Source: Isoetes taiwanensis (taxonomy: Eukaryota; Streptophyta; Lycopodiopsida; Isoetales; Isoetaceae). Taken from it: a DNA stretch of 64,000 nucleotides. Location: NCBI GenBank assembly GCA_021234155.1, contig JAJEKV010000062.1:6974432-7038431 (forward strand). The letters are read 5' to 3'. The translations under genes were made by a program, and so were the position numbers. Of the stretch, positions 1 through 64,000 are shown one piece after another. Under the pieces are notes generated by a model. It was not told the origin of the DNA. It did no database searches and worked only from the letters and a program-made list of their open reading frames with translations. Numbering within the stretch: position 1 is the stretch's first letter; each line of letters opens with the position of its first letter.

Positions 1-553
1 CTAAGTCTTCTAGTTCAGACTCCAATTCATCCTGCAATATGACACAAGCCACGTAAGAAATTACTATCTAATAGGCAACACTGCAGAGAATGGGAAAATT
101 ATAACCTCATCAAAGTCAGTCGTTCCAAATGATCCGGTTAGTGCTTCCTGTATCTACTTCATATTTTATCTCTGCTCATTGATGTATTTCATGGTCTTGT
201 CAACGTCATTAATGTTGCTGAAGATGGATTGAACTCAGATAATCATTTCTTTAATGCACTAAAATCCCCTACTTACGTGTTCTGGTGCCTGGATAAGAGA
301 AATGGACAAGTTTAACATCAGAAATCACGGGTTAGCGGACAAAGAGCAAATCTGACATTAAATTTTCCCATTCTCGTAAAGGAAGTGAAATGCATTGGTG
401 GACATGCTCAACTAAGATTGCATGCCATAGAACCCACAAACAAAATAGCAATGCAGATCTACATTTGTCGGGATTCAATCTACATTCGGCAAGCAGGACC
501 CAAAGAAAAACACTTACCGTTAAAAGTATGAAACGGAAGGCTCTCTGGAGCTT
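1..553. other. No recognisable gene
   Basis: I see only short random reading frames here and no protein motif, RNA gene or clear repeat. The stretch ends at the target-site duplication of the MITE that follows. Confidence 0.5.
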
Positions 554-563
554 GCTTTGTGCT

Positions 564-953
564 GGAGCGCCGTATTCCTACTTCGGGAAGTGGTAAACCC
601 CGGACACATGTCGGGTTTACCACCGCTTCCGATTTCAAGCTCAAGAACAACGGTTTCTGCATGTTTTTTCACTGATCTTGCTTGATCCATGCTCAAATCT
701 CTTGCTCTTTTGATAGAATGAGGTTTTTAGGGGCTGCCAAGGTGATTCCAATGGTGTTTGAATCGGATTGAACCGTTCAGTAAGCTGATTGCAAGCTCTA
801 TTCAAAGATTAGCATGCCAAAACACGGTCCACACTTTCGGTTCACCGCGTGGTTATCCCAGCCAAAAAAAAAGTGGTAAACCCGGACATGACAGTGGTAA
901 ACTCGGACATGTGTCCGGGTTTACCACTTCCCGGAGTAGGAATACGGCGCTCC
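564..953. mobile_element. Mutator-like MITE with 10-bp TSD
   Basis: This is a 390-bp non-autonomous DNA transposon with no coding capacity. The left end (564-625) and right end (about 892-953) are inverted copies beginning GGAGCGCCGTATTCCTAC. Perfect 10-bp direct repeats GCTTTGTGCT flank it at 554-563 and 954-963. Long TIRs with a 9-11 bp TSD are characteristic of the Mutator (MULE) superfamily, so I infer mobilisation by a MULE transposase encoded elsewhere. Each terminal repeat contains an inner inverted repeat, GTGGTAAACCC against GGGTTTACCAC, around a GGACACATGTC-like core, so each end could fold separately into a hairpin. The superfamily rests on TSD length and TIR length only. Confidence 0.85.
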
Positions 954-963
954 GCTTTGTGCT

Positions 964-2685
964 CTATTGTTCAGAAGGAAACAGAAGCACCCTAGGAATC
1001 CTCCCCTACATTCTGTTCACAGAGGTTTCTTCTTTCTGATCGGCCGTCTAACAGGACCCACAAAAGAAAAACATCAGACCATGAGGCCAAGAACAATGTC
1101 CGAAAGGCCGATTCCAAACAATAAATGCCCGTCAGCCCCTTTTGACAAAGCCTAATACTGGGTCCAGACTGGAACTGTAACCCGCAGCTTGGGTCTTGCA
1201 GATTTTACTATACAGAACAGGTCTAGAAGCCCCAAATGACGAATTTCCTCCGCAATAGTGTGAAGATACTGTGCTGAGTTCCTTTTCTTCCTTTTGTATA
1301 GCCCTGTGTATTGCGTTCATTGCCACTGCGCCACTCTATCAATTCCATCGTAGCTCAAGATCAAGATGGACCAGTGAACTCAGTGAGGTTCAGGGAACAC
1401 TAGTCAGAGATGGATACCTATATGTAAGCGGCAGAATCTTTTGCAATCGCAGAGAATTTTATTGCTTGATCCGCGGATTCATACAGCTGACATTGAACAT
1501 CTTAAGCTTGGCCTCTTAAACAGATCTCAGATTTCTGGAAATTTATTTAATCCTGTGATATACAATAGGAACGGCTTTCAAAATGAGAAATTGTAAAAGC
1601 AAAAAGGTTTACCTTTCTGGGTTCCAGAAGAACGCACAAACCTTAGCAGTGAATTATTGCCGCGGTCACAAAGGACCATAACCCATTAGAAAATAGAGCA
1701 GAAATTCCGTGCCATAGCTGAAGGTTTCTTGCATATTGCAAGGAAGCCGAGCCCAATAAAACATGATTGAGGTGAATCGTGGCTTTAAAGCTCCTAATGC
1801 CAATGCCATATATGCTCGGTTTGTGTTTTGAAGCTCCCTGCCGTGATTAATGTTCCTGAAAAATCTTAGCTAGCTCCCTGGTTCACAGAACCTTAGTCGG
1901 CAATACGTTTCCACCTTCACAAAATCGCACGATTAACCGTTAGCAAATCAAATAGCTCCTGATTGGCGCTATACACATGAAATATTTGAGCAGACAAACT
2001 CAAGAACAGAAGCTTCAATCCTTGTGTTATGCAAGGAGGATAGATATAGCAAATTGCCTGTTATTATAAGCTAAACCCAAATCAAGGCATAGCCTAGACG
2101 GAGGCCATGCATGGTCCGCTTGTCTCAATAAGAAGACCCACGACATGGTCATCTTGCATGGACATGCCCAGCTTGCTATGGCAGCCCTGAAATGCACAGC
2201 CGAGGTGGCCTTGGAGCAGAGACGGAATGCCGAAGTCTCAGAACCCGCATTAGATAAGCCAAAGAATCGATTGCAAAAGCTGGCCATGGCAGGAGAGAAA
2301 AGAGTAATTAATGGGGGGCTGCAATTGTTAATTTATATGTTTATACGTCATCTTAAATCTAGAATTAATTCTAACTAGCTACCTCATCTCATGCATTATT
2401 GCTTCGACGGTCAAAATTAAGCTTCTGGTTTGATCCTACGGCGCCAAGAGCAGGGGCCAGCTTTCCTTGAAGTGACAGAATAGCCTTTACCCCACACGTC
2501 GTTATTAAAGCTCTTCAAAAGGTGGCTTGACATGGTCCATTGAAACGTCACAAAGGCATTAAATGTTCTTGCCACCTCATCAAATTTTAATAACACCTCA
2601 CACATAGCATTAAATGAGGTCAATATGTGTCGCAACATCTAGGCCACTGATCTAGCACATTCGATGGCTGAGAACAATTTAGAAC
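964..2685. other. Unassigned sequence
   Basis: I find no convincing gene or element here. Short frames near 2027-2378 and 2417-2638 lack recognisable motifs and overlap on opposite strands. Confidence 0.4.
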
Positions 2686-2796
2686 AAGCTGCCCCCTTAT
2701 GGATAGAGATTTGGGTGTCACTGTGTGGACCGTCCATCTCGAATTTGGACGGTCCAGACGGTGACACCCAAATCTCTATCCATAAGGGGGCAGCTT
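2686..2796. repeat. Perfect 111-bp foldback (hairpin) element
   Basis: Two perfectly complementary 36-bp arms (2686-2721 and 2761-2796, starting AAGCTGCCCCCTTATGG) enclose a 39-nt centre. The centre holds a second inverted pair, TGGACCGTCCA and TGGACGGTCCA. RNA from either strand would form an almost continuous hairpin. It is probably a tiny foldback MITE, since no coding is possible. It directly abuts the truncated LTR that follows. I saw no clear TSD. A small-RNA precursor role is possible but unproven. Confidence 0.85.
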
Positions 2797-2811
2797 AAGT
2801 TATTGTATATA

Positions 2812-3046
2812 TATAACAGATATATATATTTGTGCTGTGTGCTAACATGTATTCACGCTTCCGCGACGTAGGAGCCCCATTGAAGGCGTGGGCCGAATGA
2901 CCCCTCCGTGTCCTTCACTCGGGCATCTCTCCATAGATGGCCCGGGATAGACGGAGGGCCCTGCTCACGGCGAGATGGTCGCCATGGGAGGGGAAAGTCC
3001 CCGTATGTATACGGCCGGGGGTCGTATATATTCAGGGAGCGTCACA
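2812..3046 (+). mobile_element. LTR fragment A (3' part of 5' LTR), 1.6-kb LTR family
   Basis: This is the terminal part of an LTR whose relatives lie reversed at 19116-23905 and 60701-62299 and more distantly at 35133-36693. The shared block runs from ATTCACGCTTCCGCGAC through the GGGGAAAGTCCCCGTATGTA motif to a terminal GGAGCGTCACA. It ends in CA at 3046 and a primer-binding site follows at once, which fixes the orientation as plus and the role as the end of a 5' LTR. The upstream part of the LTR is missing, replaced by AT-rich repeats and the foldback. Confidence 0.8.
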
Positions 3047-3047
3047 G

Positions 3048-3060
3048 TGGTATCAGAGCC
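3048..3060 (+). promoter_or_regulatory. Primer-binding site (tRNA-iMet)
   Basis: TGGTATCAGAGCC lies one base after the LTR end and matches the complement of the 3' end of initiator-Met tRNA. This is the usual minus-strand primer site of plant LTR retrotransposons. Confidence 0.9.
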
Positions 3061-6000
3061 ATGATTTTGGTGGACCAGATCATAGCACTGGCCATGTCAA
3101 ACTCGTTAGGTCGTTAGCTAGTGAGTGAGGATTTTGGAGTAGTATGAGAGTTGGGTGGTGTAGTAGATGTCGTCATGATTGACTTAATGTGGTTTAAGTG
3201 GGATTAAGAGGAGTGTACCCGGTGCAAAACCCTAACCCTAAGTGGCGGGGGGTACCGGGTGTTCTTGGCGACGGTGGCGACATCGAGGTGAGGGTGCCCG
3301 CCACCCTAATTTAAAAAAAAAAAAACCCTAAGTGGCGGGCGGGGGGGTACCGGCGCTCCCCGGCGGCGTGAGTAACGCCGAGGTAGGGGGTGCCCGCCAC
3401 CTTTAAAAAAAAAAAATAAAAAAAATAATAATAATAATAAAATTAAAATTCTTCTTTCCTCCCCCCCCATTTCGAACCCGTGACCTCCCACTTATAACCC
3501 AACAGTCTCTCCATTTTGCCAACTCTATTAATGTAGTACATATATGTTCTATCCCTTTGTTATACACATCTAATAATCTGTTTTGCCTAGTTAAACATCC
3601 TTTTTAGCAAAAGGTATATCCTAGGATTGAACCCCTGACCTTCTGCACCCAAGCCAACACCTTTACCAATGAGCCAACTTTCTTTTTATGTAATGTTTAT
3701 GTTTTATATCATTTCTTATACATATCTAATGTTTTATTTCTAGACCACAACTCTTTTTAAAAGAAAGGGGCATATTATGGGATTGAACCCTTGACCTCCT
3801 ACAACCAACTCAGCCCTTTTACCAATGGGCTCAGTTCCTCTATCAAGAAATATAATAGTTCTCATTTTATTTATAGTGGCTCTGTTTTCTATTTAAATTA
3901 AAAGACTGCCTTCCATAGATCCAGGTTGTGGAGGCAACAACTCCACCGGAGCAAGCTCTTTTCGCCATAGCCACCGGAGCAAGCTCTCTTGCCATAGCCG
4001 CTAGAGTAAGCAGTCTTGCCATAGCCACGGGAGTCGACCTCTCTTTGCCATAGTCAACCGGATAACTGTTAACCATACATAAAGCTAGTATTCCCTAGGA
4101 ATAAACCGACCGAATGAAACGACGTAATCTAGCAAGTCCGGCCAACTTGTTATGATAACATCAACTCACTTAGTGGGCAACTCTCTAGGATAGCAGCATG
4201 TGTTATATCCTTGGATATTCTTTAAGCGACGATAATAATGTCCAGTTACCGGCGTTCCTCGACCTATATTTTTCCTTTGGTAGATGCCTTGATAACACAA
4301 TTTCTTCGGGCCTTGCCATGATTCAATCCATACTACATTCATATGCTTTATATTAGACCTTATTCGACGTTATAGAAGTAATGTTTTATACAACATAATT
4401 CTAATTAACGTTGCCTCTCTCTAGTGTCTAAACCTTGACTCGTCTCAGTTCCCAGAGAAAGGATCTTTTCGTCGTCCAACCGACTAGGGACTGCCATGCA
4501 GCACCCCTCTAGACCATCGGTTTGGATTCCTTTGATCCTACCACCCTTCAATATTCCTTCTCATTGGTCCTGTTCCTTTTATGGATCATTTCCCTAGATC
4601 ATGACACATACTCTGTAACACGTAGTGAGTCCTTGTGTTGGGTACAAACCTTGGTATCATTTTGTACCAAACTTCACCGCCTATATGGCTATGAGTAGTT
4701 ATCTGCGCCACACGCCTGTCAAATTGATAGCAGTCTACCCTCTTTTGGACTTGTTCTCCCGTACATTCCAATGGCCTCCAACCATTGTTGACTAATCACC
4801 CCCCCTTCTACGTTATCTAGATCGCGTTGGGCCGAAGTCTTTCCAACTATTATTTTAGTGCCTAAACGTCATTAAGTTCCGCAAATGAACTTACATATTT
4901 CAAGGGATTACGTGAAGATCCCAGGGGACCGTACCACCCAAAGACCTCTCTCGATAGGCCTCCTCTGTCCAGAGATCTTGTGTTCAAGTCTCTAGGGGTC
5001 TGTCATATGTCCTCATGGACGATGCCAATATGGCATGACGTACAAATGCTGTCTACCTATCTATCTGTTTATTAAAAATGTCCTTGGTGAATTCAATTCA
5101 CCATGTTGTCCTAGGACATGCAAGTCTTCTTCCCTGAGCCATACACCAAATCTTTAAAGAGTTTTTCAGCTCTTGCTGCCTTTCAAGCCGCAGGTATACC
5201 TTTGCATGTTAGCAAAGACTACCCTTCATGTTAGGAAATAACCTTCCTATCCAGATTGCTAAATATCATTCATAAGGATCCTTTATTCCTTCTCTTCTTC
5301 AATATGTTTTCTACGTCTATGATCGATTTTCAGTATACCGACCCTTACGCCTGCCACAGCGTACACATTTCACCGCTTGGCTGTGACCTTTATTCAGTAG
5401 AGTCACCAATCCATTTACTCCTTTACGTATTCATTAATCGTCTTGTGGCTTTTAAGCCGCTATTATATGTTCCATATATTGTTGACCCACCTATCATTGG
5501 GGGTTATGAGTTAACATTGTCCTACATCCTGGAAATGTTAATTATTACATTTCTCTGTCATGATGCTATCACATTGTTGTAGCATTCCCAATGACTTGGC
5601 ATCCTCGTTCAAGCCATAGTCATGGCCTAAGAGCGGGTGAGCCTTCGTATTAATCCTAAATTACCTGGAGTCATCAAGGTGCCTACCTTGTATTTTATGA
5701 GTCTTCCTACAATACCGACATTTGATATAACCTGGACTTGTATCCATGTTCGAGTCCTGTATATTCTGACTTACACCTCCATGTAACCCATGCTTTTCAC
5801 CTCTACCTGATCCAGGTATGGATCATGTGGGAAAGCTAGTTTTAGGTGTCTATTCAAGACACATTTTAACTTTTAGCATGTAACTCCTATTTGATACCTA
5901 TCCTGGAATTGTACTATTGTACTATTCAACCCCCTCATCTTAAGCTTCATTCTATTGGCCGTTGACATTTATTTCAGGTGCCAACTACGACATCCTACCT

Positions 6001-6610
6001 TAGCCTACAACAGAGTGAATGTTGTTTGCTCATCCCGAACATACTCTAAACCCTTCATCAGTAACTTTGGGATACACTCGTCTTTCTCTCCTTGTGTCGC
6101 CACTTAGATTACCTCTCCAGCATGTTTATCGTATGTGTACATGCTATGTACGTAATAAACATATATCCTCATACCACAATGCTAGAGCTCTGCTCTAACT
6201 TAGCTGAAATGTAACCTTCGTAGTTCTTATGATGTGGCTGTACCACCTACTTCCCAAATGGGCAGGGGCCAACTCTATGTTAGACTTGTACATGCTGATG
6301 TATTCACATGTGCAGGCCAGTAAGCAGTATGTGACCTGCCCATGTATAGAGGGTTGCTATCTTATTTACATCTCTTACCTTTTTGTTACGGTGATGTTTG
6401 ATATCGGACTTCGGTCCTTAAACCTTCTTATGATATGTATGTCAAATGCACCTTGGTGCTTAAACTCTTCTATGTTTTAAGCTTTCATGCTATTACCTTT
6501 GGAAATAAGGAATTACCTTCCTTTTTATGTATACTTCCTTCTATTGCGCTTTTTGATTAACAGTCATCCTGTTTAACTAACCCCAATCTTTGAGGACGAA
6601 GATTATTTCT
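3061..6610 (+). mobile_element. Decayed internal region of LTR element A
   Basis: Bounded by a primer site on the left and a polypurine tract plus LTR start on the right, this should be the internal region of element A. At about 3.55 kb it is shorter than a full gypsy interior, and I recognise no gag, protease, RT or integrase motif in any frame. The first 350 bases contain two related GC-rich blocks (about 3231-3302 and 3326-3401, both with AAGTGGCGGG and GTGCCCGCCACC). The rest is pyrimidine-rich on the plus strand. It is either a non-autonomous element or too mutated to read. Confidence 0.5.
3463..3845 (-). repeat. Three tandem tRNA-like (SINE-like) blocks
   Basis: Read on the minus strand, about 3774-3830, 3622-3684 and 3463-3535 each carry a tRNA-like 3' half (AGGTCAnGGGTTCRA, like a B box). 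The first two also carry an A-box-like GCnCATTGGTAAA. Spacing is about 150 bp, and the DNA between blocks is related too (TATACATATCTAAT variants). This looks like a degenerate tandem array of a tRNA-derived unit of about 150 bp inside LTR element A. All copies are mutated. Confidence 0.55.
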
Positions 6611-6622
6611 AAGAGGGGAGAA
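6611..6622 (+). promoter_or_regulatory. Polypurine tract of element A
   Basis: AAGAGGGGAGAA immediately precedes the LTR start. The upstream TTTGAGGACGAAG matches the end of the coding/untranslated junction common in plant gypsy elements and mirrors the arrangement beside LTR B near 23906-23940. Confidence 0.75.
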
Positions 6623-6745
6623 CGTGGCGTTCCATGTATTTATACGGTATAATGATAAATAAGCTGATCGATCACCCCATAAAGGTGCGCCACCATGGAG
6701 TATCTTAACCTAAGGGGTTGACCTAAAGGGATGAATTTAAACTTA
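6623..6745 (+). mobile_element. Start of 3' LTR of element A
   Basis: The first 120 bases align by eye to the start of the solo LTR at 60701-62299 read in reverse: GTTCCAnGTATTTATACGG, then CCACCATGGnGTAT, then GGTTGACCTAAAnGGGAT. The terminal TG has become CG. Beyond about 6745 I cannot follow the alignment, so the LTR is diverged or truncated. Confidence 0.7.
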
Positions 6746-9700
6746 TGGTACTTTAACCCCGTACATAAACTATAATTTTCCCATGGGATTATGCCATAGT
6801 TCCAAAGGTTTCTACCACAGTCCAAGGCCTTTTCTAAAGGTTCCTTCAATTAATTTGCGTTTAGCCATGTTTTGTCACACCTAACCTATTTTTTTTTCTT
6901 AAGTTAGCATGTCAACCTCAACTTTTGATCCCTTTGAATGTTGTCGTCTTTGGCTCCCTCATAATGAAGCGGAGGCACTAAAACCTCCCCGGTCTTCTAA
7001 TAGGAAAACCCAATGTTTCAATCTTAGTTAGTAACCCATATGATTATCCAATTCCTTACCCTCTTAAGGGTTTCAAAGTCATAATCTCTAACGGTCTATG
7101 TCAAAGCAAGGCAACGGATCCTCCAAATCTACTTCTTCGTACCTACAATTGTTCCCCCGAGTAGTAGGGTAACTCTTAGGATATATGGACTCTTGGTCTA
7201 TATAATCTCACCCCTTCTCGATCTATACCTCTCGCCTTGATTTTTATCTGGGACATGGAATTTCTATCTATTGCCCTCTTCTCGGTTATCCCTAAAGATG
7301 TAATCACCAAAGTCGTCAGTACTCCTTCTTCTCTTACTCATCAAGGGGACGCGATTTGATACATCTTTTTATTCCCAAAACCCAATAAATGCTCTCAGCT
7401 TATAACGTTGAAGTAATTCATTCATATCTGGAACCTTTGAGTAGTTAACCTCTCATTATCGGTTATTCCAATACCGTTCCAACCATCGTCGGGATGTTCT
7501 TCAATGTGACGTCACCGTATATGCTAGACTTACTCTAGCTATTCTCATTGATTTAAACTCTTCTCATCTCCCTTAGTAATAGCTTGAGTGCATATCTCTG
7601 GTGGACCATACCTTAACCCAATATCTTCGTATTTAAGCATATCATTATGCTTCTTCTGTAAACATTGTCACGTTACATGCCACCAGCCTTGTACGAATAT
7701 TCTACCATCTTCCAACATGACATACATCTGGATGTCACAATCGACATCCTTGATATCCTCGCTAGTGTAGTATTTGATACTACTAAGTCCTTCCAACATC
7801 CAAGACCGCTATGTTGTTATTATATGATATAGTAACATGTGTGCACCAACCTTAAGTCTATACTCATATGTAACTCGTTGACATAGGCATCTAGCTATAT
7901 TCATACTTGCGGCCAACTTATTTCCTCAACTTGGTTATCTAGTACCATACACATGTTGTGGTTTCGACACCACTAGCCTTAGTTTGCCTTCCTCCTCAAG
8001 CTCTAGTCATTACTTCCGTATTAATATGAAATGTGAACTAAAAGTTCTAGTATATATCCTATCTTCTTTTAGTTATATTTAACTATTAAATGGTCCTAGT
8101 ACATATATACCAACGCGGAATTACTCCTCGGGATACACACACGATACCAAGTCCAGAGCACATCCTCCTTGGTGAGATGTTCATTGGGCGCCTACCTTGT
8201 TCATACTCCAGACTTTCGTATATTCAACGTGTCATTCCAAACTCTCTATATTACGTGTCTCCCACTTGTCGTGTGGGTATATTACTTTCGTCGGTTGCGC
8301 CTGCCCCTACCAATTGTCGTCTTCTCTTCACCTTGTGTGCAACTACGTTCCACACTATTGTCCAGTCTTTTATTCGGCATTTTGATGCTCCCAACCGACA
8401 TAAGATGTGGCCATTTCCTTAATTTATATATCATGCATAATGCTCCTGTATTTAACCAACATCATTAAGCGTATCCACATCGTTACGTGGTCTTCTTTCT
8501 CGTCTATAATCTTGCGTCTTTATTGCACACCTCAGGAACAACAATCTCCTTGGGAAACACAATATATGCATAAATCCTTAATCCCTACTTTATGGATCCG
8601 CATCCTCATACCACATTATTCTCTACCTTTCCGCGCATCATACCTCCATTGATTTTAATTTTAAACTGGCAGCAAGTCGAACGTCACACAACCATCTATG
8701 TAAGCGAGTCAGTAAAGAGAAATGTTCGAGGCGGCCTTGGCCGCCGCGATAAATTTCTTGTAATGTTTTAATGTATGTCGTGGATCAAACTCTAAAAGTT
8801 AACGGCTCAGGTTTGACTTAAAAGTTGGATGATCTAGCTAACTAACCCTATACATCTAACAAACCCTATATATCTAATGGCCGAGATAGCTTGGCCGCAA
8901 AATATTGGGGGCGTTAAACACCGGGGACAAAGAACTAATATATGAAGATTGTCTCCGCAACCTAGAATGAAAGATTACCTTATTTTATGTGGCATTTTTT
9001 GGGTTGGCCATAGGGAGGGCAACCATTTTGTTGTAAGGGCGGTTGAATTATGGAAGGCCTCGATTTTATTTGAGTGTAATATTCTATGGCATATCTAAAT
9101 AGATGGATGTGATTATTTGGGATTTGTTGCGTTTGTGACACTTTATGGTAGAGATTTCCTTGCAAATGAGTGGAAGGTGGATATGCAATTTGCATTTTTC
9201 GGTTGGCAGCAGGGGGAGAATCGGAAGTGCATGCAAACTTCTCAAAGGCTTTTGCAATTGTTCTAACACTGTTGAACCATTTCTTGATTTTAGTCTAGAG
9301 ATTGTGAGGGCTGACTCCTTGCCGAAGATATTGGCTAGGTTTACTGAAGTGGAAGTGTTAGATTCTGAAAACACTAGTTGAGAAGCTATGGATGTTCGTC
9401 CTCTTCTTCTGTCGAATAAGGTTATATTTTTTAAAAGATACTTGTGATTGTCATGTAGCTTATCCAGAGGTAAGTATAATGGCTTATTTATGGTTCTCTG
9501 ACCAATGCAAACAATAGGAATCTGGATAGAACATTTGAGGAACGAGAATTTGGGGAAACGTTAGGGATTATAGAAGTGCAGTCCCTAATTATACAGGTCA
9601 GATTAGATTTAATTGTAGTTCTAAGTGACTATCTTTGAGCAAATGCATTTAGGACCATCACTGGACAACATTTTTGTATCATTTTAGATACTTTGTGATT

Positions 9701-10872
9701 GTAGTTCAACTTTATTTAGAAGTAATTATATATTAAATGCATTTCTTCTGAATATTCATATTTGATATGAAGCTAGATAGATAATAACATACACATCTAA
9801 AGTTTTTATTCATAATGTCTCATACACTTTAGGCTGTCTTATCCATATTTGTGTGCCTAGAAAAGTATGCTGCATATCTCTAAAGAATATGGATTTTGCC
9901 AGGGACAACAAAGAAACTCGCATTATCAGCTTTCAAATCAGTCGAACAAACATTTTAATCTGTACAGAAGTCATCAAAACAACCCGGAAGAGCGTAAAAC
10001 CATTGCTTTCTAGATACCAGCATTGAGGTAAGGCATCATCTTCATGTCTTCAAAGTTGAAAAACTCCTATATTTGTTGTTCCTCCTAAAAGAAGAGCATA
10101 GGAAACTAAAATCAAGAAAGTCAATGCCAATTCACGTGGAAAGCAGATTAATGTGCGCATACCTTTACCTTGGTGTCTACTTTTGGACATTATTGCAACA
10201 AGATTACTACTCACATGGATAAATGAGCAGAGTCATGGCCCGCATGAATATTATCAGCAGACCTATGATCTGTTCATGTTCAACAATGCCCTCAAGAGTT
10301 AGGCGAATCGGCAAAGTTGCATTGCATAGTGCATCAAGCCTTGAGAAGCACATGGTCGATCTCAAAAAATGTTAGGTTAACATCTACATATTGGAGTCTT
10401 CATCATATATAAAGTTCTAGGCTTTTGTCTTTGATCCTACCGCATCCAAGTCTCCATCTCTCCTATTGTATTAAAAATGTAGTTCTCGAAGGGTTTACTA
10501 TAGGCCATGATCAGTAGCCCAACAATGTCAAATGCTTTATTTGACAAGTTTTTGTCTGGCCCTCCTTGAACTATACACATCAAGTTGTGAACATTACTAG
10601 ATCAATGCCCTCTGAATAAGATGGTGCATTAATTTACCTGTGGTTAGAGTGAAGTGGTATGCTAACCTAGTTCATGTTGAACATTTTTGAATATCAAGCA
10701 CATCAAGAGTAGAGGATGCTAGTTTCCATTATATACTTTTGTGGCTGCAAGAAGTTAACTACCAGACAAACATGGTTTTTCCTTATATTAAATGTAAAAG
10801 CACATCACAAGGTAGAGAATGCCAGTTTTTAACTAAGGATCTAGGCCAAAGTTGTTTTGTCGTGTTATCCAA
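6746..10872. other. Unassigned, heavily decayed sequence
   Basis: This is pyrimidine-rich sequence like that at 3.7-6.6 kb up to about 8660, then AT-rich sequence. No reading frame shows a family motif. A short GC hairpin, GGCGGCC/GGCCGCC, sits near 8735-8752. Some of this may be the rest of the element A LTR or other dead retroelement sequence. Confidence 0.35.
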
Positions 10873-11263
10873 GTATTACACAAACCATTACATTCCACAC
10901 TTAAAAATAAAATCCCCCCTTAAACCCCCTTTGGTTTGGGTGCATATTCACATAGGAGGTGACTCCGGGCATCGAGAGCTGTTGGATAAGCATATATGCC
11001 CTTTATTCCTCGATCTAGACCGTACATAGAGATCTTCGCCAGGGGTATGCATGTACAAGCTTTGGTATATCAGATAACACGGTTTATGAAAATACTATAA
11101 GATCCGAGACAATGTACTAAATGGTGTTGATTTTGTACATGTATAACATGATTTTAGGGGCTCTCGCCCCTGAGTCACCCCTATGTGAATATGCACCCAA
11201 ACCAAAGGGGGTTTAAGGGGGAATTTTATTTTTAAGTGCAAAATGTAATGGTTCGTGTTATAC
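10873..11263. mobile_element. Long-TIR MITE, copy 1
   Basis: This is a 391-bp non-coding element with inverted ends of about 90 bp. The most conserved part of the ends is CCCCCTTAAACCCCC, then TTTGGTTTGGG, then TGCATATTCACA. Its centre has no coding capacity. A second copy with the same ends and a similar centre (GACTCCGGGC, GAGAGCTGTTGGATA) lies at 47066-47712. The superfamily is unclear because I could not fix a TSD. Confidence 0.75.
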
Positions 11264-12475
11264 CTAAAAATATTTTGGCCCCAAGGCCTTCAAGACAAAT
11301 CATTACATTATACAGAATATAAAGGGGATTTTTATTTAAAAATGTTGGGTATATTAGTTTATATAAATTAATATTGATGGTTGTTACATCCTAGTTGTTA
11401 CATTAGAAAAAAATTGGGCCATTCGGGCCCTAACAAAAGCAATATGTAGACCAAGAAGTAGGACAATATATCATATTATAATAAAAATTGTGTGCCTATT
11501 AGCTAAAAATTAGACAAGAAAAAATATCTTTGAGATGAGAAGCAACTAGAAACAAAGGCAACTTTAGTGATGTCGTTATTTGAGAAACAAATATGCACTC
11601 TTATCTTTGCCAAAGAAATCTATGGGGTTTGAAGCCACAATGTGAATATACATAGTGCCAAAGCATATTTGTCCCATTGTTCCAACTTGCCTATCTATGA
11701 TTGTTGCTTGAGATGCTGCAGATGCCCATAATTTGTACTGCAAACGGGTTCATACCACAATAGAAGAGGACATGGCATAGGTGCCAGATGATGAGCAAGA
11801 AGTCAGTAGCATGTGCATCTCTAGCATCGTCAGCATGTTTGCTCTTCCCTAGCATCGCCAATATATTTGCTTCTCATAGAGACATGAAGAAATGCAAAAA
11901 ATCAAACATTAAAAGCTTCATACTTCAACTTCAGAAGACAGGCCACAATTTCATGCACAAAGATGAAGATGATCTTACAATAAGATGATGGAAAAGTATG
12001 CCCTTTTGTCCGATGAGATTTCAAATAGGTCTTCCAAAAGATTTAAAGATTCTCACAACTCCAATGTTAAGAATGATGCTTTATCATTCATATACACCTG
12101 CGATAAGCTTTTTTTTTTAGTCATGCTATCATATCGAAGAAATTCCATGATCAATACCATGATAGAATAATAACAATAAGAAAACAAAACCAGGGACATA
12201 CACGATATACTATTTGTTGTATGTAATATATTTTTCCAGCGCTACATGAATGCTTAACTTGATAATGATCATATATTGGAGGAAAGATACATTGTTGACA
12301 TGATCTAGATAAATGACAAGGACAAGGACATATTTTCACAGACAAGGAAAAGATGCAGGGATTTATCAACGAGTCTATTTCTTACGTATTCTCTCAAGTC
12401 TGTCATGAACCTACTCGAAAACAAGGAAAATACATGGAAAATACGCAAAAAATACGCCAAGATTGGCAAAGAATC
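11264..12475. other. Unassigned sequence
   Basis: AT-rich sequence with no recognisable gene. A stretch at 11330-11440 resembles the right flank of MITE copy 2 near 47700-47880 (TGTTGG runs, then a GGGCC hairpin), so the transposon unit may extend further than annotated. Confidence 0.35.
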
Positions 12476-12988
12476 TGATATATGAACAGGAATCAAGAAT
12501 ACAATGGCCCGAAGGCAAGCAGGAACACGAGACAGATGCCTAGAAGGCTCAAGACTGCCGTTGAACCGGAATGGTTCGACAAGAAGGAGATGCCTCCTTA
12601 TATATCTAAGCCGACGGTCAAGATCGCGCCACTCCAATGGATGAGATCGCGCCAAGTGTCGCGCATGCATTTAGGTTCTAGAATATTCTAGAACCTCCTA
12701 GAGATAGTCCCACATATGAGGAAGCTGTGAAGGTATGTCTTCAACAAAATATTGGTAGCGCACTTGGCAAGGGTATGTGACTCGCAACTGGAAGGTTGCG
12801 AGTTTAAACCCTGTCTTGTGCAACTACCCTTTTGCATCTGTGTGACGACCATCTTTTGTATATACGAGTATAATGATCGTATGATACGAATATCCATATT
12901 GTGACGCCTTTTGCATCTATGTGACGACCATCTTTTGTATATACGAGTATAATGATCGTATGATACGAATATCCATATGGTCGTCACA
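12476..12988 (-). repeat. 3' LTR of the chromovirus
   Basis: This 513-bp LTR is longer than its partner because a 70-bp block is duplicated with a 79-bp period (about 12829-12898 and 12908-12977, each holding GTGTGACGACCATCTTTTGT or one-base variants). It also keeps CGCCAAGTGTC near 12651, which the 5' LTR has lost. On the plus strand it contains a degenerate tRNA-like block at about 12745-12815. Confidence 0.9.
12745..12815 (+). repeat. tRNA-like block inside the gypsy 3' LTR
   Basis: On the strand opposite to the element's genes, TTGGTAGCGCACTTGGC resembles a tRNA D-loop followed by the next stem, and GGTTGCGAGTTTAAACCC resembles a T arm. The 5' LTR has the equivalent at 18042-18110 with GAAGTTCAAACCCC. 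Folding is imperfect and no anticodon can be assigned, so this is a SINE-like or tRNA-derived relic, not a functional tRNA. Confidence 0.45.
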
Positions 12989-13295
12989 CCATCCCCCTCC
13001 TACGACGGCGACGAGTCCTCGGAGCTGGGGCCGGAGTACTCAAACTTGGCTTGTTCGGGTAACGTCGGTGAAACTCCGCAATTTTGTCAGGCGCATTAGT
13101 CAGATTCTCGGCAGGCTCCCAGGTTCTATCACTTGGCGAGTAACCTTCCCAATCAACAAAGTAATACAATCGTCGACGAAGAAACTTGGAGTCCAGAATC
13201 TCTTGAACCTCGAACTCCTCATGATCATCAATCTCGACTGGTGGTGGAGGTGGAGGTACTTGATCTGGAAATGGATTCGCCATATAGGGTTCCAA
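12984..13295 (-). pseudogene. Chromodomain at the end of gypsy pol
   Basis: The chromodomain tethers the integration complex to modified histones in chromoviruses. The frame reads EFEVQEILDSKF, then YYFVDWEGYSPSDRTWEPAE, then an FHRRYPNKP tail, followed by a basic end (RTRRRRRR) that runs into the LTR. The aromatic positions (Y/W/F in YYFVDWEGY and TWEP) are kept. The wording is closer to what I recall of fungal and vertebrate chromoviruses than to the KWKGYP-type of angiosperm Tekay/Reina elements; that placement is inference. A frameshift separates it from the upstream integrase C-terminus. Confidence 0.85.
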
Positions 13296-13618
13296 TCCAA
13301 CAAAGATACATGGAACACTGGGTGAAGCCGAACTGATGGCGGAAGCTCAAGACGGAAAGCAGCATCACCAACTCGTTCAATGATCCGATAGGGACCTAAG
13401 CGCCGGTAGTCGAGCTTGTTACAAGGGCGAGCTGTCGGCAAATCCTGACGCAAGAGCCAAACAAGATCATCAACTGCAAAATGAGGAGCGTCCAGACAAT
13501 GCTGATCTGCATGATAACGATAACGTGCTTGAGCCTGGAGGAGATGGTGCTGAAGATCATCCTGGAGCATGCGGAGCTTCTCGAGCCTGTCTTTGGCACT
13601 GGGATTGATCGAAGTCAT
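13100..13618 (-). pseudogene. Integrase C-terminal region (GPY/F-like) of gypsy
   Basis: The frame contains a helix typical of integrase C-terminal regions (LHHLLQAQARYRYHAD with small differences), then DLVWLL, KLDYRRLGPYRIIERVGDAA and LHPVFHVSLL. The last two are the GPY/F module and the HPVFHVSLL hallmark of chromoviruses. After HVSLL the frame is lost and the chromodomain continues in another frame. Confidence 0.9.
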
Positions 13619-14429
13619 ATCCGGGGAGCGATGAAAGACGAGTCCGCCCGTGGAGGCATGGATAGAATTATTGTAAGCAAATTACGCCACCGTAGCCAAT
13701 CAACCCAGGTCATCCCGGCCGATAATTGATGAAGCATCGCAAATCTTGCTCAACCGTTTGATTAGTGCGCCCACCGCCCCATTGGTCTCCGGATGATGTC
13801 CAGAAGAGAGCGACCGTTCCATATACAAGAGTTGCAATAGACGCTTCCAAAAGCTAGCAACAAACCGAGGGGCCGCTGGCCACCGACAATGTTATCTGGT
13901 AAGCTATGGAGTCGAACCACCTCTCGAAGCAAGAGAACCATTGTGGCTTCACTGGAGATAGAAGTGCTGCAAGGAATGAAATGTGCCATCTTGGAAAAAC
14001 GGTCAACAATAACAAGGATGGCATCATGCCCCTGGGAGGATGGAAGCTCGACAATAAAATCCATCGAAATACTCTTCCAAGGACCGGCCGAACTGGTAAA
14101 AGGCCGGGCAGCCATGTGGGCCGATTAGCCGAAGCTTTTGCACGACAACAAATATCACGTGAGCGTACAAAAGACTCAACAGTGCGGCGGAGACCTGGCC
14201 ACCAATAATCTCGAGCAATAAGTTCCAGAGTCTTGGCAATGCCAAAATGGCCGGCGAGAGGAGAATCATGACAGAACTGCAGAACTTGAAGTCGAGGGGC
14301 ACCATCCGCAATATACAGGAATCCATCATGAAACAGAAGTCCATCTCGAACCTCAAAATGATCATAGTCCAACCTCATTTGTCGGGAAGATGGTGCTGAG
14401 CCAAGCTGTGATATTATGTCCTGCGCCAA
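13619..14429 (-). pseudogene. Integrase N-terminal and core of gypsy
   Basis: Integrase joins the cDNA to the host genome. The zinc-binding part is readable in the frame starting at 14429: HDSPLAGHFGIAKTLELI, YWWPGLRRTVESFV, then a C-x-x-C-like CCRAKAS. The catalytic core (from about 14115, SMDFIVELP and VDRFSKMAHFIP) gives the first catalytic Asp. The SDRGPQFVA region with the second Asp is only readable after a frameshift near 13915. A further part reads GHHPETNGAVG. Several shifts make it non-functional. Confidence 0.9.
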
Positions 14430-14450
14430 TGGGTCAGAAGGAAGAGATGC

Positions 14451-15146
14451 TCAAACAAACTCCAACAAGGATGTATCATGAGGCCTTTCGAACAAAGTGA
14501 TGGCCATGAGCTGTAAACGATCAGGTCCTAGAATAACCTGTGATTGCTGATCAAATGCTGGCTCCCCCGCCTTAGGTTCGAAATAAGATCTACGAGAAAG
14601 AGCATCTGGTTTTCCTTGAAGCGTGCCAGGCCGAAACTTGATGATGAAATCAAAGCGGGATAGCACCTGTGTATGCCACCGAGCCTGACGACGATTAAGA
14701 ACTCGAGCAGACTGGAAATACTCCAGATTGCGATGATTCGTATACACAGTCACCTTATGAGGATAACCCTCAAGAAATCGTCGCCACTCCTGAAAAGAGT
14801 CAACAATCGCCAAAAGTTCCTTATCGTAAATAGGATAGTTGATTTTTGCAGCCTGGAACTTTCGGGAATGATAGGCGATCGGGTGCAGCTCATGATCATC
14901 CCCCTCTTGCAACAAGATGCTGCCAAGAGCAAAATCTGATGCATCAGCTTCGAGAATATAGGGACGCGCAGGATCCGGGTGTGCAAGAACAGGTGCTGCT
15001 GTAAAGACATGCTTCAGAGTGATGAATGCTGATTCTGCTTCAATTGTCCACTTAAAAGGAACATCCTTCCTGGTGAGACGTGTCAAAGGCAAGACGATCT
15101 CCGAATAGTCCTTGATGAAGTGGCGATAAAAATTGGCAAACCCCAA
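14451..15146 (-). pseudogene. RNase H domain of gypsy pol
   Basis: This is the best preserved pol segment, 231 codons without a stop. It starts with the RT thumb end (GFANFYRHFIKDYSEIV, PFKW) and passes to RNase H: ADASDFALGSILLQ, IAYHSRKF, YPIYDKELLAIV, FLEGYPHKVTVYTNHRNL, then FRPGTLQGKPDALSRRSYF. The Asp of ADAS and Glu of KELL correspond to catalytic residues. The domain removes the RNA template during reverse transcription. It continues the RT frame after a shift near 15150-15200. Confidence 0.93.
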
Positions 15147-15203
15147 GAAGCACTGTACATCTTTAACCGAGGAAGGTGTTTCTCAATCAAGAACTGACCT
15201 TCT

Positions 15204-15945
15204 CTAGATCCATCGTAACACCCTGAGACGTGATGCGATAGCCCAGAAACTCGACATTGTCCTGCTCGAACTGACACTTCTCCAGCTTGGCATAAAGTCC
15301 ATGTTCCCGTAGCTTCTGAAGGAATGTTCTTCATGCTCCTCCAAAGTCTTTGAATAAATCAGAACATCATCTAGATAGACGATAACAAAAAGATCCAAAA
15401 ACTCTCGAAAAACATCGTTAGCCATGTCTTTGAAGGTCATTGAGCATTGATAAGGCCGAAAGGCATGACGGCATACTCAAAATGATCATACCGAGTTCGA
15501 AAGGTTGTCTTCCACTCATCACCTTCCCTGATACGGATAAGATTATAGGCACCTCGAAGATCAATTTTTGTGAAGTATCGTGCACCTTGGAGCCACTCAA
15601 GTAACTTTGGAATCAGAGGGAGAGGATACCAATTACGCGCAGTGATCTTGTTGAGGTCGCGATAAATCCACGACCAGCCGCAAAGAACCATCCTTCTTGG
15701 AAACAAAGAAGATGGCAGCTCCTGCGGGTGACTGGGAATGTCGAATAAACCCAGTTGCAAGATTCTCCTCGATATATGTCCACAAAGTCTCCATTACATT
15801 GGCGACAAGCCATAGATAGGGCCAAATGGCGGGGTCGCCCCGGCTTAAGATCAATGGGGCGCCATAAGGACGATGTTCTCAGGAAGCTTGCGGCTTTGAC
15901 CTTATCAAAAACATCGCCAAAATCCTTGTACTTATCGTGAACCAC
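15204..15945 (-). pseudogene. Reverse transcriptase of gypsy pol
   Basis: RT motifs are spread over three frames: [14 protein letters not shown] and FIRHSQSP (about 15854-15633), [18 protein letters not shown] with [14 protein letters not shown] and YAVMPFGL (15760-15437), and [19 protein letters not shown] (15440 downwards; YLDD at about 15377-15366). The catalytic YLDD box and the LPLI, DLRGAY and MPFGL blocks are those of Ty3/gypsy RT. At least two frameshifts split the domain, so it cannot be active. Confidence 0.93.
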
Positions 15946-16341
15946 AGAGCAGATGTTTCGACGTTTCTAGCGAGCTAGTCGGCGGATGGACTTGATTGCA
16001 AATGCCGACCGGGATCTTGTCTACCATCTAATAAACTGTGAAGAGAGATCTTCTCGAGATACCGAAAACAGGGCGAAGAAGCCTCTACGTAAGGTGGGAT
16101 CAAGAACAGAACGAGCAGAACAACAGCCAGGCGCAGGGAGCAACCGGGACAGAATTGGAGCAGAACCGATCAAGAACCGGAGCAGGGCGTGGACCGGAGA
16201 GCGAGCGTAAAACCGAACTAGAGCAGAGCCGAGCCGAGAGCCGGGCTGGGCGGGGGATATCATCAAGAACATAATCGAATCCGGGCATGAACCGGAGCGT
16301 AAAACAGAACAACAAGGACAAAGCATCAAGAGCCCACGACA
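15946..16341 (-). repeat. Charged low-complexity spacer between protease and RT
   Basis: About 16060-16330 is rich in short purine-rich units on the plus strand (GAGCAGAAC, GAACCGGAGC, GAGCCGAG) repeated irregularly. Part of this spacer may be expanded, since typical elements have a compact PR-RT linker. No domain is recognised. Confidence 0.5.
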
Positions 16342-16803
16342 TCATATGGACCGGGTAGATATTGGTGCAGAGGCTTGAACTACAGATGAACTGGAACTAG
16401 AGCTCGAACCAACAAACCGAAAGGATCTAGTACGCCAATCAATCTGTGGGTTATGTAGCTCGAGCCAGGGCAGACCCAAGACTACTGGCGCATGTGGGCT
16501 AGCAATGAGATTGAAGGAAATGCTACAAGAAGCTCCCTCGAACAAAACGTGAAGAGGTGCAGTACATTCTGTGACTGCGCCTGAAGAGATCTCACGTCCA
16601 TCAGTCACACTAACAGAGGCTGGATGCTCGACCCTGCTTCTAGGAATGGCGTGCTTAGTAGCGAACATACTATCCATGAAGCAGGCATTCGCACCACAAT
16701 CAAGTTGCGTCATCGTCTCTATCCTCCCATTCTCCGACTCCAATGAAATAGAGATAAAAAAATTCTTTACTGACCTTGTCCGAGGGAATAAAACCTTCGT
16801 CAC
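16342..16803 (-). pseudogene. Aspartic protease of gypsy
   Basis: A retropepsin-like domain: QLDCGANACFMDS is the active-site block (normally D-S/T-G-A; here Cys follows the Asp, at residue 36 of this frame), and APVVLGLPWLELHNPQIDW is the conserved second half (LGxPWL, NPxIDW). It would cut the gag-pol polyprotein. The frame is out of register with the upstream zinc-knuckle frame, so a shift lies near 16805-16830. Confidence 0.88.
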
Positions 16804-16826
16804 ATGTGGGAGGAGTTGAAGGAATG

Positions 16827-17762
16827 TCAGGCAAACGTCGAGAGACTCCTAACTACTCGGACGGGGTTCGAACGGTTTTCCGACCGATTTGGGCGCTTCA
16901 CAGGGCATCCAAGAGCAATATGACCAGCTCCCCCACAATAGAGGCAAAGATTAGCTTCTCTCCGATGTTGCTTCTTGGCGGCAGATAAAGGTCCTCGAAC
17001 TGCCCGATCAATCTGCATAGGCTCAGGTCTGGACCTGTTGGATTCTACAGATGAAATCGAGGAAGGCGTAGCTACAGACGCTTGTGTGATTGGGAAGACC
17101 TGACTACGTCTCTCCTGCCTGCGTTCGAAGAGCCGATTATCACATCGAACCACAAATCTGATGGCTTCCTCCAAAGTCTGAGGGTCCTCCATAGATAACA
17201 GCATATCCTTGACATCCTCACGTAACCCCCTTCAAAAACAGTCTTGAAGTACAACATCATCCCAGGCAGTATCTACCGCAATTTGACGAAATTCTGATGC
17301 ATATACTGAAGCTGGACGAGAGCCTTGCCTTAGATTGCAAAGTTTTGTGACTGCTGTGCGCTGACGATCGGTGTCTCCAAAGCATGCCTCGAGCTCTGCA
17401 GTGAATAAAGCAAAATTTTGCAACTCGGGAGCCCCTTTCTCCAGCAAGGGGGCAAACCAACTCAAGGCTGATCCAGAAAGAAGAGAGCCAACTAGACCGA
17501 CCTGTTCTCGATCTGTAGGATACCTGTGAGGGTGGAGTCGAATAACAAGACGAATCTGGTTCAAAAAACCTCGAAGCTTGGATCTGGTGCCATTAAATTT
17601 TTTTGGCAGGCTGATCTTAGGTTCCGATGACCTCCCCCCGGAGCTAGAGGATGATTCATGAGAAGCTAGCCGTTCCTGGAGCTCCTTATTATTCAACTGC
17701 AACTGCTGGCATACTTGAACAAGTTGCTGGACCTGCTGTAATAAGGATGAAACCTCCTCCAT
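16827..17762 (-). pseudogene. gag of gypsy with CCHC zinc knuckle
   Basis: Gag forms the particle coat and binds RNA. The first good Met (17762) lies 22 bases inside the LTR boundary and is followed by a coiled-coil-like start (SSLLQQVQQLVQVCQQLQL). A retrotransposon-gag core follows (GSALSWFAPLL, FTAELEACFGD, SVYASEFRQIA), and CLYCGGAGHIALGC is the zinc knuckle (about 16946-16905). One in-frame TGA at 17232-17234 interrupts it; the next residues (RGLREDVKD) continue the same frame. This suggests a single CGA to TGA change. Confidence 0.9.
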
Positions 17763-17783
17763 AGAGACAGGAATCGCCCAATA

Positions 17784-18207
17784 TGATATATGAACATGAA
17801 TCAAGAATACAATGGCCCGAAGGCAAGCAGGAACACGAGACAGATGCCTAGAAGGCTCAAGACTGGCGTTGAACCGGAATGGTTCGACAAGAAGGAGATG
17901 CCTCCTTATATATCTAAGCCGATGGTCAAGATTGCGCCACTCCAATAGATGAGATCGCATGCATTTAGGTTCTAGAATATTCTAGAACTCCTAAAGATAG
18001 TCCCACATATGAGGAAGCTATGAAGGAATGTCTTCAACAAAATATTGGTAGCGCACTTGGCAAGGATATGCGACTTCGCCAATCGGAAGGTTCTTGAAGT
18101 TCAAACCCCGCCTTGTGCAACTACCCTTTTTGCATCTGTGTGACGACCATCTTTTGTACATACGAGTATAATGATCGTATGATACGAATATCCATATGGT
18201 CGTCACA
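17784..18207 (-). repeat. 5' LTR of the chromovirus
   Basis: This 424-bp LTR matches the 3' LTR throughout apart from indels and scattered substitutions. It carries a tRNA-like block at 18042-18110. The sequence just inside it, read on the minus strand (TATTGGGCGATTCC), does not match the initiator-Met primer site, so the primer is unassigned. Confidence 0.9.
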
Positions 18208-18515
18208 AAGTCTAGGTATGGACTTGAACTTCCTAGCAGGTTGTAAAGGAAAGAGTTTTGTAGGAAATTGATCAGCATCAGTGCAAAGAGCTAAAGCAAC
18301 CTGGAGAAATGCAGACTTGAATTCAGAAGTTTGTAGCTTCCAAGCCATCTACGATAGCATGGAATATTAAAACAAGGTATGACAAACATTTCACATTGAA
18401 TCTCTGTTTGGGGCAAAATATTTTCTGGAGTAAAGAGACTTGCAGGATATAACAAGAGATGGATAGCATTGGCACTACCAGATGCTGCTAGTGGAGTATT
18501 ATCTACAAATGGCAA
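18208..18515 (-). pseudogene. Possible host exon remnants next to the gypsy insertion
   Basis: On the minus strand 18515-18380 encodes LAASGSANAIHLLLYPASLF and 18346-18210 encodes EFKSAFLQVALALCTDADQF, both protein-like. Between them the sequence ends TGCTATCGTAG before the second block, which resembles a 3' splice site. The second block is cut at the LTR end. I do not recognise the family. It may be part of a gene disrupted by the gypsy element, or another dead element. Confidence 0.35.
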
Positions 18516-19115
18516 TCAAAGATTAATGCTTTAGTTGTAGTACAAAGATCTGTGTTTTGTTAAATACTAAAGTATCTTCGCCTGCTTTGGTGTTGCCTGT
18601 TGCTATTAAACAGATGCCAAATCTGAAACCCTGGAACCATAATCGTGGAAAAAAGCAATACTGAACATGTAGCATAATAGGTCTGCTTTGGCTACCTTTT
18701 CTCACGTGAACATAAAAGCATATTGTAGCGCATAGAAATTGGAACCCTAAGTTGAAGGCCCTCTGGAATAACTAAATTGCTTGTAAGAGCTGATTCTGCA
18801 GTCAGCCTTGGTGAATTGGTTCAAAGGGAGCCAGAAGGAATCTCGCAGGGGCTGCCTTCCATGGAAAGAAAAACCGTATGAAGACTGGCTTACCGAGGTC
18901 TGGAGCCAGCCGAAAACAAGGTGTAACTGGAGCTTATAAAAACCAACAAGATTTATGAAATCTAGCTGCTGACAAATTCTTCCAGGACTGAGATATCTGG
19001 CTGCAGCCACCAGCCTTTGTCGAGCTTGATTGTAGAAGATATATGGCCAAGTAGCTTTTTGTTTTAGGGTTTCAATGCCCAAGTCATATTGAGGAATTAG
19101 AACCAAGAGGCCAAA
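18516..19115. other. Unassigned sequence
   Basis: A minus-strand frame at 18747-19187 overlaps the LTR start and shows no known motif. Nothing else is seen. Confidence 0.35.
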
Positions 19116-19315
19116 TGTGACGCTCCCTGAATATATACGACCCCCGGCCGTATACATACGGGGACTTTCCCCTCCCATGGCGACCATCTCGCCGTGAGCA
19201 GGGCCCTCCGTCTATCCCGGGCCATCTATGGAGAGATGCCCGAGTGAAGGACACGGAGGGGTCATTCGGCCCACGCCTTCAATGGGGCTCGCGTGAATAC
19301 ATGTTAGCACACAGC

Positions 19316-19369
<54 letters not shown>

Positions 19370-21973
19370 CCACCACGAAGGGTGGAACATCCATCCAAAT
19401 ACCCACGGCAAAGAATATGCATCTAATCCTAAGGAAAACACCCAAAACCCCGTGTTCTACCCCGGTTCGGACTCTGTGAGGATAGATCGACGCTCGACCT
19501 CAAGAGATCGCCAGACGAGGTATAACCCGGCGCTTGGGCTATAGAACATCGGCTAGGGTTGCCACTCCATCCGCCCCTCCCGTGCACACTTTGCGATGGG
19601 TCGATTCACGCTATGGCTTTGCTATAGCCTTCCCGAGACGTTAGGCTCGAGGTATCACCCCTCGCCGAGCCTACCTGTGGGTTCATGACGCCTCCCTCCG
19701 GACGAGGCAGGTCGGGGAAGTGTCCCCTTCCGTGATCACAAGTGGTTCCATGGGTGAGCTAGAGAATACGTGCGCATCAGCGACCCCGCATCCGTGCAGG
19801 CTTACTCACCCTAAATCTACTCAAAGTGCAAGGTGCCCCATACGTCACACACTCTACACCCGTGGAGTGTTAGACCCATACCGCCCTCGTGACCGGCCAG
19901 GGCCTAGCCCATCAGAGGGAGTCTCGTGAGCCTTTTATGTTCGTGCAAGACCCCACCCCCACTTCACCACTTGTCCCTTCTTTGGTGCTAAGCCAATCCA
20001 TAGCATCTATGACCCGTTGGTCTCTTGTACACAGGCCGCATCTAATGGGAAATATATGGATCTACCTAGGAGCATACTATAAAGACGGCTCAGAGGTCTC
20101 TACCCCCCGTAATTCCCCCATTTCAAGAGTAATACTATGCAAAGAACTATCAATCCATCATTTAAGAGCAAGTACAGAATCGAGATAAGGAGAACTCACC
20201 TTTGCAACCAAGGGGTTAGTTCCTACAGTAAAAGCATAGAGAACACGAGAAATGGAAGAAATACACACAACAAGTGCCCAAACAGGCGCTACCCTAAATA
20301 TAACACAGCTAAGCTACAGACTAACCGTCGAATCGGGCTTGGGATGGCTCCATCTCGATTTCTGAAGGGTGCCTGGCTGTTGCTCCTCCTCCCCCATCTC
20401 CAATTGCTCCTAATTCGAATTGGGGCACAAAAGCCCTAATTTGGGTGTCCAAAATGGAAACCCTGCCTTGCCCAATCGATTTGGGCCAGGTGGCAGCTCC
20501 GGGTTGGCTAATATTAACTAATTTGGTATTTTAGGCCCTTTTAATATTAGATTAAGCCCTAAATTCGAATTAGGGTTAGGTTAGGTTTCCACCTTTATAA
20601 TTTAATTATTAACATAGCTAACAATGTTTAAAATGAAACGCACTTATTTAAGAAGTGCGTTTGAAAGATTCCTTCTAAAAATTTACAAAATTCTAAAATA
20701 CCCCTAAAAAGGACTCTTTTACTATCTCGTGTCTAAAGATTTATAAAACTGCTCATGAAAACAGACATTTTAGGAAGACTTAACATTAAGGAGAAGAACA
20801 ACAAAGAAAAATATCTCATTTTAGAGGGGAAAAGGACCACTACGAAAGCCAAAGATTTATTATGGGGCAAACTCATATGAAAAAATTAGACGCTTTTGTA
20901 TCTTATCCCTTAGAACGTTTATATTGGCTGTTATAGAAGACAAAAAATTTGTTATTTCACAACCATTTTGGCCATTCACAACCTTAAAAGACATTGGGAG
21001 ACAGTTGAACAAACTGCTTGAATGAAAAATTATTGTTTTTGCATCATATGGTATTACAAATGATAATACATCCACGAAATCATGCGCTTAGTTGAAGTTC
21101 CAACCGACGATCATGCCGTATAAATTTATACCGAGGAAACAGAAGTTGAAGTAGTGAAGCTCTGTGATTACATGGCCTTCTTTGTTGTTCTCGGAGATGT
21201 ATTCATCATGTCTTTGGGCTTGCACAATACCAATCCACAATATAGTGATGTTGAGAAGATAGTCAAGCTCCTTGTCAATGTTGAGAGTCTTCAAAGACAA
21301 TTCCATCATCTCAGTAGCATGCCATGCCATCGCACATTTCTCCACCAGAGAAGTATTTGTCTATCTTGCTTTTTTTTGTCTGTTTGCAAAGAAATAGGTA
21401 AACTTTTGAGGGGTTGCTACTCCTCGCACCCCTATGGACAAACTACGTAGTTTCCTTCTCGTTGAACACATGTGTCTCCATAACATTTTGGGGTCCTTTG
21501 CCTTTAGAAGCGCTTTTGAGCCCTAAAGTGAAGTTAGCATGTGTGTAGAGAAAAAAAAAGTAAAAATAACAACGGATTCGACTAATTTATGCTCTAACAT
21601 TGCATTACAAGGTCAGAGAATTTAGAACTATTTTAGAACTTTTTGAACTAAAAAACTAAGAAAAACTCAGATAAAATTATCCCTTGAGTGTGTTATTTCA
21701 ACAAGATTAAGTTGCAAAACCTTTGGGAGCAAGAAAGACCCCACAAGATTTTTGCACGATATAAACTTATACTCCCTCGGACTACATATTTTATGTATAT
21801 ATATATCTATATACATCTTATACATGTTAATATATATATATACAAGAAAATTAATACGTCCTACGGCGCATTGTTCCAGGCTACTGAGATTCTCTTGTGA
21901 TTCCTCTATATTCTTCAACATTCTATGTATTATATTTAGCATTCATGAAGATTCCCCTAGGTTCTCTTAGAAT

Positions 21974-22105
21974 TTTCTATTTTGATTGAGGTGCTTACCC
22001 ATGAGCATTTAAAACCTTCTAAAATAATCTATTTTGGATCCATTGCAACATTTTAAAATATTTTCTATTTTTAGACTGAGGTGCTTGCCCTGAGCATCTA
22101 GAATA
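21974..22105 (+). repeat. Degenerate direct repeat in the TIR element
   Basis: Two units containing TTTCTATTTT, GAGGTGCTT and GAGCAT (about 21974-22012 and 22059-22105) lie in direct orientation about 86 bp apart. The surrounding AT-rich sequence has many GATTCCCTTAGATT-like words. Confidence 0.5.
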
Positions 22106-22500
22106 TTTTTTTTTCAAGATTTATATTGTACACCTTTATTATGAAACATTTTAGAACATTCTATTGTCGCTCTTTGCAAAATCTTAAAAAAACTCTAAGA
22201 TTTATCAAGATTTTCTTAAATTCCCTTAGATATTATGAAGATTCCCTTAGATTCAATTAGATTTTAAGAGATTCTGTTAGACTTGTATATTTTCCTAGAT
22301 TCTCTTACAATTTATGAGATTTCCTTATATTCCCTTTAATTCTCCTGGATTCCCTTACATTCTAGAAATTTCTAGAACATTTTACAACTTTCTGAATATT
22401 TTAAAACTTTCAAAACATCCTAGAATATTATAGTCTATTTTATCTTAATTAGAACATTACCCTTAAGTATATTTGAAACATAAATTCTTCATAGAATTAA

Positions 22501-22568
22501 TGCTTGGTCTAGTGGTTAGAGTGGGGGGTTTGGGGGGTTAAGGATCAGGGTTCGAATCCCTCCAATAA
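22501..22568 (+). repeat. tRNA-like SINE head
   Basis: A perfect A-box consensus, TGGTCTAGTGG (22505-22515), and a perfect B box, GGTTCGAATCC (22549-22559), are 44 bases apart, as in tRNA genes. A G-rich run lies between, so a cloverleaf with a clear anticodon is not formed. An A/T-rich tail follows (ACATAAAAAATTTTAAAA). This is best read as the 5' part of a tRNA-derived SINE or a tRNA pseudogene. Confidence 0.65.
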
Positions 22569-22611
22569 CATAAAAAATTTTAAAAGCCTTTCCTTAAGGA
22601 ACGAGCATTCA

Positions 22612-22855
22612 ATATGAGCCTTAGGATCTTAGACTCGATCAACGATCAAGATCTCACCATATGAAAGCAATATGAGCCGTAGGATCTATTACATATAATT
22701 CCCAAAACCACGTGGACCGTAGGATGTGTCCCCTCAATCTGGACCGTAGGAGCGTGGTACACCTATTATATGTAAACTCCCTGGCCATCTGGGCCATAGG
22801 ATACGTCCCAAACCCACGTGAGCCGTCGAATCTCGGATGGACGGTCGGATAAGCG
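22612..22855 (+). repeat. Cluster of CCGTAGGAT-like motifs
   Basis: About seven copies of a word near GRRCCGTAGGAT occur over 240 bp: GAGCCTTAGGATC, GAGCCGTAGGATC, GGACCGTAGGATG, GGACCGTAGGAGC, GGGCCATAGGATA, GAGCCGTCGAATC, GGACGGTCGGATA. Spacing is irregular and the flanks are unrelated. The repeated short word suggests protein-binding sites, or remains of a minisatellite. Confidence 0.6.
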
Positions 22856-23070
22856 CGACAAACATAAGAACATATATACATCAGATATATATTCAATATA
22901 TATACGTTCACATATTTGTATATATAAAAAAAGCAGTATAAATTTATATGCTAGGAAGTCTCACAGATAGATTTATACCTTAAGACTTCTCTTTTTTTCG
23001 GATATATATATGTAAATATATATGTTATATATATTATATATTTATATAATACACATATATATATATATTT

Positions 23071-23210
23071 GGTATAAATTTATACCGAGAAAACTCTTGC
23101 GGTATAAATTTATACCGCTCAAGTCTTCTTGCGGTATAAATTTATACCGTGCGAACTCTCTAGCATACTATGTCCACATATTACTATCTATTAAGGTATA
23201 AATTTATACC
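23071..23210. repeat. Phased array of a perfect 16-bp palindrome
   Basis: GGTATAAATTTATACC is its own reverse complement and occurs without change at 23071, 23101, 23133 and 23195. Start-to-start distances are 30, 32 and 62, close to multiples of 31. The first three units share spacer ends (CTCTTGC, CTTCTTGC) while the middles differ. Degenerate copies lie near 21118 and 22935-22968 in the same element. The sites sit several hundred bases inside the element's ends, a place where transposase-binding repeats are found in other TIR families. Confidence 0.9.
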
Positions 23211-23905
23211 ATCTTGAAATTTATTTGGAAGAAACTAAAGACTACAGAGAACAAATAAATTACAAAGTTTAAAAAAGTCCAGATTGGATACATACGTCGA
23301 CATCGCGGTATCTGAGTTCTATATAGCAAGTCGGAGGAGCAAATAAGAGCAAGTGTATAAAGCAAAGCCAGCATCATCTTCGACTTCACCTCGCGTGTGA
23401 GGCATACTTTAAGGTGACAATATTTGCTTCATATCAAAATGTGTTGCATTTTTTGCAATTTTGTTCATAATTTTGTAGTGAATTTATAAACTTTGAACTA
23501 AATACGTTTTTGGGCACTCTTAGCGCTTGCTGTTTTTTTTCAATGTCTATTTTGTTTTGTCCTTAAAAATATTACTATTTCTCAAACCAAACTAGGGGGC
23601 CAAAAAATGGTACCAAACAATTTTGAATGGAAGCTGAGTTCAAATTCCCCTCCAAAAATGGTGCCTAAAATATTCAAATTGTCACACTTGTCACAAATAT
23701 ACCAAGAAAAGGGCATTTTTTAAGGGAATTTTAGGGAATCTTTCAAAGATTCCTTTTGAAGTGCGTTTGCAGCAAATAAGTGCGTTTCATTTTAAACTTT
23801 GTTAGCTAACCTTAGCTTATGAATAATTAATGTGCCATTAATTATTCATAGTGACGTGTCACGTATTTATACTTAAGAAGGCGTATAAATATGTGGAACG
23901 TCACA

Positions 23906-23919
23906 TTCTCCCCACCTTA
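23906..23919 (-). promoter_or_regulatory. Polypurine tract next to LTR B
   Basis: On the minus strand TAAGGTGGGGAGAA directly precedes the TGTGACGTTCC start of the LTR. Further upstream, GAGGACAACATCAC on the minus strand is the familiar sequence before this tract in plant gypsy elements. Confidence 0.8.
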
Positions 23920-25967
23920 AAAGTGATGTTGTCCTCAGCATCAAGACTACTCTTGCTGTGGGCAATACATTGTACATTGGAAGGAAGTCTCCCCTCCTTA
24001 AAGAGATAGCGTGAGATTATAGGTCACACAGACTTTGTCATGTTCAAAGTGATTAAGTTTGAAATGACTTGTAATGTGCAATTTACAACTCTGGGATATA
24101 AAAGGTAGAGGTATAGGTCAGACATGACCATCTTTTAGGACCGTCGGAAGTGAACAGTCAAGATGTGTGGAAGTCTCACTGTTTTCAGAGTATAGCTAAT
24201 TTTGAATTCATTCTTTCTATACACACGTATAATTGATTATATATTATGGACAGGTATAGACACAAGCAACTTCTATTTGTTCTTATATTATAATACGGAG
24301 TTATTAAGCTCGCACTGTTTAGTAGAAAGTGATTCTAATGATATTAACTTCTGTGTATATGTATTATATTCTCCCGTCGCTTTGCAATCCATTTAATTAC
24401 AGCCAGCGCTAATTTAATTTTGTATCAGAATTTTGTTTTCCTATTTTGTTATAGTTTTGACAACTCATAAAGTCCTATCCTCAGTATTTGACATGCCCCT
24501 CACATTTAGACTTACCCTTTAATACAATTATATCGTACTGTATCTGACACTTTTACCCCTATACTCAAATATGAACTACAGGCACACGTTCTTCATCAAC
24601 TACTATTCATAACCCTCTAAGATAATCTAAGTCTCGTTATTCTCTCAGAAGTTTGTGTAAGACATACATAATTATCTCCTTTTATTATGTTTGATTATGT
24701 GTTTAATTAGGTCCTTTTAATTGTCTTTAATGTTTTCTATACGCTCACTCTATTCTAGTCTATCTTAACCAGAGGTTATATTCACGTCGGTACACCTTTG
24801 AATTACTTATTCATATTATTATTATTTCCGTAAATTTATCACACATACAGATACTCTTATATTTACAGGTACATCTCACAGATACATTCGACGTAACTGG
24901 TACCACCCGGGTTGCTATCTGGCAGTGCTATGGCCATGCAATCCTCCTGTATCACAGAAGGACAGTTGTGACTATGGTGGCCACGGCAGAAGAGTCAAAG
25001 ACATGCCTGGTCCCGCTTGAGGCTATTATATAATGATGGATATTGCCATTCAACGTAGAAGGAGACTGGATATAGCACCATATATCTGATGGAGAAGTGG
25101 TTTATGATTATCTACTATCAACCCCGTTAGAGAGGTACTATACTAAGGTGGATCTGAATTATAAGTACCCAGCTCCTGAAAGGAAGACCACTTCAGAAGT
25201 GTAGGGTTCGACATTTTATAGCTATTGCTACTCACCAATGTTGCTTTTATTTTTTATGAACTAGTTGGAGGGGGGAGATGGGCTTGAGGTTGTTGGACAC
25301 AAACAATGAGGAGAGTTAAGAGTAAGCATATGTAACATAGTGGCATAGTGGCATGTGTAACAAAGTAAGATAGGATCATCTAAATAACAATTGCCCATTC
25401 TCACTAGCTTATCCAGTCCATCATATGATACAATAGCATCTTTATTGGCATCATTCCCACTTTAACTGCAGAAGCTATCACGTAATAGACTCCAAGATAG
25501 CTGAAGAGAAAACTAGTATTTATAGACACCATATCACTTGCGTTAATAAACCAAGAGCACTTTTGACAGATGTGATATTCGCAACCATCTTTAGACCACC
25601 CAACTTTTTCACAGATTTGCAAATTTTATCCTTCCACAGTTCCACCATCAAGTGAAGAATTGCAAATTTATAAAAGTAACTATTGGAGTCAGAAATTTCA
25701 ATACACTACATAAGCATACCAGCCCATCAAGAATGCAAACAGCTAAAAATTCATAAATTCAGTTCCATTTCTTCTCTATTCCTTGGTGGCGATAAGCAAT
25801 AATTCAAGCATGTGGCAGTTAAATAAAAAGGAGTTGTATTCAAGTTAAAGAATTATACAAGGCTCTTATACAAAAAGAAACCATCTAGAGCAGGATTTTT
25901 GTGGCAATGTGAAGAGGAAAAAGTTGGCGTAAATATGTGTAGAAGGATGGACAAGTTATACTGCTAA
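23920..25967. other. Unassigned; probably dead internal sequence of element B then AT-rich DNA
   Basis: The first part should belong to the internal region of the element that owned LTR B, but no pol motif is readable. A minus-strand frame at 25404-25622 has four cysteines and hydrophobic stretches but no family that I recognise. Confidence 0.35.
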
Positions 25968-26145
25968 CAAAATTAAAACTTTTAGATGGATTGCTGCACA
26001 TCAAAGTTTGCCTACAAATCAAAAAAGGTCCAAATATAACAAGACAGTTTCTAGTCTATACCTTCAATGTGGTGAAGTGGAAATTTCAAATCATGTGTTT
26101 ACATGTTCATGGCTGATAGAATTACGAGTTGGTCTTCCTAGATAA
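25968..26145 (+). pseudogene. LINE zinc-binding (zf-RVT) fragment
   Basis: One open frame reads TFRWIAAHQSLPTNQKRSKY, later YLQCGEVEISNHVFTCSW and then a stop. This matches the reverse-transcriptase zinc-binding domain found after the RT of plant LINEs (W..A....LPT, C-G-E-x-E-x-x-x-H-x-F-x-C). It is a short, orphaned piece; no RT motif is readable around it. Confidence 0.7.
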
Positions 26146-29100
26146 ACAAAGGAGCTCAAACCGATCTAAATCTGCTAAGTTTCCGGATGCAAAGAGTAAA
26201 ATTAAAAACACCACAAGAATCTTGAGAGTCGTTGGGTGATCCGCTACACGTAAAACAGAGTAGTCATAAGCAAACAATCCCCTTCAATTATATGGCTAAA
26301 AACGGGCTTTCATTGATATCATACAAATTATTGCAATAGCGCAAAAATGTTAAAAGGGAAGAAATATGATCCAGCCTGGAATACTTTGGGGAAATTCTAT
26401 GGCTTGCATGATTTTTATCTAACTAATCTAATAATCTCTCATGATGTTTTACACAGATGCACAGAGGAGACTCAATAGAGTTGGTAGTATGGATCGAGCA
26501 ATGGGAGTAGCAGAAATTCGGATGATGAAGAATCCCAATTGTCCGAAGACTGAACTCGAAGAGATATTTATTCAAATTTTAAGCGGGAGGTAATACATGC
26601 CAAGGCAATTAAGAAAGTCCTGAAAAGAGGAAAGGTATGGAGATTCAATAGCCTTAAGCCATTTTTCACAAATCTTTACCATAAATGGCAGCAGAAAAGA
26701 GAAGCACATGTCATGTCCTTATCTTTGTCTTGCATGCATGTTCTAAGAAGCAAATTTGGCATTATTTTGCTAAACTGATCACATTATGCAAGAAACAAGT
26801 AGAAAGATCTAACAGCTAAGAAGAACATGGGAAAAGCAATTCTGGGATGGGATATTGAAAAAAAAACTTTGAAGTCAAGGATTTGGATTTGAAAATCATA
26901 GAAAATGCCCAGGAAAGCTTGAATGCTTTCAGTTTTCTTCCAAAAGAGTAGAGGTGAGAAAGAGTGCTGAGGACGAAAAAAATTTTGGCGGAAGTAAAGC
27001 GGCGTCATCTATATTTTCTTGGCAGAGTTCCTGCAAGACAAGTTCTTGTGGTTTCTTATGGCGTTGAGCGGCTTGCCTAGTTTAGTGTTTATTGTTGTCT
27101 TTTCAATCTTTTGTTAAATTGCTTTCATCATTTTTTTTTATCAAGATTTGTAACAACTACCAATTCCTCCAACCTAGATTAACCACATGCGCAAACTAGT
27201 TGAGGGCAACCCCTAGTGCGAAAGCACCTTCTTCTTTATATCATTATGGTTTTTCTTAGATTTCTCTTTAACTACATTTCATATTTTAATATCAAATGTG
27301 CCTAACAGGTTCAGAAAATTGATGCCATATCGTTTTCTTTATAGCTTTGCTTAGAATTCTCTTATATTGCATTTCATGTTTTAATATCTAATGTGCTTAT
27401 AAACTTCCACGTTTTTAGTTTGGTATTTGTGGAGGTGCTTGTGGCAATGGTTTGTGCTAAGATTTTTAGCCATCGTATTAGAAATCATATATTTGGAGGG
27501 ATTTGAGCAGCTTATTTGCATTTAGTGGTGATGTTTTTTTTTTCTTTGTATAATTTTTAGAATGTTTTTTAGGGCATAGAGATAAGAGTGCACGCCGCTT
27601 TTTTTTGGCGAAAGGCGGGGAGGGATTTTCGTTGAGGCAAACAGATCAAGGTTTTTTCGACCATAAGCCCCCCATTAGCTCTTGGAGCTCTGGTGGAGCT
27701 ATGGTTCTTGTGTTACGCTATCCATATTGATGCTTGAGCTTTGAATAGGAAATATATCGATTCTCTTGTTCTTTCTATCATTTTAAGCATCGTGAAGATT
27801 ATCTTAATGGGCACATTGAAAAATCATGGTGTGCTTGAATCTTCCGCTCCCGGATGATCGTGGGCTCGATTATTTGCAAGCACCGGGCTATCCGAGACAT
27901 TTATACTGCGGTTCTGCAGCTGGGGCGGTGGTTCACATCCGATCCAAAGATCGATTTCTTGATGTGTCTTCAACATAGCTAATAGTCTTCCGCTATGATT
28001 TGTAAGGCCCATGGGACGGGTTGATTCGCGACAAAGAGCCCCGAGTCGCAAAAACCCCGAAGCGGTGGGCCTTGTGGTTTACAGCTCCCAAACTTGTTGG
28101 GTCCGGTCGTCCCTCAACCATAACAGCCAGTGGCCGGCATTGCAATCGGTTTTTCTTCCGAGTTCTCGGTTCAAGTTTCGAGGCTAAGAGGCCGCCGTGG
28201 TGATTGCTTGGTTGTTTGCATGCGGTGGTGGAGCCGTAAGTTTTATTCCCAGATCCGATGTTGCATGGTTTCCGCTTCTATCTCCTTTGCCGCCATCTTG
28301 CGACCATGCCAGGCCATCTGCCGGAACCAACAAGAGGTCCGCAAAGATGTCGTTCGGGAATCATAAGCGGCCGTTCATTCGCGGCGGCTACCATTGGTTT
28401 TTATGTGGCGAATTTAAGCAATGGTGAAATTTCGGTTCTATTACTAAACGTTCTTATGCTTTTGTAATCATTGTTCCATGACGAGGACCGTGATATTTCT
28501 TCGTGCCAATCTCACATATGGCTATGGTGCCCGTGTAATGTTTTGCGATAGCATTTATAATTTAAACATAGATTGTGAAAAACGCGACTTTAATGTCAAC
28601 CAGTTTGGTATTTCTTTTCGTGTTCTATCCGAAATGATTTCATTTGTTGCAAGAAGATATCCATTTTTATAATGAAGTGGCAAAGACGCGATTACATCAA
28701 AAACATGCTATAGATGGTATAGACAAAAAAACTAAACCGATGAAGGGTGTCACTACTTCCATGCCATTACCGAAGCCCATGGCGTGTCACTAACAAAAAC
28801 CGCATGTAATGCCACTATGTTGGATCTTATATGCCGATAGGGTGGTTAGAAGAGGTGAACAATTGATATCCTTTCCCGACACTCGCCGATATGTTGGTTG
28901 CATGTTAAATCCATGATTATGGATTTTGCGAGCATGTTATTGATTTCATTATCAACCGCAACGCGTTGTCTTTGTATTATCATTTAATAACCGTGCGACT
29001 TCTATCAATTGTGATTGAATCTATGGCAAGTAAGTTATGACCTACAATGTTTGATGATCAGCCTCTTGCCTTAGAAGCACCAAAGTATTTTGATGAGACA

Positions 29101-30987
29101 AAGCAAGTAAAAAATTAGATGCTTCCAGCCAGACATATGCATCTTTGAAATACTGACTTCACATTTTGTATTTGTGCGAATAGAGGACACTTAACGACGA
29201 TATATACCGAGTTCATCATAATGTTTTTTTTTGTTCATGTACAACAAAATATCTCCGCTAATACATGTTTAAAATGGAGCAACCAATAGTATGGAAGGAG
29301 GATGTCCCCATTTTCTAACTTTCTTTCCCATAATTTCAAAAGCTTCCGCACTAAACTTGGTAGGCAACTTAAGACTTCATCGTACCGGCCGCATCGCCCA
29401 AATAAGTAAAATATATTGTTGCAAAAATAGCTCGACAAATTCTCTAAAAGGTACGCATTATCGCCTCAAGGCATGCTTATGCACTATGATGCATACATAA
29501 CAGCAGGAATGCAATAGGCTGCATGAATTGTGAACCCAAAATCTGCATTGAATGTAAACAGACTGATAAACAATCACAGCATGCAAGGATATTAATCTTG
29601 TTCACTCTTTGGGATGCCTTCGGTAGTAGTAGTAGTACATGCTTCGGTAGTAGTAGTAGTGGGATGCCTTGCATTTCTCCCAATAAAGGATCTTTACATG
29701 CAGACTTTTAAACTTTGAATATGTCCATTCTGGACTTTAATATCGCTCACTTTGAGGGTCATAAAAAATAAAGGCCCTAAAGCAACAAATTAAATACAGA
29801 ACCATTGCAAGAAACGAATAGCAAGACGTAAAACTTTTTCAAAACTTACTATAGATTAATAAAAGATAATATGAACGTTCCATTCTTGCAGCGTGAACTT
29901 GCATAGCATATTCACTGCAGTATAAGCCTTACAAATACGTTTAATGAAGTCTAATGACTTTTTGACAATGGAGAGAAGAGGAACATTTTGTCAAATTTGC
30001 TTTGCGATTGGCAGTCATGGGCCAGATATATTAAAACATGCTTCAATCGAGCTTCCTCTCTTCTAGATAGATGTGCAGCAGAACGTTTACTTATCCTGCA
30101 TTGCAGCATTATAAAATCCAAGTAAATGATACTCTAGGTGATGATAAATGTCATGAAAAAAAAGATTTTCACTATCATATTGCTAACAAATGCCTGCTGC
30201 TTATAAATGCACCAAGAACATCAGATACAGTTTCCAAACCTGTATGGACAAAAGCATCAAAGTAAATAGATGCAATAGATTTAACAACATGAAGCACCAG
30301 AAAAGGTTCAATTATCAGTTTCGTAAACTTGAAGGCTTTTGATTGAAGAAAGCAATTGGGGTACATAGTTCTAATGACAAATCAGTATGTACATTAGCTA
30401 CTAATATAACATCATCAACATTCCAGCATATAAAACATCCCAAGCCCGCTGTAAGATACATTATAGAAAACTTTACAGCAATGGCATTTATTTTATCCGT
30501 AAAAAGCAATTCCCACCATTTTCATTTTCCAAATCTACCTGTTATGAATCATTCTAGGCTCTTCAAGTTTTGGCTCACAACTCCACCCCCTGGCTGCTTC
30601 CAATCTTACGGACCCTAAATTTACATGAACAAAATTTAAAGAATAACACACATATCTGTGTACTAGCATAAACCCAAAATATGAATGATAGAACCATAAT
30701 GATTTGCTCCTTCTTCTGAGTGCCCCTGAACGTTTGCATAAAATGTTCTCCATCTTAACTTGATAGAAAAGCAACAAAATAATAAGCCAAAAGAAAATAC
30801 CAGAATTGAAGCAAATCGCTAATGTAGCCACCTGTATTCTAGAATGCCTTGTGCACAGAATAAAAATTAAAGATAAAATGGGCTCAGATAATATAAATTT
30901 GGTGCACACAATGGGTGAAATTTTGCTGCTTCACTTTGCTTGCAGATTTGTTCCTCTGCTCGCTGCTGAAGCACAACGAAACAACCT
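26146..30987. other. Unassigned sequence
   Basis: No gene or element could be named. About 27830-28440 is visibly richer in G, C and CpG than its surroundings but has no long frame. A small duplication, CTTCGGTAGTAGTAGTAGT, occurs twice at 29619-29664. Confidence 0.35.
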
Positions 30988-31580
30988 CTAAGTATGAGTG
31001 GGACCAATGCAATTTCTCAAGAAATTTTGTGGAGCTGACCAATGAAAGTTGCTAAATAACAACATGCCTCCTGATGCTTGATCTTCCTCTGCAGATCCAT
31101 ACAAGCCTCTTCCATTAGTTGACGACTTGGCAAATGTTGCAGCCTTCAATTTAGGAAGAGAGAGAACCTTATTGATACCTTGAACAGACAAGTGCCCATC
31201 TAGACATCCGTAAAACATCATGGTCGTGTACAAGAGCTGCACTTTCACCTTCTCCAAACTAAGCGGTTCCATCAGCTCCATGTGCCACAACCTTCTGATG
31301 CAACTTTAGGGTAGAATATTGAACCTTTACCAGACCTTCTGACAGCATCGTTGGAGACTTTCTTCAGTTTGGTACTCAGGAGGCGCTTGAGTTGCTTTTC
31401 ATTTACAAACCTTGCTAAATCCCAAGCAAGAGATGTTAGTTTGACTACAAGCTCTGCCATTCTGCTGTACATGAAATCTTGCACATCTTCCAAAAATATG
31501 AGGTCCAACCAAATCAACCTATTCTGCTGAAACCGTAGGATCAAACTCTGAAGCTCCTTCAGGAAATATTGCCTTAACAA
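30988..31580 (-). pseudogene. Two adjoining reading frames of unknown function
   Basis: Minus-strand frames 31580-31272 (102 codons, LILRFQQNRLIWLDLIFLED, VVKLTSLAWDLARFVNEKQL) and 31290-30988 (100 codons, SLEKVKVQLLYTTMMFYGCL, LFSNFHWSAPQNFLRN) overlap by 19 bases in different frames. Both look protein-like and may be one coding region broken by a frameshift, or the last exons of a gene. I do not recognise the family. The upstream end (right side) runs into a tandem duplication. Confidence 0.4.
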
Positions 31581-31850
31581 GCGACCATTCTCATACAGTG
31601 TGCAAGCTTGCTTAAAAACCGGAATAAGCAGACCATTGATTGTGAACTACAATATCCTTCTGATGATGCAGTCTGATGCTGCCACTACCAAACTCTGAAG
31701 TTCCTTCAGGAAATATTGCCTTAACAATGCGACCATTCTCATACAGTGTGCAAGCTGTTATGTGAAACCCGGGAATAAGCAGACCATTGATTGTGAACTA
31801 CAATATCCTTCTGATGATGCAGTCTGATGCTGCCACTACCAAACGCTTTA
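31543..31850. repeat. Tandem duplication of about 147 bp
   Basis: The block starting CAAACTCTGAAG (31543 and about 31690) is repeated head to tail through GATGCTGCCACTACCAAAC. The copies are nearly identical, differing by a few substitutions and small indels (ACAAGCGACC against ACAATGCGACC). It affects the upstream part of the minus-strand frames described at 30988-31580. Confidence 0.85.
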
Positions 31851-32078
31851 CTTTTAGTAGTTTTCCATGGGAAAAAAGACGATCTCATTAGAAGATAATG
31901 CTTTGAAACCCTTATTGCCCCAATCCGATGTCCTAACCGGGTCTTTCAAGATGTGATTTTTCAAGAGCTTCTTAATAGATTTTGCATTGCCTAGAGCCAT
32001 TAGAAAGTCCTTGAACTTGGGATCTGCTTTTTCAAGAAATGCATTACTCCCGCTCTAGGAGCTTAATATGTGTGACTT

Positions 32079-32205
32079 AACCAAGGCTTATGAAATGCTG
32101 GTATGCTGGCTGTGTGACTTAACCAAGGCTTATGAAATGCTGGTATGCTGGCTTTATCCCGAGGAACCAAGGCTTATGAAATGCTGGTATGCTGGCTTTA
32201 TCCCG
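32079..32205. repeat. Three tandem copies of a 42-44 bp unit
   Basis: ACCAAGGCTTATGAAATGCT followed by GGTATGCTGGCT occurs at about 32080, 32122 and 32165. Linkers alternate between TGTGTGACTTA (before copies 1 and 2) and TTATCCCGAGGA (after copies 2 and 3), so two overlapping duplication events are needed. Confidence 0.88.
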
Positions 32206-33606
32206 AGGAAGCATCATAACTGAGAAGCAAAAACATAGCCTTATGGTTCAAAGCTTCCGTCAGCAATTGGGGCACCAAGTTAAAGAAAAAGAAGAGCCAC
32301 AGTCCACGAAGTCATGCTGAGAAATTGAGGGGACTGCCCATGAGTATAGTAGACCTAGAGAAAAGCAATCAAACCATTAGAAAGGTTCACTGGAAATGTT
32401 AAAGAGGTGGTTCATGTAATATCCATTGCATTGATGCAGCGGATGACCAGATATACCACTGTTCTTTGGCCAGATATACGACATCCTGGATGGCTGTCCT
32501 ATTCTATCCGCCAAAAGATCAACTAGTATAAAAGTATAGATACCAAGTCTTCATTCTTGCACACTAACTTGCCATTCTAGTGCCTCAAAATGGACGTCTC
32601 ATCTGGATGCAGTTAGAAATGGCTTCTTATGACAACATGAGATCCTAAACTTCAAGTATAGAATGCAGTTTCTCAATTTTCTGTTGGGCAAGACATTTAA
32701 GGTTAAGGCGCCTCAACTAAACATAAACTTTACATCTCACATATAAATCCTGAGCATCATATTACCTCAGCAGAGTGCAAAACTAATCCTTCAGGGAAAA
32801 GTTCGCCATTAGAAACATAATTCATCAAAGAAAAAGATTGGCATCACATTTGACTATAGCTCGTTTATCATATTCATAGGATAGATGCGAAATAGAACAC
32901 TGCTCATCCTATCATCCAAGTCATTACAGTCAAGTTGCCAATCAGCAGCATTCAATATTCCTGCCTTTTGCCTCAATTATGGTGCAAAGATGTAAAAAAT
33001 CTGGACTCATATTTATACCAGTAAAAATCATTTTTCTAGATGATGCCACTCTGATGCAATTATATTCACATTTGACACCCTCTTTTAGTCACTTACATCC
33101 ACCACAGTGGTGAGACTAATTTTGAGGAAATTTAATCAAATGTAAAACATGTGGAAAGCTTAAAAGTCTTCTAAACCTGTGAGCTAATTCATGGTCGTTG
33201 CCTTGCCCTTCTTGCTCAAAGAATAAAATGGCCCTGAAAGAATTAATCCTTGGATGCTTGTCATATTTGGGTACAATCTTTCAAGATTTTTGTATCACGG
33301 ACAAATATCTTTTCAACCTTGGCCCATGGTTCCTATTAAAAGGCCTAAGCACAATAACAACAGTTTAAAAGAAATAAATTAAGCTAAATAAGTGAAGAAA
33401 AGCAGAATACGCCCAACTAACCTCTTCAGCTTTCCATTTAGACTATAACCTTCATCGAAATAAACCCTAAGCTTCCCATTTGAACTGCTTTTCACTGAGA
33501 AGCTGCTCCTCACGGAGAAACCTAGTTCAAGCACGAGATTAAAAAACAGCTTGAATTGATTGAAGGGGGCCGCGCGAACGCGAGCCCCCACTACCACAAA
33601 TTATGA
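32206..33606. other. Unassigned sequence
   Basis: AT-rich, with no readable gene or repeat. Confidence 0.35.
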
Positions 33607-35132
33607 CGTGCACTCTCCCCTTGGGGAGATGCTAGAACGATTCACGCCCTAGTGCAATGGCGCAAACCATCCTAGGCCATCGACCTTCTGGATCATCGAT
33701 AGACCCCGCCCAGGTAAGTATGGTGCAGCGTGCCCTCTCTTTTATTTTATAATCTTCTCATGCCTTCTTCTGCAACTTATTCCTGTGGGATATCTATCCA
33801 TTCTTCTGCAACTTATTCCTGAGATCCCTCCCCGAACAACTCGGTTTCCTTCGTGAAGAATCGGAACCTGCCTCTCCACAAAACCTTCGTGCAAAAATTT
33901 TGGGCCTGCACATTGTCTTCTCTTGGGTACACATTGGTTTTCCTCCTATATTCCCTTTGCAATGATTCCTCTGAAGTTATCCTATGCTCTACCTCAGGTT
34001 TGATTCGAATTGCTACTATTCCCAGTGAAATGAAAGCCATTAGTTGAACTATAATAATCACCAATAGCCAAGCGCAAAGTCCAAAGAGAATGAAGTATGA
34101 CATCTGAAAGCATCTAGAAAGGTCGGATTCCTTGTTTTAGAATTTAACAAATGCATAAGATAGCAATGTACGAAACAATTGCATTGGTTTTAGTCTTAAT
34201 TCGGACGCGGCATTTATATCGGCATTCATATGTTTGTTTTCCTATATAATGACATTATTGTTTGTCCTTGTTGTGTACATTATATATGTTCAATATTAGA
34301 TGGACAAGGTGCCGAGCACTATGGATTGCCCCAATGCCATGGGCAATGTTCTGCTTTTCAAAGACAAGCTTTTGAAAAACGTGAACAAGTTTATGTTTTA
34401 TATGTTGCTTTAAGCATAGGATATTGAGAATTAATTGTGGTCTTTTCTAATATTGCAATCGGCCTCATATATTAAAGACAGCACCCATTATTTCTTTTGG
34501 CATCGATTCTTATAGCCATGCCAAAACATGATATAAATTGTTTTGATCTGCTCTTCTATGAGGGGTCAAGTAGTAGCACTTGGCCAATTTGTGGTGCTTA
34601 ACCGAGATAGAGAATTTTCTACAAATGTATAGCATTCCTTGTTAATGGGTGCTACATGACCCATTGATTAGCCGATTGCTATGCAAGGCCCAATTATCAC
34701 CCGCTAATGAATATACAGATCAACTTTAATGGTTATATAGAGTCTTATTATCAGCCCTCCCTTTCCTTATACATCTTCACCATTGTCATTTAGTTAACTC
34801 TTTGCTCCTCCTACTTAGGCACTCAACTAGCCACTACAAGAAAAAGGTACCTATAGTGTCTAAAGTAACATCAATATTTTTGACAATGATGTGCTAAACA
34901 TGGACAATTTTAGAACCTACTCTAATATTTGAGGAAATGCCTCACGTGATAGAGAAGGATCTGATTTCATGGAATGCTATGCTTGGAGCATATGCTGAGG
35001 ACGACCAAGTACAACAAGCTCTTCAGCTTTATGAGCAAATGCCAGTCCATGATATGTCTTATTGGACAACAATGAACACATTGTATGTTGAGCAAGACAA
35101 ATTTGAAAATGATGTTATGCCCTCAGATAATG
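33607..35132 (+). repeat. Segmental duplication, copy alpha
   Basis: This begins with CTCTCCCCTTGGGGAGATGC and a stretch holding CCCAGGTAAGTATGG (a good 5' splice-site consensus), and ends in a PPR fragment. The start matches copy gamma (from 43511). The part from about 34368 matches copy beta (from about 36880) and gamma (from about 44290). Copy beta lacks the first 760 bases. LTR C at 35133 truncates this copy. Confidence 0.88.
34937..35132 (+). pseudogene. PPR protein fragment (copy alpha)
   Basis: PPR proteins bind organellar RNA, one base per 35-residue helical repeat. The frame here reads EKDLISWNAMLGAYAEDDQV, then ALQLYEQMPVHDMSYWTTMN, i.e. one full repeat and the start of the next in the style of plant PLS-class proteins. 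It is open but ends after 66 codons just inside LTR C, and no upstream repeats are readable. It is a truncated pseudogene, broken by the LTR insertion. Confidence 0.85.
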
Positions 35133-36693
35133 TGTGACGCCCAAAGACGATACGGTCCCGTGATCTATACCATCGCCACGCCACGTACACGCCACCCCCT
35201 CAATCGACGCAGTAATGATGTGTAGCCAGGTGGGTAGCCCCTAGGGGGCAACTTGCTAGGTATGTGCATTTATCATTAATGTGCACATTTACCAATGTGC
35301 ACATTTATTAAGGTGCACACCTTTCCATGTGGGCACATTTTGCCACCTAGCCATTAAAGGCAAGTGGGCCCATTCCCAATTATCCCACATGCCTAAAGGG
35401 GATAATTGGAAACCCTAGCCTAACCCCTTGTCTATTTAGGAAGGGAACCCTAACTTGCCCATTTTTCGCTTTCTAGGATTTTAGAGCTTTGTTTTGGCTG
35501 CCCTGTGGTCAAAACAAACCTCCTGCACTGAGAGAATTGCACCATTAGTTTCCCTTGATTCGAAGCAGGTTCCAGATGGTCGAACTTCAGTCGAGGAGGA
35601 ACTCAAGGATCGGGGTTTTCGTCAATTTAATAGCCTAAACCATCTTCTAGTCATTGAATCAAGAGGTTTAGCCTATTAAATTGCCCATAGCAGCCCTCTA
35701 GATCTCTAGATATCGGGACTCTAACTAAAGAACCTAACTCTATGATATAGATTAGATATAGTTCTTTAGTTCTTCCGCGGATGTACATGGATGATGTATC
35801 TCATGAACTCCTTGTATTGGGAAGGGGGTAGAGACCCCAAGCTTGGTAGTAGATGCTCCTAGGATAGCCTCTCTAGCACACTATAGATTCGCCCTGTGGC
35901 CAAGAGCCCCACCGTTTGTGGGTGAAGGGGCGACCGGCTTATAAGGAGGTTCGTGTTCTGACTCTTGAATCGATCCCTATGGTGTGTTAGTGCTACCGGG
36001 ATCACTATGGACTAGGCCTAATGGTTTGCCCTTTAAGGTGTGGGCAAGGCATGGGCTCGACACCGTGGGGTGATCGTCACCCTCCATTGGGTTCAAGTCG
36101 GGCACGGCAAAGGCCCCTCTAGTCACCTTGAGTCAAGATGTAGATCTGGAGGGAGTGATCCCCCCCCGCCCCATCGGGGTGGGGAGATGCAACTTCGGGA
36201 ATAGCCCCTTGGCTATGCACCCTGAGGCTGGCTACGTCCCAACACTTTTTCACCTACCTACCGCAAAAGTGCACGTGAGGGGCGGATGGAGTGGACAACC
36301 CCAAGCCATGTTCTTATGCCGCCCAAATCCATTGCCATGAATTCTGCCCGCAATGAACTCGAGTCCCAGCCATCGGTCCATCCCTTTGAGTCTGAGCCTT
36401 GGGTAGGATTTCCCCATATGTATTGTGCTCATCTTTGTCTATACAGATGTGATGATCCACCCTTCGAGGTGGATATGTGATGATATTGTATACTGACTTG
36501 TATGTTTACGCTTCCGCAGCCTAGGTAGGCCCCGAGGGAGATTTGGGTAAATGACCCCTTCACTTTTCCCACTGAACCCGCCACGGTTCTGCGGTGGTCA
36601 TGTGGAGGGCCCCAGATCTACATGGAGCTGGTATGGGGAAGAACTCCTGCTTGTATACCGGAAGTGCACCGTGATATGAGCCTGGACGTCACA
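35133..36693 (+). mobile_element. LTR C (1.56 kb), relative of LTRs A, B and D
   Basis: It begins TGTGACGCCC and ends GGACGTCACA, the same inverted termini as the other members. Shared blocks include GGGTAGAGACCCC, ATGCTCCTAG and ACGCTTCCGC. A degenerate initiator-Met primer site follows at 36696-36706 (GGGTATCGAGC), then about 60 bases resembling the start of element A's interior (TTGGAGACCAAGAG against TTGGTGGACCAGAT). It is thus a 5' LTR in plus orientation with almost all of its interior gone. Flanking 5-mers TAATG and AAGGG do not match. Confidence 0.8.
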
Positions 36694-36879
36694 AAGGGTA
36701 TCGAGCAATGTTCTTGGAGACCAAGAGCAAAGCACTGACCATGCTCTCAGTAGTACTAACTTGATAGAATTCTCAAACCTCGAAAAATGGGAAATTTTTT
36801 TCTCATTTTTGTAGTATATGCTAAGCTAGTAACAGTTAAAATGAATGGAAACATAAAAAGACTAAAATTAGTGAGCCAA
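36694..36879 (+). mobile_element. Primer-site region and internal stub after LTR C
   Basis: The primer site GGGTATCGAGC (one base shorter than TGGTATCAGAGC) and a short gypsy-like leader are visible until about 36760. The remainder is AT-rich and leads into duplication copy beta. Confidence 0.55.
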
Positions 36880-37477
36880 CACAAGCTTTTGAAAAACGTG
36901 AACAAGTTTATGTTTTATATGTACCTGATAGAGCAATATTGCTTTAAGCATAGGATATTGAGAATTAATTGTGGTCTTTTCTAATATTGCACTGGCCTCA
37001 TATATTAAAGACCGGCACCCATTATTTCCTTTGGCATCGATTCTTGCTAGCCATGCCGAAACATGATATAAATTGTTTCGGATCTGTCTTCTATGAGGGG
37101 TCAAGTAGTAGCACTTGGCCAATTTGTGGTGCTTAACCGAGATAGAGAATTTTCTACAAATGTATAGCATTCCCAGTGTTACCGGGTGTTACATGACCCA
37201 TTGATTAGCCAGATTGCTATGCAAGGCCCAATTATCACCCGTTAATGAATATACAGGGTCCCAGTATCAACTTTAATGGTTATATAGAGTCTTATTATCA
37301 GCCACTCCCTTTCCTTATACATCTTCACCATTGTCATTTAGTTAACTCTTTGCTCCTCCTACTTAGGCACTCAACTAGCCACTACAAGAAAAAGGTACCT
37401 ATAGTGTCTAAAGTAACATCAATATTTTTGACAATGATGTGCTAAACATGGACAATTTTAGGAACCTACTCTAGTAT

Positions 37478-37975
37478 TTGAGGAAATGCCTCGTCGTGAT
37501 AGAGAAGGATCTGATTTCATGGAATGCTATGCTTGGAGCATATGTTAAGGAGGACCAAGTACGACAAGCTCTTCAGCTTTATGAGCAAATGCCAGTCCAT
37601 GATATGTCTTATTGGACAACAATGAACACATTGTATGTTGAGCAGGACAGCTTGAGAATGATGTTAAGTGCCCGTATGCAATGTATGCAATATGTTGTCT
37701 CATGGAATGCAATGATTGCAGCATATGCCAAGAAGGAAAAGCTTGAGGAGGCGCTTCAACTTTTCAGCACATATCGCAAAGAGATCTGGTATTATGGTCG
37801 ATTATAATTATGCATATGCCCAGCATGGCTTTGGAAAAGATGCAATTTATTTTTTTGCGCAAATGCAATAGGCCACTGTGATGCCTAATGAGCTTACGTA
37901 CTCTAGTGTCCTTTCTGCATATAGTCGTGATGGGCTCCTTGATGAGGATTGTATTTATTTTCTCATTCTGTTGTG
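37478..37975 (+). pseudogene. PPR protein pseudogene (copy beta, PLS type)
   Basis: About three repeat units are readable: EKDLISWNAMLGAYVKEDQV; VVSWNAMIAAYAKKEKLEEA; and, after a frame change near 37795, YAYAQHGFGKDAIYFFAQMQ, PNELTYSSVLSAYSRDGLLD and an EDCIYF end typical of the last PPR motifs before an E domain. An in-frame TAG follows FFAQMQ. The word FEEMPRRD upstream is in a different frame from EKDLISW. Normal relatives have ten or more repeats, so this is a broken fragment. Expected role of the parent: organellar RNA editing or processing. Confidence 0.88.
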
Positions 37976-38404
37976 CCAGTGCTCATGTGGGATTTGGTGG
38001 ACAATTCAGAGACTTTGGTCAATAATATGCTAAAGGCATCCAAAGGCAAAATATAAAGGCCAAATCCAAAGGCATCCAAAGGCCAAATTCAAAGGCTACA
38101 ACCATAGCCGTAATGTAAACATGAGAAGAAGGCAATTGATGGGAAGACCGCAAAATATTTTGGAAATCAACATGGGGGCAAAAGAAAAGTCGACCACCGC
38201 CAAAACCAGATTAGGGTTGCCCACATAAACGTTTTAAGAAAAAAAAAGCTAACACCCCCACATGTCTCGCTAATCAATCAACAAAAGCAAAAAAAAAAAT
38301 GGAGGCAAAACATGCACTACGATGATGTACAAAGATTAAAACAAAATGTCGAAATCCCTTCGGATGCACCATGTAATCTACCAAAGAATTCATCTAACTT
38401 GACC

Positions 38405-38892
38405 ATTATGGCATTGATCTTTTTGTTGCATTTTTGGTGTGCTTGGAATTCGGGATGTTGCATTTGCTATGTAGATCGTTGCATAATGACAAAGCCAAGA
38501 GGAGGACTATAAGACAGAAAGTAGTATCAGACTTGCTGCCAATATTTGAGTTGAAAGATGAAGAATCTGGAAAGGAAGGTTTAGAATGTGCAATTTGCGT
38601 GAGAGAATTTAAAGCAAGGGAATAGGGCAAGATTTTGCCAAACTGTAACCCTAGGTTCCACATCCAATGCATTGATGTTTGGTTTGAGTCTCATGTTACT
38701 TGCTCTTTGTGCCATTGCAAAGGTTCAATAGATAAGTCAAGGCAAAAACCTCTCAATTTTGACACTTGCAACTTTGGCGACAACCAAACACTAGACACTT
38801 TCGTTGCAATACTTTTAGAAAAAGAAAGGAAACTGAAAATAGAGGGCATGTGGCAATGGTGCAAGCTCAAGAGGTCAATTGAATGTATATGA
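38405..38892 (+). pseudogene. ATL-like RING-H2 pseudogene
   Basis: ATL proteins are membrane-anchored E3 ubiquitin ligases. One frame shows a hydrophobic stretch (LFVAFLVCLEFGMLHLLC), a basic linker, a block near the GLD-like position, then the RING: ECAICVREFKARE, stop, GKILPNCNPRFHIQCIDVWF, ESHVTCSLCH. Spacing fits RING-H2, but the first histidine ligand (C-N-H in ATLs) is Pro, and a TAG (38623-38625) cuts the domain between ligands two and three. Both changes say non-functional. It lies in duplication copy beta and is absent from gamma. Confidence 0.85.
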
Positions 38893-39700
38893 AAGCCAAT
38901 GTATAAATGCTGGAAATTCTAGTGGCAAATATATTGGATCAGTTAGGGGCAATTATAATGGCAATAATGGAAGCTGCTCTACAAATGATGCATATTGTAG
39001 TGGCAAATACAGGTGGGTCAGTTAGATGCAATTATTGTGGCATAACGTGATGTGGAATTGCCAGGTTGGCCGCATCTTGTTTTTTGGAAAGATGGCCATG
39101 GTCGCTCCAGAAGATGTTCTGGATTGCATACGACAGCCCGCTGTAAACTCCATAGGACTTTCTCTCTCCAATAGATATGCCGACAAATGGGCCATTTGTC
39201 TGACTCGTACTTATGATGGCCATAGAAAACAGAGGTGTCATCTCGTCCCTTCCTCTATAGGCTCCTACAAACAACGAAAGCAATATAGTATTAGCATCAA
39301 AGATAACATAACAATAGCATGATGTGTTACCCATGAGGTGCCACCCATCCAGCCATCATCACATTGGTGAATAACAACATGTTAACTAATATATAGCAAG
39401 GCATAGAACAATGGTTGGAATTGACCACTCCATCAGCCCTCCTTGTGTGTATTGTGTAAATAGGTTGAAGAGCATCGGGCTTGTCCAGTATACATCATGC
39501 TAATAACAGGCGACTGCAGGAAAATGCTTGCTCGTTCGTCAACCCGACTTAGATCCGCCAACGCACTAGGAATTATTGGACTTACACTGTCTACATAATG
39601 GTAGATTATTGAGCCTAGCACGTTAAGAGATCCCCCTCCCCCCTCCCCTGAGGGAAACTCTATACACAAAGGGTCCAGCTACCATCAGACAAGTCCTACC

Positions 39701-40567
39701 TTATACATCCTTGTCAAATCCCGCTATTCGGAGCCAGGCGAGTTCTTATGCACATGCCACGTATTATTGGAGATTATTGGGTCTAAGCTAGAAGCATCGT
39801 CTACAATGGCTACCAGGTCTCTACCCCCCTTCCTCATACACAAGTGGTGCAAACAATGATCAACCATCATACAACATCCATAACTTGAGAAATAACATCA
39901 ACACAACCAATCCTAATCACATGCAAACTAACTTACAGTTAGAGTTCATTGATTAGGGTTCCTGGACTAGAACTGAGAGTTATAGAATAGCTATATATAA
40001 CATGCTAGTATTTGATATGATACATCCTAGATCACCTACCTACTTATCTACACCAAATGCCTATTCCTTGGCCACTGCCTCTCCTAGCTAGCTAGGTGTT
40101 TGGTGATGAGCTCCACTCCATTGTATGCATGAAGCTGGGCTCAAGCTTGCACGCACTCTTACCAACTATTGGTTTTAATTGCTAATTATTTATTACGCAA
40201 TGATTCTTAGCAATTCCAAACTTCCTTGGTGCAACGACTCCCTGATCCGGGCTTTGAGGTGCAAGTGGTGTCGGTTGCCAGTTCGGGTACAAAAATGGAT
40301 CTAGGTTAGGGTTTAGATCTAGTTATAGGTTTTACTTTTGGTAATTCCACATGGCACCAATGGAACGGCTCCGCATGGCAGGTCGCCAATGAGCCATCTC
40401 TACTTAGCAATGTGGGATTAGCTTGCCTAAGATGGATAAGTTGTATAAATAACTTGCCTCTCTCCCCTCCTCCCCTGTCAAATCCTTAAGATAAACCTGC
40501 TTCAAATCCGCTCCATACGGCCACAATCTAAAACAGAGATGTTTTTTAGACCTAACCGTAGAGCAGT
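39701..40567. other. Unassigned sequence
   Basis: No gene or repeat is recognised. A low-copy region lies between duplication beta and the tandem duplication that hosts the small copia element. Confidence 0.35.
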
Positions 40568-40823
40568 ACATACTCTATAAAAAATTCTAAGCAAAACGTA
40601 ACAACAAGATAATGAAACATCTATGCAACAAACATGCCCATCATAACGAGCATCTAGCCTAGATTACCAATATCATATGATTATGAACATCCCATTATAC
40701 TTGGTTATAAGCAAAAAGCAAGTTTATAGCTTGTATTGTCATTACAGGATAATACCAAAAAACTCTATTACATACTCTATACAAAACTCTAAACAAATGG
40801 CAACAACAAGATAATGAAACATC

Positions 40824-40898
40824 TGTTGGAATAAGCAAGAGGTCCTGGATTCGATCCCCAGCCTGTCCACCCAATCATAGAATGCTCATTTCTCAACA
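40824..40898 (+). repeat. 5' LTR of copia element 1 (deleted)
   Basis: It retains TGTTGGAAT and then jumps to AAGCAAGAGGTCCTGGATTC, the 3' half of the tRNA-like sequence seen whole in the 3' LTR. About 100 bp are missing. Remaining differences from the 3' LTR are few (GGATTCGAT against GGGTTCGAT; TAGAATGCTC against GAGAAAGCCC). Confidence 0.9.
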
Positions 40899-40900
40899 AA

Positions 40901-40911
40901 TGTATCAGAGC
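40901..40911 (+). promoter_or_regulatory. Primer-binding site of copia element 1
   Basis: TGTATCAGAGC, two bases after the LTR, equals the initiator-Met site TGGTATCAGAGC with one G missing. Confidence 0.8.
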
Positions 40912-40918
40912 AAGCATT

Positions 40919-42661
40919 ACGGCAACCCGCTTTGGAGCATCATTACTGAATGCTGTTGAGGTCTATAATGGTGGATCTGGCTTTCAAGTGTGGAAAGCCA
41001 AGATCAAGAGGGTATTAAAATCGGAAGGACTTTGGGATATTGTGAAGCCGCCAAAGGGTGCAGATAAGCTGCAAGAGGCGATGGCGAGGCTTGAAGAACT
41101 GAAATTAAGTGACGCGGGAATCAAGAAAGAGAAGAGTAAGGCGAAAGGCAAGGCTGGAACGTCTGACACGGAAGGAGTTACTTCAGCCAAAGTTAACGAA
41201 GCTAAAGGTATCATTTGTAGCAAAGTAGGCTCTAGTATTTTGCTGAAGTTGCAAGGATTGTCTCCGAAAGATATGTGGTTATATCTTTTAAAAAATTATG
41301 AAGGTAAATCCTCATCACAGATTGATGTTCTGGAAAAGGAACTAAGATGTCTTAAGTATCATGAAGGTGATAATCTAGAAGTTTTTTTTCAAAACTTGGA
41401 TATGATAGTATTTGATTTGAAAGCTGCTGGTGCTGTTCTTTCAAAAGAAGCTGAATTATTAGCTGTCTCAAGAGCATTCTCTGCTTATGAGCAAATTGCA
41501 ATTCTTGTGAGAAATGTAGCAAAGAGTCGTGAAGAGGCCGAAAGAATTGTTCGTATAGAAATCGAACAGAGAAAAGTTGTAAAGGATGAAGATGAAGGGG
41601 CTGAAATCCTATATGCTGCTGGTCGATCTCGAGGTCGAGGTAAGGAAGGTAAGATTGGTCCATGTTTTGTTTGCAATGAATATGGTCATGTAAAAGCTAA
41701 TTGCCCGAGTCTAGCAAAAGAGATATTTTGTTATAATTGCGGTGGGAGAGGGCATATCTCTTCTAAGTGTTCTAGTCCAAAGAATAGAGGGAGAAGAGGA
41801 GGACGTGCACGTGGGGCTATCAGAGGAAGAGGTCAATATAAATCCAGTGCTGTGAATATGGCTGTTGAAGCAAATAAAGAAGAAGAAGATGCTGAGGTAA
41901 TTCACAAATCTTTTCTTGCTATTAAACGCAACACACGTGCTAACTCTCTTGTAATAGATAGTGGAGCTGAGCGATCCGTAGTCAGCTCTTCAGAAATGCT
42001 TACAGGGTGCTCAAGTATGGGAACGAGACACATACAATTGGGCAATGGATGTCTGCAACAAGTTGAAGGAGTGGGTTTGCTGGAGCTATTTGATCTTAAT
42101 GGAAAACCTGTAAGCCTAAAAGATGTCTTGTGTGTGCCAAATTTAATCCGGAATTTAATCTCGGTTAGTCAGCTAGTAGATCTTGGATATAAAGTGGTGT
42201 TTGACAAGAAAGTTTGTGAAATATTGCGTAATAATAAAGTTGTGTTTCTAGCAAAAAGAAATGGTGATTTGTTTGAATTGAACAAGGATGAGGTAGTTAG
42301 TATGAATGCAGTAATACTTCCATCTGTTGAGTTGTGGCATGAAAGGTTGGCTCATACACATATCAAGAATGTTCAATTTATGGCTAAAAAAGGGTTAATA
42401 GATTGTTCAGCAGAGAAAAGTCAATTTATTTGTCATGGATGTATGCTAGAAAAGCATACAAGAATTCCCTTTAAAAAAAGTAGTAAGCGTGCAAATGATT
42501 TGCTTGAATTAGTGCACACGGATCTTTGTGGACCTATGAATATAAGAAGTGCAAGTGGAAAGAGATATTATATTTCATTTATTGATGATTACAGTAGAAG
42601 GGCCGAGGAGGGGAGCATGTGGATTGTGGTGAAGGCTGGAATGGATTGGTGTGCCCATTAA
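40919..42661 (+). CDS. gag-protease-integrase(N) polyprotein of copia element 1, start codon lost
   Basis: The frame is open from about 40919 to the stop at 42659-42661. Copia element 2 starts MSSRFGASLLN; here the matching codon is ACG (40919-40921) followed by ATRFGASLLNAVEVYN, so the original ATG is lost. Order: gag (WKAKIKRVLKSEGLWDIV, LSPKDMWLYLLKNYEGKSS, then SREEAERIV); two CCHC knuckles (CFVCNEYGHVKANC, CYNCGGRGHISSKC); an Arg/Gly-rich stretch; protease site VIDSGAERSVVSS; GAG-pre-integrase zinc motif (LWHERLAHTHIKN, then FICHGCMLEKH); integrase start (LVHTDLCGPMN, YYISFIDDYSRR). About 20 unrelated residues then lead to the stop at the polypurine tract. Frame integrity over 580 codons suggests youth or selection for gag. 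Confidence 0.88.
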   Translation, partial: TATRFGASLLNAVEVYNGGSGFQVWKAKIKRVLKSEGLWDIVKPPKGADKLQEAMARLEELKLSDAGIKKEKSKAKGKAGTSDTEGVTSAKVNEAKGIICSKVGSSILLKLQGLSPKDMWLYLLKNYEGKSSSQIDVLEKELRCLKYHEGDNLEVFFQNLDMIVFDLKAAGAVLSKEAELLAVSRAFSAYEQIAILVRNVAKSREEAERIVRIEIEQRKVVKDEDEGAEILYAAGRSRGRGKEGKIGPCFVCNEYGHVKANCPSLAKEIFCYNCGGRGHISSKCSSPKNRGRRGGRARGAIRGRGQYKSSAVNMAVEANKEEEDAEVIHKSFLAIKRNTRANSLVIDSGAERSVVSSSEMLTGCSSMGTRHIQLGNGCLQQVEGVGLLELFDLNGKPVSLKDVLCVPNLIRNLISVSQLVDLGYKVVFDKKVCEILRNNKVVFLAKRNGDLFELNKDEVVSMNAVILPSVELWHERLAHTHIKNVQFMAKKGLIDCSAEKSQFICHGCMLEKHTRIPFKKSSKRANDLLELVHTDLCGPMNIRSASGKRYYISFIDDYSRRAEEGSMWIVVKAGMDWCAH

Positions 42662-42668
42662 GGGGGGA

Positions 42669-42845
42669 TGTTGGAATGTTGGAGTATGTGTAATGGGCAC
42701 ACATGAAGAATGATTCAGTGGAGGAGTGCCGAAAGCCCATCAAAGGGCCGGTAGCTCAGTGGTAGAGTACTTGGCTTGCAAGCAAGAGGTCCTGGGTTCG
42801 ATCCCCAGCCTGTCCACCCAATCAGAGAAAGCCCATTTCTCAACA
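42669..42845 (+). repeat. 3' LTR of copia element 1
   Basis: A 177-bp LTR, TGTTGGAATG to TCTCAACA. It is unusually short for copia and over 40% of it is a tRNA-Ala-like sequence. The rest (42669-42744) shows no TATA box that I trust. Confidence 0.92.
42745..42816 (+). tRNA. tRNA-Ala(UGC)-like sequence embedded in the LTR
   Basis: It is 72 nt with canonical spacing: acceptor GGGCCGG/CCTGTCC, D arm GCTC-AGTGGTA-GAGT, anticodon arm CTTGG-CTTGCAA-GCAAG (anticodon TGC, 42777-42779), variable AGGTC, T arm CTGGG-TTCGATC-CCCAG, discriminator A. Pairing fails at 5:68 (C/T) and 31:39 (G/G); everything else pairs, including wobble G3:U70, the alanine identity determinant. The A box TAGCTCAGTGG (42752-42762) and B box GGTTCGATCC (42795-42804) match the pol III consensus. 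No CCA is encoded in register and no T4 terminator follows within the LTR. It may be a functional promoter, a primer mimic or a captured tRNA; charging is doubtful. Confidence 0.8.
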
Positions 42846-42995
42846 ACATCTATCCAACAAACATGCCCATCATAATGAGCATCTAGCCTATACCAAGATC
42901 ATATGATTATGAACATCCCATTATACTTGGTTATAAGCAAAAAGCAAGTTCATAACTTGTATTGTCATTACAGGATAATACCAAACAACTCTATT

Positions 42996-43504
42996 CCAAT
43001 GCCCAGCCAAATGTGGCATAAGCACGACATAATTAAACAAATAATCTGATAATTTTAAAACATCATTCTTGTTTGAAATAGCAACAAAATTTCTATAACC
43101 TGAGTATTTTCGGCTCCTACTACTCGTGAACAGCTATTACTCCTTTGTATCCTTACTAGATAGTCAGTTGGAACACAGAAGCACATGGATGTACACAATG
43201 CGCCAACAAGGTAAAAAATCCTAGTATGCATCCTGATCTTTGCCAAAATCTATCTATAGATTTTGTATCACATGAAAAAAAGCTCTGAAATGGCATGAAG
43301 TATTAGAGCAAATGCACAGCCAGCAAGTCGAGCAGTTCTGATATCAGAAACCACTTCATGTATAAATGCATAATGGTCTCTTATTTTCTTTTTCTAGTTC
43401 TGCTGATGTTCCCTTGCTTTTCATATCCATAACTAAAGAACCCAATGATACTTCAGAGCTAGCAAATATAATTTTAGGATATGCTCCAAGTGCATTCGGC
43501 ACTT
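42996..43504. other. Unassigned sequence
   Basis: Nothing recognisable before duplication copy gamma begins. Confidence 0.35.
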
Positions 43505-45400
43505 TTAGCCTCTCCCCTTGGGGAGATGCTAGAATGATTCACGCCCTAGTGCAATGGCGCAAACCATCCTAGGCCATTGACCTTCTGGATCATCGATAGA
43601 CCCCGCCCAGGTAAGTATGGTGCAGTGTGCCCTCTCTTTTATTTTATAATCTTCTCATGCCTTCTTCTGCAACTTATTCCTCAGATCCCAACTCATTGAA
43701 TTCGGTTTCCTTCGTGAAGAATCGGATGCCTCTCCACAAAACAGGAAATCTAATTCTAAAACGTGCAAAAATTTTGGGCCTGCGAATGTCCATAAAGACC
43801 TGTTATTCCACTAGCCCTGGGGAAATACATACAGGCCCCCAATTCATCCATTGGTTTTCCTCCTATATTCCTTTGCAACGATTCCTCTGAAGTTAGCCTA
43901 TGCTCGGCCTATCTCATCTAATACAGGTTTGGATTCGAATTGCTACCATTCCAGTGAAATGAAAGCCATTAGTTGAACCATAATAATCACCATAGCCAAG
44001 CGCACTTCAAAGAGAATGAAGTATGACATCCGAGCATCTAGAAAGGCCGGATTCCTTACTTTAGAATTTAAGCATTTACCAAATGCATAAGATAGCAAGA
44101 TACGAAAAAATTGCATTGGTTTTAGTCTAATTCGACGCGGCATTCATATGTTTGTTTTCCTATATACTGGACATTATTGCCTAGTTCAATGTTGTCCTTA
44201 TTGTGTACATAACATATGTTCAATCTTAGATGGACAAGGTGCCAGAGCACTATGGATTGCCCCAAATACAATGGGCAATGTTCTGTTTTCAGCACAAGCT
44301 TTTGAAAAACACGAACAAGTTTATGTTTTATATGTACCTGATAGAGCAATATTGCTTTAAGCAGAGGATGTTGAGAATTAATTGTAATCTTTTCTAATAT
44401 TGCACTAGCCTCATATATTAAAGACCAGCAAAATTCAAGGAATCCATTATTTGTTTTGGCATCAGTTCTTGCTAGCCATGCCGAAACATGATATAAATTG
44501 TTTCGGATCTTTCTATGAGGGGTCAAGTAGTAGCACTTGGCCAATTTGTGGTGCTTAACTGAGATAGAGAATTTCCTACAAATGTATAGCATTTCCAGTG
44601 TTACTGGGTGTTACATAACCCATAGATTAGCCAGATTGCTATGCAAGGCCCAATTATCACCCGTTAATGAATATACAGGGTCCCAGTATCAACTTTAATG
44701 GTTATATAGAGTCTTATTATCAGCCACTCCCTTTCCTTATACATCTTCACCATTGTCATTTAGTTAACTCTTTGCTCCTCCTGCTTAGGCACTCAACTAG
44801 CCTACATCTTCTTTGACAAGGATTCACACACAATTTTTGGGTATGTAATCCCATTGTGATGTTCTGGATTGCATACGGCAGCTCGCTGTAAACTCCATAG
44901 GACTTTCTCCCTCCAATAGGTATGTCGATAAATGGGCCCTCCGTCCGACTCATACCTAGGGTGGCCAGGGGAAACAAAGGTGTCGTCTCATCCCCTTCGC
45001 TATAGGCTCCTATAAACAACAAAAGCAATATACTATTAGCATCAAAGATAACATACCAATAGCATGATGTGTTACCCATGAGGTGCCACCCATCCAGCCA
45101 TCAACACATTGGTGAATAACAACATGCTAACTAATATATAGCAAGGCATTGGCTGGCATAGAATAATGGTTGGAATTGACCACTCCATTAGCCCCTCCTT
45201 GTGTGTATTGTGTAAATAGGTTGAAGAGCATCGGGCTTGTCCACTATACATCATGCTAATAACAGGCAGCTGCAGGAAAATGCTTGCTCGTTCGTCATAC
45301 CCGACTTAGACCCGCCAACGCATGAATCACCTAGGAATTGTTGGACTTACACTCTGCCTACATAATGGTATATTATTGAGCCTAGCACGTTAAGATATTA
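43505..45400 (+). repeat. Segmental duplication, copy gamma
   Basis: From 43511 it follows copy alpha (CCCTTGGGGAGATGC, CAGGTAAGTATGG), but it carries extra segments near 43735-43850. From 44290 it follows alpha and beta. At about 44800 it leaves the PPR-containing path and joins a block equal to 39110-39630 of beta (GATTGCATACGGCAGC). It has no PPR or RING sequence. Confidence 0.85.
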
Positions 45401-45870
45401 AGCACGTTTGAAATAGGAATTATTGACTCTTGGCTTCAAACAATTTGTTTGAATATTTATGTTACTAGTACTTTCCACATGTATTGTGATGAGACAGATG
45501 ACAAAATTACTCTCATTCAAAATGATCTCTGAAAGGACGTCCTTGACTCCAACAGATCAAAGAAGTTCTGATTTTTCTTCACCACAAAAATCAATCAAGC
45601 TTTTCCCTGCTTTGCCCTTCCCTTTGATCAAAATTTTTGCCTCATTACTTTTCTTTTGTTGTTTTCTCCTGATCTTTCTGTCTATCTTTATGTATTCCTT
45701 ATGGCCCCTTAATTTACCCTAATAATTTAGCCATTCTTCATCATTTCACGAAGCTCAATCTCTTGGACAAATCAGCATCGATTGATCAGTTAAGTTCATT
45801 TGCATCTAAAATCTCTGTTTTTTTATACATTTCGAACAATTTTTCTAATCTTCTCTGTCAAGAACAGAAA

Positions 45871-47065
45871 ATGGATCCTAAATATTCTAATGTACCTCAC
45901 TTGGATATTCTTTCCAAAGATCCTGACATGTATACACAGATATTTGACACTGATAACCTTGGTCGGCCTCTAAGTATACCCAGGGCTCATGGAGTTACTA
46001 GGACTCGGATGGCTTTGCACTCTGATAGTACCATAGATGAAATATTGACTTTCTCTGAACCTTTGATGGGACCTGTTCAAAAGGAATTAAAAGGTATTCT
46101 CTTGAATCCTTCTCTTGCTTCGTCAAATTATAATATGAGTGAGTTTGTGGTCATTATCAAAGTCAACAAAATTGGGGTTATGCCAGATAAACTAATGGGC
46201 TTTTCTTTTTAATATGATTAAAGGCTTCTTAGGTGCTCTTTTCATTTCTTTGTACCTTTATAATTAATATATTTAACTAGTTCTAGCTCTAAAAAAAAGA
46301 AGAAAAAAAAAAGAAAGAGAGAGAGATTAAAGGCATGTTAATCAATGCTCCCTACTGGCTCAATTATACCTTTCTTATGGTTGAATGTGGTTTCAAAAGA
46401 TTTGATGGTTTCATTTTTAAATCCGAAATCCTAGCCTTTAACTGCTTCCACCTATCCTTTTAGGCCGATTGGCCTCAGTGGACGATAAAAAATCATTCTC
46501 ATTCATTTATTAAATGGATCTCTCAAATTCTTGTTTAAAACATGGCCCGATATTGTGTTGCTTCTTTTTCTCTTCAAAATCTTAGTTCTCCAAGCCTTTT
46601 GGTTCCATTGGTACTTATATTGCTACTGAATATGTACCTTCCAGACCACCTCGAACTTTTGTCCAAAATAACCTCACTAAGCCTATTCCTACTTCCACAC
46701 CTTATATTGATTTCTTTGGTCAAAAAGATATCTCACATGTTAGTTGGGCTGGACTCCTATGTTTTTGTGATAAATGTGAGAGAAGACATAGCTAATTAGT
46801 ATCTTGTGAGGATAATATGAAGCTTCTAAATCTTGAAGAAAAAAAAAAGGAGATTACTCACTTCCTGCCAGATAATGACAAACATCCTATGTATTCTCAA
46901 TCTACAGTTCCAAGTAGAAATTGGAGTGTTATTAATACTGAAAATTATATTGCCATTATGAAAGGGAATGAGCTCAACCCTTTGAACCTTAACATTTGGA
47001 CTCATGTTAAGAAGAATGACAGTACTAGAAGAATACAAAAAAAAGGATTTACGGGTCAAGGAGGC
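45871..47065 (+). pseudogene. LINE 1 ORF1-like region
   Basis: The frame from ATG 45871 (MDPKYSNVPHLDILSKDPDM, later LTFSEPLMGPVQKELKGILL) ends at 46210. Across frame changes the sequence continues with INAPYWLNYTFLMVECGFKR (46340-46400), then FFGQKDISHVSWAGLLCFCD and KCERRHS (46700-46795), resembling the ORF1 C-terminal zinc knuckle of plant LINEs. Finally MKLLNLEEKKKEITHFLPDN (46817-). ORF1 proteins bind LINE RNA. An A-rich insertion-like tract at 46291-46330 and several shifts break it. Family membership is inferred mostly from position. Confidence 0.6.
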
Positions 47066-47712
47066 TGCCTTAAACCCCCTTTGGTTTGGGGGGTAAAAGC
47101 ATGTTAGGGTGTCCCTTAAAAAGTATTATTTAGTGACTAAAAAGGTACCTAAAAAGGTAGCCAGGAATGGGTACTGGGTACCTGTATAATATCTCAATAT
47201 ACGGTATGTTTTAGAACTTTTTATATATATATTGGTCTCCGATAGCATTATCTTTACCTTAACTTTGAATATTACCATGTCCTTGACTTTTATTTTGGAT
47301 TTTTGTATTAGTTTTAATGAAAAGAAAAATGAGAAAGTACTCAGTTTAGAAGTACCTAGTGTATGTACCTTTGCAGGTTCCAAAAGTGGTACACCCTAAC
47401 ATGCTTTTACCCTGGGTGCATATTCACACGGGGGGTGACTCCGGGCAACGAGAGCTGTTGGATAGGCATATTCACCCCTTATTCCTTAATCTACACCGTA
47501 CGTAAAGTTCCTCGTTTGTGGGGTATGCAAGTACAAAATTTGCTATACTGTATAACAAGATTCGCAAAATACTATAAGATTTCAAGCAGAATACTATATA
47601 GTGTTGATTTCATACGTGCAAAATACAATTATGAGGGCTCTCGCTGCCCTACGTCACCCCCCGTGTGAATATGCACCCAAACCAAAGGGGGTTTAAGGGG
47701 GATTTTAATTTA
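47066..47712. mobile_element. Long-TIR MITE, copy 2, interrupted by another MITE
   Basis: The left end (CCTTAAACCCCCTTTGGTTT, 47068 onwards) and right end (AAACCAAAGGGGGTTTAAGG, about 47682-47701) match the element at 10873-11263. The interior matches too (GACTCCGGGC, GAGAGCTGTTGGATA, GAATATGCACCC). A 322-bp element with its own TIRs sits inside the left arm. It lies in LINE 1. Confidence 0.8.
47091..47412. mobile_element. Nested MITE of 322 bp
   Basis: Its ends are inverted copies, GGGTAAAAGCATGTTAGGGT at the left and its complement at the right (22 bp). TGGG occurs on both sides (47087-47090, 47413-47416), matching a single TGGG at this point in the uninterrupted copy at 10.9 kb, so the boundaries are secure. 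The 4-bp TSD does not point to a family I can name. No coding. Confidence 0.85.
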
Positions 47713-49555
47713 AATGTGTTGGACCCAATGGTTGTGTTAATTAATGTCAATGGTAGTTATGTGTTGGTTGTTAATGTCAATGGTTGTTATGTGTTGGGGG
47801 TTTAATTTTTATATGTTGGATGTTAATGGTTTGTGTTGCAAAAAAAAATTTTCCCCTCGGGGCCTTAAGGACATCACAGCCCCCTCCCCCTGAAGACAAA
47901 AAATTTAGAATTCAAACCCGAAAAAAAACTAGAATTCATTTGAGGCTTTCATCACCAGTAGCTTTTGAATTTCATCACAATAAAACAAATAGAACATAAG
48001 TAAAAGTTACCATAAAGATAGAGCAGATTGATCCCATTATTCTCAAAGTCATAAAGTTTGCAACACCCATACACAAACATTTCTCAATTGGAATTTAACA
48101 AAGAACCTTTGGCCTCCATGGATTCTTGTGGTGAGAAACCAAAGTGGAAAACTTTTTTCGCTTGTTAGCACAAGGATCTAGAAGCTTCAAAATCTAAAAT
48201 GCATGGTAATTTTTTTGCAGGCTTCATTCGAATGAGCCATAAAACAATATCCAATAGCTAATCCTCAGATATTAATCACCGGTAGGATGTAAAAGCCTAC
48301 CAAACCCGGCCGGAAAATTGCTGTTTTAGCATATATAACTTAACCAAACATATCCATATCATACACTATCAAAAGATCTCGGAGAGAGCTTTCCAACGAA
48401 TAAAAATCATCTCAAACAGAGCTCTGATCAAAAAGTTATGATAAGAAATGTGTTGCCCGGGAGAAACCGCGACTACATGCGCCCTTCATGTGCCCATTAT
48501 GCACCACACACACAAAAAGAGGGCTTTTGTTGTGAGCCATTGGTTGTTGACCATTATGCACCACAATAACACGAAAAAAGAGCTTTTGTTGTGAGCCATT
48601 GGTTGTTGACCATTATGCACCACACGCACAAAAAAGGGGCTTTTGTTGTGAGCCATCGGTTGTTGACCATTGGAAAAAAAAAGCTAAAATCAATGGCTCA
48701 GAAATGGTGCACTCTAGATGTACGCATTAGTACATCCATTTGAATACATCACGAAATCATAGGAAAACCTTAGTGAAAAGCGTACAAAAACACAAAGAAA
48801 ACCCCCTGTTATTATGCTACATATTCATTTTGATTTCCATTCTAAGATTAAACTAAACAAGCCCGACTTTAGGAATTTGGTTAATAGGTTAATATGTTGA
48901 ATAGAGGATTATTTGTTGGTCCTTTAAAAAATTCTATCCAAAAATCTCTGAGGCTGATAGATACAACCTAAAAGGGACAGCCCATCTTGACGTCAAACTT
49001 TATTGAAACTCCAAGCCAAAAGCCAGATACAAAGGCACAGGCGGGAATAAAATCTCAGCGGGTAATCATGACCCACTGAGTAGAACCACTAGCCTATGCA
49101 TAAGATAATACACTCAAATGGAACTCAAATATCAACTGTCGCTTGGCAGGGGCAAAAAGAGCAATGGTAGGCTTTAGCAATTCTAGCTTGTGCGTCTTGG
49201 ATGATAACTGCTAGAGGAATATCCAAACCCTGAAAGACACACAATCTTCTGTGCTTCCAGATGGACCACAACAACCAACCTGATGCTAAATGAAATGCTT
49301 GGCCCCGCAACTTATTCCAAGTATCCAGATAAATAGCCAGGAGCATTTGCTGACTTGTCAATATCACATGAAAAAAAGAAAGCAGCCAAGACCAAACATG
49401 CTAGAGATGATCACACAAAAAGAAACAATGCTTCTACAAATGATCTCAATCTTTCCTTGAACTCTGTTGTTAAGAGTTCTACTTTGAGCAGCAAAATTAT
49501 GATGTCTTCAATTCAGAGCAAGAGTTAGGCTAATTCAAAGGCTTACAAGACAAAT
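47713..49555. other. Unassigned, with a 58-bp tandem repeat
   Basis: No coding motif. Around 47715-47860 TGTTGGnTGTTAATG words repeat loosely. Confidence 0.35.
48494..48672. repeat. Three tandem copies of a 57-59 bp unit
   Basis: Units start CCATTATGCACCACA at 48494, 48551 and 48610 and contain GGGCTTTTGTTGTGAGCCAT or one-base variants and GGTTGTTGA. Confidence 0.9.
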
Positions 49556-50107
49556 AATTCCTAATGATAAGAGAGGTTCACTAAATATGAAAATACAACA
49601 TGATAAAGAGATAGAGAAAAATAATGATAAAGATAAGATAAGATAAGATAAGAATTTTTACGTCCACGGGAACCCAACGGGTTATGGGACGGCACATGCA
49701 AGGGCAACAGCCCATCTAAAACCCTGGGGGCTAGGCCCCATCACCAAATACAATAACCAAATATTAAAAGGCTACCAAGAATAAGAGAAGATAATGCTAA
49801 TGCTAGTGGTAAATTTATGCTTCTAAAATTATCTAGACATAGCCAGTCCAAGGATTGGAAGGCCATTGATCTAGAATAATTGCCGCTACCCCGCATTAAT
49901 CGCCCATTTCTTTTAAGCAGCGGCTGCCCCCTCACCTTGCAGCCCTCCCACGGTTACGTTCTGAGAATAGAATAGAATAGTTTTTTAGCGTCAATTCCTA
50001 ATGATAAGAGAGGTTCACTAAATATGAAAATACAACATAATAAAGAGATAGAGAAAAATAATGATAAAGAGAATAGAATAGAATAGAATAGTTTTTTAGC
50101 GTCCACA
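49556..50107 (-). repeat. LINE 2 3' ends with pentanucleotide tails and an 80-bp direct repeat
   Basis: On the minus strand a short LINE 3' piece ends GTGGACGTAAAAATTC followed by TTATC repeats (49622-49660). A second full end reads GTGGACGCTAAAAAACTATTC with TTCTA repeats (50071-50107), and a third very short one lies at 49968-49992. A direct repeat of about 80 bp (CTAATGATAAGAGAGGTTCA onwards) occurs at about 49558-49633 and 49998-50073, flanking the first piece like a long target-site duplication. Confidence 0.7.
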
Positions 50108-51610
50108 GAGACCAATTGGCCTATGGGACCCAAACAAAAAGAGAGCAGCAAGCGTATTACTGACAGGATTAAAAAACCCCGCCCCGAAGGGTTTTCGAGG
50201 GAAAAACCTTAGCAGTAATAAGCGTGCTGGCACACTGTACAATTGCATAGGACAGTTCAATACCGTCCCGTAGGACACAAACGAGTCCGTGCATCCATAA
50301 CCTCCTGGAGGTATGACCCCAACAATCCCACTGACGCCATAATCAATAACTGATGCAACGGCTGGCCAGTGCACTAGCAATCGAACATATCGCCTTTGAT
50401 ATGGGCAAATGCCGGGCAGTTCGAGGGCATGACATTCATCCTCAATCGCGCCCGGTGGCAACACTGGCAAAGCCTTTGCTCGTGGGTTCCCGGAGCCCAA
50501 CGCCTGCTTCAATGCGGGGCGATGTGCACCCGTCGCGAATGGAAGCTATAAGTCTCCGCTTCTTCATGGGCAGTACCGGTGTACAAGTACCGGTGGGCCT
50601 CTTTGTGAGCCTAGGGATTGACTTAAGCGGCCGATAGTGTGCCATCTTAACGCGGCCGCCGAGCTTCGCATCCCGTAGCTTGTGAAGGAAAGTAGCATCT
50701 AGGTATAGTTTAAGTGCCTCGCGATCTTTCTTTGTCCCGACTTGACGATTCGCTTGTTGCTCGACACCCAAATGGAGAAACCACCGAGCTTGCTTGTCTT
50801 TTCCAGCAGGATTTTTAAAGCGCTGGGGACCCACGCCGCGGGCCAAAGCAAAGGTGGGGGCAAGCGTGTATCAGCCATAGCGACCACCTTTGAAGTAAAC
50901 GATGTGGCGCTCCAATGCAGCCCGCTGAAGGGTAGAAAGCCTGCTCTCGAGTAGGATCCGGTAACGAACTGTGAGTTCACCCCCCGTGGCCCGCCAAGAA
51001 GGCCTTCTGCACGCCGAGGTCATTCCATGTGTTGAGGGATATCACCGGGACCCACACTTCCGCCCCATACAAAGGACCGCTCAACCAAGGTCCAAAACAA
51101 ATGTGACCGGGTGGCCCCAGCATACAACTCGCCTTTGTGGCTGCTGGTTCCGCATGGCATATAGTGCTTTTCTCAACCAGCCGCGGACCGGCAACCTGAT
51201 GCTGCATCCCAATGAGTGGTGATCGGCAGAACTCAATCCCCTGGGCACTTGTAGGCCGGAGCCACCTCTACCTCCTCCCCAGTAAAGTGAATGGGAAGTT
51301 TTGGTCACTGATGATGCATCATGACACCCTAGTTTTGGCCAAGTTAACTTCATGCCCGTGAATTGGCAAAAAGTGTCAAGAGCATCCGGTGACGTTGCAT
51401 GTCCCTCCCGGAGTATAGGCCATGAGGTTGACATCACAAGATATATGAGATGCCTTAATTGTGTGATGTATGAGATGTGTGCCCGCACCTCCATGTTCGA
51501 GAGCCAATCTTCCAACCGATCAATGTATAGGCCAAAGAGTGTGGGGGAGAGGGGGGCAACCCCACGACCCAATGCTAACATCAATCGGTTGTGCCTAGCG
51601 TGATACGCCT
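50108..51610 (-). pseudogene. LINE 2 RT remnant (second LINE family)
   Basis: Minus-strand frames give the RT finger/palm end: SPTLFGLYIDRLEDWLS (just after 51560; normally preceded by RQGCPL), DALDTFCQFTGMKLTWPK, then, in another frame, GPLYGAEVWVPVISLNTWND (LYGAEVW at about 51069-51049) and VQKAFLAGHGG. These are the motifs after RT in a LINE type with LYGAEVW. The catalytic F/YADD box is not readable. Later frames (50846-50096) continue without recognised domains to the tailed 3' end. It is heavily mutated. Confidence 0.78.
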
Positions 51611-51661
51611 CGAAAGCATGCCCCGCATGCCTATATATAATTTATCGCAAGTCCGGAGGGT

Positions 51662-52290
51662 CCCCAGCCCAAATCGTCTCCCAAGAAGAACATAAATCAG
51701 ATATTGGCATCAACAAGAAAAATGAAGAAGTTAAAGGTTTGACTACTAATAATGAATTTGGTATATTTGCTAACATCTCTGATAATATTATAGATTCTAT
51801 AGAATCTAATGACCCTACAAGAGAAAACCCTTTCTATTCTGTACGTGTGCCTCCTCCTAATAATATTAATCTCCTTTTTGAACCTATGGAAAATATCCAA
51901 AATCAAGCATATCCATCTGATCTTATTGATCTCTCTTCTCCCATTGAGTATATTTTACCTTTTTTTACCAATGACTATGTTCATGCAATGATCGAAAAAT
52001 AGTTAGCTAGCTTGCAAGAAGATTTATTCATAGACAATAGTCCGATGGTGCAAAACTCTACGTTGGTGTTGGAAAGTAAGTCTGTCAGTGACTCTGTGGT
52101 CAATAGAGCAGATTTGGATCATGACTTTATAGCAGATGGAGATTGTGACTTTGTTATGGACACCCCTGAGAAATTGGTTAATTATGATATAGGGATGGAC
52201 AATCCTTTCTTGAAGAGTCTAACAACTCCCAAGCAAGTTCTCTCTCCAATTCAATCGCCTATTGTTGCTAATAATAATCTAATGTGAAGT
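51662..52290 (+). pseudogene. LINE 1 linker region
   Basis: The frame reads EEHKSDIGINKKNEE, then TNNEFGIFANISDNIIDSIE, an acidic, polar region to 52000 (TAG), and after it LASLQEDLFIDNSPMVQNST and DADGDCDFVMDTPE-like text to 52287. It has no domain and is typical of the poorly conserved segment between ORF1's zinc knuckle and ORF2. It is out of context with LINE 2 (opposite strand) and continues LINE 1. Confidence 0.5.
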
Positions 52291-52559
52291 CCATGGATAA
52301 TCAATTTGAAGACATGTGTTAATAAATGTTTGAATTTGTCTCTGGAGGCCTTTCCTCTTTTGATGAGAATTGCTCTTTAAATGTTCCCTCTTCTGCGATA
52401 AGGAAAATTGGGATAATGATTTATACCTCTTAGAGCCTTTTCATTTCAGGCCTGTTGGTAAATCCAAAGGTAGGGGTAAAAAGAAATATAGCCTGCTGCC
52501 AATATCAGAAGTAGCAAGAAAAAAAAAAGAAAAATCTCGTTAGGCCTCTTCCTTCTGTC

Positions 52560-53460
52560 TTCTGATTCTCTGTCATCTACTTTATCCTGGAATTTAAGGG
52601 GTCTTAAGGGTGCACTTAAAAGGAGACATGTTATCTCCCAGATTAAACCTTATGATGCTGATATTATCATGCTCCAAGAGCTTAGATTTCCTATCTTTGA
52701 AAGCGCTAATTTAGTTGATTGGATTTACCCTGGTATCTCTTCTATCTGGATTGAAGCTAATGGTACCTCTGGAGGTCTTTGTATTATTTCGAAATCTATC
52801 TCTTAATCCCATTTTTATAATAGTGCCAGTAGAATATGGCAGATTGCTATTTTTGAACTCAATAATGCTTCCTTCAGAATTATCAATGTTTATGCCTCCA
52901 GTAATTCCTTCATTGGAAAGGATCTCTGGGAGGAGATAAATATATCCATTTCTTCTCAAATCATTGACAATTGGATAATAAAAAGGGACTTCAACAATGC
53001 TCCTAATTGGGATCAGAAGCTTGGTAATAATCTGAACATAAATTCGTTTGAAAGGGACAGATAGGATTCTTTGTTATCTGATAGTTCCTTTCACATACTG
53101 CCTTTCTCTACTGCAAAGTTTACTTAGTTTAATAAAAGATTAGGTAAAGATAGGATCTTCTATGCCTTGGATAGATTTTATTTGTCAAATCCTGCTAATG
53201 TTCTTTGGGACAACTATTATGTTACAAGTGATGAGGGCACTTCCATCTCAGATCGCCAACCCCAATTTCTCATCTCTGCTACTCTAGTCTTCTTGCCGAG
53301 ATCTTCCAATATTCCTTATAAATTCAATTGTTCTCTCTTGAACTCTAATTCCTTTTGTGCTGACTTTAGTAAGTTCTACTCTGATCTTCCAAGGGTTCAA
53401 GTGAGAAATTCTATAAATTCCTTCTATGCTAAGGCAATCAAGCATTGGATAAAAGGTTGA
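52560..53460 (+). pseudogene. LINE 1 endonuclease domain (APE type)
   Basis: The endonuclease nicks the target to prime reverse transcription. Motifs in order: LSWNLRGLKG, YDADIIMLQELRF (catalytic Glu region), NGTSGGLCIISK, FRIINVYASSNSF, KRDFNNAPNWDQK (normally GDFN), SDRQPQF (normally SDH.P). TAA near 52804 and TAG at 53062-53064 and 53125-53127 interrupt the frame; the two TAGs fall where Trp is expected (TGG to TAG). Confidence 0.85.
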
Positions 53461-53837
53461 TCAAAAGCTAAATATCTAGAAAGAAAGCTAGTAGGTCATC
53501 AGATCCGCCCTCCAAGATGAAGGTCATCTTGGAGGTCATTAGATAAAGCAAATGAAGGTCATTAGATCCACCCTCCAAGATGACCCTTTCAATGTGGACT
53601 TACAAGTGCATGAGGATAGATTAAAAGCTATAAAAAATATAGAGGAAACTAGAACTAAATCTGCTACTATTTGCTATAAGACATTAAGAATCTGGATCAT
53701 CGGAATTCAAAGTTCTTTTTCAGACTGGCCAAGAATAGAATTTTTAAAAAAAGCATCACTCAGATTCTTGATGACAATGATGCTTGTAACAGCAAATTTC
53801 TCGTTTCTTCCAATCTAAATACAATGAGCTTTTTTCT

Positions 53838-54672
53838 TGTTGAGAATTCAGCTAATAAGTCATCTGCATAGTCTACCTATGAGAAGCAGTGGCAGTAGGT
53901 TAGACCAACTTGTTCATTAAGTTATCTGCATAAGTTATCTGCATAGTTATCTATGAGAAGCAGTGGCAGTAGGTTAACTTGTAGATTATCATGTAACCTA
54001 AAGTACAGGAGAGACATTGAGTATATGTTAAGATGAGTAAATGTTGAAGATTGAATGTTCAATGTTAACATGGATGTTAAGGAAAAAGGAGTATTTTGTT
54101 AACATGGGAATTGTGGAGGAAAGTTTAAATGGAAAAATATGTTCAATGGTCGAAAAGCCGATTTCCAGTGTTTGTCCTGTGGGATATTATCGAAGAGATG
54201 ACAAACCGAGATTGGAAAGTAAATCCAATCCCATAACTGCCGGATTCATGCGTATAAGACTGATGAACTAGCAGGAAATGATTAGGTAGGTTGGATCGAG
54301 CTGTAGGTTCCGAAGTGGAGCCATAATCTCTCAGTCAAAGGATCTACAGTAATCAGGTCAATGCCCAATGAATAGTGCTTTATCTGCTTCAGTTTTTAAT
54401 GGTTTAGACCATTGCAATCATTATTGACAACAAGCTTATTGTCATAGGATATCTTTGAATGTATTCATAAGCTTTGATTGTAGTCATGAACTTGAAGTAT
54501 GATCATGAAGTATACATGATGATTATGATGTATACATGATCTAGTGAAAATTAGTGACCATATCTTGGCTTTTCACTAGATCATTATTTGTATTCTATTG
54601 TTCATAAGCTTGAAGAATCTTGCTAGACATCAATATTATATTTATTGAGTTTATTATTCTCAAGATCTAACA
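53838..54672 (+). repeat. 5' LTR of copia element 2
   Basis: 835 bp. Contains a 44-48 bp partial repeat of TATGAGAAGCAGTGGCAGTA near its start, and a 76-codon frame (54041-54271) that is identical in protein sequence in both LTRs but has no known motif. Confidence 0.95.
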
Positions 54673-54673
54673 G

Positions 54674-54685
54674 TGGTATCAGAGC
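54674..54685 (+). promoter_or_regulatory. Primer-binding site of copia element 2
   Basis: TGGTATCAGAGC, one base after the LTR; perfect match to the initiator-Met primer site. Confidence 0.95.
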
Positions 54686-54692
54686 TAGCATT

Positions 54693-55709
54693 ATGTCTAG
54701 CAGATTTGGAGCAAGCTTGCTCAACACTGTAGATGTGTATGCTGGAGGTCCTGGTTTCCAAATCTGGAAGGACGCTATAGTACATATCTTGGAGGTTGAA
54801 GACTTGTGGGATTTAGTGGATCCCCAAGGAAATGTTACTGCAGGGGTGCTGACCAGGTTTGGTTCTAATTCAGCAAGCTCTATTAATGCTGCAGATGCAG
54901 GTCAGACTTCACAAAGTGCAGGTGCAGGAGGCACAGCAGTGGGCAGTAGCTCTGGAGGTAAATCCTTGTATGCCAAAGCTAAGGAGGCTCAAGGAATCAT
55001 ATCTTGCAAGGTAAGTCCTACAATTAGGTTGAAATTGAGAGGGTTAAGTCCACGAGATATGTGGAAGTATATGCTTAAACACTATGAAGATAAAACATCC
55101 TCTCAAATTGATTTACTTGAAAATGAGCTAAGAGGATTAAAATTAGGAAAAGATGAGGATGACTCAGGGTTCTTTGATAGCTTTGATAACCTTGTAGCAG
55201 ACCTTGCTGGAGCAAATGTAAATATCTCAGATAGAAGTCAAGTATTGCAAATATCCAGGGCAGTGGATAATGAAAATCTGGCCTTGTTCATTAGAAATAC
55301 TTGTAGGTCAAGAGAGGAAGCAGAAAATTGTTTGAGAACCGAATGGGAACAAAAGAAAATATCAAGGCAACAGTCTAATGAACCTGACGTATTAGTTGTC
55401 AAGAAGAAAGTGACTTGTTATCATTGCCATGAGCAAGGTTACTATAAAAATGAATGTCCCAAATTGAAGAAAGAATTTAATTGCTATACATGTGGGGGAA
55501 GAGGTCAGGTAGCCTCTAAATGCCCAACTCCAAAGAATTATGGGAGGGGAAGAGGAAGATCTGATAGCAGAGGTGGCAGGTCTTCAAATAGAGGAAAAGA
55601 AAGAAGCTATAAAAAAGCTTTTGTAACTGAAGAACATGAAGAAAAGTCTAAGGCAAATTCTGAAGATGAAGATGATGAGGTATTTAATGAATTTGCTATT
55701 CTTGACTAA
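54693..55709 (+). CDS. gag of copia element 2
   Basis: Starts at ATG 54693 (MSSRFGASLLNTVDVYAGGP), 8 bases after the primer site. The UBN2-like gag core contains WKDAIVHILEVEDLWDLV, LSPRDMWKYMLKHYEDKTSS and SREEAENCLR. Two zinc knuckles follow (CYHCHEQGYYKNEC, CYTCGGRGQVASKC; the second has Gln where His is expected), then an RGR/RGG-rich tail. It ends at TAA 55707-55709 after FAILD. The protease frame continues in register, so this stop either separates gag from pol or is a mutation. Confidence 0.92.
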   Translation: MSSRFGASLLNTVDVYAGGPGFQIWKDAIVHILEVEDLWDLVDPQGNVTAGVLTRFGSNSASSINAADAGQTSQSAGAGGTAVGSSSGGKSLYAKAKEAQGIISCKVSPTIRLKLRGLSPRDMWKYMLKHYEDKTSSQIDLLENELRGLKLGKDEDDSGFFDSFDNLVADLAGANVNISDRSQVLQISRAVDNENLALFIRNTCRSREEAENCLRTEWEQKKISRQQSNEPDVLVVKKKVTCYHCHEQGYYKNECPKLKKEFNCYTCGGRGQVASKCPTPKNYGRGRGRSDSRGGRSSNRGKERSYKKAFVTEEHEEKSKANSEDEDDEVFNEFAILD

Positions 55710-55733
55710 ACTAAATCTAACAAATCTGATTAT

Positions 55734-56414
55734 ATGGTAGTTGATAGTGGAGCTGAACGATCAGTAGTGCAATCTACTGATCTTCTGAAGAATCTTACAA
55801 ATGCAAATTCAAGAAATATACAAGTTGGTAATGGAGCTCTTCAGAAAATTCAGAGTAGGGGGTTGCTGCAGCTTGAGGATCTGAATGGTGACATTGTAAA
55901 TATACAGAATGTGTTTTGTGTGCCTACAATAATCAAGAACTTGATTTCAGTTAGTCAATTGGTTGACCTAGGTTATAGGGTCACTTTTGACTCAATGCAA
56001 TGTAATATTTTCCTCAAAGATGAATTGAAATTTCGTGCTACCAGAATTGGAAATCTATTTGCAATGAATAATGTTGTGAGCATCAATACAATCAAAGAAA
56101 AAGGGCTAGAATTATGGCATAATCGTCTGGCACATACTAACAACAAAAATCTCAAGCATTTGATCAAACAAGGCTGGATATTCTGTGACAAAAACTCAGA
56201 CCATTTTATATGTGAAGGATGTGCCTTGGGAAAGCTAAATAGATTACCTTTTACCAAAAGAAAGACCAGAGCAACTCAAGTGCTTGAACTGGTGCACACA
56301 GATCTTTGTGGTCCTTTGAATATTAAAAGCAGGACAAATAAAAGATACTTCATTACCTTTACGGATGATTACAGCAGAAAATGCAAAACTTATGCATCAG
56401 CAACCAAGTCATAA
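55734..56414 (+). pseudogene. Protease and integrase N-terminus of copia element 2
   Basis: VVDSGAERSVVQS is the aspartic protease site. VFCVPTIIKNLISVSQLVDL follows, then the zinc-binding pre-integrase (LWHNRLAHTNNKN, FICEGCALGKL) and integrase start (LVHTDLCGPLN, YFITFTDDYSRKCKTY). The frame stops at TAA 56412-56414 in place of the expected continuing core. Confidence 0.92.
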
Positions 56415-57195
56415 GCACTGTAAGCATTTAAACAGTTTGTAGTTGAATCTGAAAGACAAACGGGAAATAAACTAAAATGTATTAGATCAGATAGAGGTGG
56501 AGAATACCTATCTGATAAATTCAGTTTATATTGTTTAAAGCATGGCATTAAAAGACAATTAACATGCAGACATAGTCCTTAGCAGAATGGTGTGTCAGAA
56601 AGAAAAAACAGAACAATATTGGATGTTGTAAGATCTATGCTGAAGCAAAGTGGTCTACCTAGCAACTTGTGGGAAGAAGCATTAAAAACAAGTGTGGAAA
56701 TTCAGAATAATTTGCCCTAGCATTGTTGGAAACTTGCCTTGTTTGTTATGGAATCCTAATACAAAAGTCAATTTTGACAAGTACAAGGTATATGGATGTT
56801 TAGCATATTCTCACATACCCAAAGAACTGAGGAAAAAATTGGATGAATTGGATGATAAGGCTGAGATTGGCTTTGTAGTAGGGTACGATGAGGAATCCAA
56901 GGGATACAGAATCTACAATCCAGAAAACAAAACAATTACTATTAGTAGAGACGTCTTGTTTAATGAAAATGTAATCTACAAACATAGATATAAGAAAGGG
57001 CATAAGGTTAAGGAGGAACATACTGAAAATAAGGGTGTGAAATTTGACATTGAAGAAGATGCTGGGAATAACCAAGATGTTGATGTGCAACAAGAAGATG
57101 TACAACAGGAAATTGATCAACCTCAGCAGATTAATAATGAGAATCATGACAATAAGGAAACAACAGTCAGAAGAAAAAGGAAAAACACAAGTTGA
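56415..57195 (+). pseudogene. Integrase core and C-terminal region of copia element 2
   Basis: Readable pieces: IRSDRGGEYLSDKF (second catalytic Asp), HGIKRQLTCRHSP, then TAG (56580-56582) and QNGVSERKNRTILDVVRSML (catalytic Glu). After a shift KVNFDKYKVYGCLAYSHIPK, LDDKAEIGFVVGYDEESKGY, RIYNPENKTITISRDVLFNE mark the usual copia C-terminal module. The TAG sits where PQQNG normally has Gln, implying CAG to TAG. Confidence 0.9.
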
Positions 57196-57900
57196 AAGAC
57201 TTATAGAAGAAGCAAAGTTAGGAGATTTACCATATGGCAGGGATGAACAAGGGAGGAGTAGAAGAAATATTACTAGTGATGAACCTGAATTTGAACAAAT
57301 AATGGCCCTGCTAGAAGATGAAGATTTACCACAGATTTTTGAAGAAGTTCAGCAGAGTGCAAATAAAAGCAAATGGATAGCAGCTATGAATGAAGAGCTA
57401 AAGTCATTTACAGAAACAAAGACATATGAACTAGTTGACCTTGATAGCAGTAAAAATGTGATTGGAAGTAAGTGGTTATTCAAAATCAAGGAAAATCCTG
57501 ATGGCAGCAAAAGATATAAAGCTAGATTAGTAGCACAAGGGTATACTAAAAAAAAGGGTAAAGATTATGAAGAAACTTACTCCCCTATTGTCAAGCTCAC
57601 AAGTATTAGAATTTTGCTTGCTATGGCTAATGAAATGAACATGGAAATACATCATATGGATGTTAAAACAGCTTTTTTAAATGCTACTTTAGAGGAGGAA
57701 GCATACATGAGATAAGCTCCTGGGTTTGAGCAGGGAGAAAATAAGATTTGGAAATTGCACAGGGCAGTTTATGGATTAAAACAGTCAGTCCCCTAAGGAA
57801 TGATATCTCTGCATGAATCAGTTTCTACAAGAACATGGATTTGAAAAATTAAAAAATGATGGAAATCTTTATAGATTCCAACAGGAAGAATAATTTTGCA
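57196..57900 (+). pseudogene. Reverse transcriptase N-terminal half of copia element 2
   Basis: The frame reads KWIAAMNEELKSFTETKTYE, NVIGSKWLFKIKENPDGSKR, YKARLVAQGYTKKKGKDYEE, TYSPIVKLTSIRILLAMANE, HHMDVKTAFLNATLEEEAYM. This is the standard start of Ty1/copia RT including the first catalytic Asp (MDVKTAFLN). TAA at 57713-57715 replaces a Gln codon (R-Q-APGF). After it APGFEQGENKIWKLHRAVYG LKQS is readable, then a shift. Confidence 0.93.
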
Positions 57901-58871
57901 TTATAGCACTTTATGTTGATGATTGCATAATGATTGCAAACACCATGAATATTCTTAATGAAGCAAAAAGGATTCTGAAAAATAGGTTCCAAATGTCAGA
58001 TTTAGGAGAACTAAAGAAATTCTTGGGTATAGAAGTCATTAGAGACAGAGATCAGAAATATATAAAGTTGTATCAGAAGACTCACATTGATAATATGGTG
58101 AGAAGATTTAATTTAGAGGATGCTAAAGTAGTGAAGATACCTATGACACCTGGACATGCACTTACAGCAAATTCACAAGACATGCCAAGTACAAACATGG
58201 AAAAAACACCATACATGGCTTTAATTGGATGCTTACTGTATCTGGAAAATAACACCAGACCTGACATTGCATATGCAGTTAACATCTTGAGTAGAAGATG
58301 TCACAACCCTACAAAGAATCATTGGGAAGCAGGAAAAAAAGTGTTGAAATATCTCAAGGGAACATCCACTCAAGGTATATGTTATACTTCAGAAAAGTTA
58401 AAACTAACTGCCTATAGTGATGCAGATTGGGGAGGTGATCTAAGCACTAGAAGGTCAACATCAGGGTATGTCATATTCTTAGGGAACAATGCCATAACTT
58501 GTAGATGCAAGAAACAAGCAGCTATAGCAATGAGCTCTGCAGAAGCAGAGTATGCTGCTTCGTCATTGGTGGCTAAAGAATTAGTCTGGTTAAGGAGATT
58601 ATTGCAAGAATTAAATTGTGCACGTGATGGAGCCACTGAAATCATGACATACAGTCAAAGTTGCATAGCTATAGTGAAAAACCCTGTTCATCATGATAGA
58701 ACCAAGCACATAGAGTTAAATATACATTTCATACGGGATTTGGCAGTGCAAGGTATTATTCAAATGAGATATGTTGATACTAACAGTCAAATAGCAGACA
58801 TATTTACTAAGGCACTTGCAGAAGTTAAATTCAGTAAATTTAAAGAGAAACTAAATGTGTTGGACTTATAA
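57901..58871 (+). pseudogene. RT C-terminal half and RNase H of copia element 2
   Basis: It begins ALYVDDCIMIAN (catalytic YVDD) and continues MSDLGELKKFLGIEVIRDRD, PYMALIGCLLYLENNTRPDI, YAVNILSRRCHNPTKNHWEA. RNase H follows: LTAYSDADWGGDLSTRRSTS, AIAMSSAEAEYAASSLVAKE (DADW and SSAEAEY motifs), HIELNIHFIRDLAVQG, ADIFTKALAEVKFSKFKEKL. It is open for 313 codons and ends at the natural stop (TAA 58869-58871) 13 bases before the 3' LTR, with the tract GAAGGAGGAA between. Confidence 0.95.
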
Positions 58872-58884
58872 GCTGAAGGAGGAA

Positions 58885-59720
58885 TGTTGAGAATTCAGCT
58901 AATAAGCATCTGCATAGTCTACCTATGAGAAGCAGTGGCAGTAGGTTAGACCAACTTGTTCATTAAATTATCTGCATAAGTTATCTTCATAGTTTACCTA
59001 TGAGAAGCAGTGGCAGTAGGTTAACTTGTAGATTATCATCTAACCTAAAGTACAGGAGAGACATTGAGTATATGTTAAGATGAGTAAATGTTGAAGATTG
59101 AATGTTCAATGTTAACATGGATGTTAAGGAAAAAGGAGTATTTTGTTAACATGGGAATTGTGGAGGAAAGTTTAAATGGAAAAATATGTTCAATGGTCGA
59201 AAAGCCGATTTCCAGTGTTTGTCCTGTGGGATATTATCGAAGAGATGACAAACCAAGATTGGAAAGTAAATCCAATCCCATAACCGCCGGATTCATGCGT
59301 ATAAGACTGATGAACTAGCAGGAAATGATTAGGCAGGTTGGATCGAGTTGTAGGTGCCAAAGTGGAGCCATAATCTCTCAGTCAAAGGATCTCTAGTAAT
59401 CGGGTCAATGGCCGATGGAATAGTGCTTTATCTACTTCAGTTTTTAATGGTTTAGAGCATTGCAATCATTATTGACAATAAGCTTATTGTCATAGGATAT
59501 CTTTGAATGTATTCATAAGCTTTGATTGTAGTCATGAACTTGAAGTGTGATCATGAAGTATACATGATGATTATGATGTATACATGATCTAGTGAAAATT
59601 AGTGACCATATATTGGCTTTTCACTAGATCATTATTTGTACTCTATTGTTCATAAGCTTGAAGAATCTTGCTAGACATCAATATTATATTTATTGAGTTT
59701 ATTATTCTCAAGATCTAACA
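58885..59720 (+). repeat. 3' LTR of copia element 2
   Basis: 836 bp; differs from the 5' LTR by scattered substitutions and small indels (for example AATAAGCATC against AATAAGTCATC near the start). Confidence 0.95.
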
Positions 59721-59725
59721 TTTCT

Positions 59726-60690
59726 ATTCAACCTAAATCTCCTTCTGTCTTTGAGAATGCTGAAATTTTGTACCTTGATCAATGATACTTCAGCTTGTCC
59801 TGATCTTATGGATAATAACATTATTGCTAGTTCTACAGAAGGGGAAGCCTTTGCTATTATTAAAAGCTTTTTCAAAGGTAAATCTTCTGGTCTGGATGGT
59901 CTTCCTCCTAAATTCTAACTTCACTTCTGGAATATCTTAAAGGATGACTTTATTCTGTTTATTTTTTTTTTTTTGGACTACTAATCACTTGCATACCTCT
60001 ATCTCAAATGGTTTAGTCTCTCTCATCCCAAAAGTCGACTTCCCTTCTCATTTCTCTGATTGGAGATTCACCTTTCTATGTAAGGCCTCCTATAAAATTT
60101 ATGCCAAGATCATTGCTCTGAGAATCAGGCCCTTCTTGCAAGCTAATATAAGTTTGAATCGATCTGCCTTTCTTCTTAACAGATTCATTTTGAACAGCTA
60201 CATTCTTGCCATAAAAGGATTACATTGGAACAAAGTAAGTGGCCAAGACTATGTTCTTTTTAAATTGGATTTCAAAAGAGACTTTGACACTATTTCTTGG
60301 GAGTTCATTGACTTTGCTATGACTAAAATTGGTTTTGCTTTGAAGCTCAGGCAATTAATTATTGGTCTCAATTCTAGAGCCAATTCTGCTATTTTGATTA
60401 ATGGATCCCCTTCCAACTTCTTCCGTCTTCAAAGAGGTGCGAGACAAGCATGATCTTTAGCTCCTTATCTCTTTTTAATTCTTGCTGGGCTTCTAACCAA
60501 ATCAGTGCTATAACATAAACATCATGGTAATGTTGAGTGTCAAAAGTTGCCAGATTTTGATATCTCTCTCTATCCTTCAATATGCTGATGATACTTTCTA
60601 TTTCCTCAAGACTGATGATGCTAATATGAATTCCTTCATGGGTATCCTCAATCAATTCTCTAATGCTTCTGGTGTGTATATGTTGTCTTC
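59726..60690 (+). pseudogene. LINE 1 reverse transcriptase
   Basis: Readable: GKSSGLDGLPPKF (59870-59920, motif 0/1), ISNGLVSLIPKVDFPSHFSD and WRFTFLCKASYKIYAKIIAL, RSAFLLNRFILNSYILAIKG, VLFKLDFKRDFDTISWEF (first catalytic Asp; normally D-x-x-K-A-FD), LINGSPSNFFRLQRGARQA (normally RGLRQGDP), and ILQYADDTFYFLKTDD (60570-60610, catalytic YADD). A TGA after RQA and frame changes disrupt it. The next segment is cut by solo LTR D. Confidence 0.9.
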
Positions 60691-60700
60691 ACGCTGTTGC

Positions 60701-62299
60701 TGTGATGCTCCCAGAACATATACGGCACCCGGCCGTATACATACGGGGACTTTCCCCTCCCATGGCCACCATTCGCCATGAGCAGGGCCCTCCGTCTAAC
60801 TCGGGCCATCTATGGAAAGATGCTCGAGTGAAGGACACAGAGGGATCATTCGGCCCACGCCTTCAATGGGGCTCCTATGTCGCGGAAGCGTGAATACAAG
60901 GTTAGCATACAACATAATCATATCATAAATACCACCACGAAGAGTGGCACATCCATCCAACTGATAACAACAGAGAAGATACATTTAATACTAGAGAAAA
61001 CACCCCCCAAACCCGTGGTTCTACCCCTACCTGGACTCGGTGAGGATCGATTGATCTGGCTAGGTCTCAAGAGATCGCCAGACCGAAGCTTGACATGGCG
61101 CTATCGGCATAGAACATCTACTAGGGTTGTCCACTCCATCCGCCCCTTTTGTGCACACTTTGCGGTCCGGTCGAATCATGCTATGGCATCACTATAGCCT
61201 TCCTCCGAGACGCAGACTGGGTATCACCCTTCGAGCCCGCTCCGGGGTTCATGAAGCCCCGTCCGATGAGAGGTCGTGGAAGTGTCCCCTTCCGGGATCA
61301 CGGCCCATGAGTGAGCTAGAGAATACGTGCCGCATCACGACCCCCGCATCCATACGGAAACTTACTCACCCTAAATCTACTCAAAGCACAGGGGTGCCCC
61401 ATACGGGTCACACCTCTCAGCACCCGTGGAGTGTCGGACCCATACCCGCCCTCACGTGGACCCGCCTATCGGGCCTAGCCCACTGTAGGAGTCCCGGGAG
61501 CCTTGTATGTTCGTGCAAGACCCCACCCCCACTTCCCCCACCCGGTCCCTTCTCGGTGCTAAGCAATTTCATAGCATCCACGACTCGGTGGTCTCTTGTG
61601 TGCATGTGCCACTTTAATTGGGAATTAAAGGAGCTACTAGGAGCATACTAAAGCATAAGGCATAGGGGTCTCTACCCCTCTAATCCCCTCAACTACGGAA
61701 GGCTAATTGTAAATACTTTCATAGATTCATCCATCCATAATAAACATAATCCATAATTGAAATGTAGTCCTAATTATCAAAGAAGGGTTAATCCTAAGCT
61801 AGAACAACCAGAGAAGACTCAGAGAACTTGACTAAAGCGCTAGCCTTAGAGATATCAAACTAGACTGTCTACTAACCCGAATTTCGACTTGATCCATTAT
61901 CATGGGGTGGCTCCATCTTCTAAGGCTTGGGTGTTTAGCAAACTTGGGCACTCACAAACAGCCTTGACAAACTTGGGCGCCAAATTGCTCCTCCCCGCTC
62001 GATTTTGGGGTCAAATGGGACAAGGTTCAATGTTGATGCCCCAAGTTAGCATCCCCATCTTTGGCCAATCGAGTTTGGCCAAGTGGCTGTTTCCTAATCC
62101 ATCCATTATCCTAATTAATCCAATTAGAGATTAATTCCTTAATTATAGGTAATTAACCTTTAATAATTAATTTAGCATAGCTAAATTAATCCCTTTTAGG
62201 TCAACCCCCTAGGTTAAAATACCCCATGGTGGTGTACCTCTACTGGGTGACGTGTCCGTATATTTATGCGTATACCGTATAAATACTTGGAACGTCACA
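60701..62299 (-). mobile_element. Solo LTR D (1599 bp), TSD GTTGC
   Basis: It begins TGTGATGCTCCC and ends GGAACGTCACA in plus-strand reading, flanked by perfect 5-bp repeats GTTGC (60696-60700, 62300-62304). No primer site or polypurine tract adjoins it and LINE 1 continues on the other side, so it is a solo LTR left by recombination between two LTRs. It is the complete reference copy for LTRs A, B and C. Short frames inside (60877-61197, 61127-61651) overlap each other and show no motif. Confidence 0.93.
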
Positions 62300-62304
62300 G
62301 TTGC

Positions 62305-63580
62305 AAATGCTTCTTTCTCTTGATCCCAATCTCAAAAGTCTATGGTCTCCTATAGTTGACAAAATTAGGAAGAAGTTAAATCATTATAAAGGTTGCCTTA
62401 GTTTTGCTGGGAGAAGTATAATTGCTAATTTTGTTCTTGCCAGTTCTCATGTCTTCTATTCCTCATCTATGATTGCTCCTAAGATTGTTTATAATAAAAT
62501 AAAAAAAATTATCAGAAACTTTGTTTGGCTCTGGTTAACTAGAGTACTACTACTAAAAACAAAAGGAGTGGTGGTATTGCTTGAAAAAATCTTCATGCTC
62601 GAGTTTGTGCTCTTGGTGGTAAATATATTTGGAGAGCCTTGATGTGTCTTGATATGCCAATGTCCTATTTTATCAACCATTGATTGAAAAAAAAACCATG
62701 TGGCTAATCATCCTTCTATTGATCACTCTCTGCCAAACTCTATTTTCAACAACATTTATCCAGCCAGTAATACCTCTCCTATCATGAGAAATCTAATCAA
62801 GGCTTGGAATCTTATTCATCCCGTCGTTGATTTCACTCATGTGACTGATTTGCACTTGATATTTCTATTTTCTGGAGCCCTCTTTTCAAGGATCATCAAT
62901 ATCACTGCCTGGCTATTAGGCATCCTAGAATTTATAAGAAATGGTCTACTAAAGGTATCTCTTCCATAGGGATAGATAAGTGTCTTGGACTGCTTTAAGA
63001 AGATTGGTTGCTGGTGTTTCTACAACACTTATTTGTATATTATGAATATTATTCAAAACCTTGTCCCTAAACATATCTATTTGACTGCTCTAGACTAGAA
63101 ATTGGATAATACGAGCTCTTATATGGTCAAGAAGATTTACAACTTCCTCAACAACTCAGATACTAGAGGTGTCTCGAAGTGGAGACTTTCCAATAATAAT
63201 ATGCTTAGATTGTTCTCTAATATCTGGAACTCATACTGTCATCCTAAGGTCAGTTACTTTATGTGGATCATTTCCCTTAGCAAGAGGAACCCTGCTATTT
63301 CTCCCTTGTGTCCCTTCATTGTAACCAAGGGTAAGATATGGAGCATATTTTTTGTTGTCCTAAACTTGTCTATTTTTTGCAGTGGTTTGATTCTAACTTC
63401 AATATTATACATGGCAACTCTATTTTGAGTTATATTCAAAATGATGATCCTTTCAAAAATACCATTATATTTTTGGCCATGTGAAATATTTGGAAAGGTA
63501 GAAATAGAGTGCTTTATAATAGAAAAAACCTTTCCATTATATGGATGCTTCATTTTCAATTTGATGTTGAATTGCTGACC
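62305..63580 (+). pseudogene. LINE 1 C-terminal region with zinc-binding domain
   Basis: Directly after the TSD: LWSPIVDKIRKKLNHYKGCL, SFAGRSIIANFVLASSHVFY, APKIVYNKIKKIIRNFVWLW, the region following RT in plant LINEs. Later SSYMVKKIYNFLNN, SKWRLSNN, IWNSYCHPKVSYFMWIISLS (about 63110-63290) and, across frames, MEHIFCCPKLV, NIWKGRNRVLYNRK form the zf-RVT domain and the end of ORF2. Several frame changes are needed. Confidence 0.85.
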
Positions 63581-63665
63581 ACGGCTCATAAACGAGAATA
63601 GGGAGACAAATATGATAGAAAATGGAACTAGCATGGAATTTTTACAGGTTCCTTTCAATTATACA

Positions 63666-64000
63666 AATCTATTTAAATGTTGCTGGTACTAATATTGATT
63701 TTTTTGCTAATAGAATACCTGAATTCTTGTAAGTGCAAAGGAAAGTTGAGCATAAAATTTAGTACATATGTCCTAAGTATTTTCGTGTTTTGGACGCCAA
63801 TTTTTTTTATGGTGATCGGAAACTCATTTTTGCCCCCTTTTTTTAGACAAATAGTTTTTGTTACCTTTAGGTCGAGTGCTTTTTTCTTTTCTTTTCTTTT
63901 CTTTCCTTTTTCTTTTTTCTTTTTTTTTTCTTTTTTTCTTCAAAACGAGGCTGAGCTTTTTTTAGAATCTATCCCCTAATATAAATTCCCGAGCTTTTTT
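63666..64000. other. AT-rich and T-rich end of window
   Basis: It contains a CTTTT-type low-complexity run (about 63880-63945). I cannot place the LINE 1 3' end with confidence. Confidence 0.5.

Follow-up and report, generated by a model that had tools for sequence, protein, structure and literature searches.

We found that the tRNA-Ala(UGC)-like sequence in an LTR of the window (the whole 64-kb stretch of Isoetes taiwanensis DNA analyzed here) belongs to the LTR of a multi-copy family of ~547-bp TRIMs with recent activity, and that the tRNA-bearing LTRs (tRNA-LTRs) of this family can also enclose Copia coding sequence, as they do in the window itself. From the family, its structure, its TSDs, the LTR tRNA and the hybrid junctions, each described below, we infer a TRIM of the Helenus/TRIMp3 kind that would start its RNA with RNA polymerase III, would be mobilized in trans by Copia, and would at times form hybrids with Copia by template switching; we hold this joint reading to be probable.

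The preliminary description of this DNA reported a near-complete tRNA-Ala(UGC) lying wholly within a 177-bp LTR, and our results bore this out. ARAGORN called a tRNA-Ala(tgc) at 42745-42818, Rfam matched RF00005 over model positions 1-71 of 71 with 62.3 bits (gathering threshold 29, E 4.2e-11), and the element has TG..CA ends and a 5-bp TSD. The block of 72 nt in the 3' LTR is a complete cloverleaf tRNA and, by both programs, the sole tRNA in the window. Read from the letters, its T stem is perfect (CTGGG/CCCAG), the acceptor stem contains G3:U70 and a mismatch of C5 with U68, and G faces G at the loop end of the anticodon stem; the minimum-energy fold of the block is not the cloverleaf. The A and B boxes given in Table 1 are those that we take to be the boxes on the basis of their consensus. 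A chance match was ruled out by the Rfam score and by ARAGORN, which called one or more tRNA-Ala in every one of the 32 stretches fetched from the genome. Viral contigs scanned with a 30-base piece of the block gave no matches. Elsewhere in the window, 51 nt on the reverse strand (3624-3674) are 74.5% identical to nt 10-60 of the LTR tRNA (E 2.5e-4) and may represent a further tRNA-derived repeat.

The genome (1.66 Gb, 1110 contigs) was searched using positions 42700-42900 of the window as the query. With the best 40 of 504 candidates scored, at least 41 matches were found, including the window itself, which ruled out a lone capture. In 39 of the 40 other matches, the alignment begins with the first base of the query (LTR position 32) and stops no more than 12 nt from the LTR end; the exception is an LTR fragment. 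We fetched 32 stretches (L009-L040) that cover all 40 other matches, and every one of them contained the LTR, with 58 LTR matches altogether. The copies were picked by their similarity to a tRNA-containing query, and it is for that selection that the following frequencies hold: a tRNA-Ala was called at 50 of the 58 LTR matches by ARAGORN, and Rfam found a tRNA at 53 of 58 (of its 34 + 23 hits from two batches, 53 fell in L009-L040). The loci L041 and L042, described below, add two tRNAs each to these counts, and L032 and L034 duplicate their 5' LTRs; the ARAGORN total was 54 tRNA-Ala at 34 loci, with the anticodon tgc in 53 and ggc in one. The preliminary description had proposed that a family would be supported if the same tRNA were embedded in many copies, and that the module predates the insertion in the window; on both points the genome agreed, the tRNA being integral to the LTR and inherited with it in the fetched stretches.

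Among the 32 stretches, 22 two-LTR arrangements were found, and the usual element is non-coding and consists of a 177-nt LTR, an internal region of ~193 nt and a second 177-nt LTR. The internal region measured 177-196 nt in 17 of the 22 (exactly 193 in seven), and was longer or internally duplicated, at 240-451 nt, in the other five. The PBS was exactly TGGTATCAGAGCC in 18/22, and the polypurine tract preceding the 3' LTR was exactly TTAAGGGGGAA in 14/22, with variants or shifted ends in eight. Exact 5-bp TSDs flanked 13 of the 22 two-LTR copies and 5 of 14 single LTRs, the latter as expected for solo LTRs; the remaining nine single LTRs include one fragment as well as LTRs that belong to arrays, to truncated copies or, as 5' LTRs, to the longer elements in L032 and L034. 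Multi-LTR arrays were seen at L022 and at L009, which continues in L045 (one locus). Five of the 22 LTR pairs showed no differences in 177 nt, indicating recent insertion.

In the window, the polypurine tract and the LTR start lie between the arms of a perfect 12-bp inverted repeat, GTGTGCCCATTA / TAATGGGCACAC (42649-42702), for which a hairpin of -18.8 kcal/mol over 65 nt was predicted. Both arms were exact in 18 of the 22 two-LTR copies, where they lie at the junction between the internal region and the 3' LTR. This repeat could mark the 3' end of the RNA or protect the polypurine tract.

The window copy departs from the usual element (Table 1). It has TG..CA ends and a total length of 2022 bp, and a gag frame stands between its two tRNA-LTRs. 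The 5' LTR retains 75 nt, namely the first 9 nt followed by the tRNA from nt 36 onward, and is 94% identical to the 3' LTR across 67 nt. The open frame matched the Pfam families Retrotran_gag_2, zf-CCHC, Pol_BBD and gag_pre-integrs, was 45% identical in amino acids to the frame at 54696-56381 of a larger Copia in the window, and was 22-30% identical to the nine closest proteins, which come from mixed organisms. An intact complete gag-pol frame is absent from this copy, the frame ending in integrase. The 64 nt that follow the Copia sequence are 100% identical to internal positions 128-191 of the TRIM at L013 (internal region 193 nt). The term "copia LTR" used in the preliminary description needs to be divided: the LTR belongs to the ~547-bp non-coding TRIM, while the window copy does hold Copia sequence and is best read, from its sequence, as a TRIM-Copia hybrid with tRNA-LTRs flanking a Copia gag.

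Table 1. Features of the window copy, the larger Copia of the window, and the coding hybrid L041 (positions in L041 are those of its own stretch).
Feature	Position	Strand	Basis
TSD, left copy, ACATC	40819..40823	.	sequence
5' LTR with internal deletion (102 nt gone), 3' half of tRNA block kept	40824..40898	+	sequence
Diverged PBS, here AATGTATCAGAGC against family form TGGTATCAGAGC	40899..40911	+	sequence comparison with family
Open Copia region: gag, zinc knuckle, protease region, start of integrase	40919..42602	+	Pfam; within open frame 40919-42661
3' part of TRIM internal region, fused to Copia and terminating in polypurine tract	42603..42666	+	match to L013
3' LTR, full length, 177 nt	42669..42845	+	sequence, repeat comparison, genome search
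tRNA-Ala(UGC)-like sequence with presumed A box TAGCTCAGTGG and B box GGTTCGATCC	42745..42816	+	ARAGORN, Rfam 62.3 bits
TSD, right copy, ACATC	42846..42850	.	sequence
Larger Copia of the same lineage, approximate ends	53838..59720	+	LTR repeat 97%, ORFs, Pfam, sequence
L041, left tRNA-LTR	155-331		
L041, middle LTR-like stretch	4686-4964		
L041, whole TRIM internal region, starting at its PBS	4965-5186		
L041, right tRNA-LTR	5187-5364		

The insertion site of the window copy is a ~200-bp tandem repeat, and the adjoining unit (from ~40610) represents the uninterrupted site; the repeat surrounds the element at 40567-40823 and 42845-42998, with matching pieces 89-96% identical. Other features of the window include a complete U1 snRNA gene or copy on the reverse strand (33563-33721, Rfam 134.6 bits) and, also on the reverse strand, a degenerate Ty3/Gypsy-like element (12305-17981), in which frames resembling gag, RT/RNase H, integrase and a chromodomain were recognized by eye. 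No Pfam family was assigned to six of the ten window ORFs tested, and six window ORFs had no NCBIfam family.

A second coding hybrid, L041, is 5.2 kb long and reads in the order tRNA-LTR, PBS, Copia gag-pol, polypurine tract with an LTR-like stretch, TRIM internal region and tRNA-LTR, with the TSD GAATT on both sides. Its gag-pol, which was recognized by similarity to the window Copia frames and is spread over several frames, differs from that of the window copy: the Copia internals of the window and of L041/L042 share 37-58% amino acid identity in pieces. A single intact gag-pol frame is absent from both L041 and L042, in which the coding sequence is split over several frames. After gag-pol, L041 contains TTATGGGGGAG and then a stretch of ~269 nt, TGTTGAGAAG..TTTCAACA, and the TRIM internal region begins exactly at its PBS. 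Three features suggest that this stretch is the Copia's own LTR: a polypurine tract precedes it, its ends are TG..CA, and its start resembles that of the LTR of the larger Copia of the window (TGTTGAGAA); among the loci fetched it was found only in L041 and L042. L042 is 92.6% identical to L041 over 9.7 kb, flanks included, and is thus a segmental duplicate of that locus, so that both count as one event. Among the loci analyzed, coding hybrids with tRNA-LTRs at both ends are limited to the window copy and L041 with this duplicate.

Further junctions between TRIM and other sequence were found in L043-L046. In L043, TRIM internal position 1 follows Copia RT coding sequence, with short microhomology at the junction (..GAAGC / TGGTATCAGAG), and in L045 it follows an LTR-like end, ..TCTAACAG; both junctions fall at the PBS, and the left parts are rearranged or missing, with an antisense Copia piece adjoining the hybrid part in L043. 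A gag-like frame, recognized by eye, is joined at TRIM position 170 in L044. At L046:8290-8445 (the L028 locus), TRIM internal position ~78 is fused to an unrelated short LTR-like sequence, TGTAACGGAC..CGTTACA, together with TGGTATCAGAGC; no matching flanks were seen at L046, and the junction is perhaps a cross between two different LTR families. These four were rejected as complete hybrids, none having a tRNA-LTR to the left of the hybrid part within its stretch. Among the titles and abstracts listed in our searches of mainly open-access literature, no description of coding elements with tRNA-bearing LTRs was found.

What the tRNA block does in these LTRs can be approached through its promoter boxes, its variation and its flanks. 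A role as an internal RNA polymerase III promoter, which had been put forward in the preliminary description, is the leading predicted function and appears likely. Against it stands the near-absence of the polymerase III terminator, TTTT, which occurs in 1 of 58 aligned LTRs (at the very start, where the end was extended past the match) and in none of the 22 TRIM internal regions. The 547-bp copy at L013 has no T-run of four or more, but shuffles of one copy were equally free in 7302 of 20000 cases, and so this absence is itself no evidence. The first TTTT beyond the 3' LTR lies 3 to 734 nt away (22 pairs), which means that a polymerase III RNA would end in flanking DNA. Read-through by RNA polymerase III is permitted, and the 3' end of the TRIM RNA would then be undefined. 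The internal regions of the hybrids, in contrast, contain T-runs of four or more (six in the window copy and 23 in L041, the first of the latter 30 nt in), so that a full hybrid RNA could hardly be made by polymerase III. This contrast makes the question testable, since initiation by polymerase III should succeed on the TRIM but not on the coding hybrids.

Alternatively, the block might be a passenger, i.e., an old tRNA or SINE insertion in the LTR without a present function, in an element transcribed by RNA polymerase II like an ordinary Copia, which we find doubtful. Proof of selection on the block is lacking in the variation data. We aligned 57 of the 58 fetched LTRs (one of less than 165 nt was dropped) together with the window 3' LTR, the window 5' LTR being excluded, and variation amounted to 56/4160 in the tRNA, 60/2584 at LTR positions 32-76 and 71/1666 at positions 149-177; for low variation in the tRNA, permutation gave 505/20000 and circular shifts 8/145. 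However, this first apparent signal of selection was carried by five subfamily-marking columns (17, 55, 76, 157 and 162), and we withdrew it as proof: without them, the values were 1.35%, 1.17% and 2.0%, respectively, and the gap between the tRNA and the upstream LTR part was gone. That all five columns lie outside the tRNA gives weak support for constraint. The highest variation inside the tRNA is that of the T arm with box B (27/980), an argument against strong constraint in that arm. Both boxes are present in copies, and the copies are too alike to reveal constraint.

The two stem mismatches also agree with a passenger, as does a near-repeat, GAAAGCCCAT / GAAAGCTCAT, that brackets the LTR tRNA and resembles an old TSD. 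In the window LTR the 10-mer flank repeat is exact, and an exact repeat of this kind arose in just 101 of 200000 flank shuffles. Yet the base that completes it is present in 2 of 58 aligned LTRs, GGAAAGCCCA is present in the TRIM internal region too, and flank repeats of at least 10 occurred at 599 of 63799 equal-sized blocks of the window. An independent SINE inside the LTR, which the preliminary description had raised as a counter-explanation, was not supported either, the exact repeat at its fixed position being found in 0 of the 47 LTRs of exactly 177 nt. Against the passenger reading stand the boxes and cloverleaf kept in most LTR matches, at the ARAGORN and Rfam counts given above.

We next consider how a non-coding TRIM with a probable polymerase III start could have come to enclose Copia genes. 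The larger Copia of the window has LTRs of ~0.84 kb and the PBS TGGTATCAGAGC, and no tRNA was found in these LTRs when ARAGORN and Rfam were run over the window. We propose it as a model of the helper; the hybrids point to their own Copia lineage as the helper of the TRIM. RNA polymerase III would probably initiate TRIM transcription at the A and B boxes in the 5' LTR; Copia Gag would package the RNA, initiator-Met tRNA would prime it, Copia RT would make the cDNA, and Copia integrase would insert it with 5-bp TSDs. The window copy and L041 are best read as products of template switching between TRIM RNA and a co-packaged Copia RNA. For the window copy, minus-strand synthesis would have begun on TRIM RNA, switched to the Copia RNA and run on to the Copia PBS, on which the TRIM plus-strand strong-stop DNA (tRNA-LTR and PBS) would have landed, leaving gag between two tRNA-LTRs; the switch would have taken place within the TRIM internal region, at a point without clear microhomology. 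For L041, the cDNA would have reached the TRIM PBS, i.e., the template end, and continued on Copia RNA at the same PBS, copying R and U5 before an ordinary transfer to the Copia 3' end. Synthesis through U3, the polypurine tract, pol and gag would then reach the Copia PBS, with which the TRIM plus-strand strong-stop DNA would pair to supply the left tRNA-LTR. Thus, a single switch at the PBS common to both RNAs, together with the usual strand transfers, would account for the arrangement of L041 without further steps.

Priming of the element by its own LTR tRNA, as suggested earlier, is not favored, because the family PBS TGGTATCAGAGC is one that we take to be of the initiator-Met type and not Ala. 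Likewise, the LTR tRNA of Helenus is described as having no complementarity to its own PBS (Kojima 2024, PMC10886601).

The coding hybrids might instead have formed at the DNA level, by recombination of a one-LTR Copia circle through the shared PBS for L041, or by insertion of Copia into a TRIM followed by LTR loss for the window copy. Entry of such a circle at the PBS would give the same order as in L041, and the one inserted base by which the two tRNA-LTRs of L041 differ, which fits a single recent insertion, is compatible with this origin too. However, the homology available at the junction is merely ~12 nt, and a circle fits neither the junction in L043 (RT coding sequence to TRIM position 1) nor that in the window (integrase to TRIM position 128), making this origin unlikely. 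It is more unlikely still that a Copia with tRNA-LTRs came first and that the TRIM is its internal-deletion derivative, the view taken of a rice TRIM by Gao et al. (2016, PMC4717578). The LTR and internal ends are indeed common to the TRIM and the coding copies, but the same LTR stands on two different Copia internals (those of the window copy and of L041/L042, with the identities given above), and a deletion parent needs no second LTR-like stretch beside a complete TRIM internal region with a second PBS, yet L041 has both. Finally, a working tRNA-Ala(UGC), or a processing or packaging tag (RNase P/Z cleavage, or a tRNA-like transport signal), would agree with the cloverleaf, G3:U70, the anticodon and the Rfam score of 62.3 bits, but is very improbable in view of the two stem mismatches and the missing terminator behind the block, and functional tRNA from most Helenus families was judged unlikely (PMC10886601).

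Altogether, the structural features assign the Isoetes family to the Helenus/TRIMp3 type, the comparison with Helenus being made by description. It differs from Helenus in its Ala(UGC) block of 62.3 bits, in a PBS that presumably matches the 3' end of initiator-Met tRNA, and in its Copia-coding hybrids with tRNA-LTRs at both ends. That the system is undescribed, as first suggested, was not borne out: TRIMs with tRNA-derived LTRs were published as Helenus (TRIMp3) from fungi, animals and one plant, Selaginella (Kojima 2024, PMC10886601), and the coding hybrid is a variant of that published kind for which we found no description in the literature searched. As in Helenus, tRNA-derived sequence occupies both LTRs, and the family fits the short non-coding two-LTR form with PBS and polypurine tract (<1000 bp in the screen of PMC10886601), whereas the window copy, with its 2022 bp and gag frame, falls outside it. 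The 5-bp TSD of fungal and plant members also recurs here, in 13/22 two-LTR copies, 5/14 single LTRs and, as ACATC, in the window copy. In the same account, Copia was suggested as the helper of fungal Helenus, a long stretch common to the LTRs of TRIMp3 and its helper was thought unlikely, and polymerase III transcription is unproven for Helenus itself (PMC10886601).

Cassandra resembles the Isoetes family in having a polymerase III-type gene in the LTR, the same PBS TGGTATCAGAGC and multi-LTR arrays, but its LTR holds 5S rRNA rather than a tRNA (Kalendar et al. 2020, PMC7215508), and for its helper there is no indication, according to Kojima (PMC10886601). In the papers considered here, helpers of TRIMs with small-RNA genes were named by resemblance in PBS or internal sequence, or not at all (PMC10886601, PMC4717578, PMC7215508). 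Hybrids joined at the PBS would provide a physical identification of the helper lineage, and would show that a single round of reverse transcription can exchange LTRs from one retrotransposon family to another.

Larger elements were reported for 11 of 289 TRIM subfamilies (Gao et al. 2016, PMC4717578). A parallel to our hybrids is found in rice, where the coding Copia OsajLTRA10 shares its LTR and internal ends with the TRIM OsajRetroS10; unlike here, OsajRetroS10 was read as a deletion-derived TRIM, and an LTR tRNA goes unmentioned in the main text, in which no word begins with "tRNA" (PMC4717578). The breakpoint of OsajLTRA10 carries a duplicated 25-bp sequence ending in TGGTATCAGAGCC (PMC4717578), which by analogy suggests the same double-PBS mark as in L041. 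We raise, as a tentative possibility, that the tRNA-LTR acts as a promoter cassette that can be transferred: strong-stop DNA of the TRIM would repeatedly take the place of LTRs in co-packaged Copia RNAs by way of the shared initiator-Met PBS, different coding retrotransposons would thereby gain a polymerase III-type LTR, the hybrids would record the helpers, and the duplicated PBS of rice OsajLTRA10 would reflect the same event.
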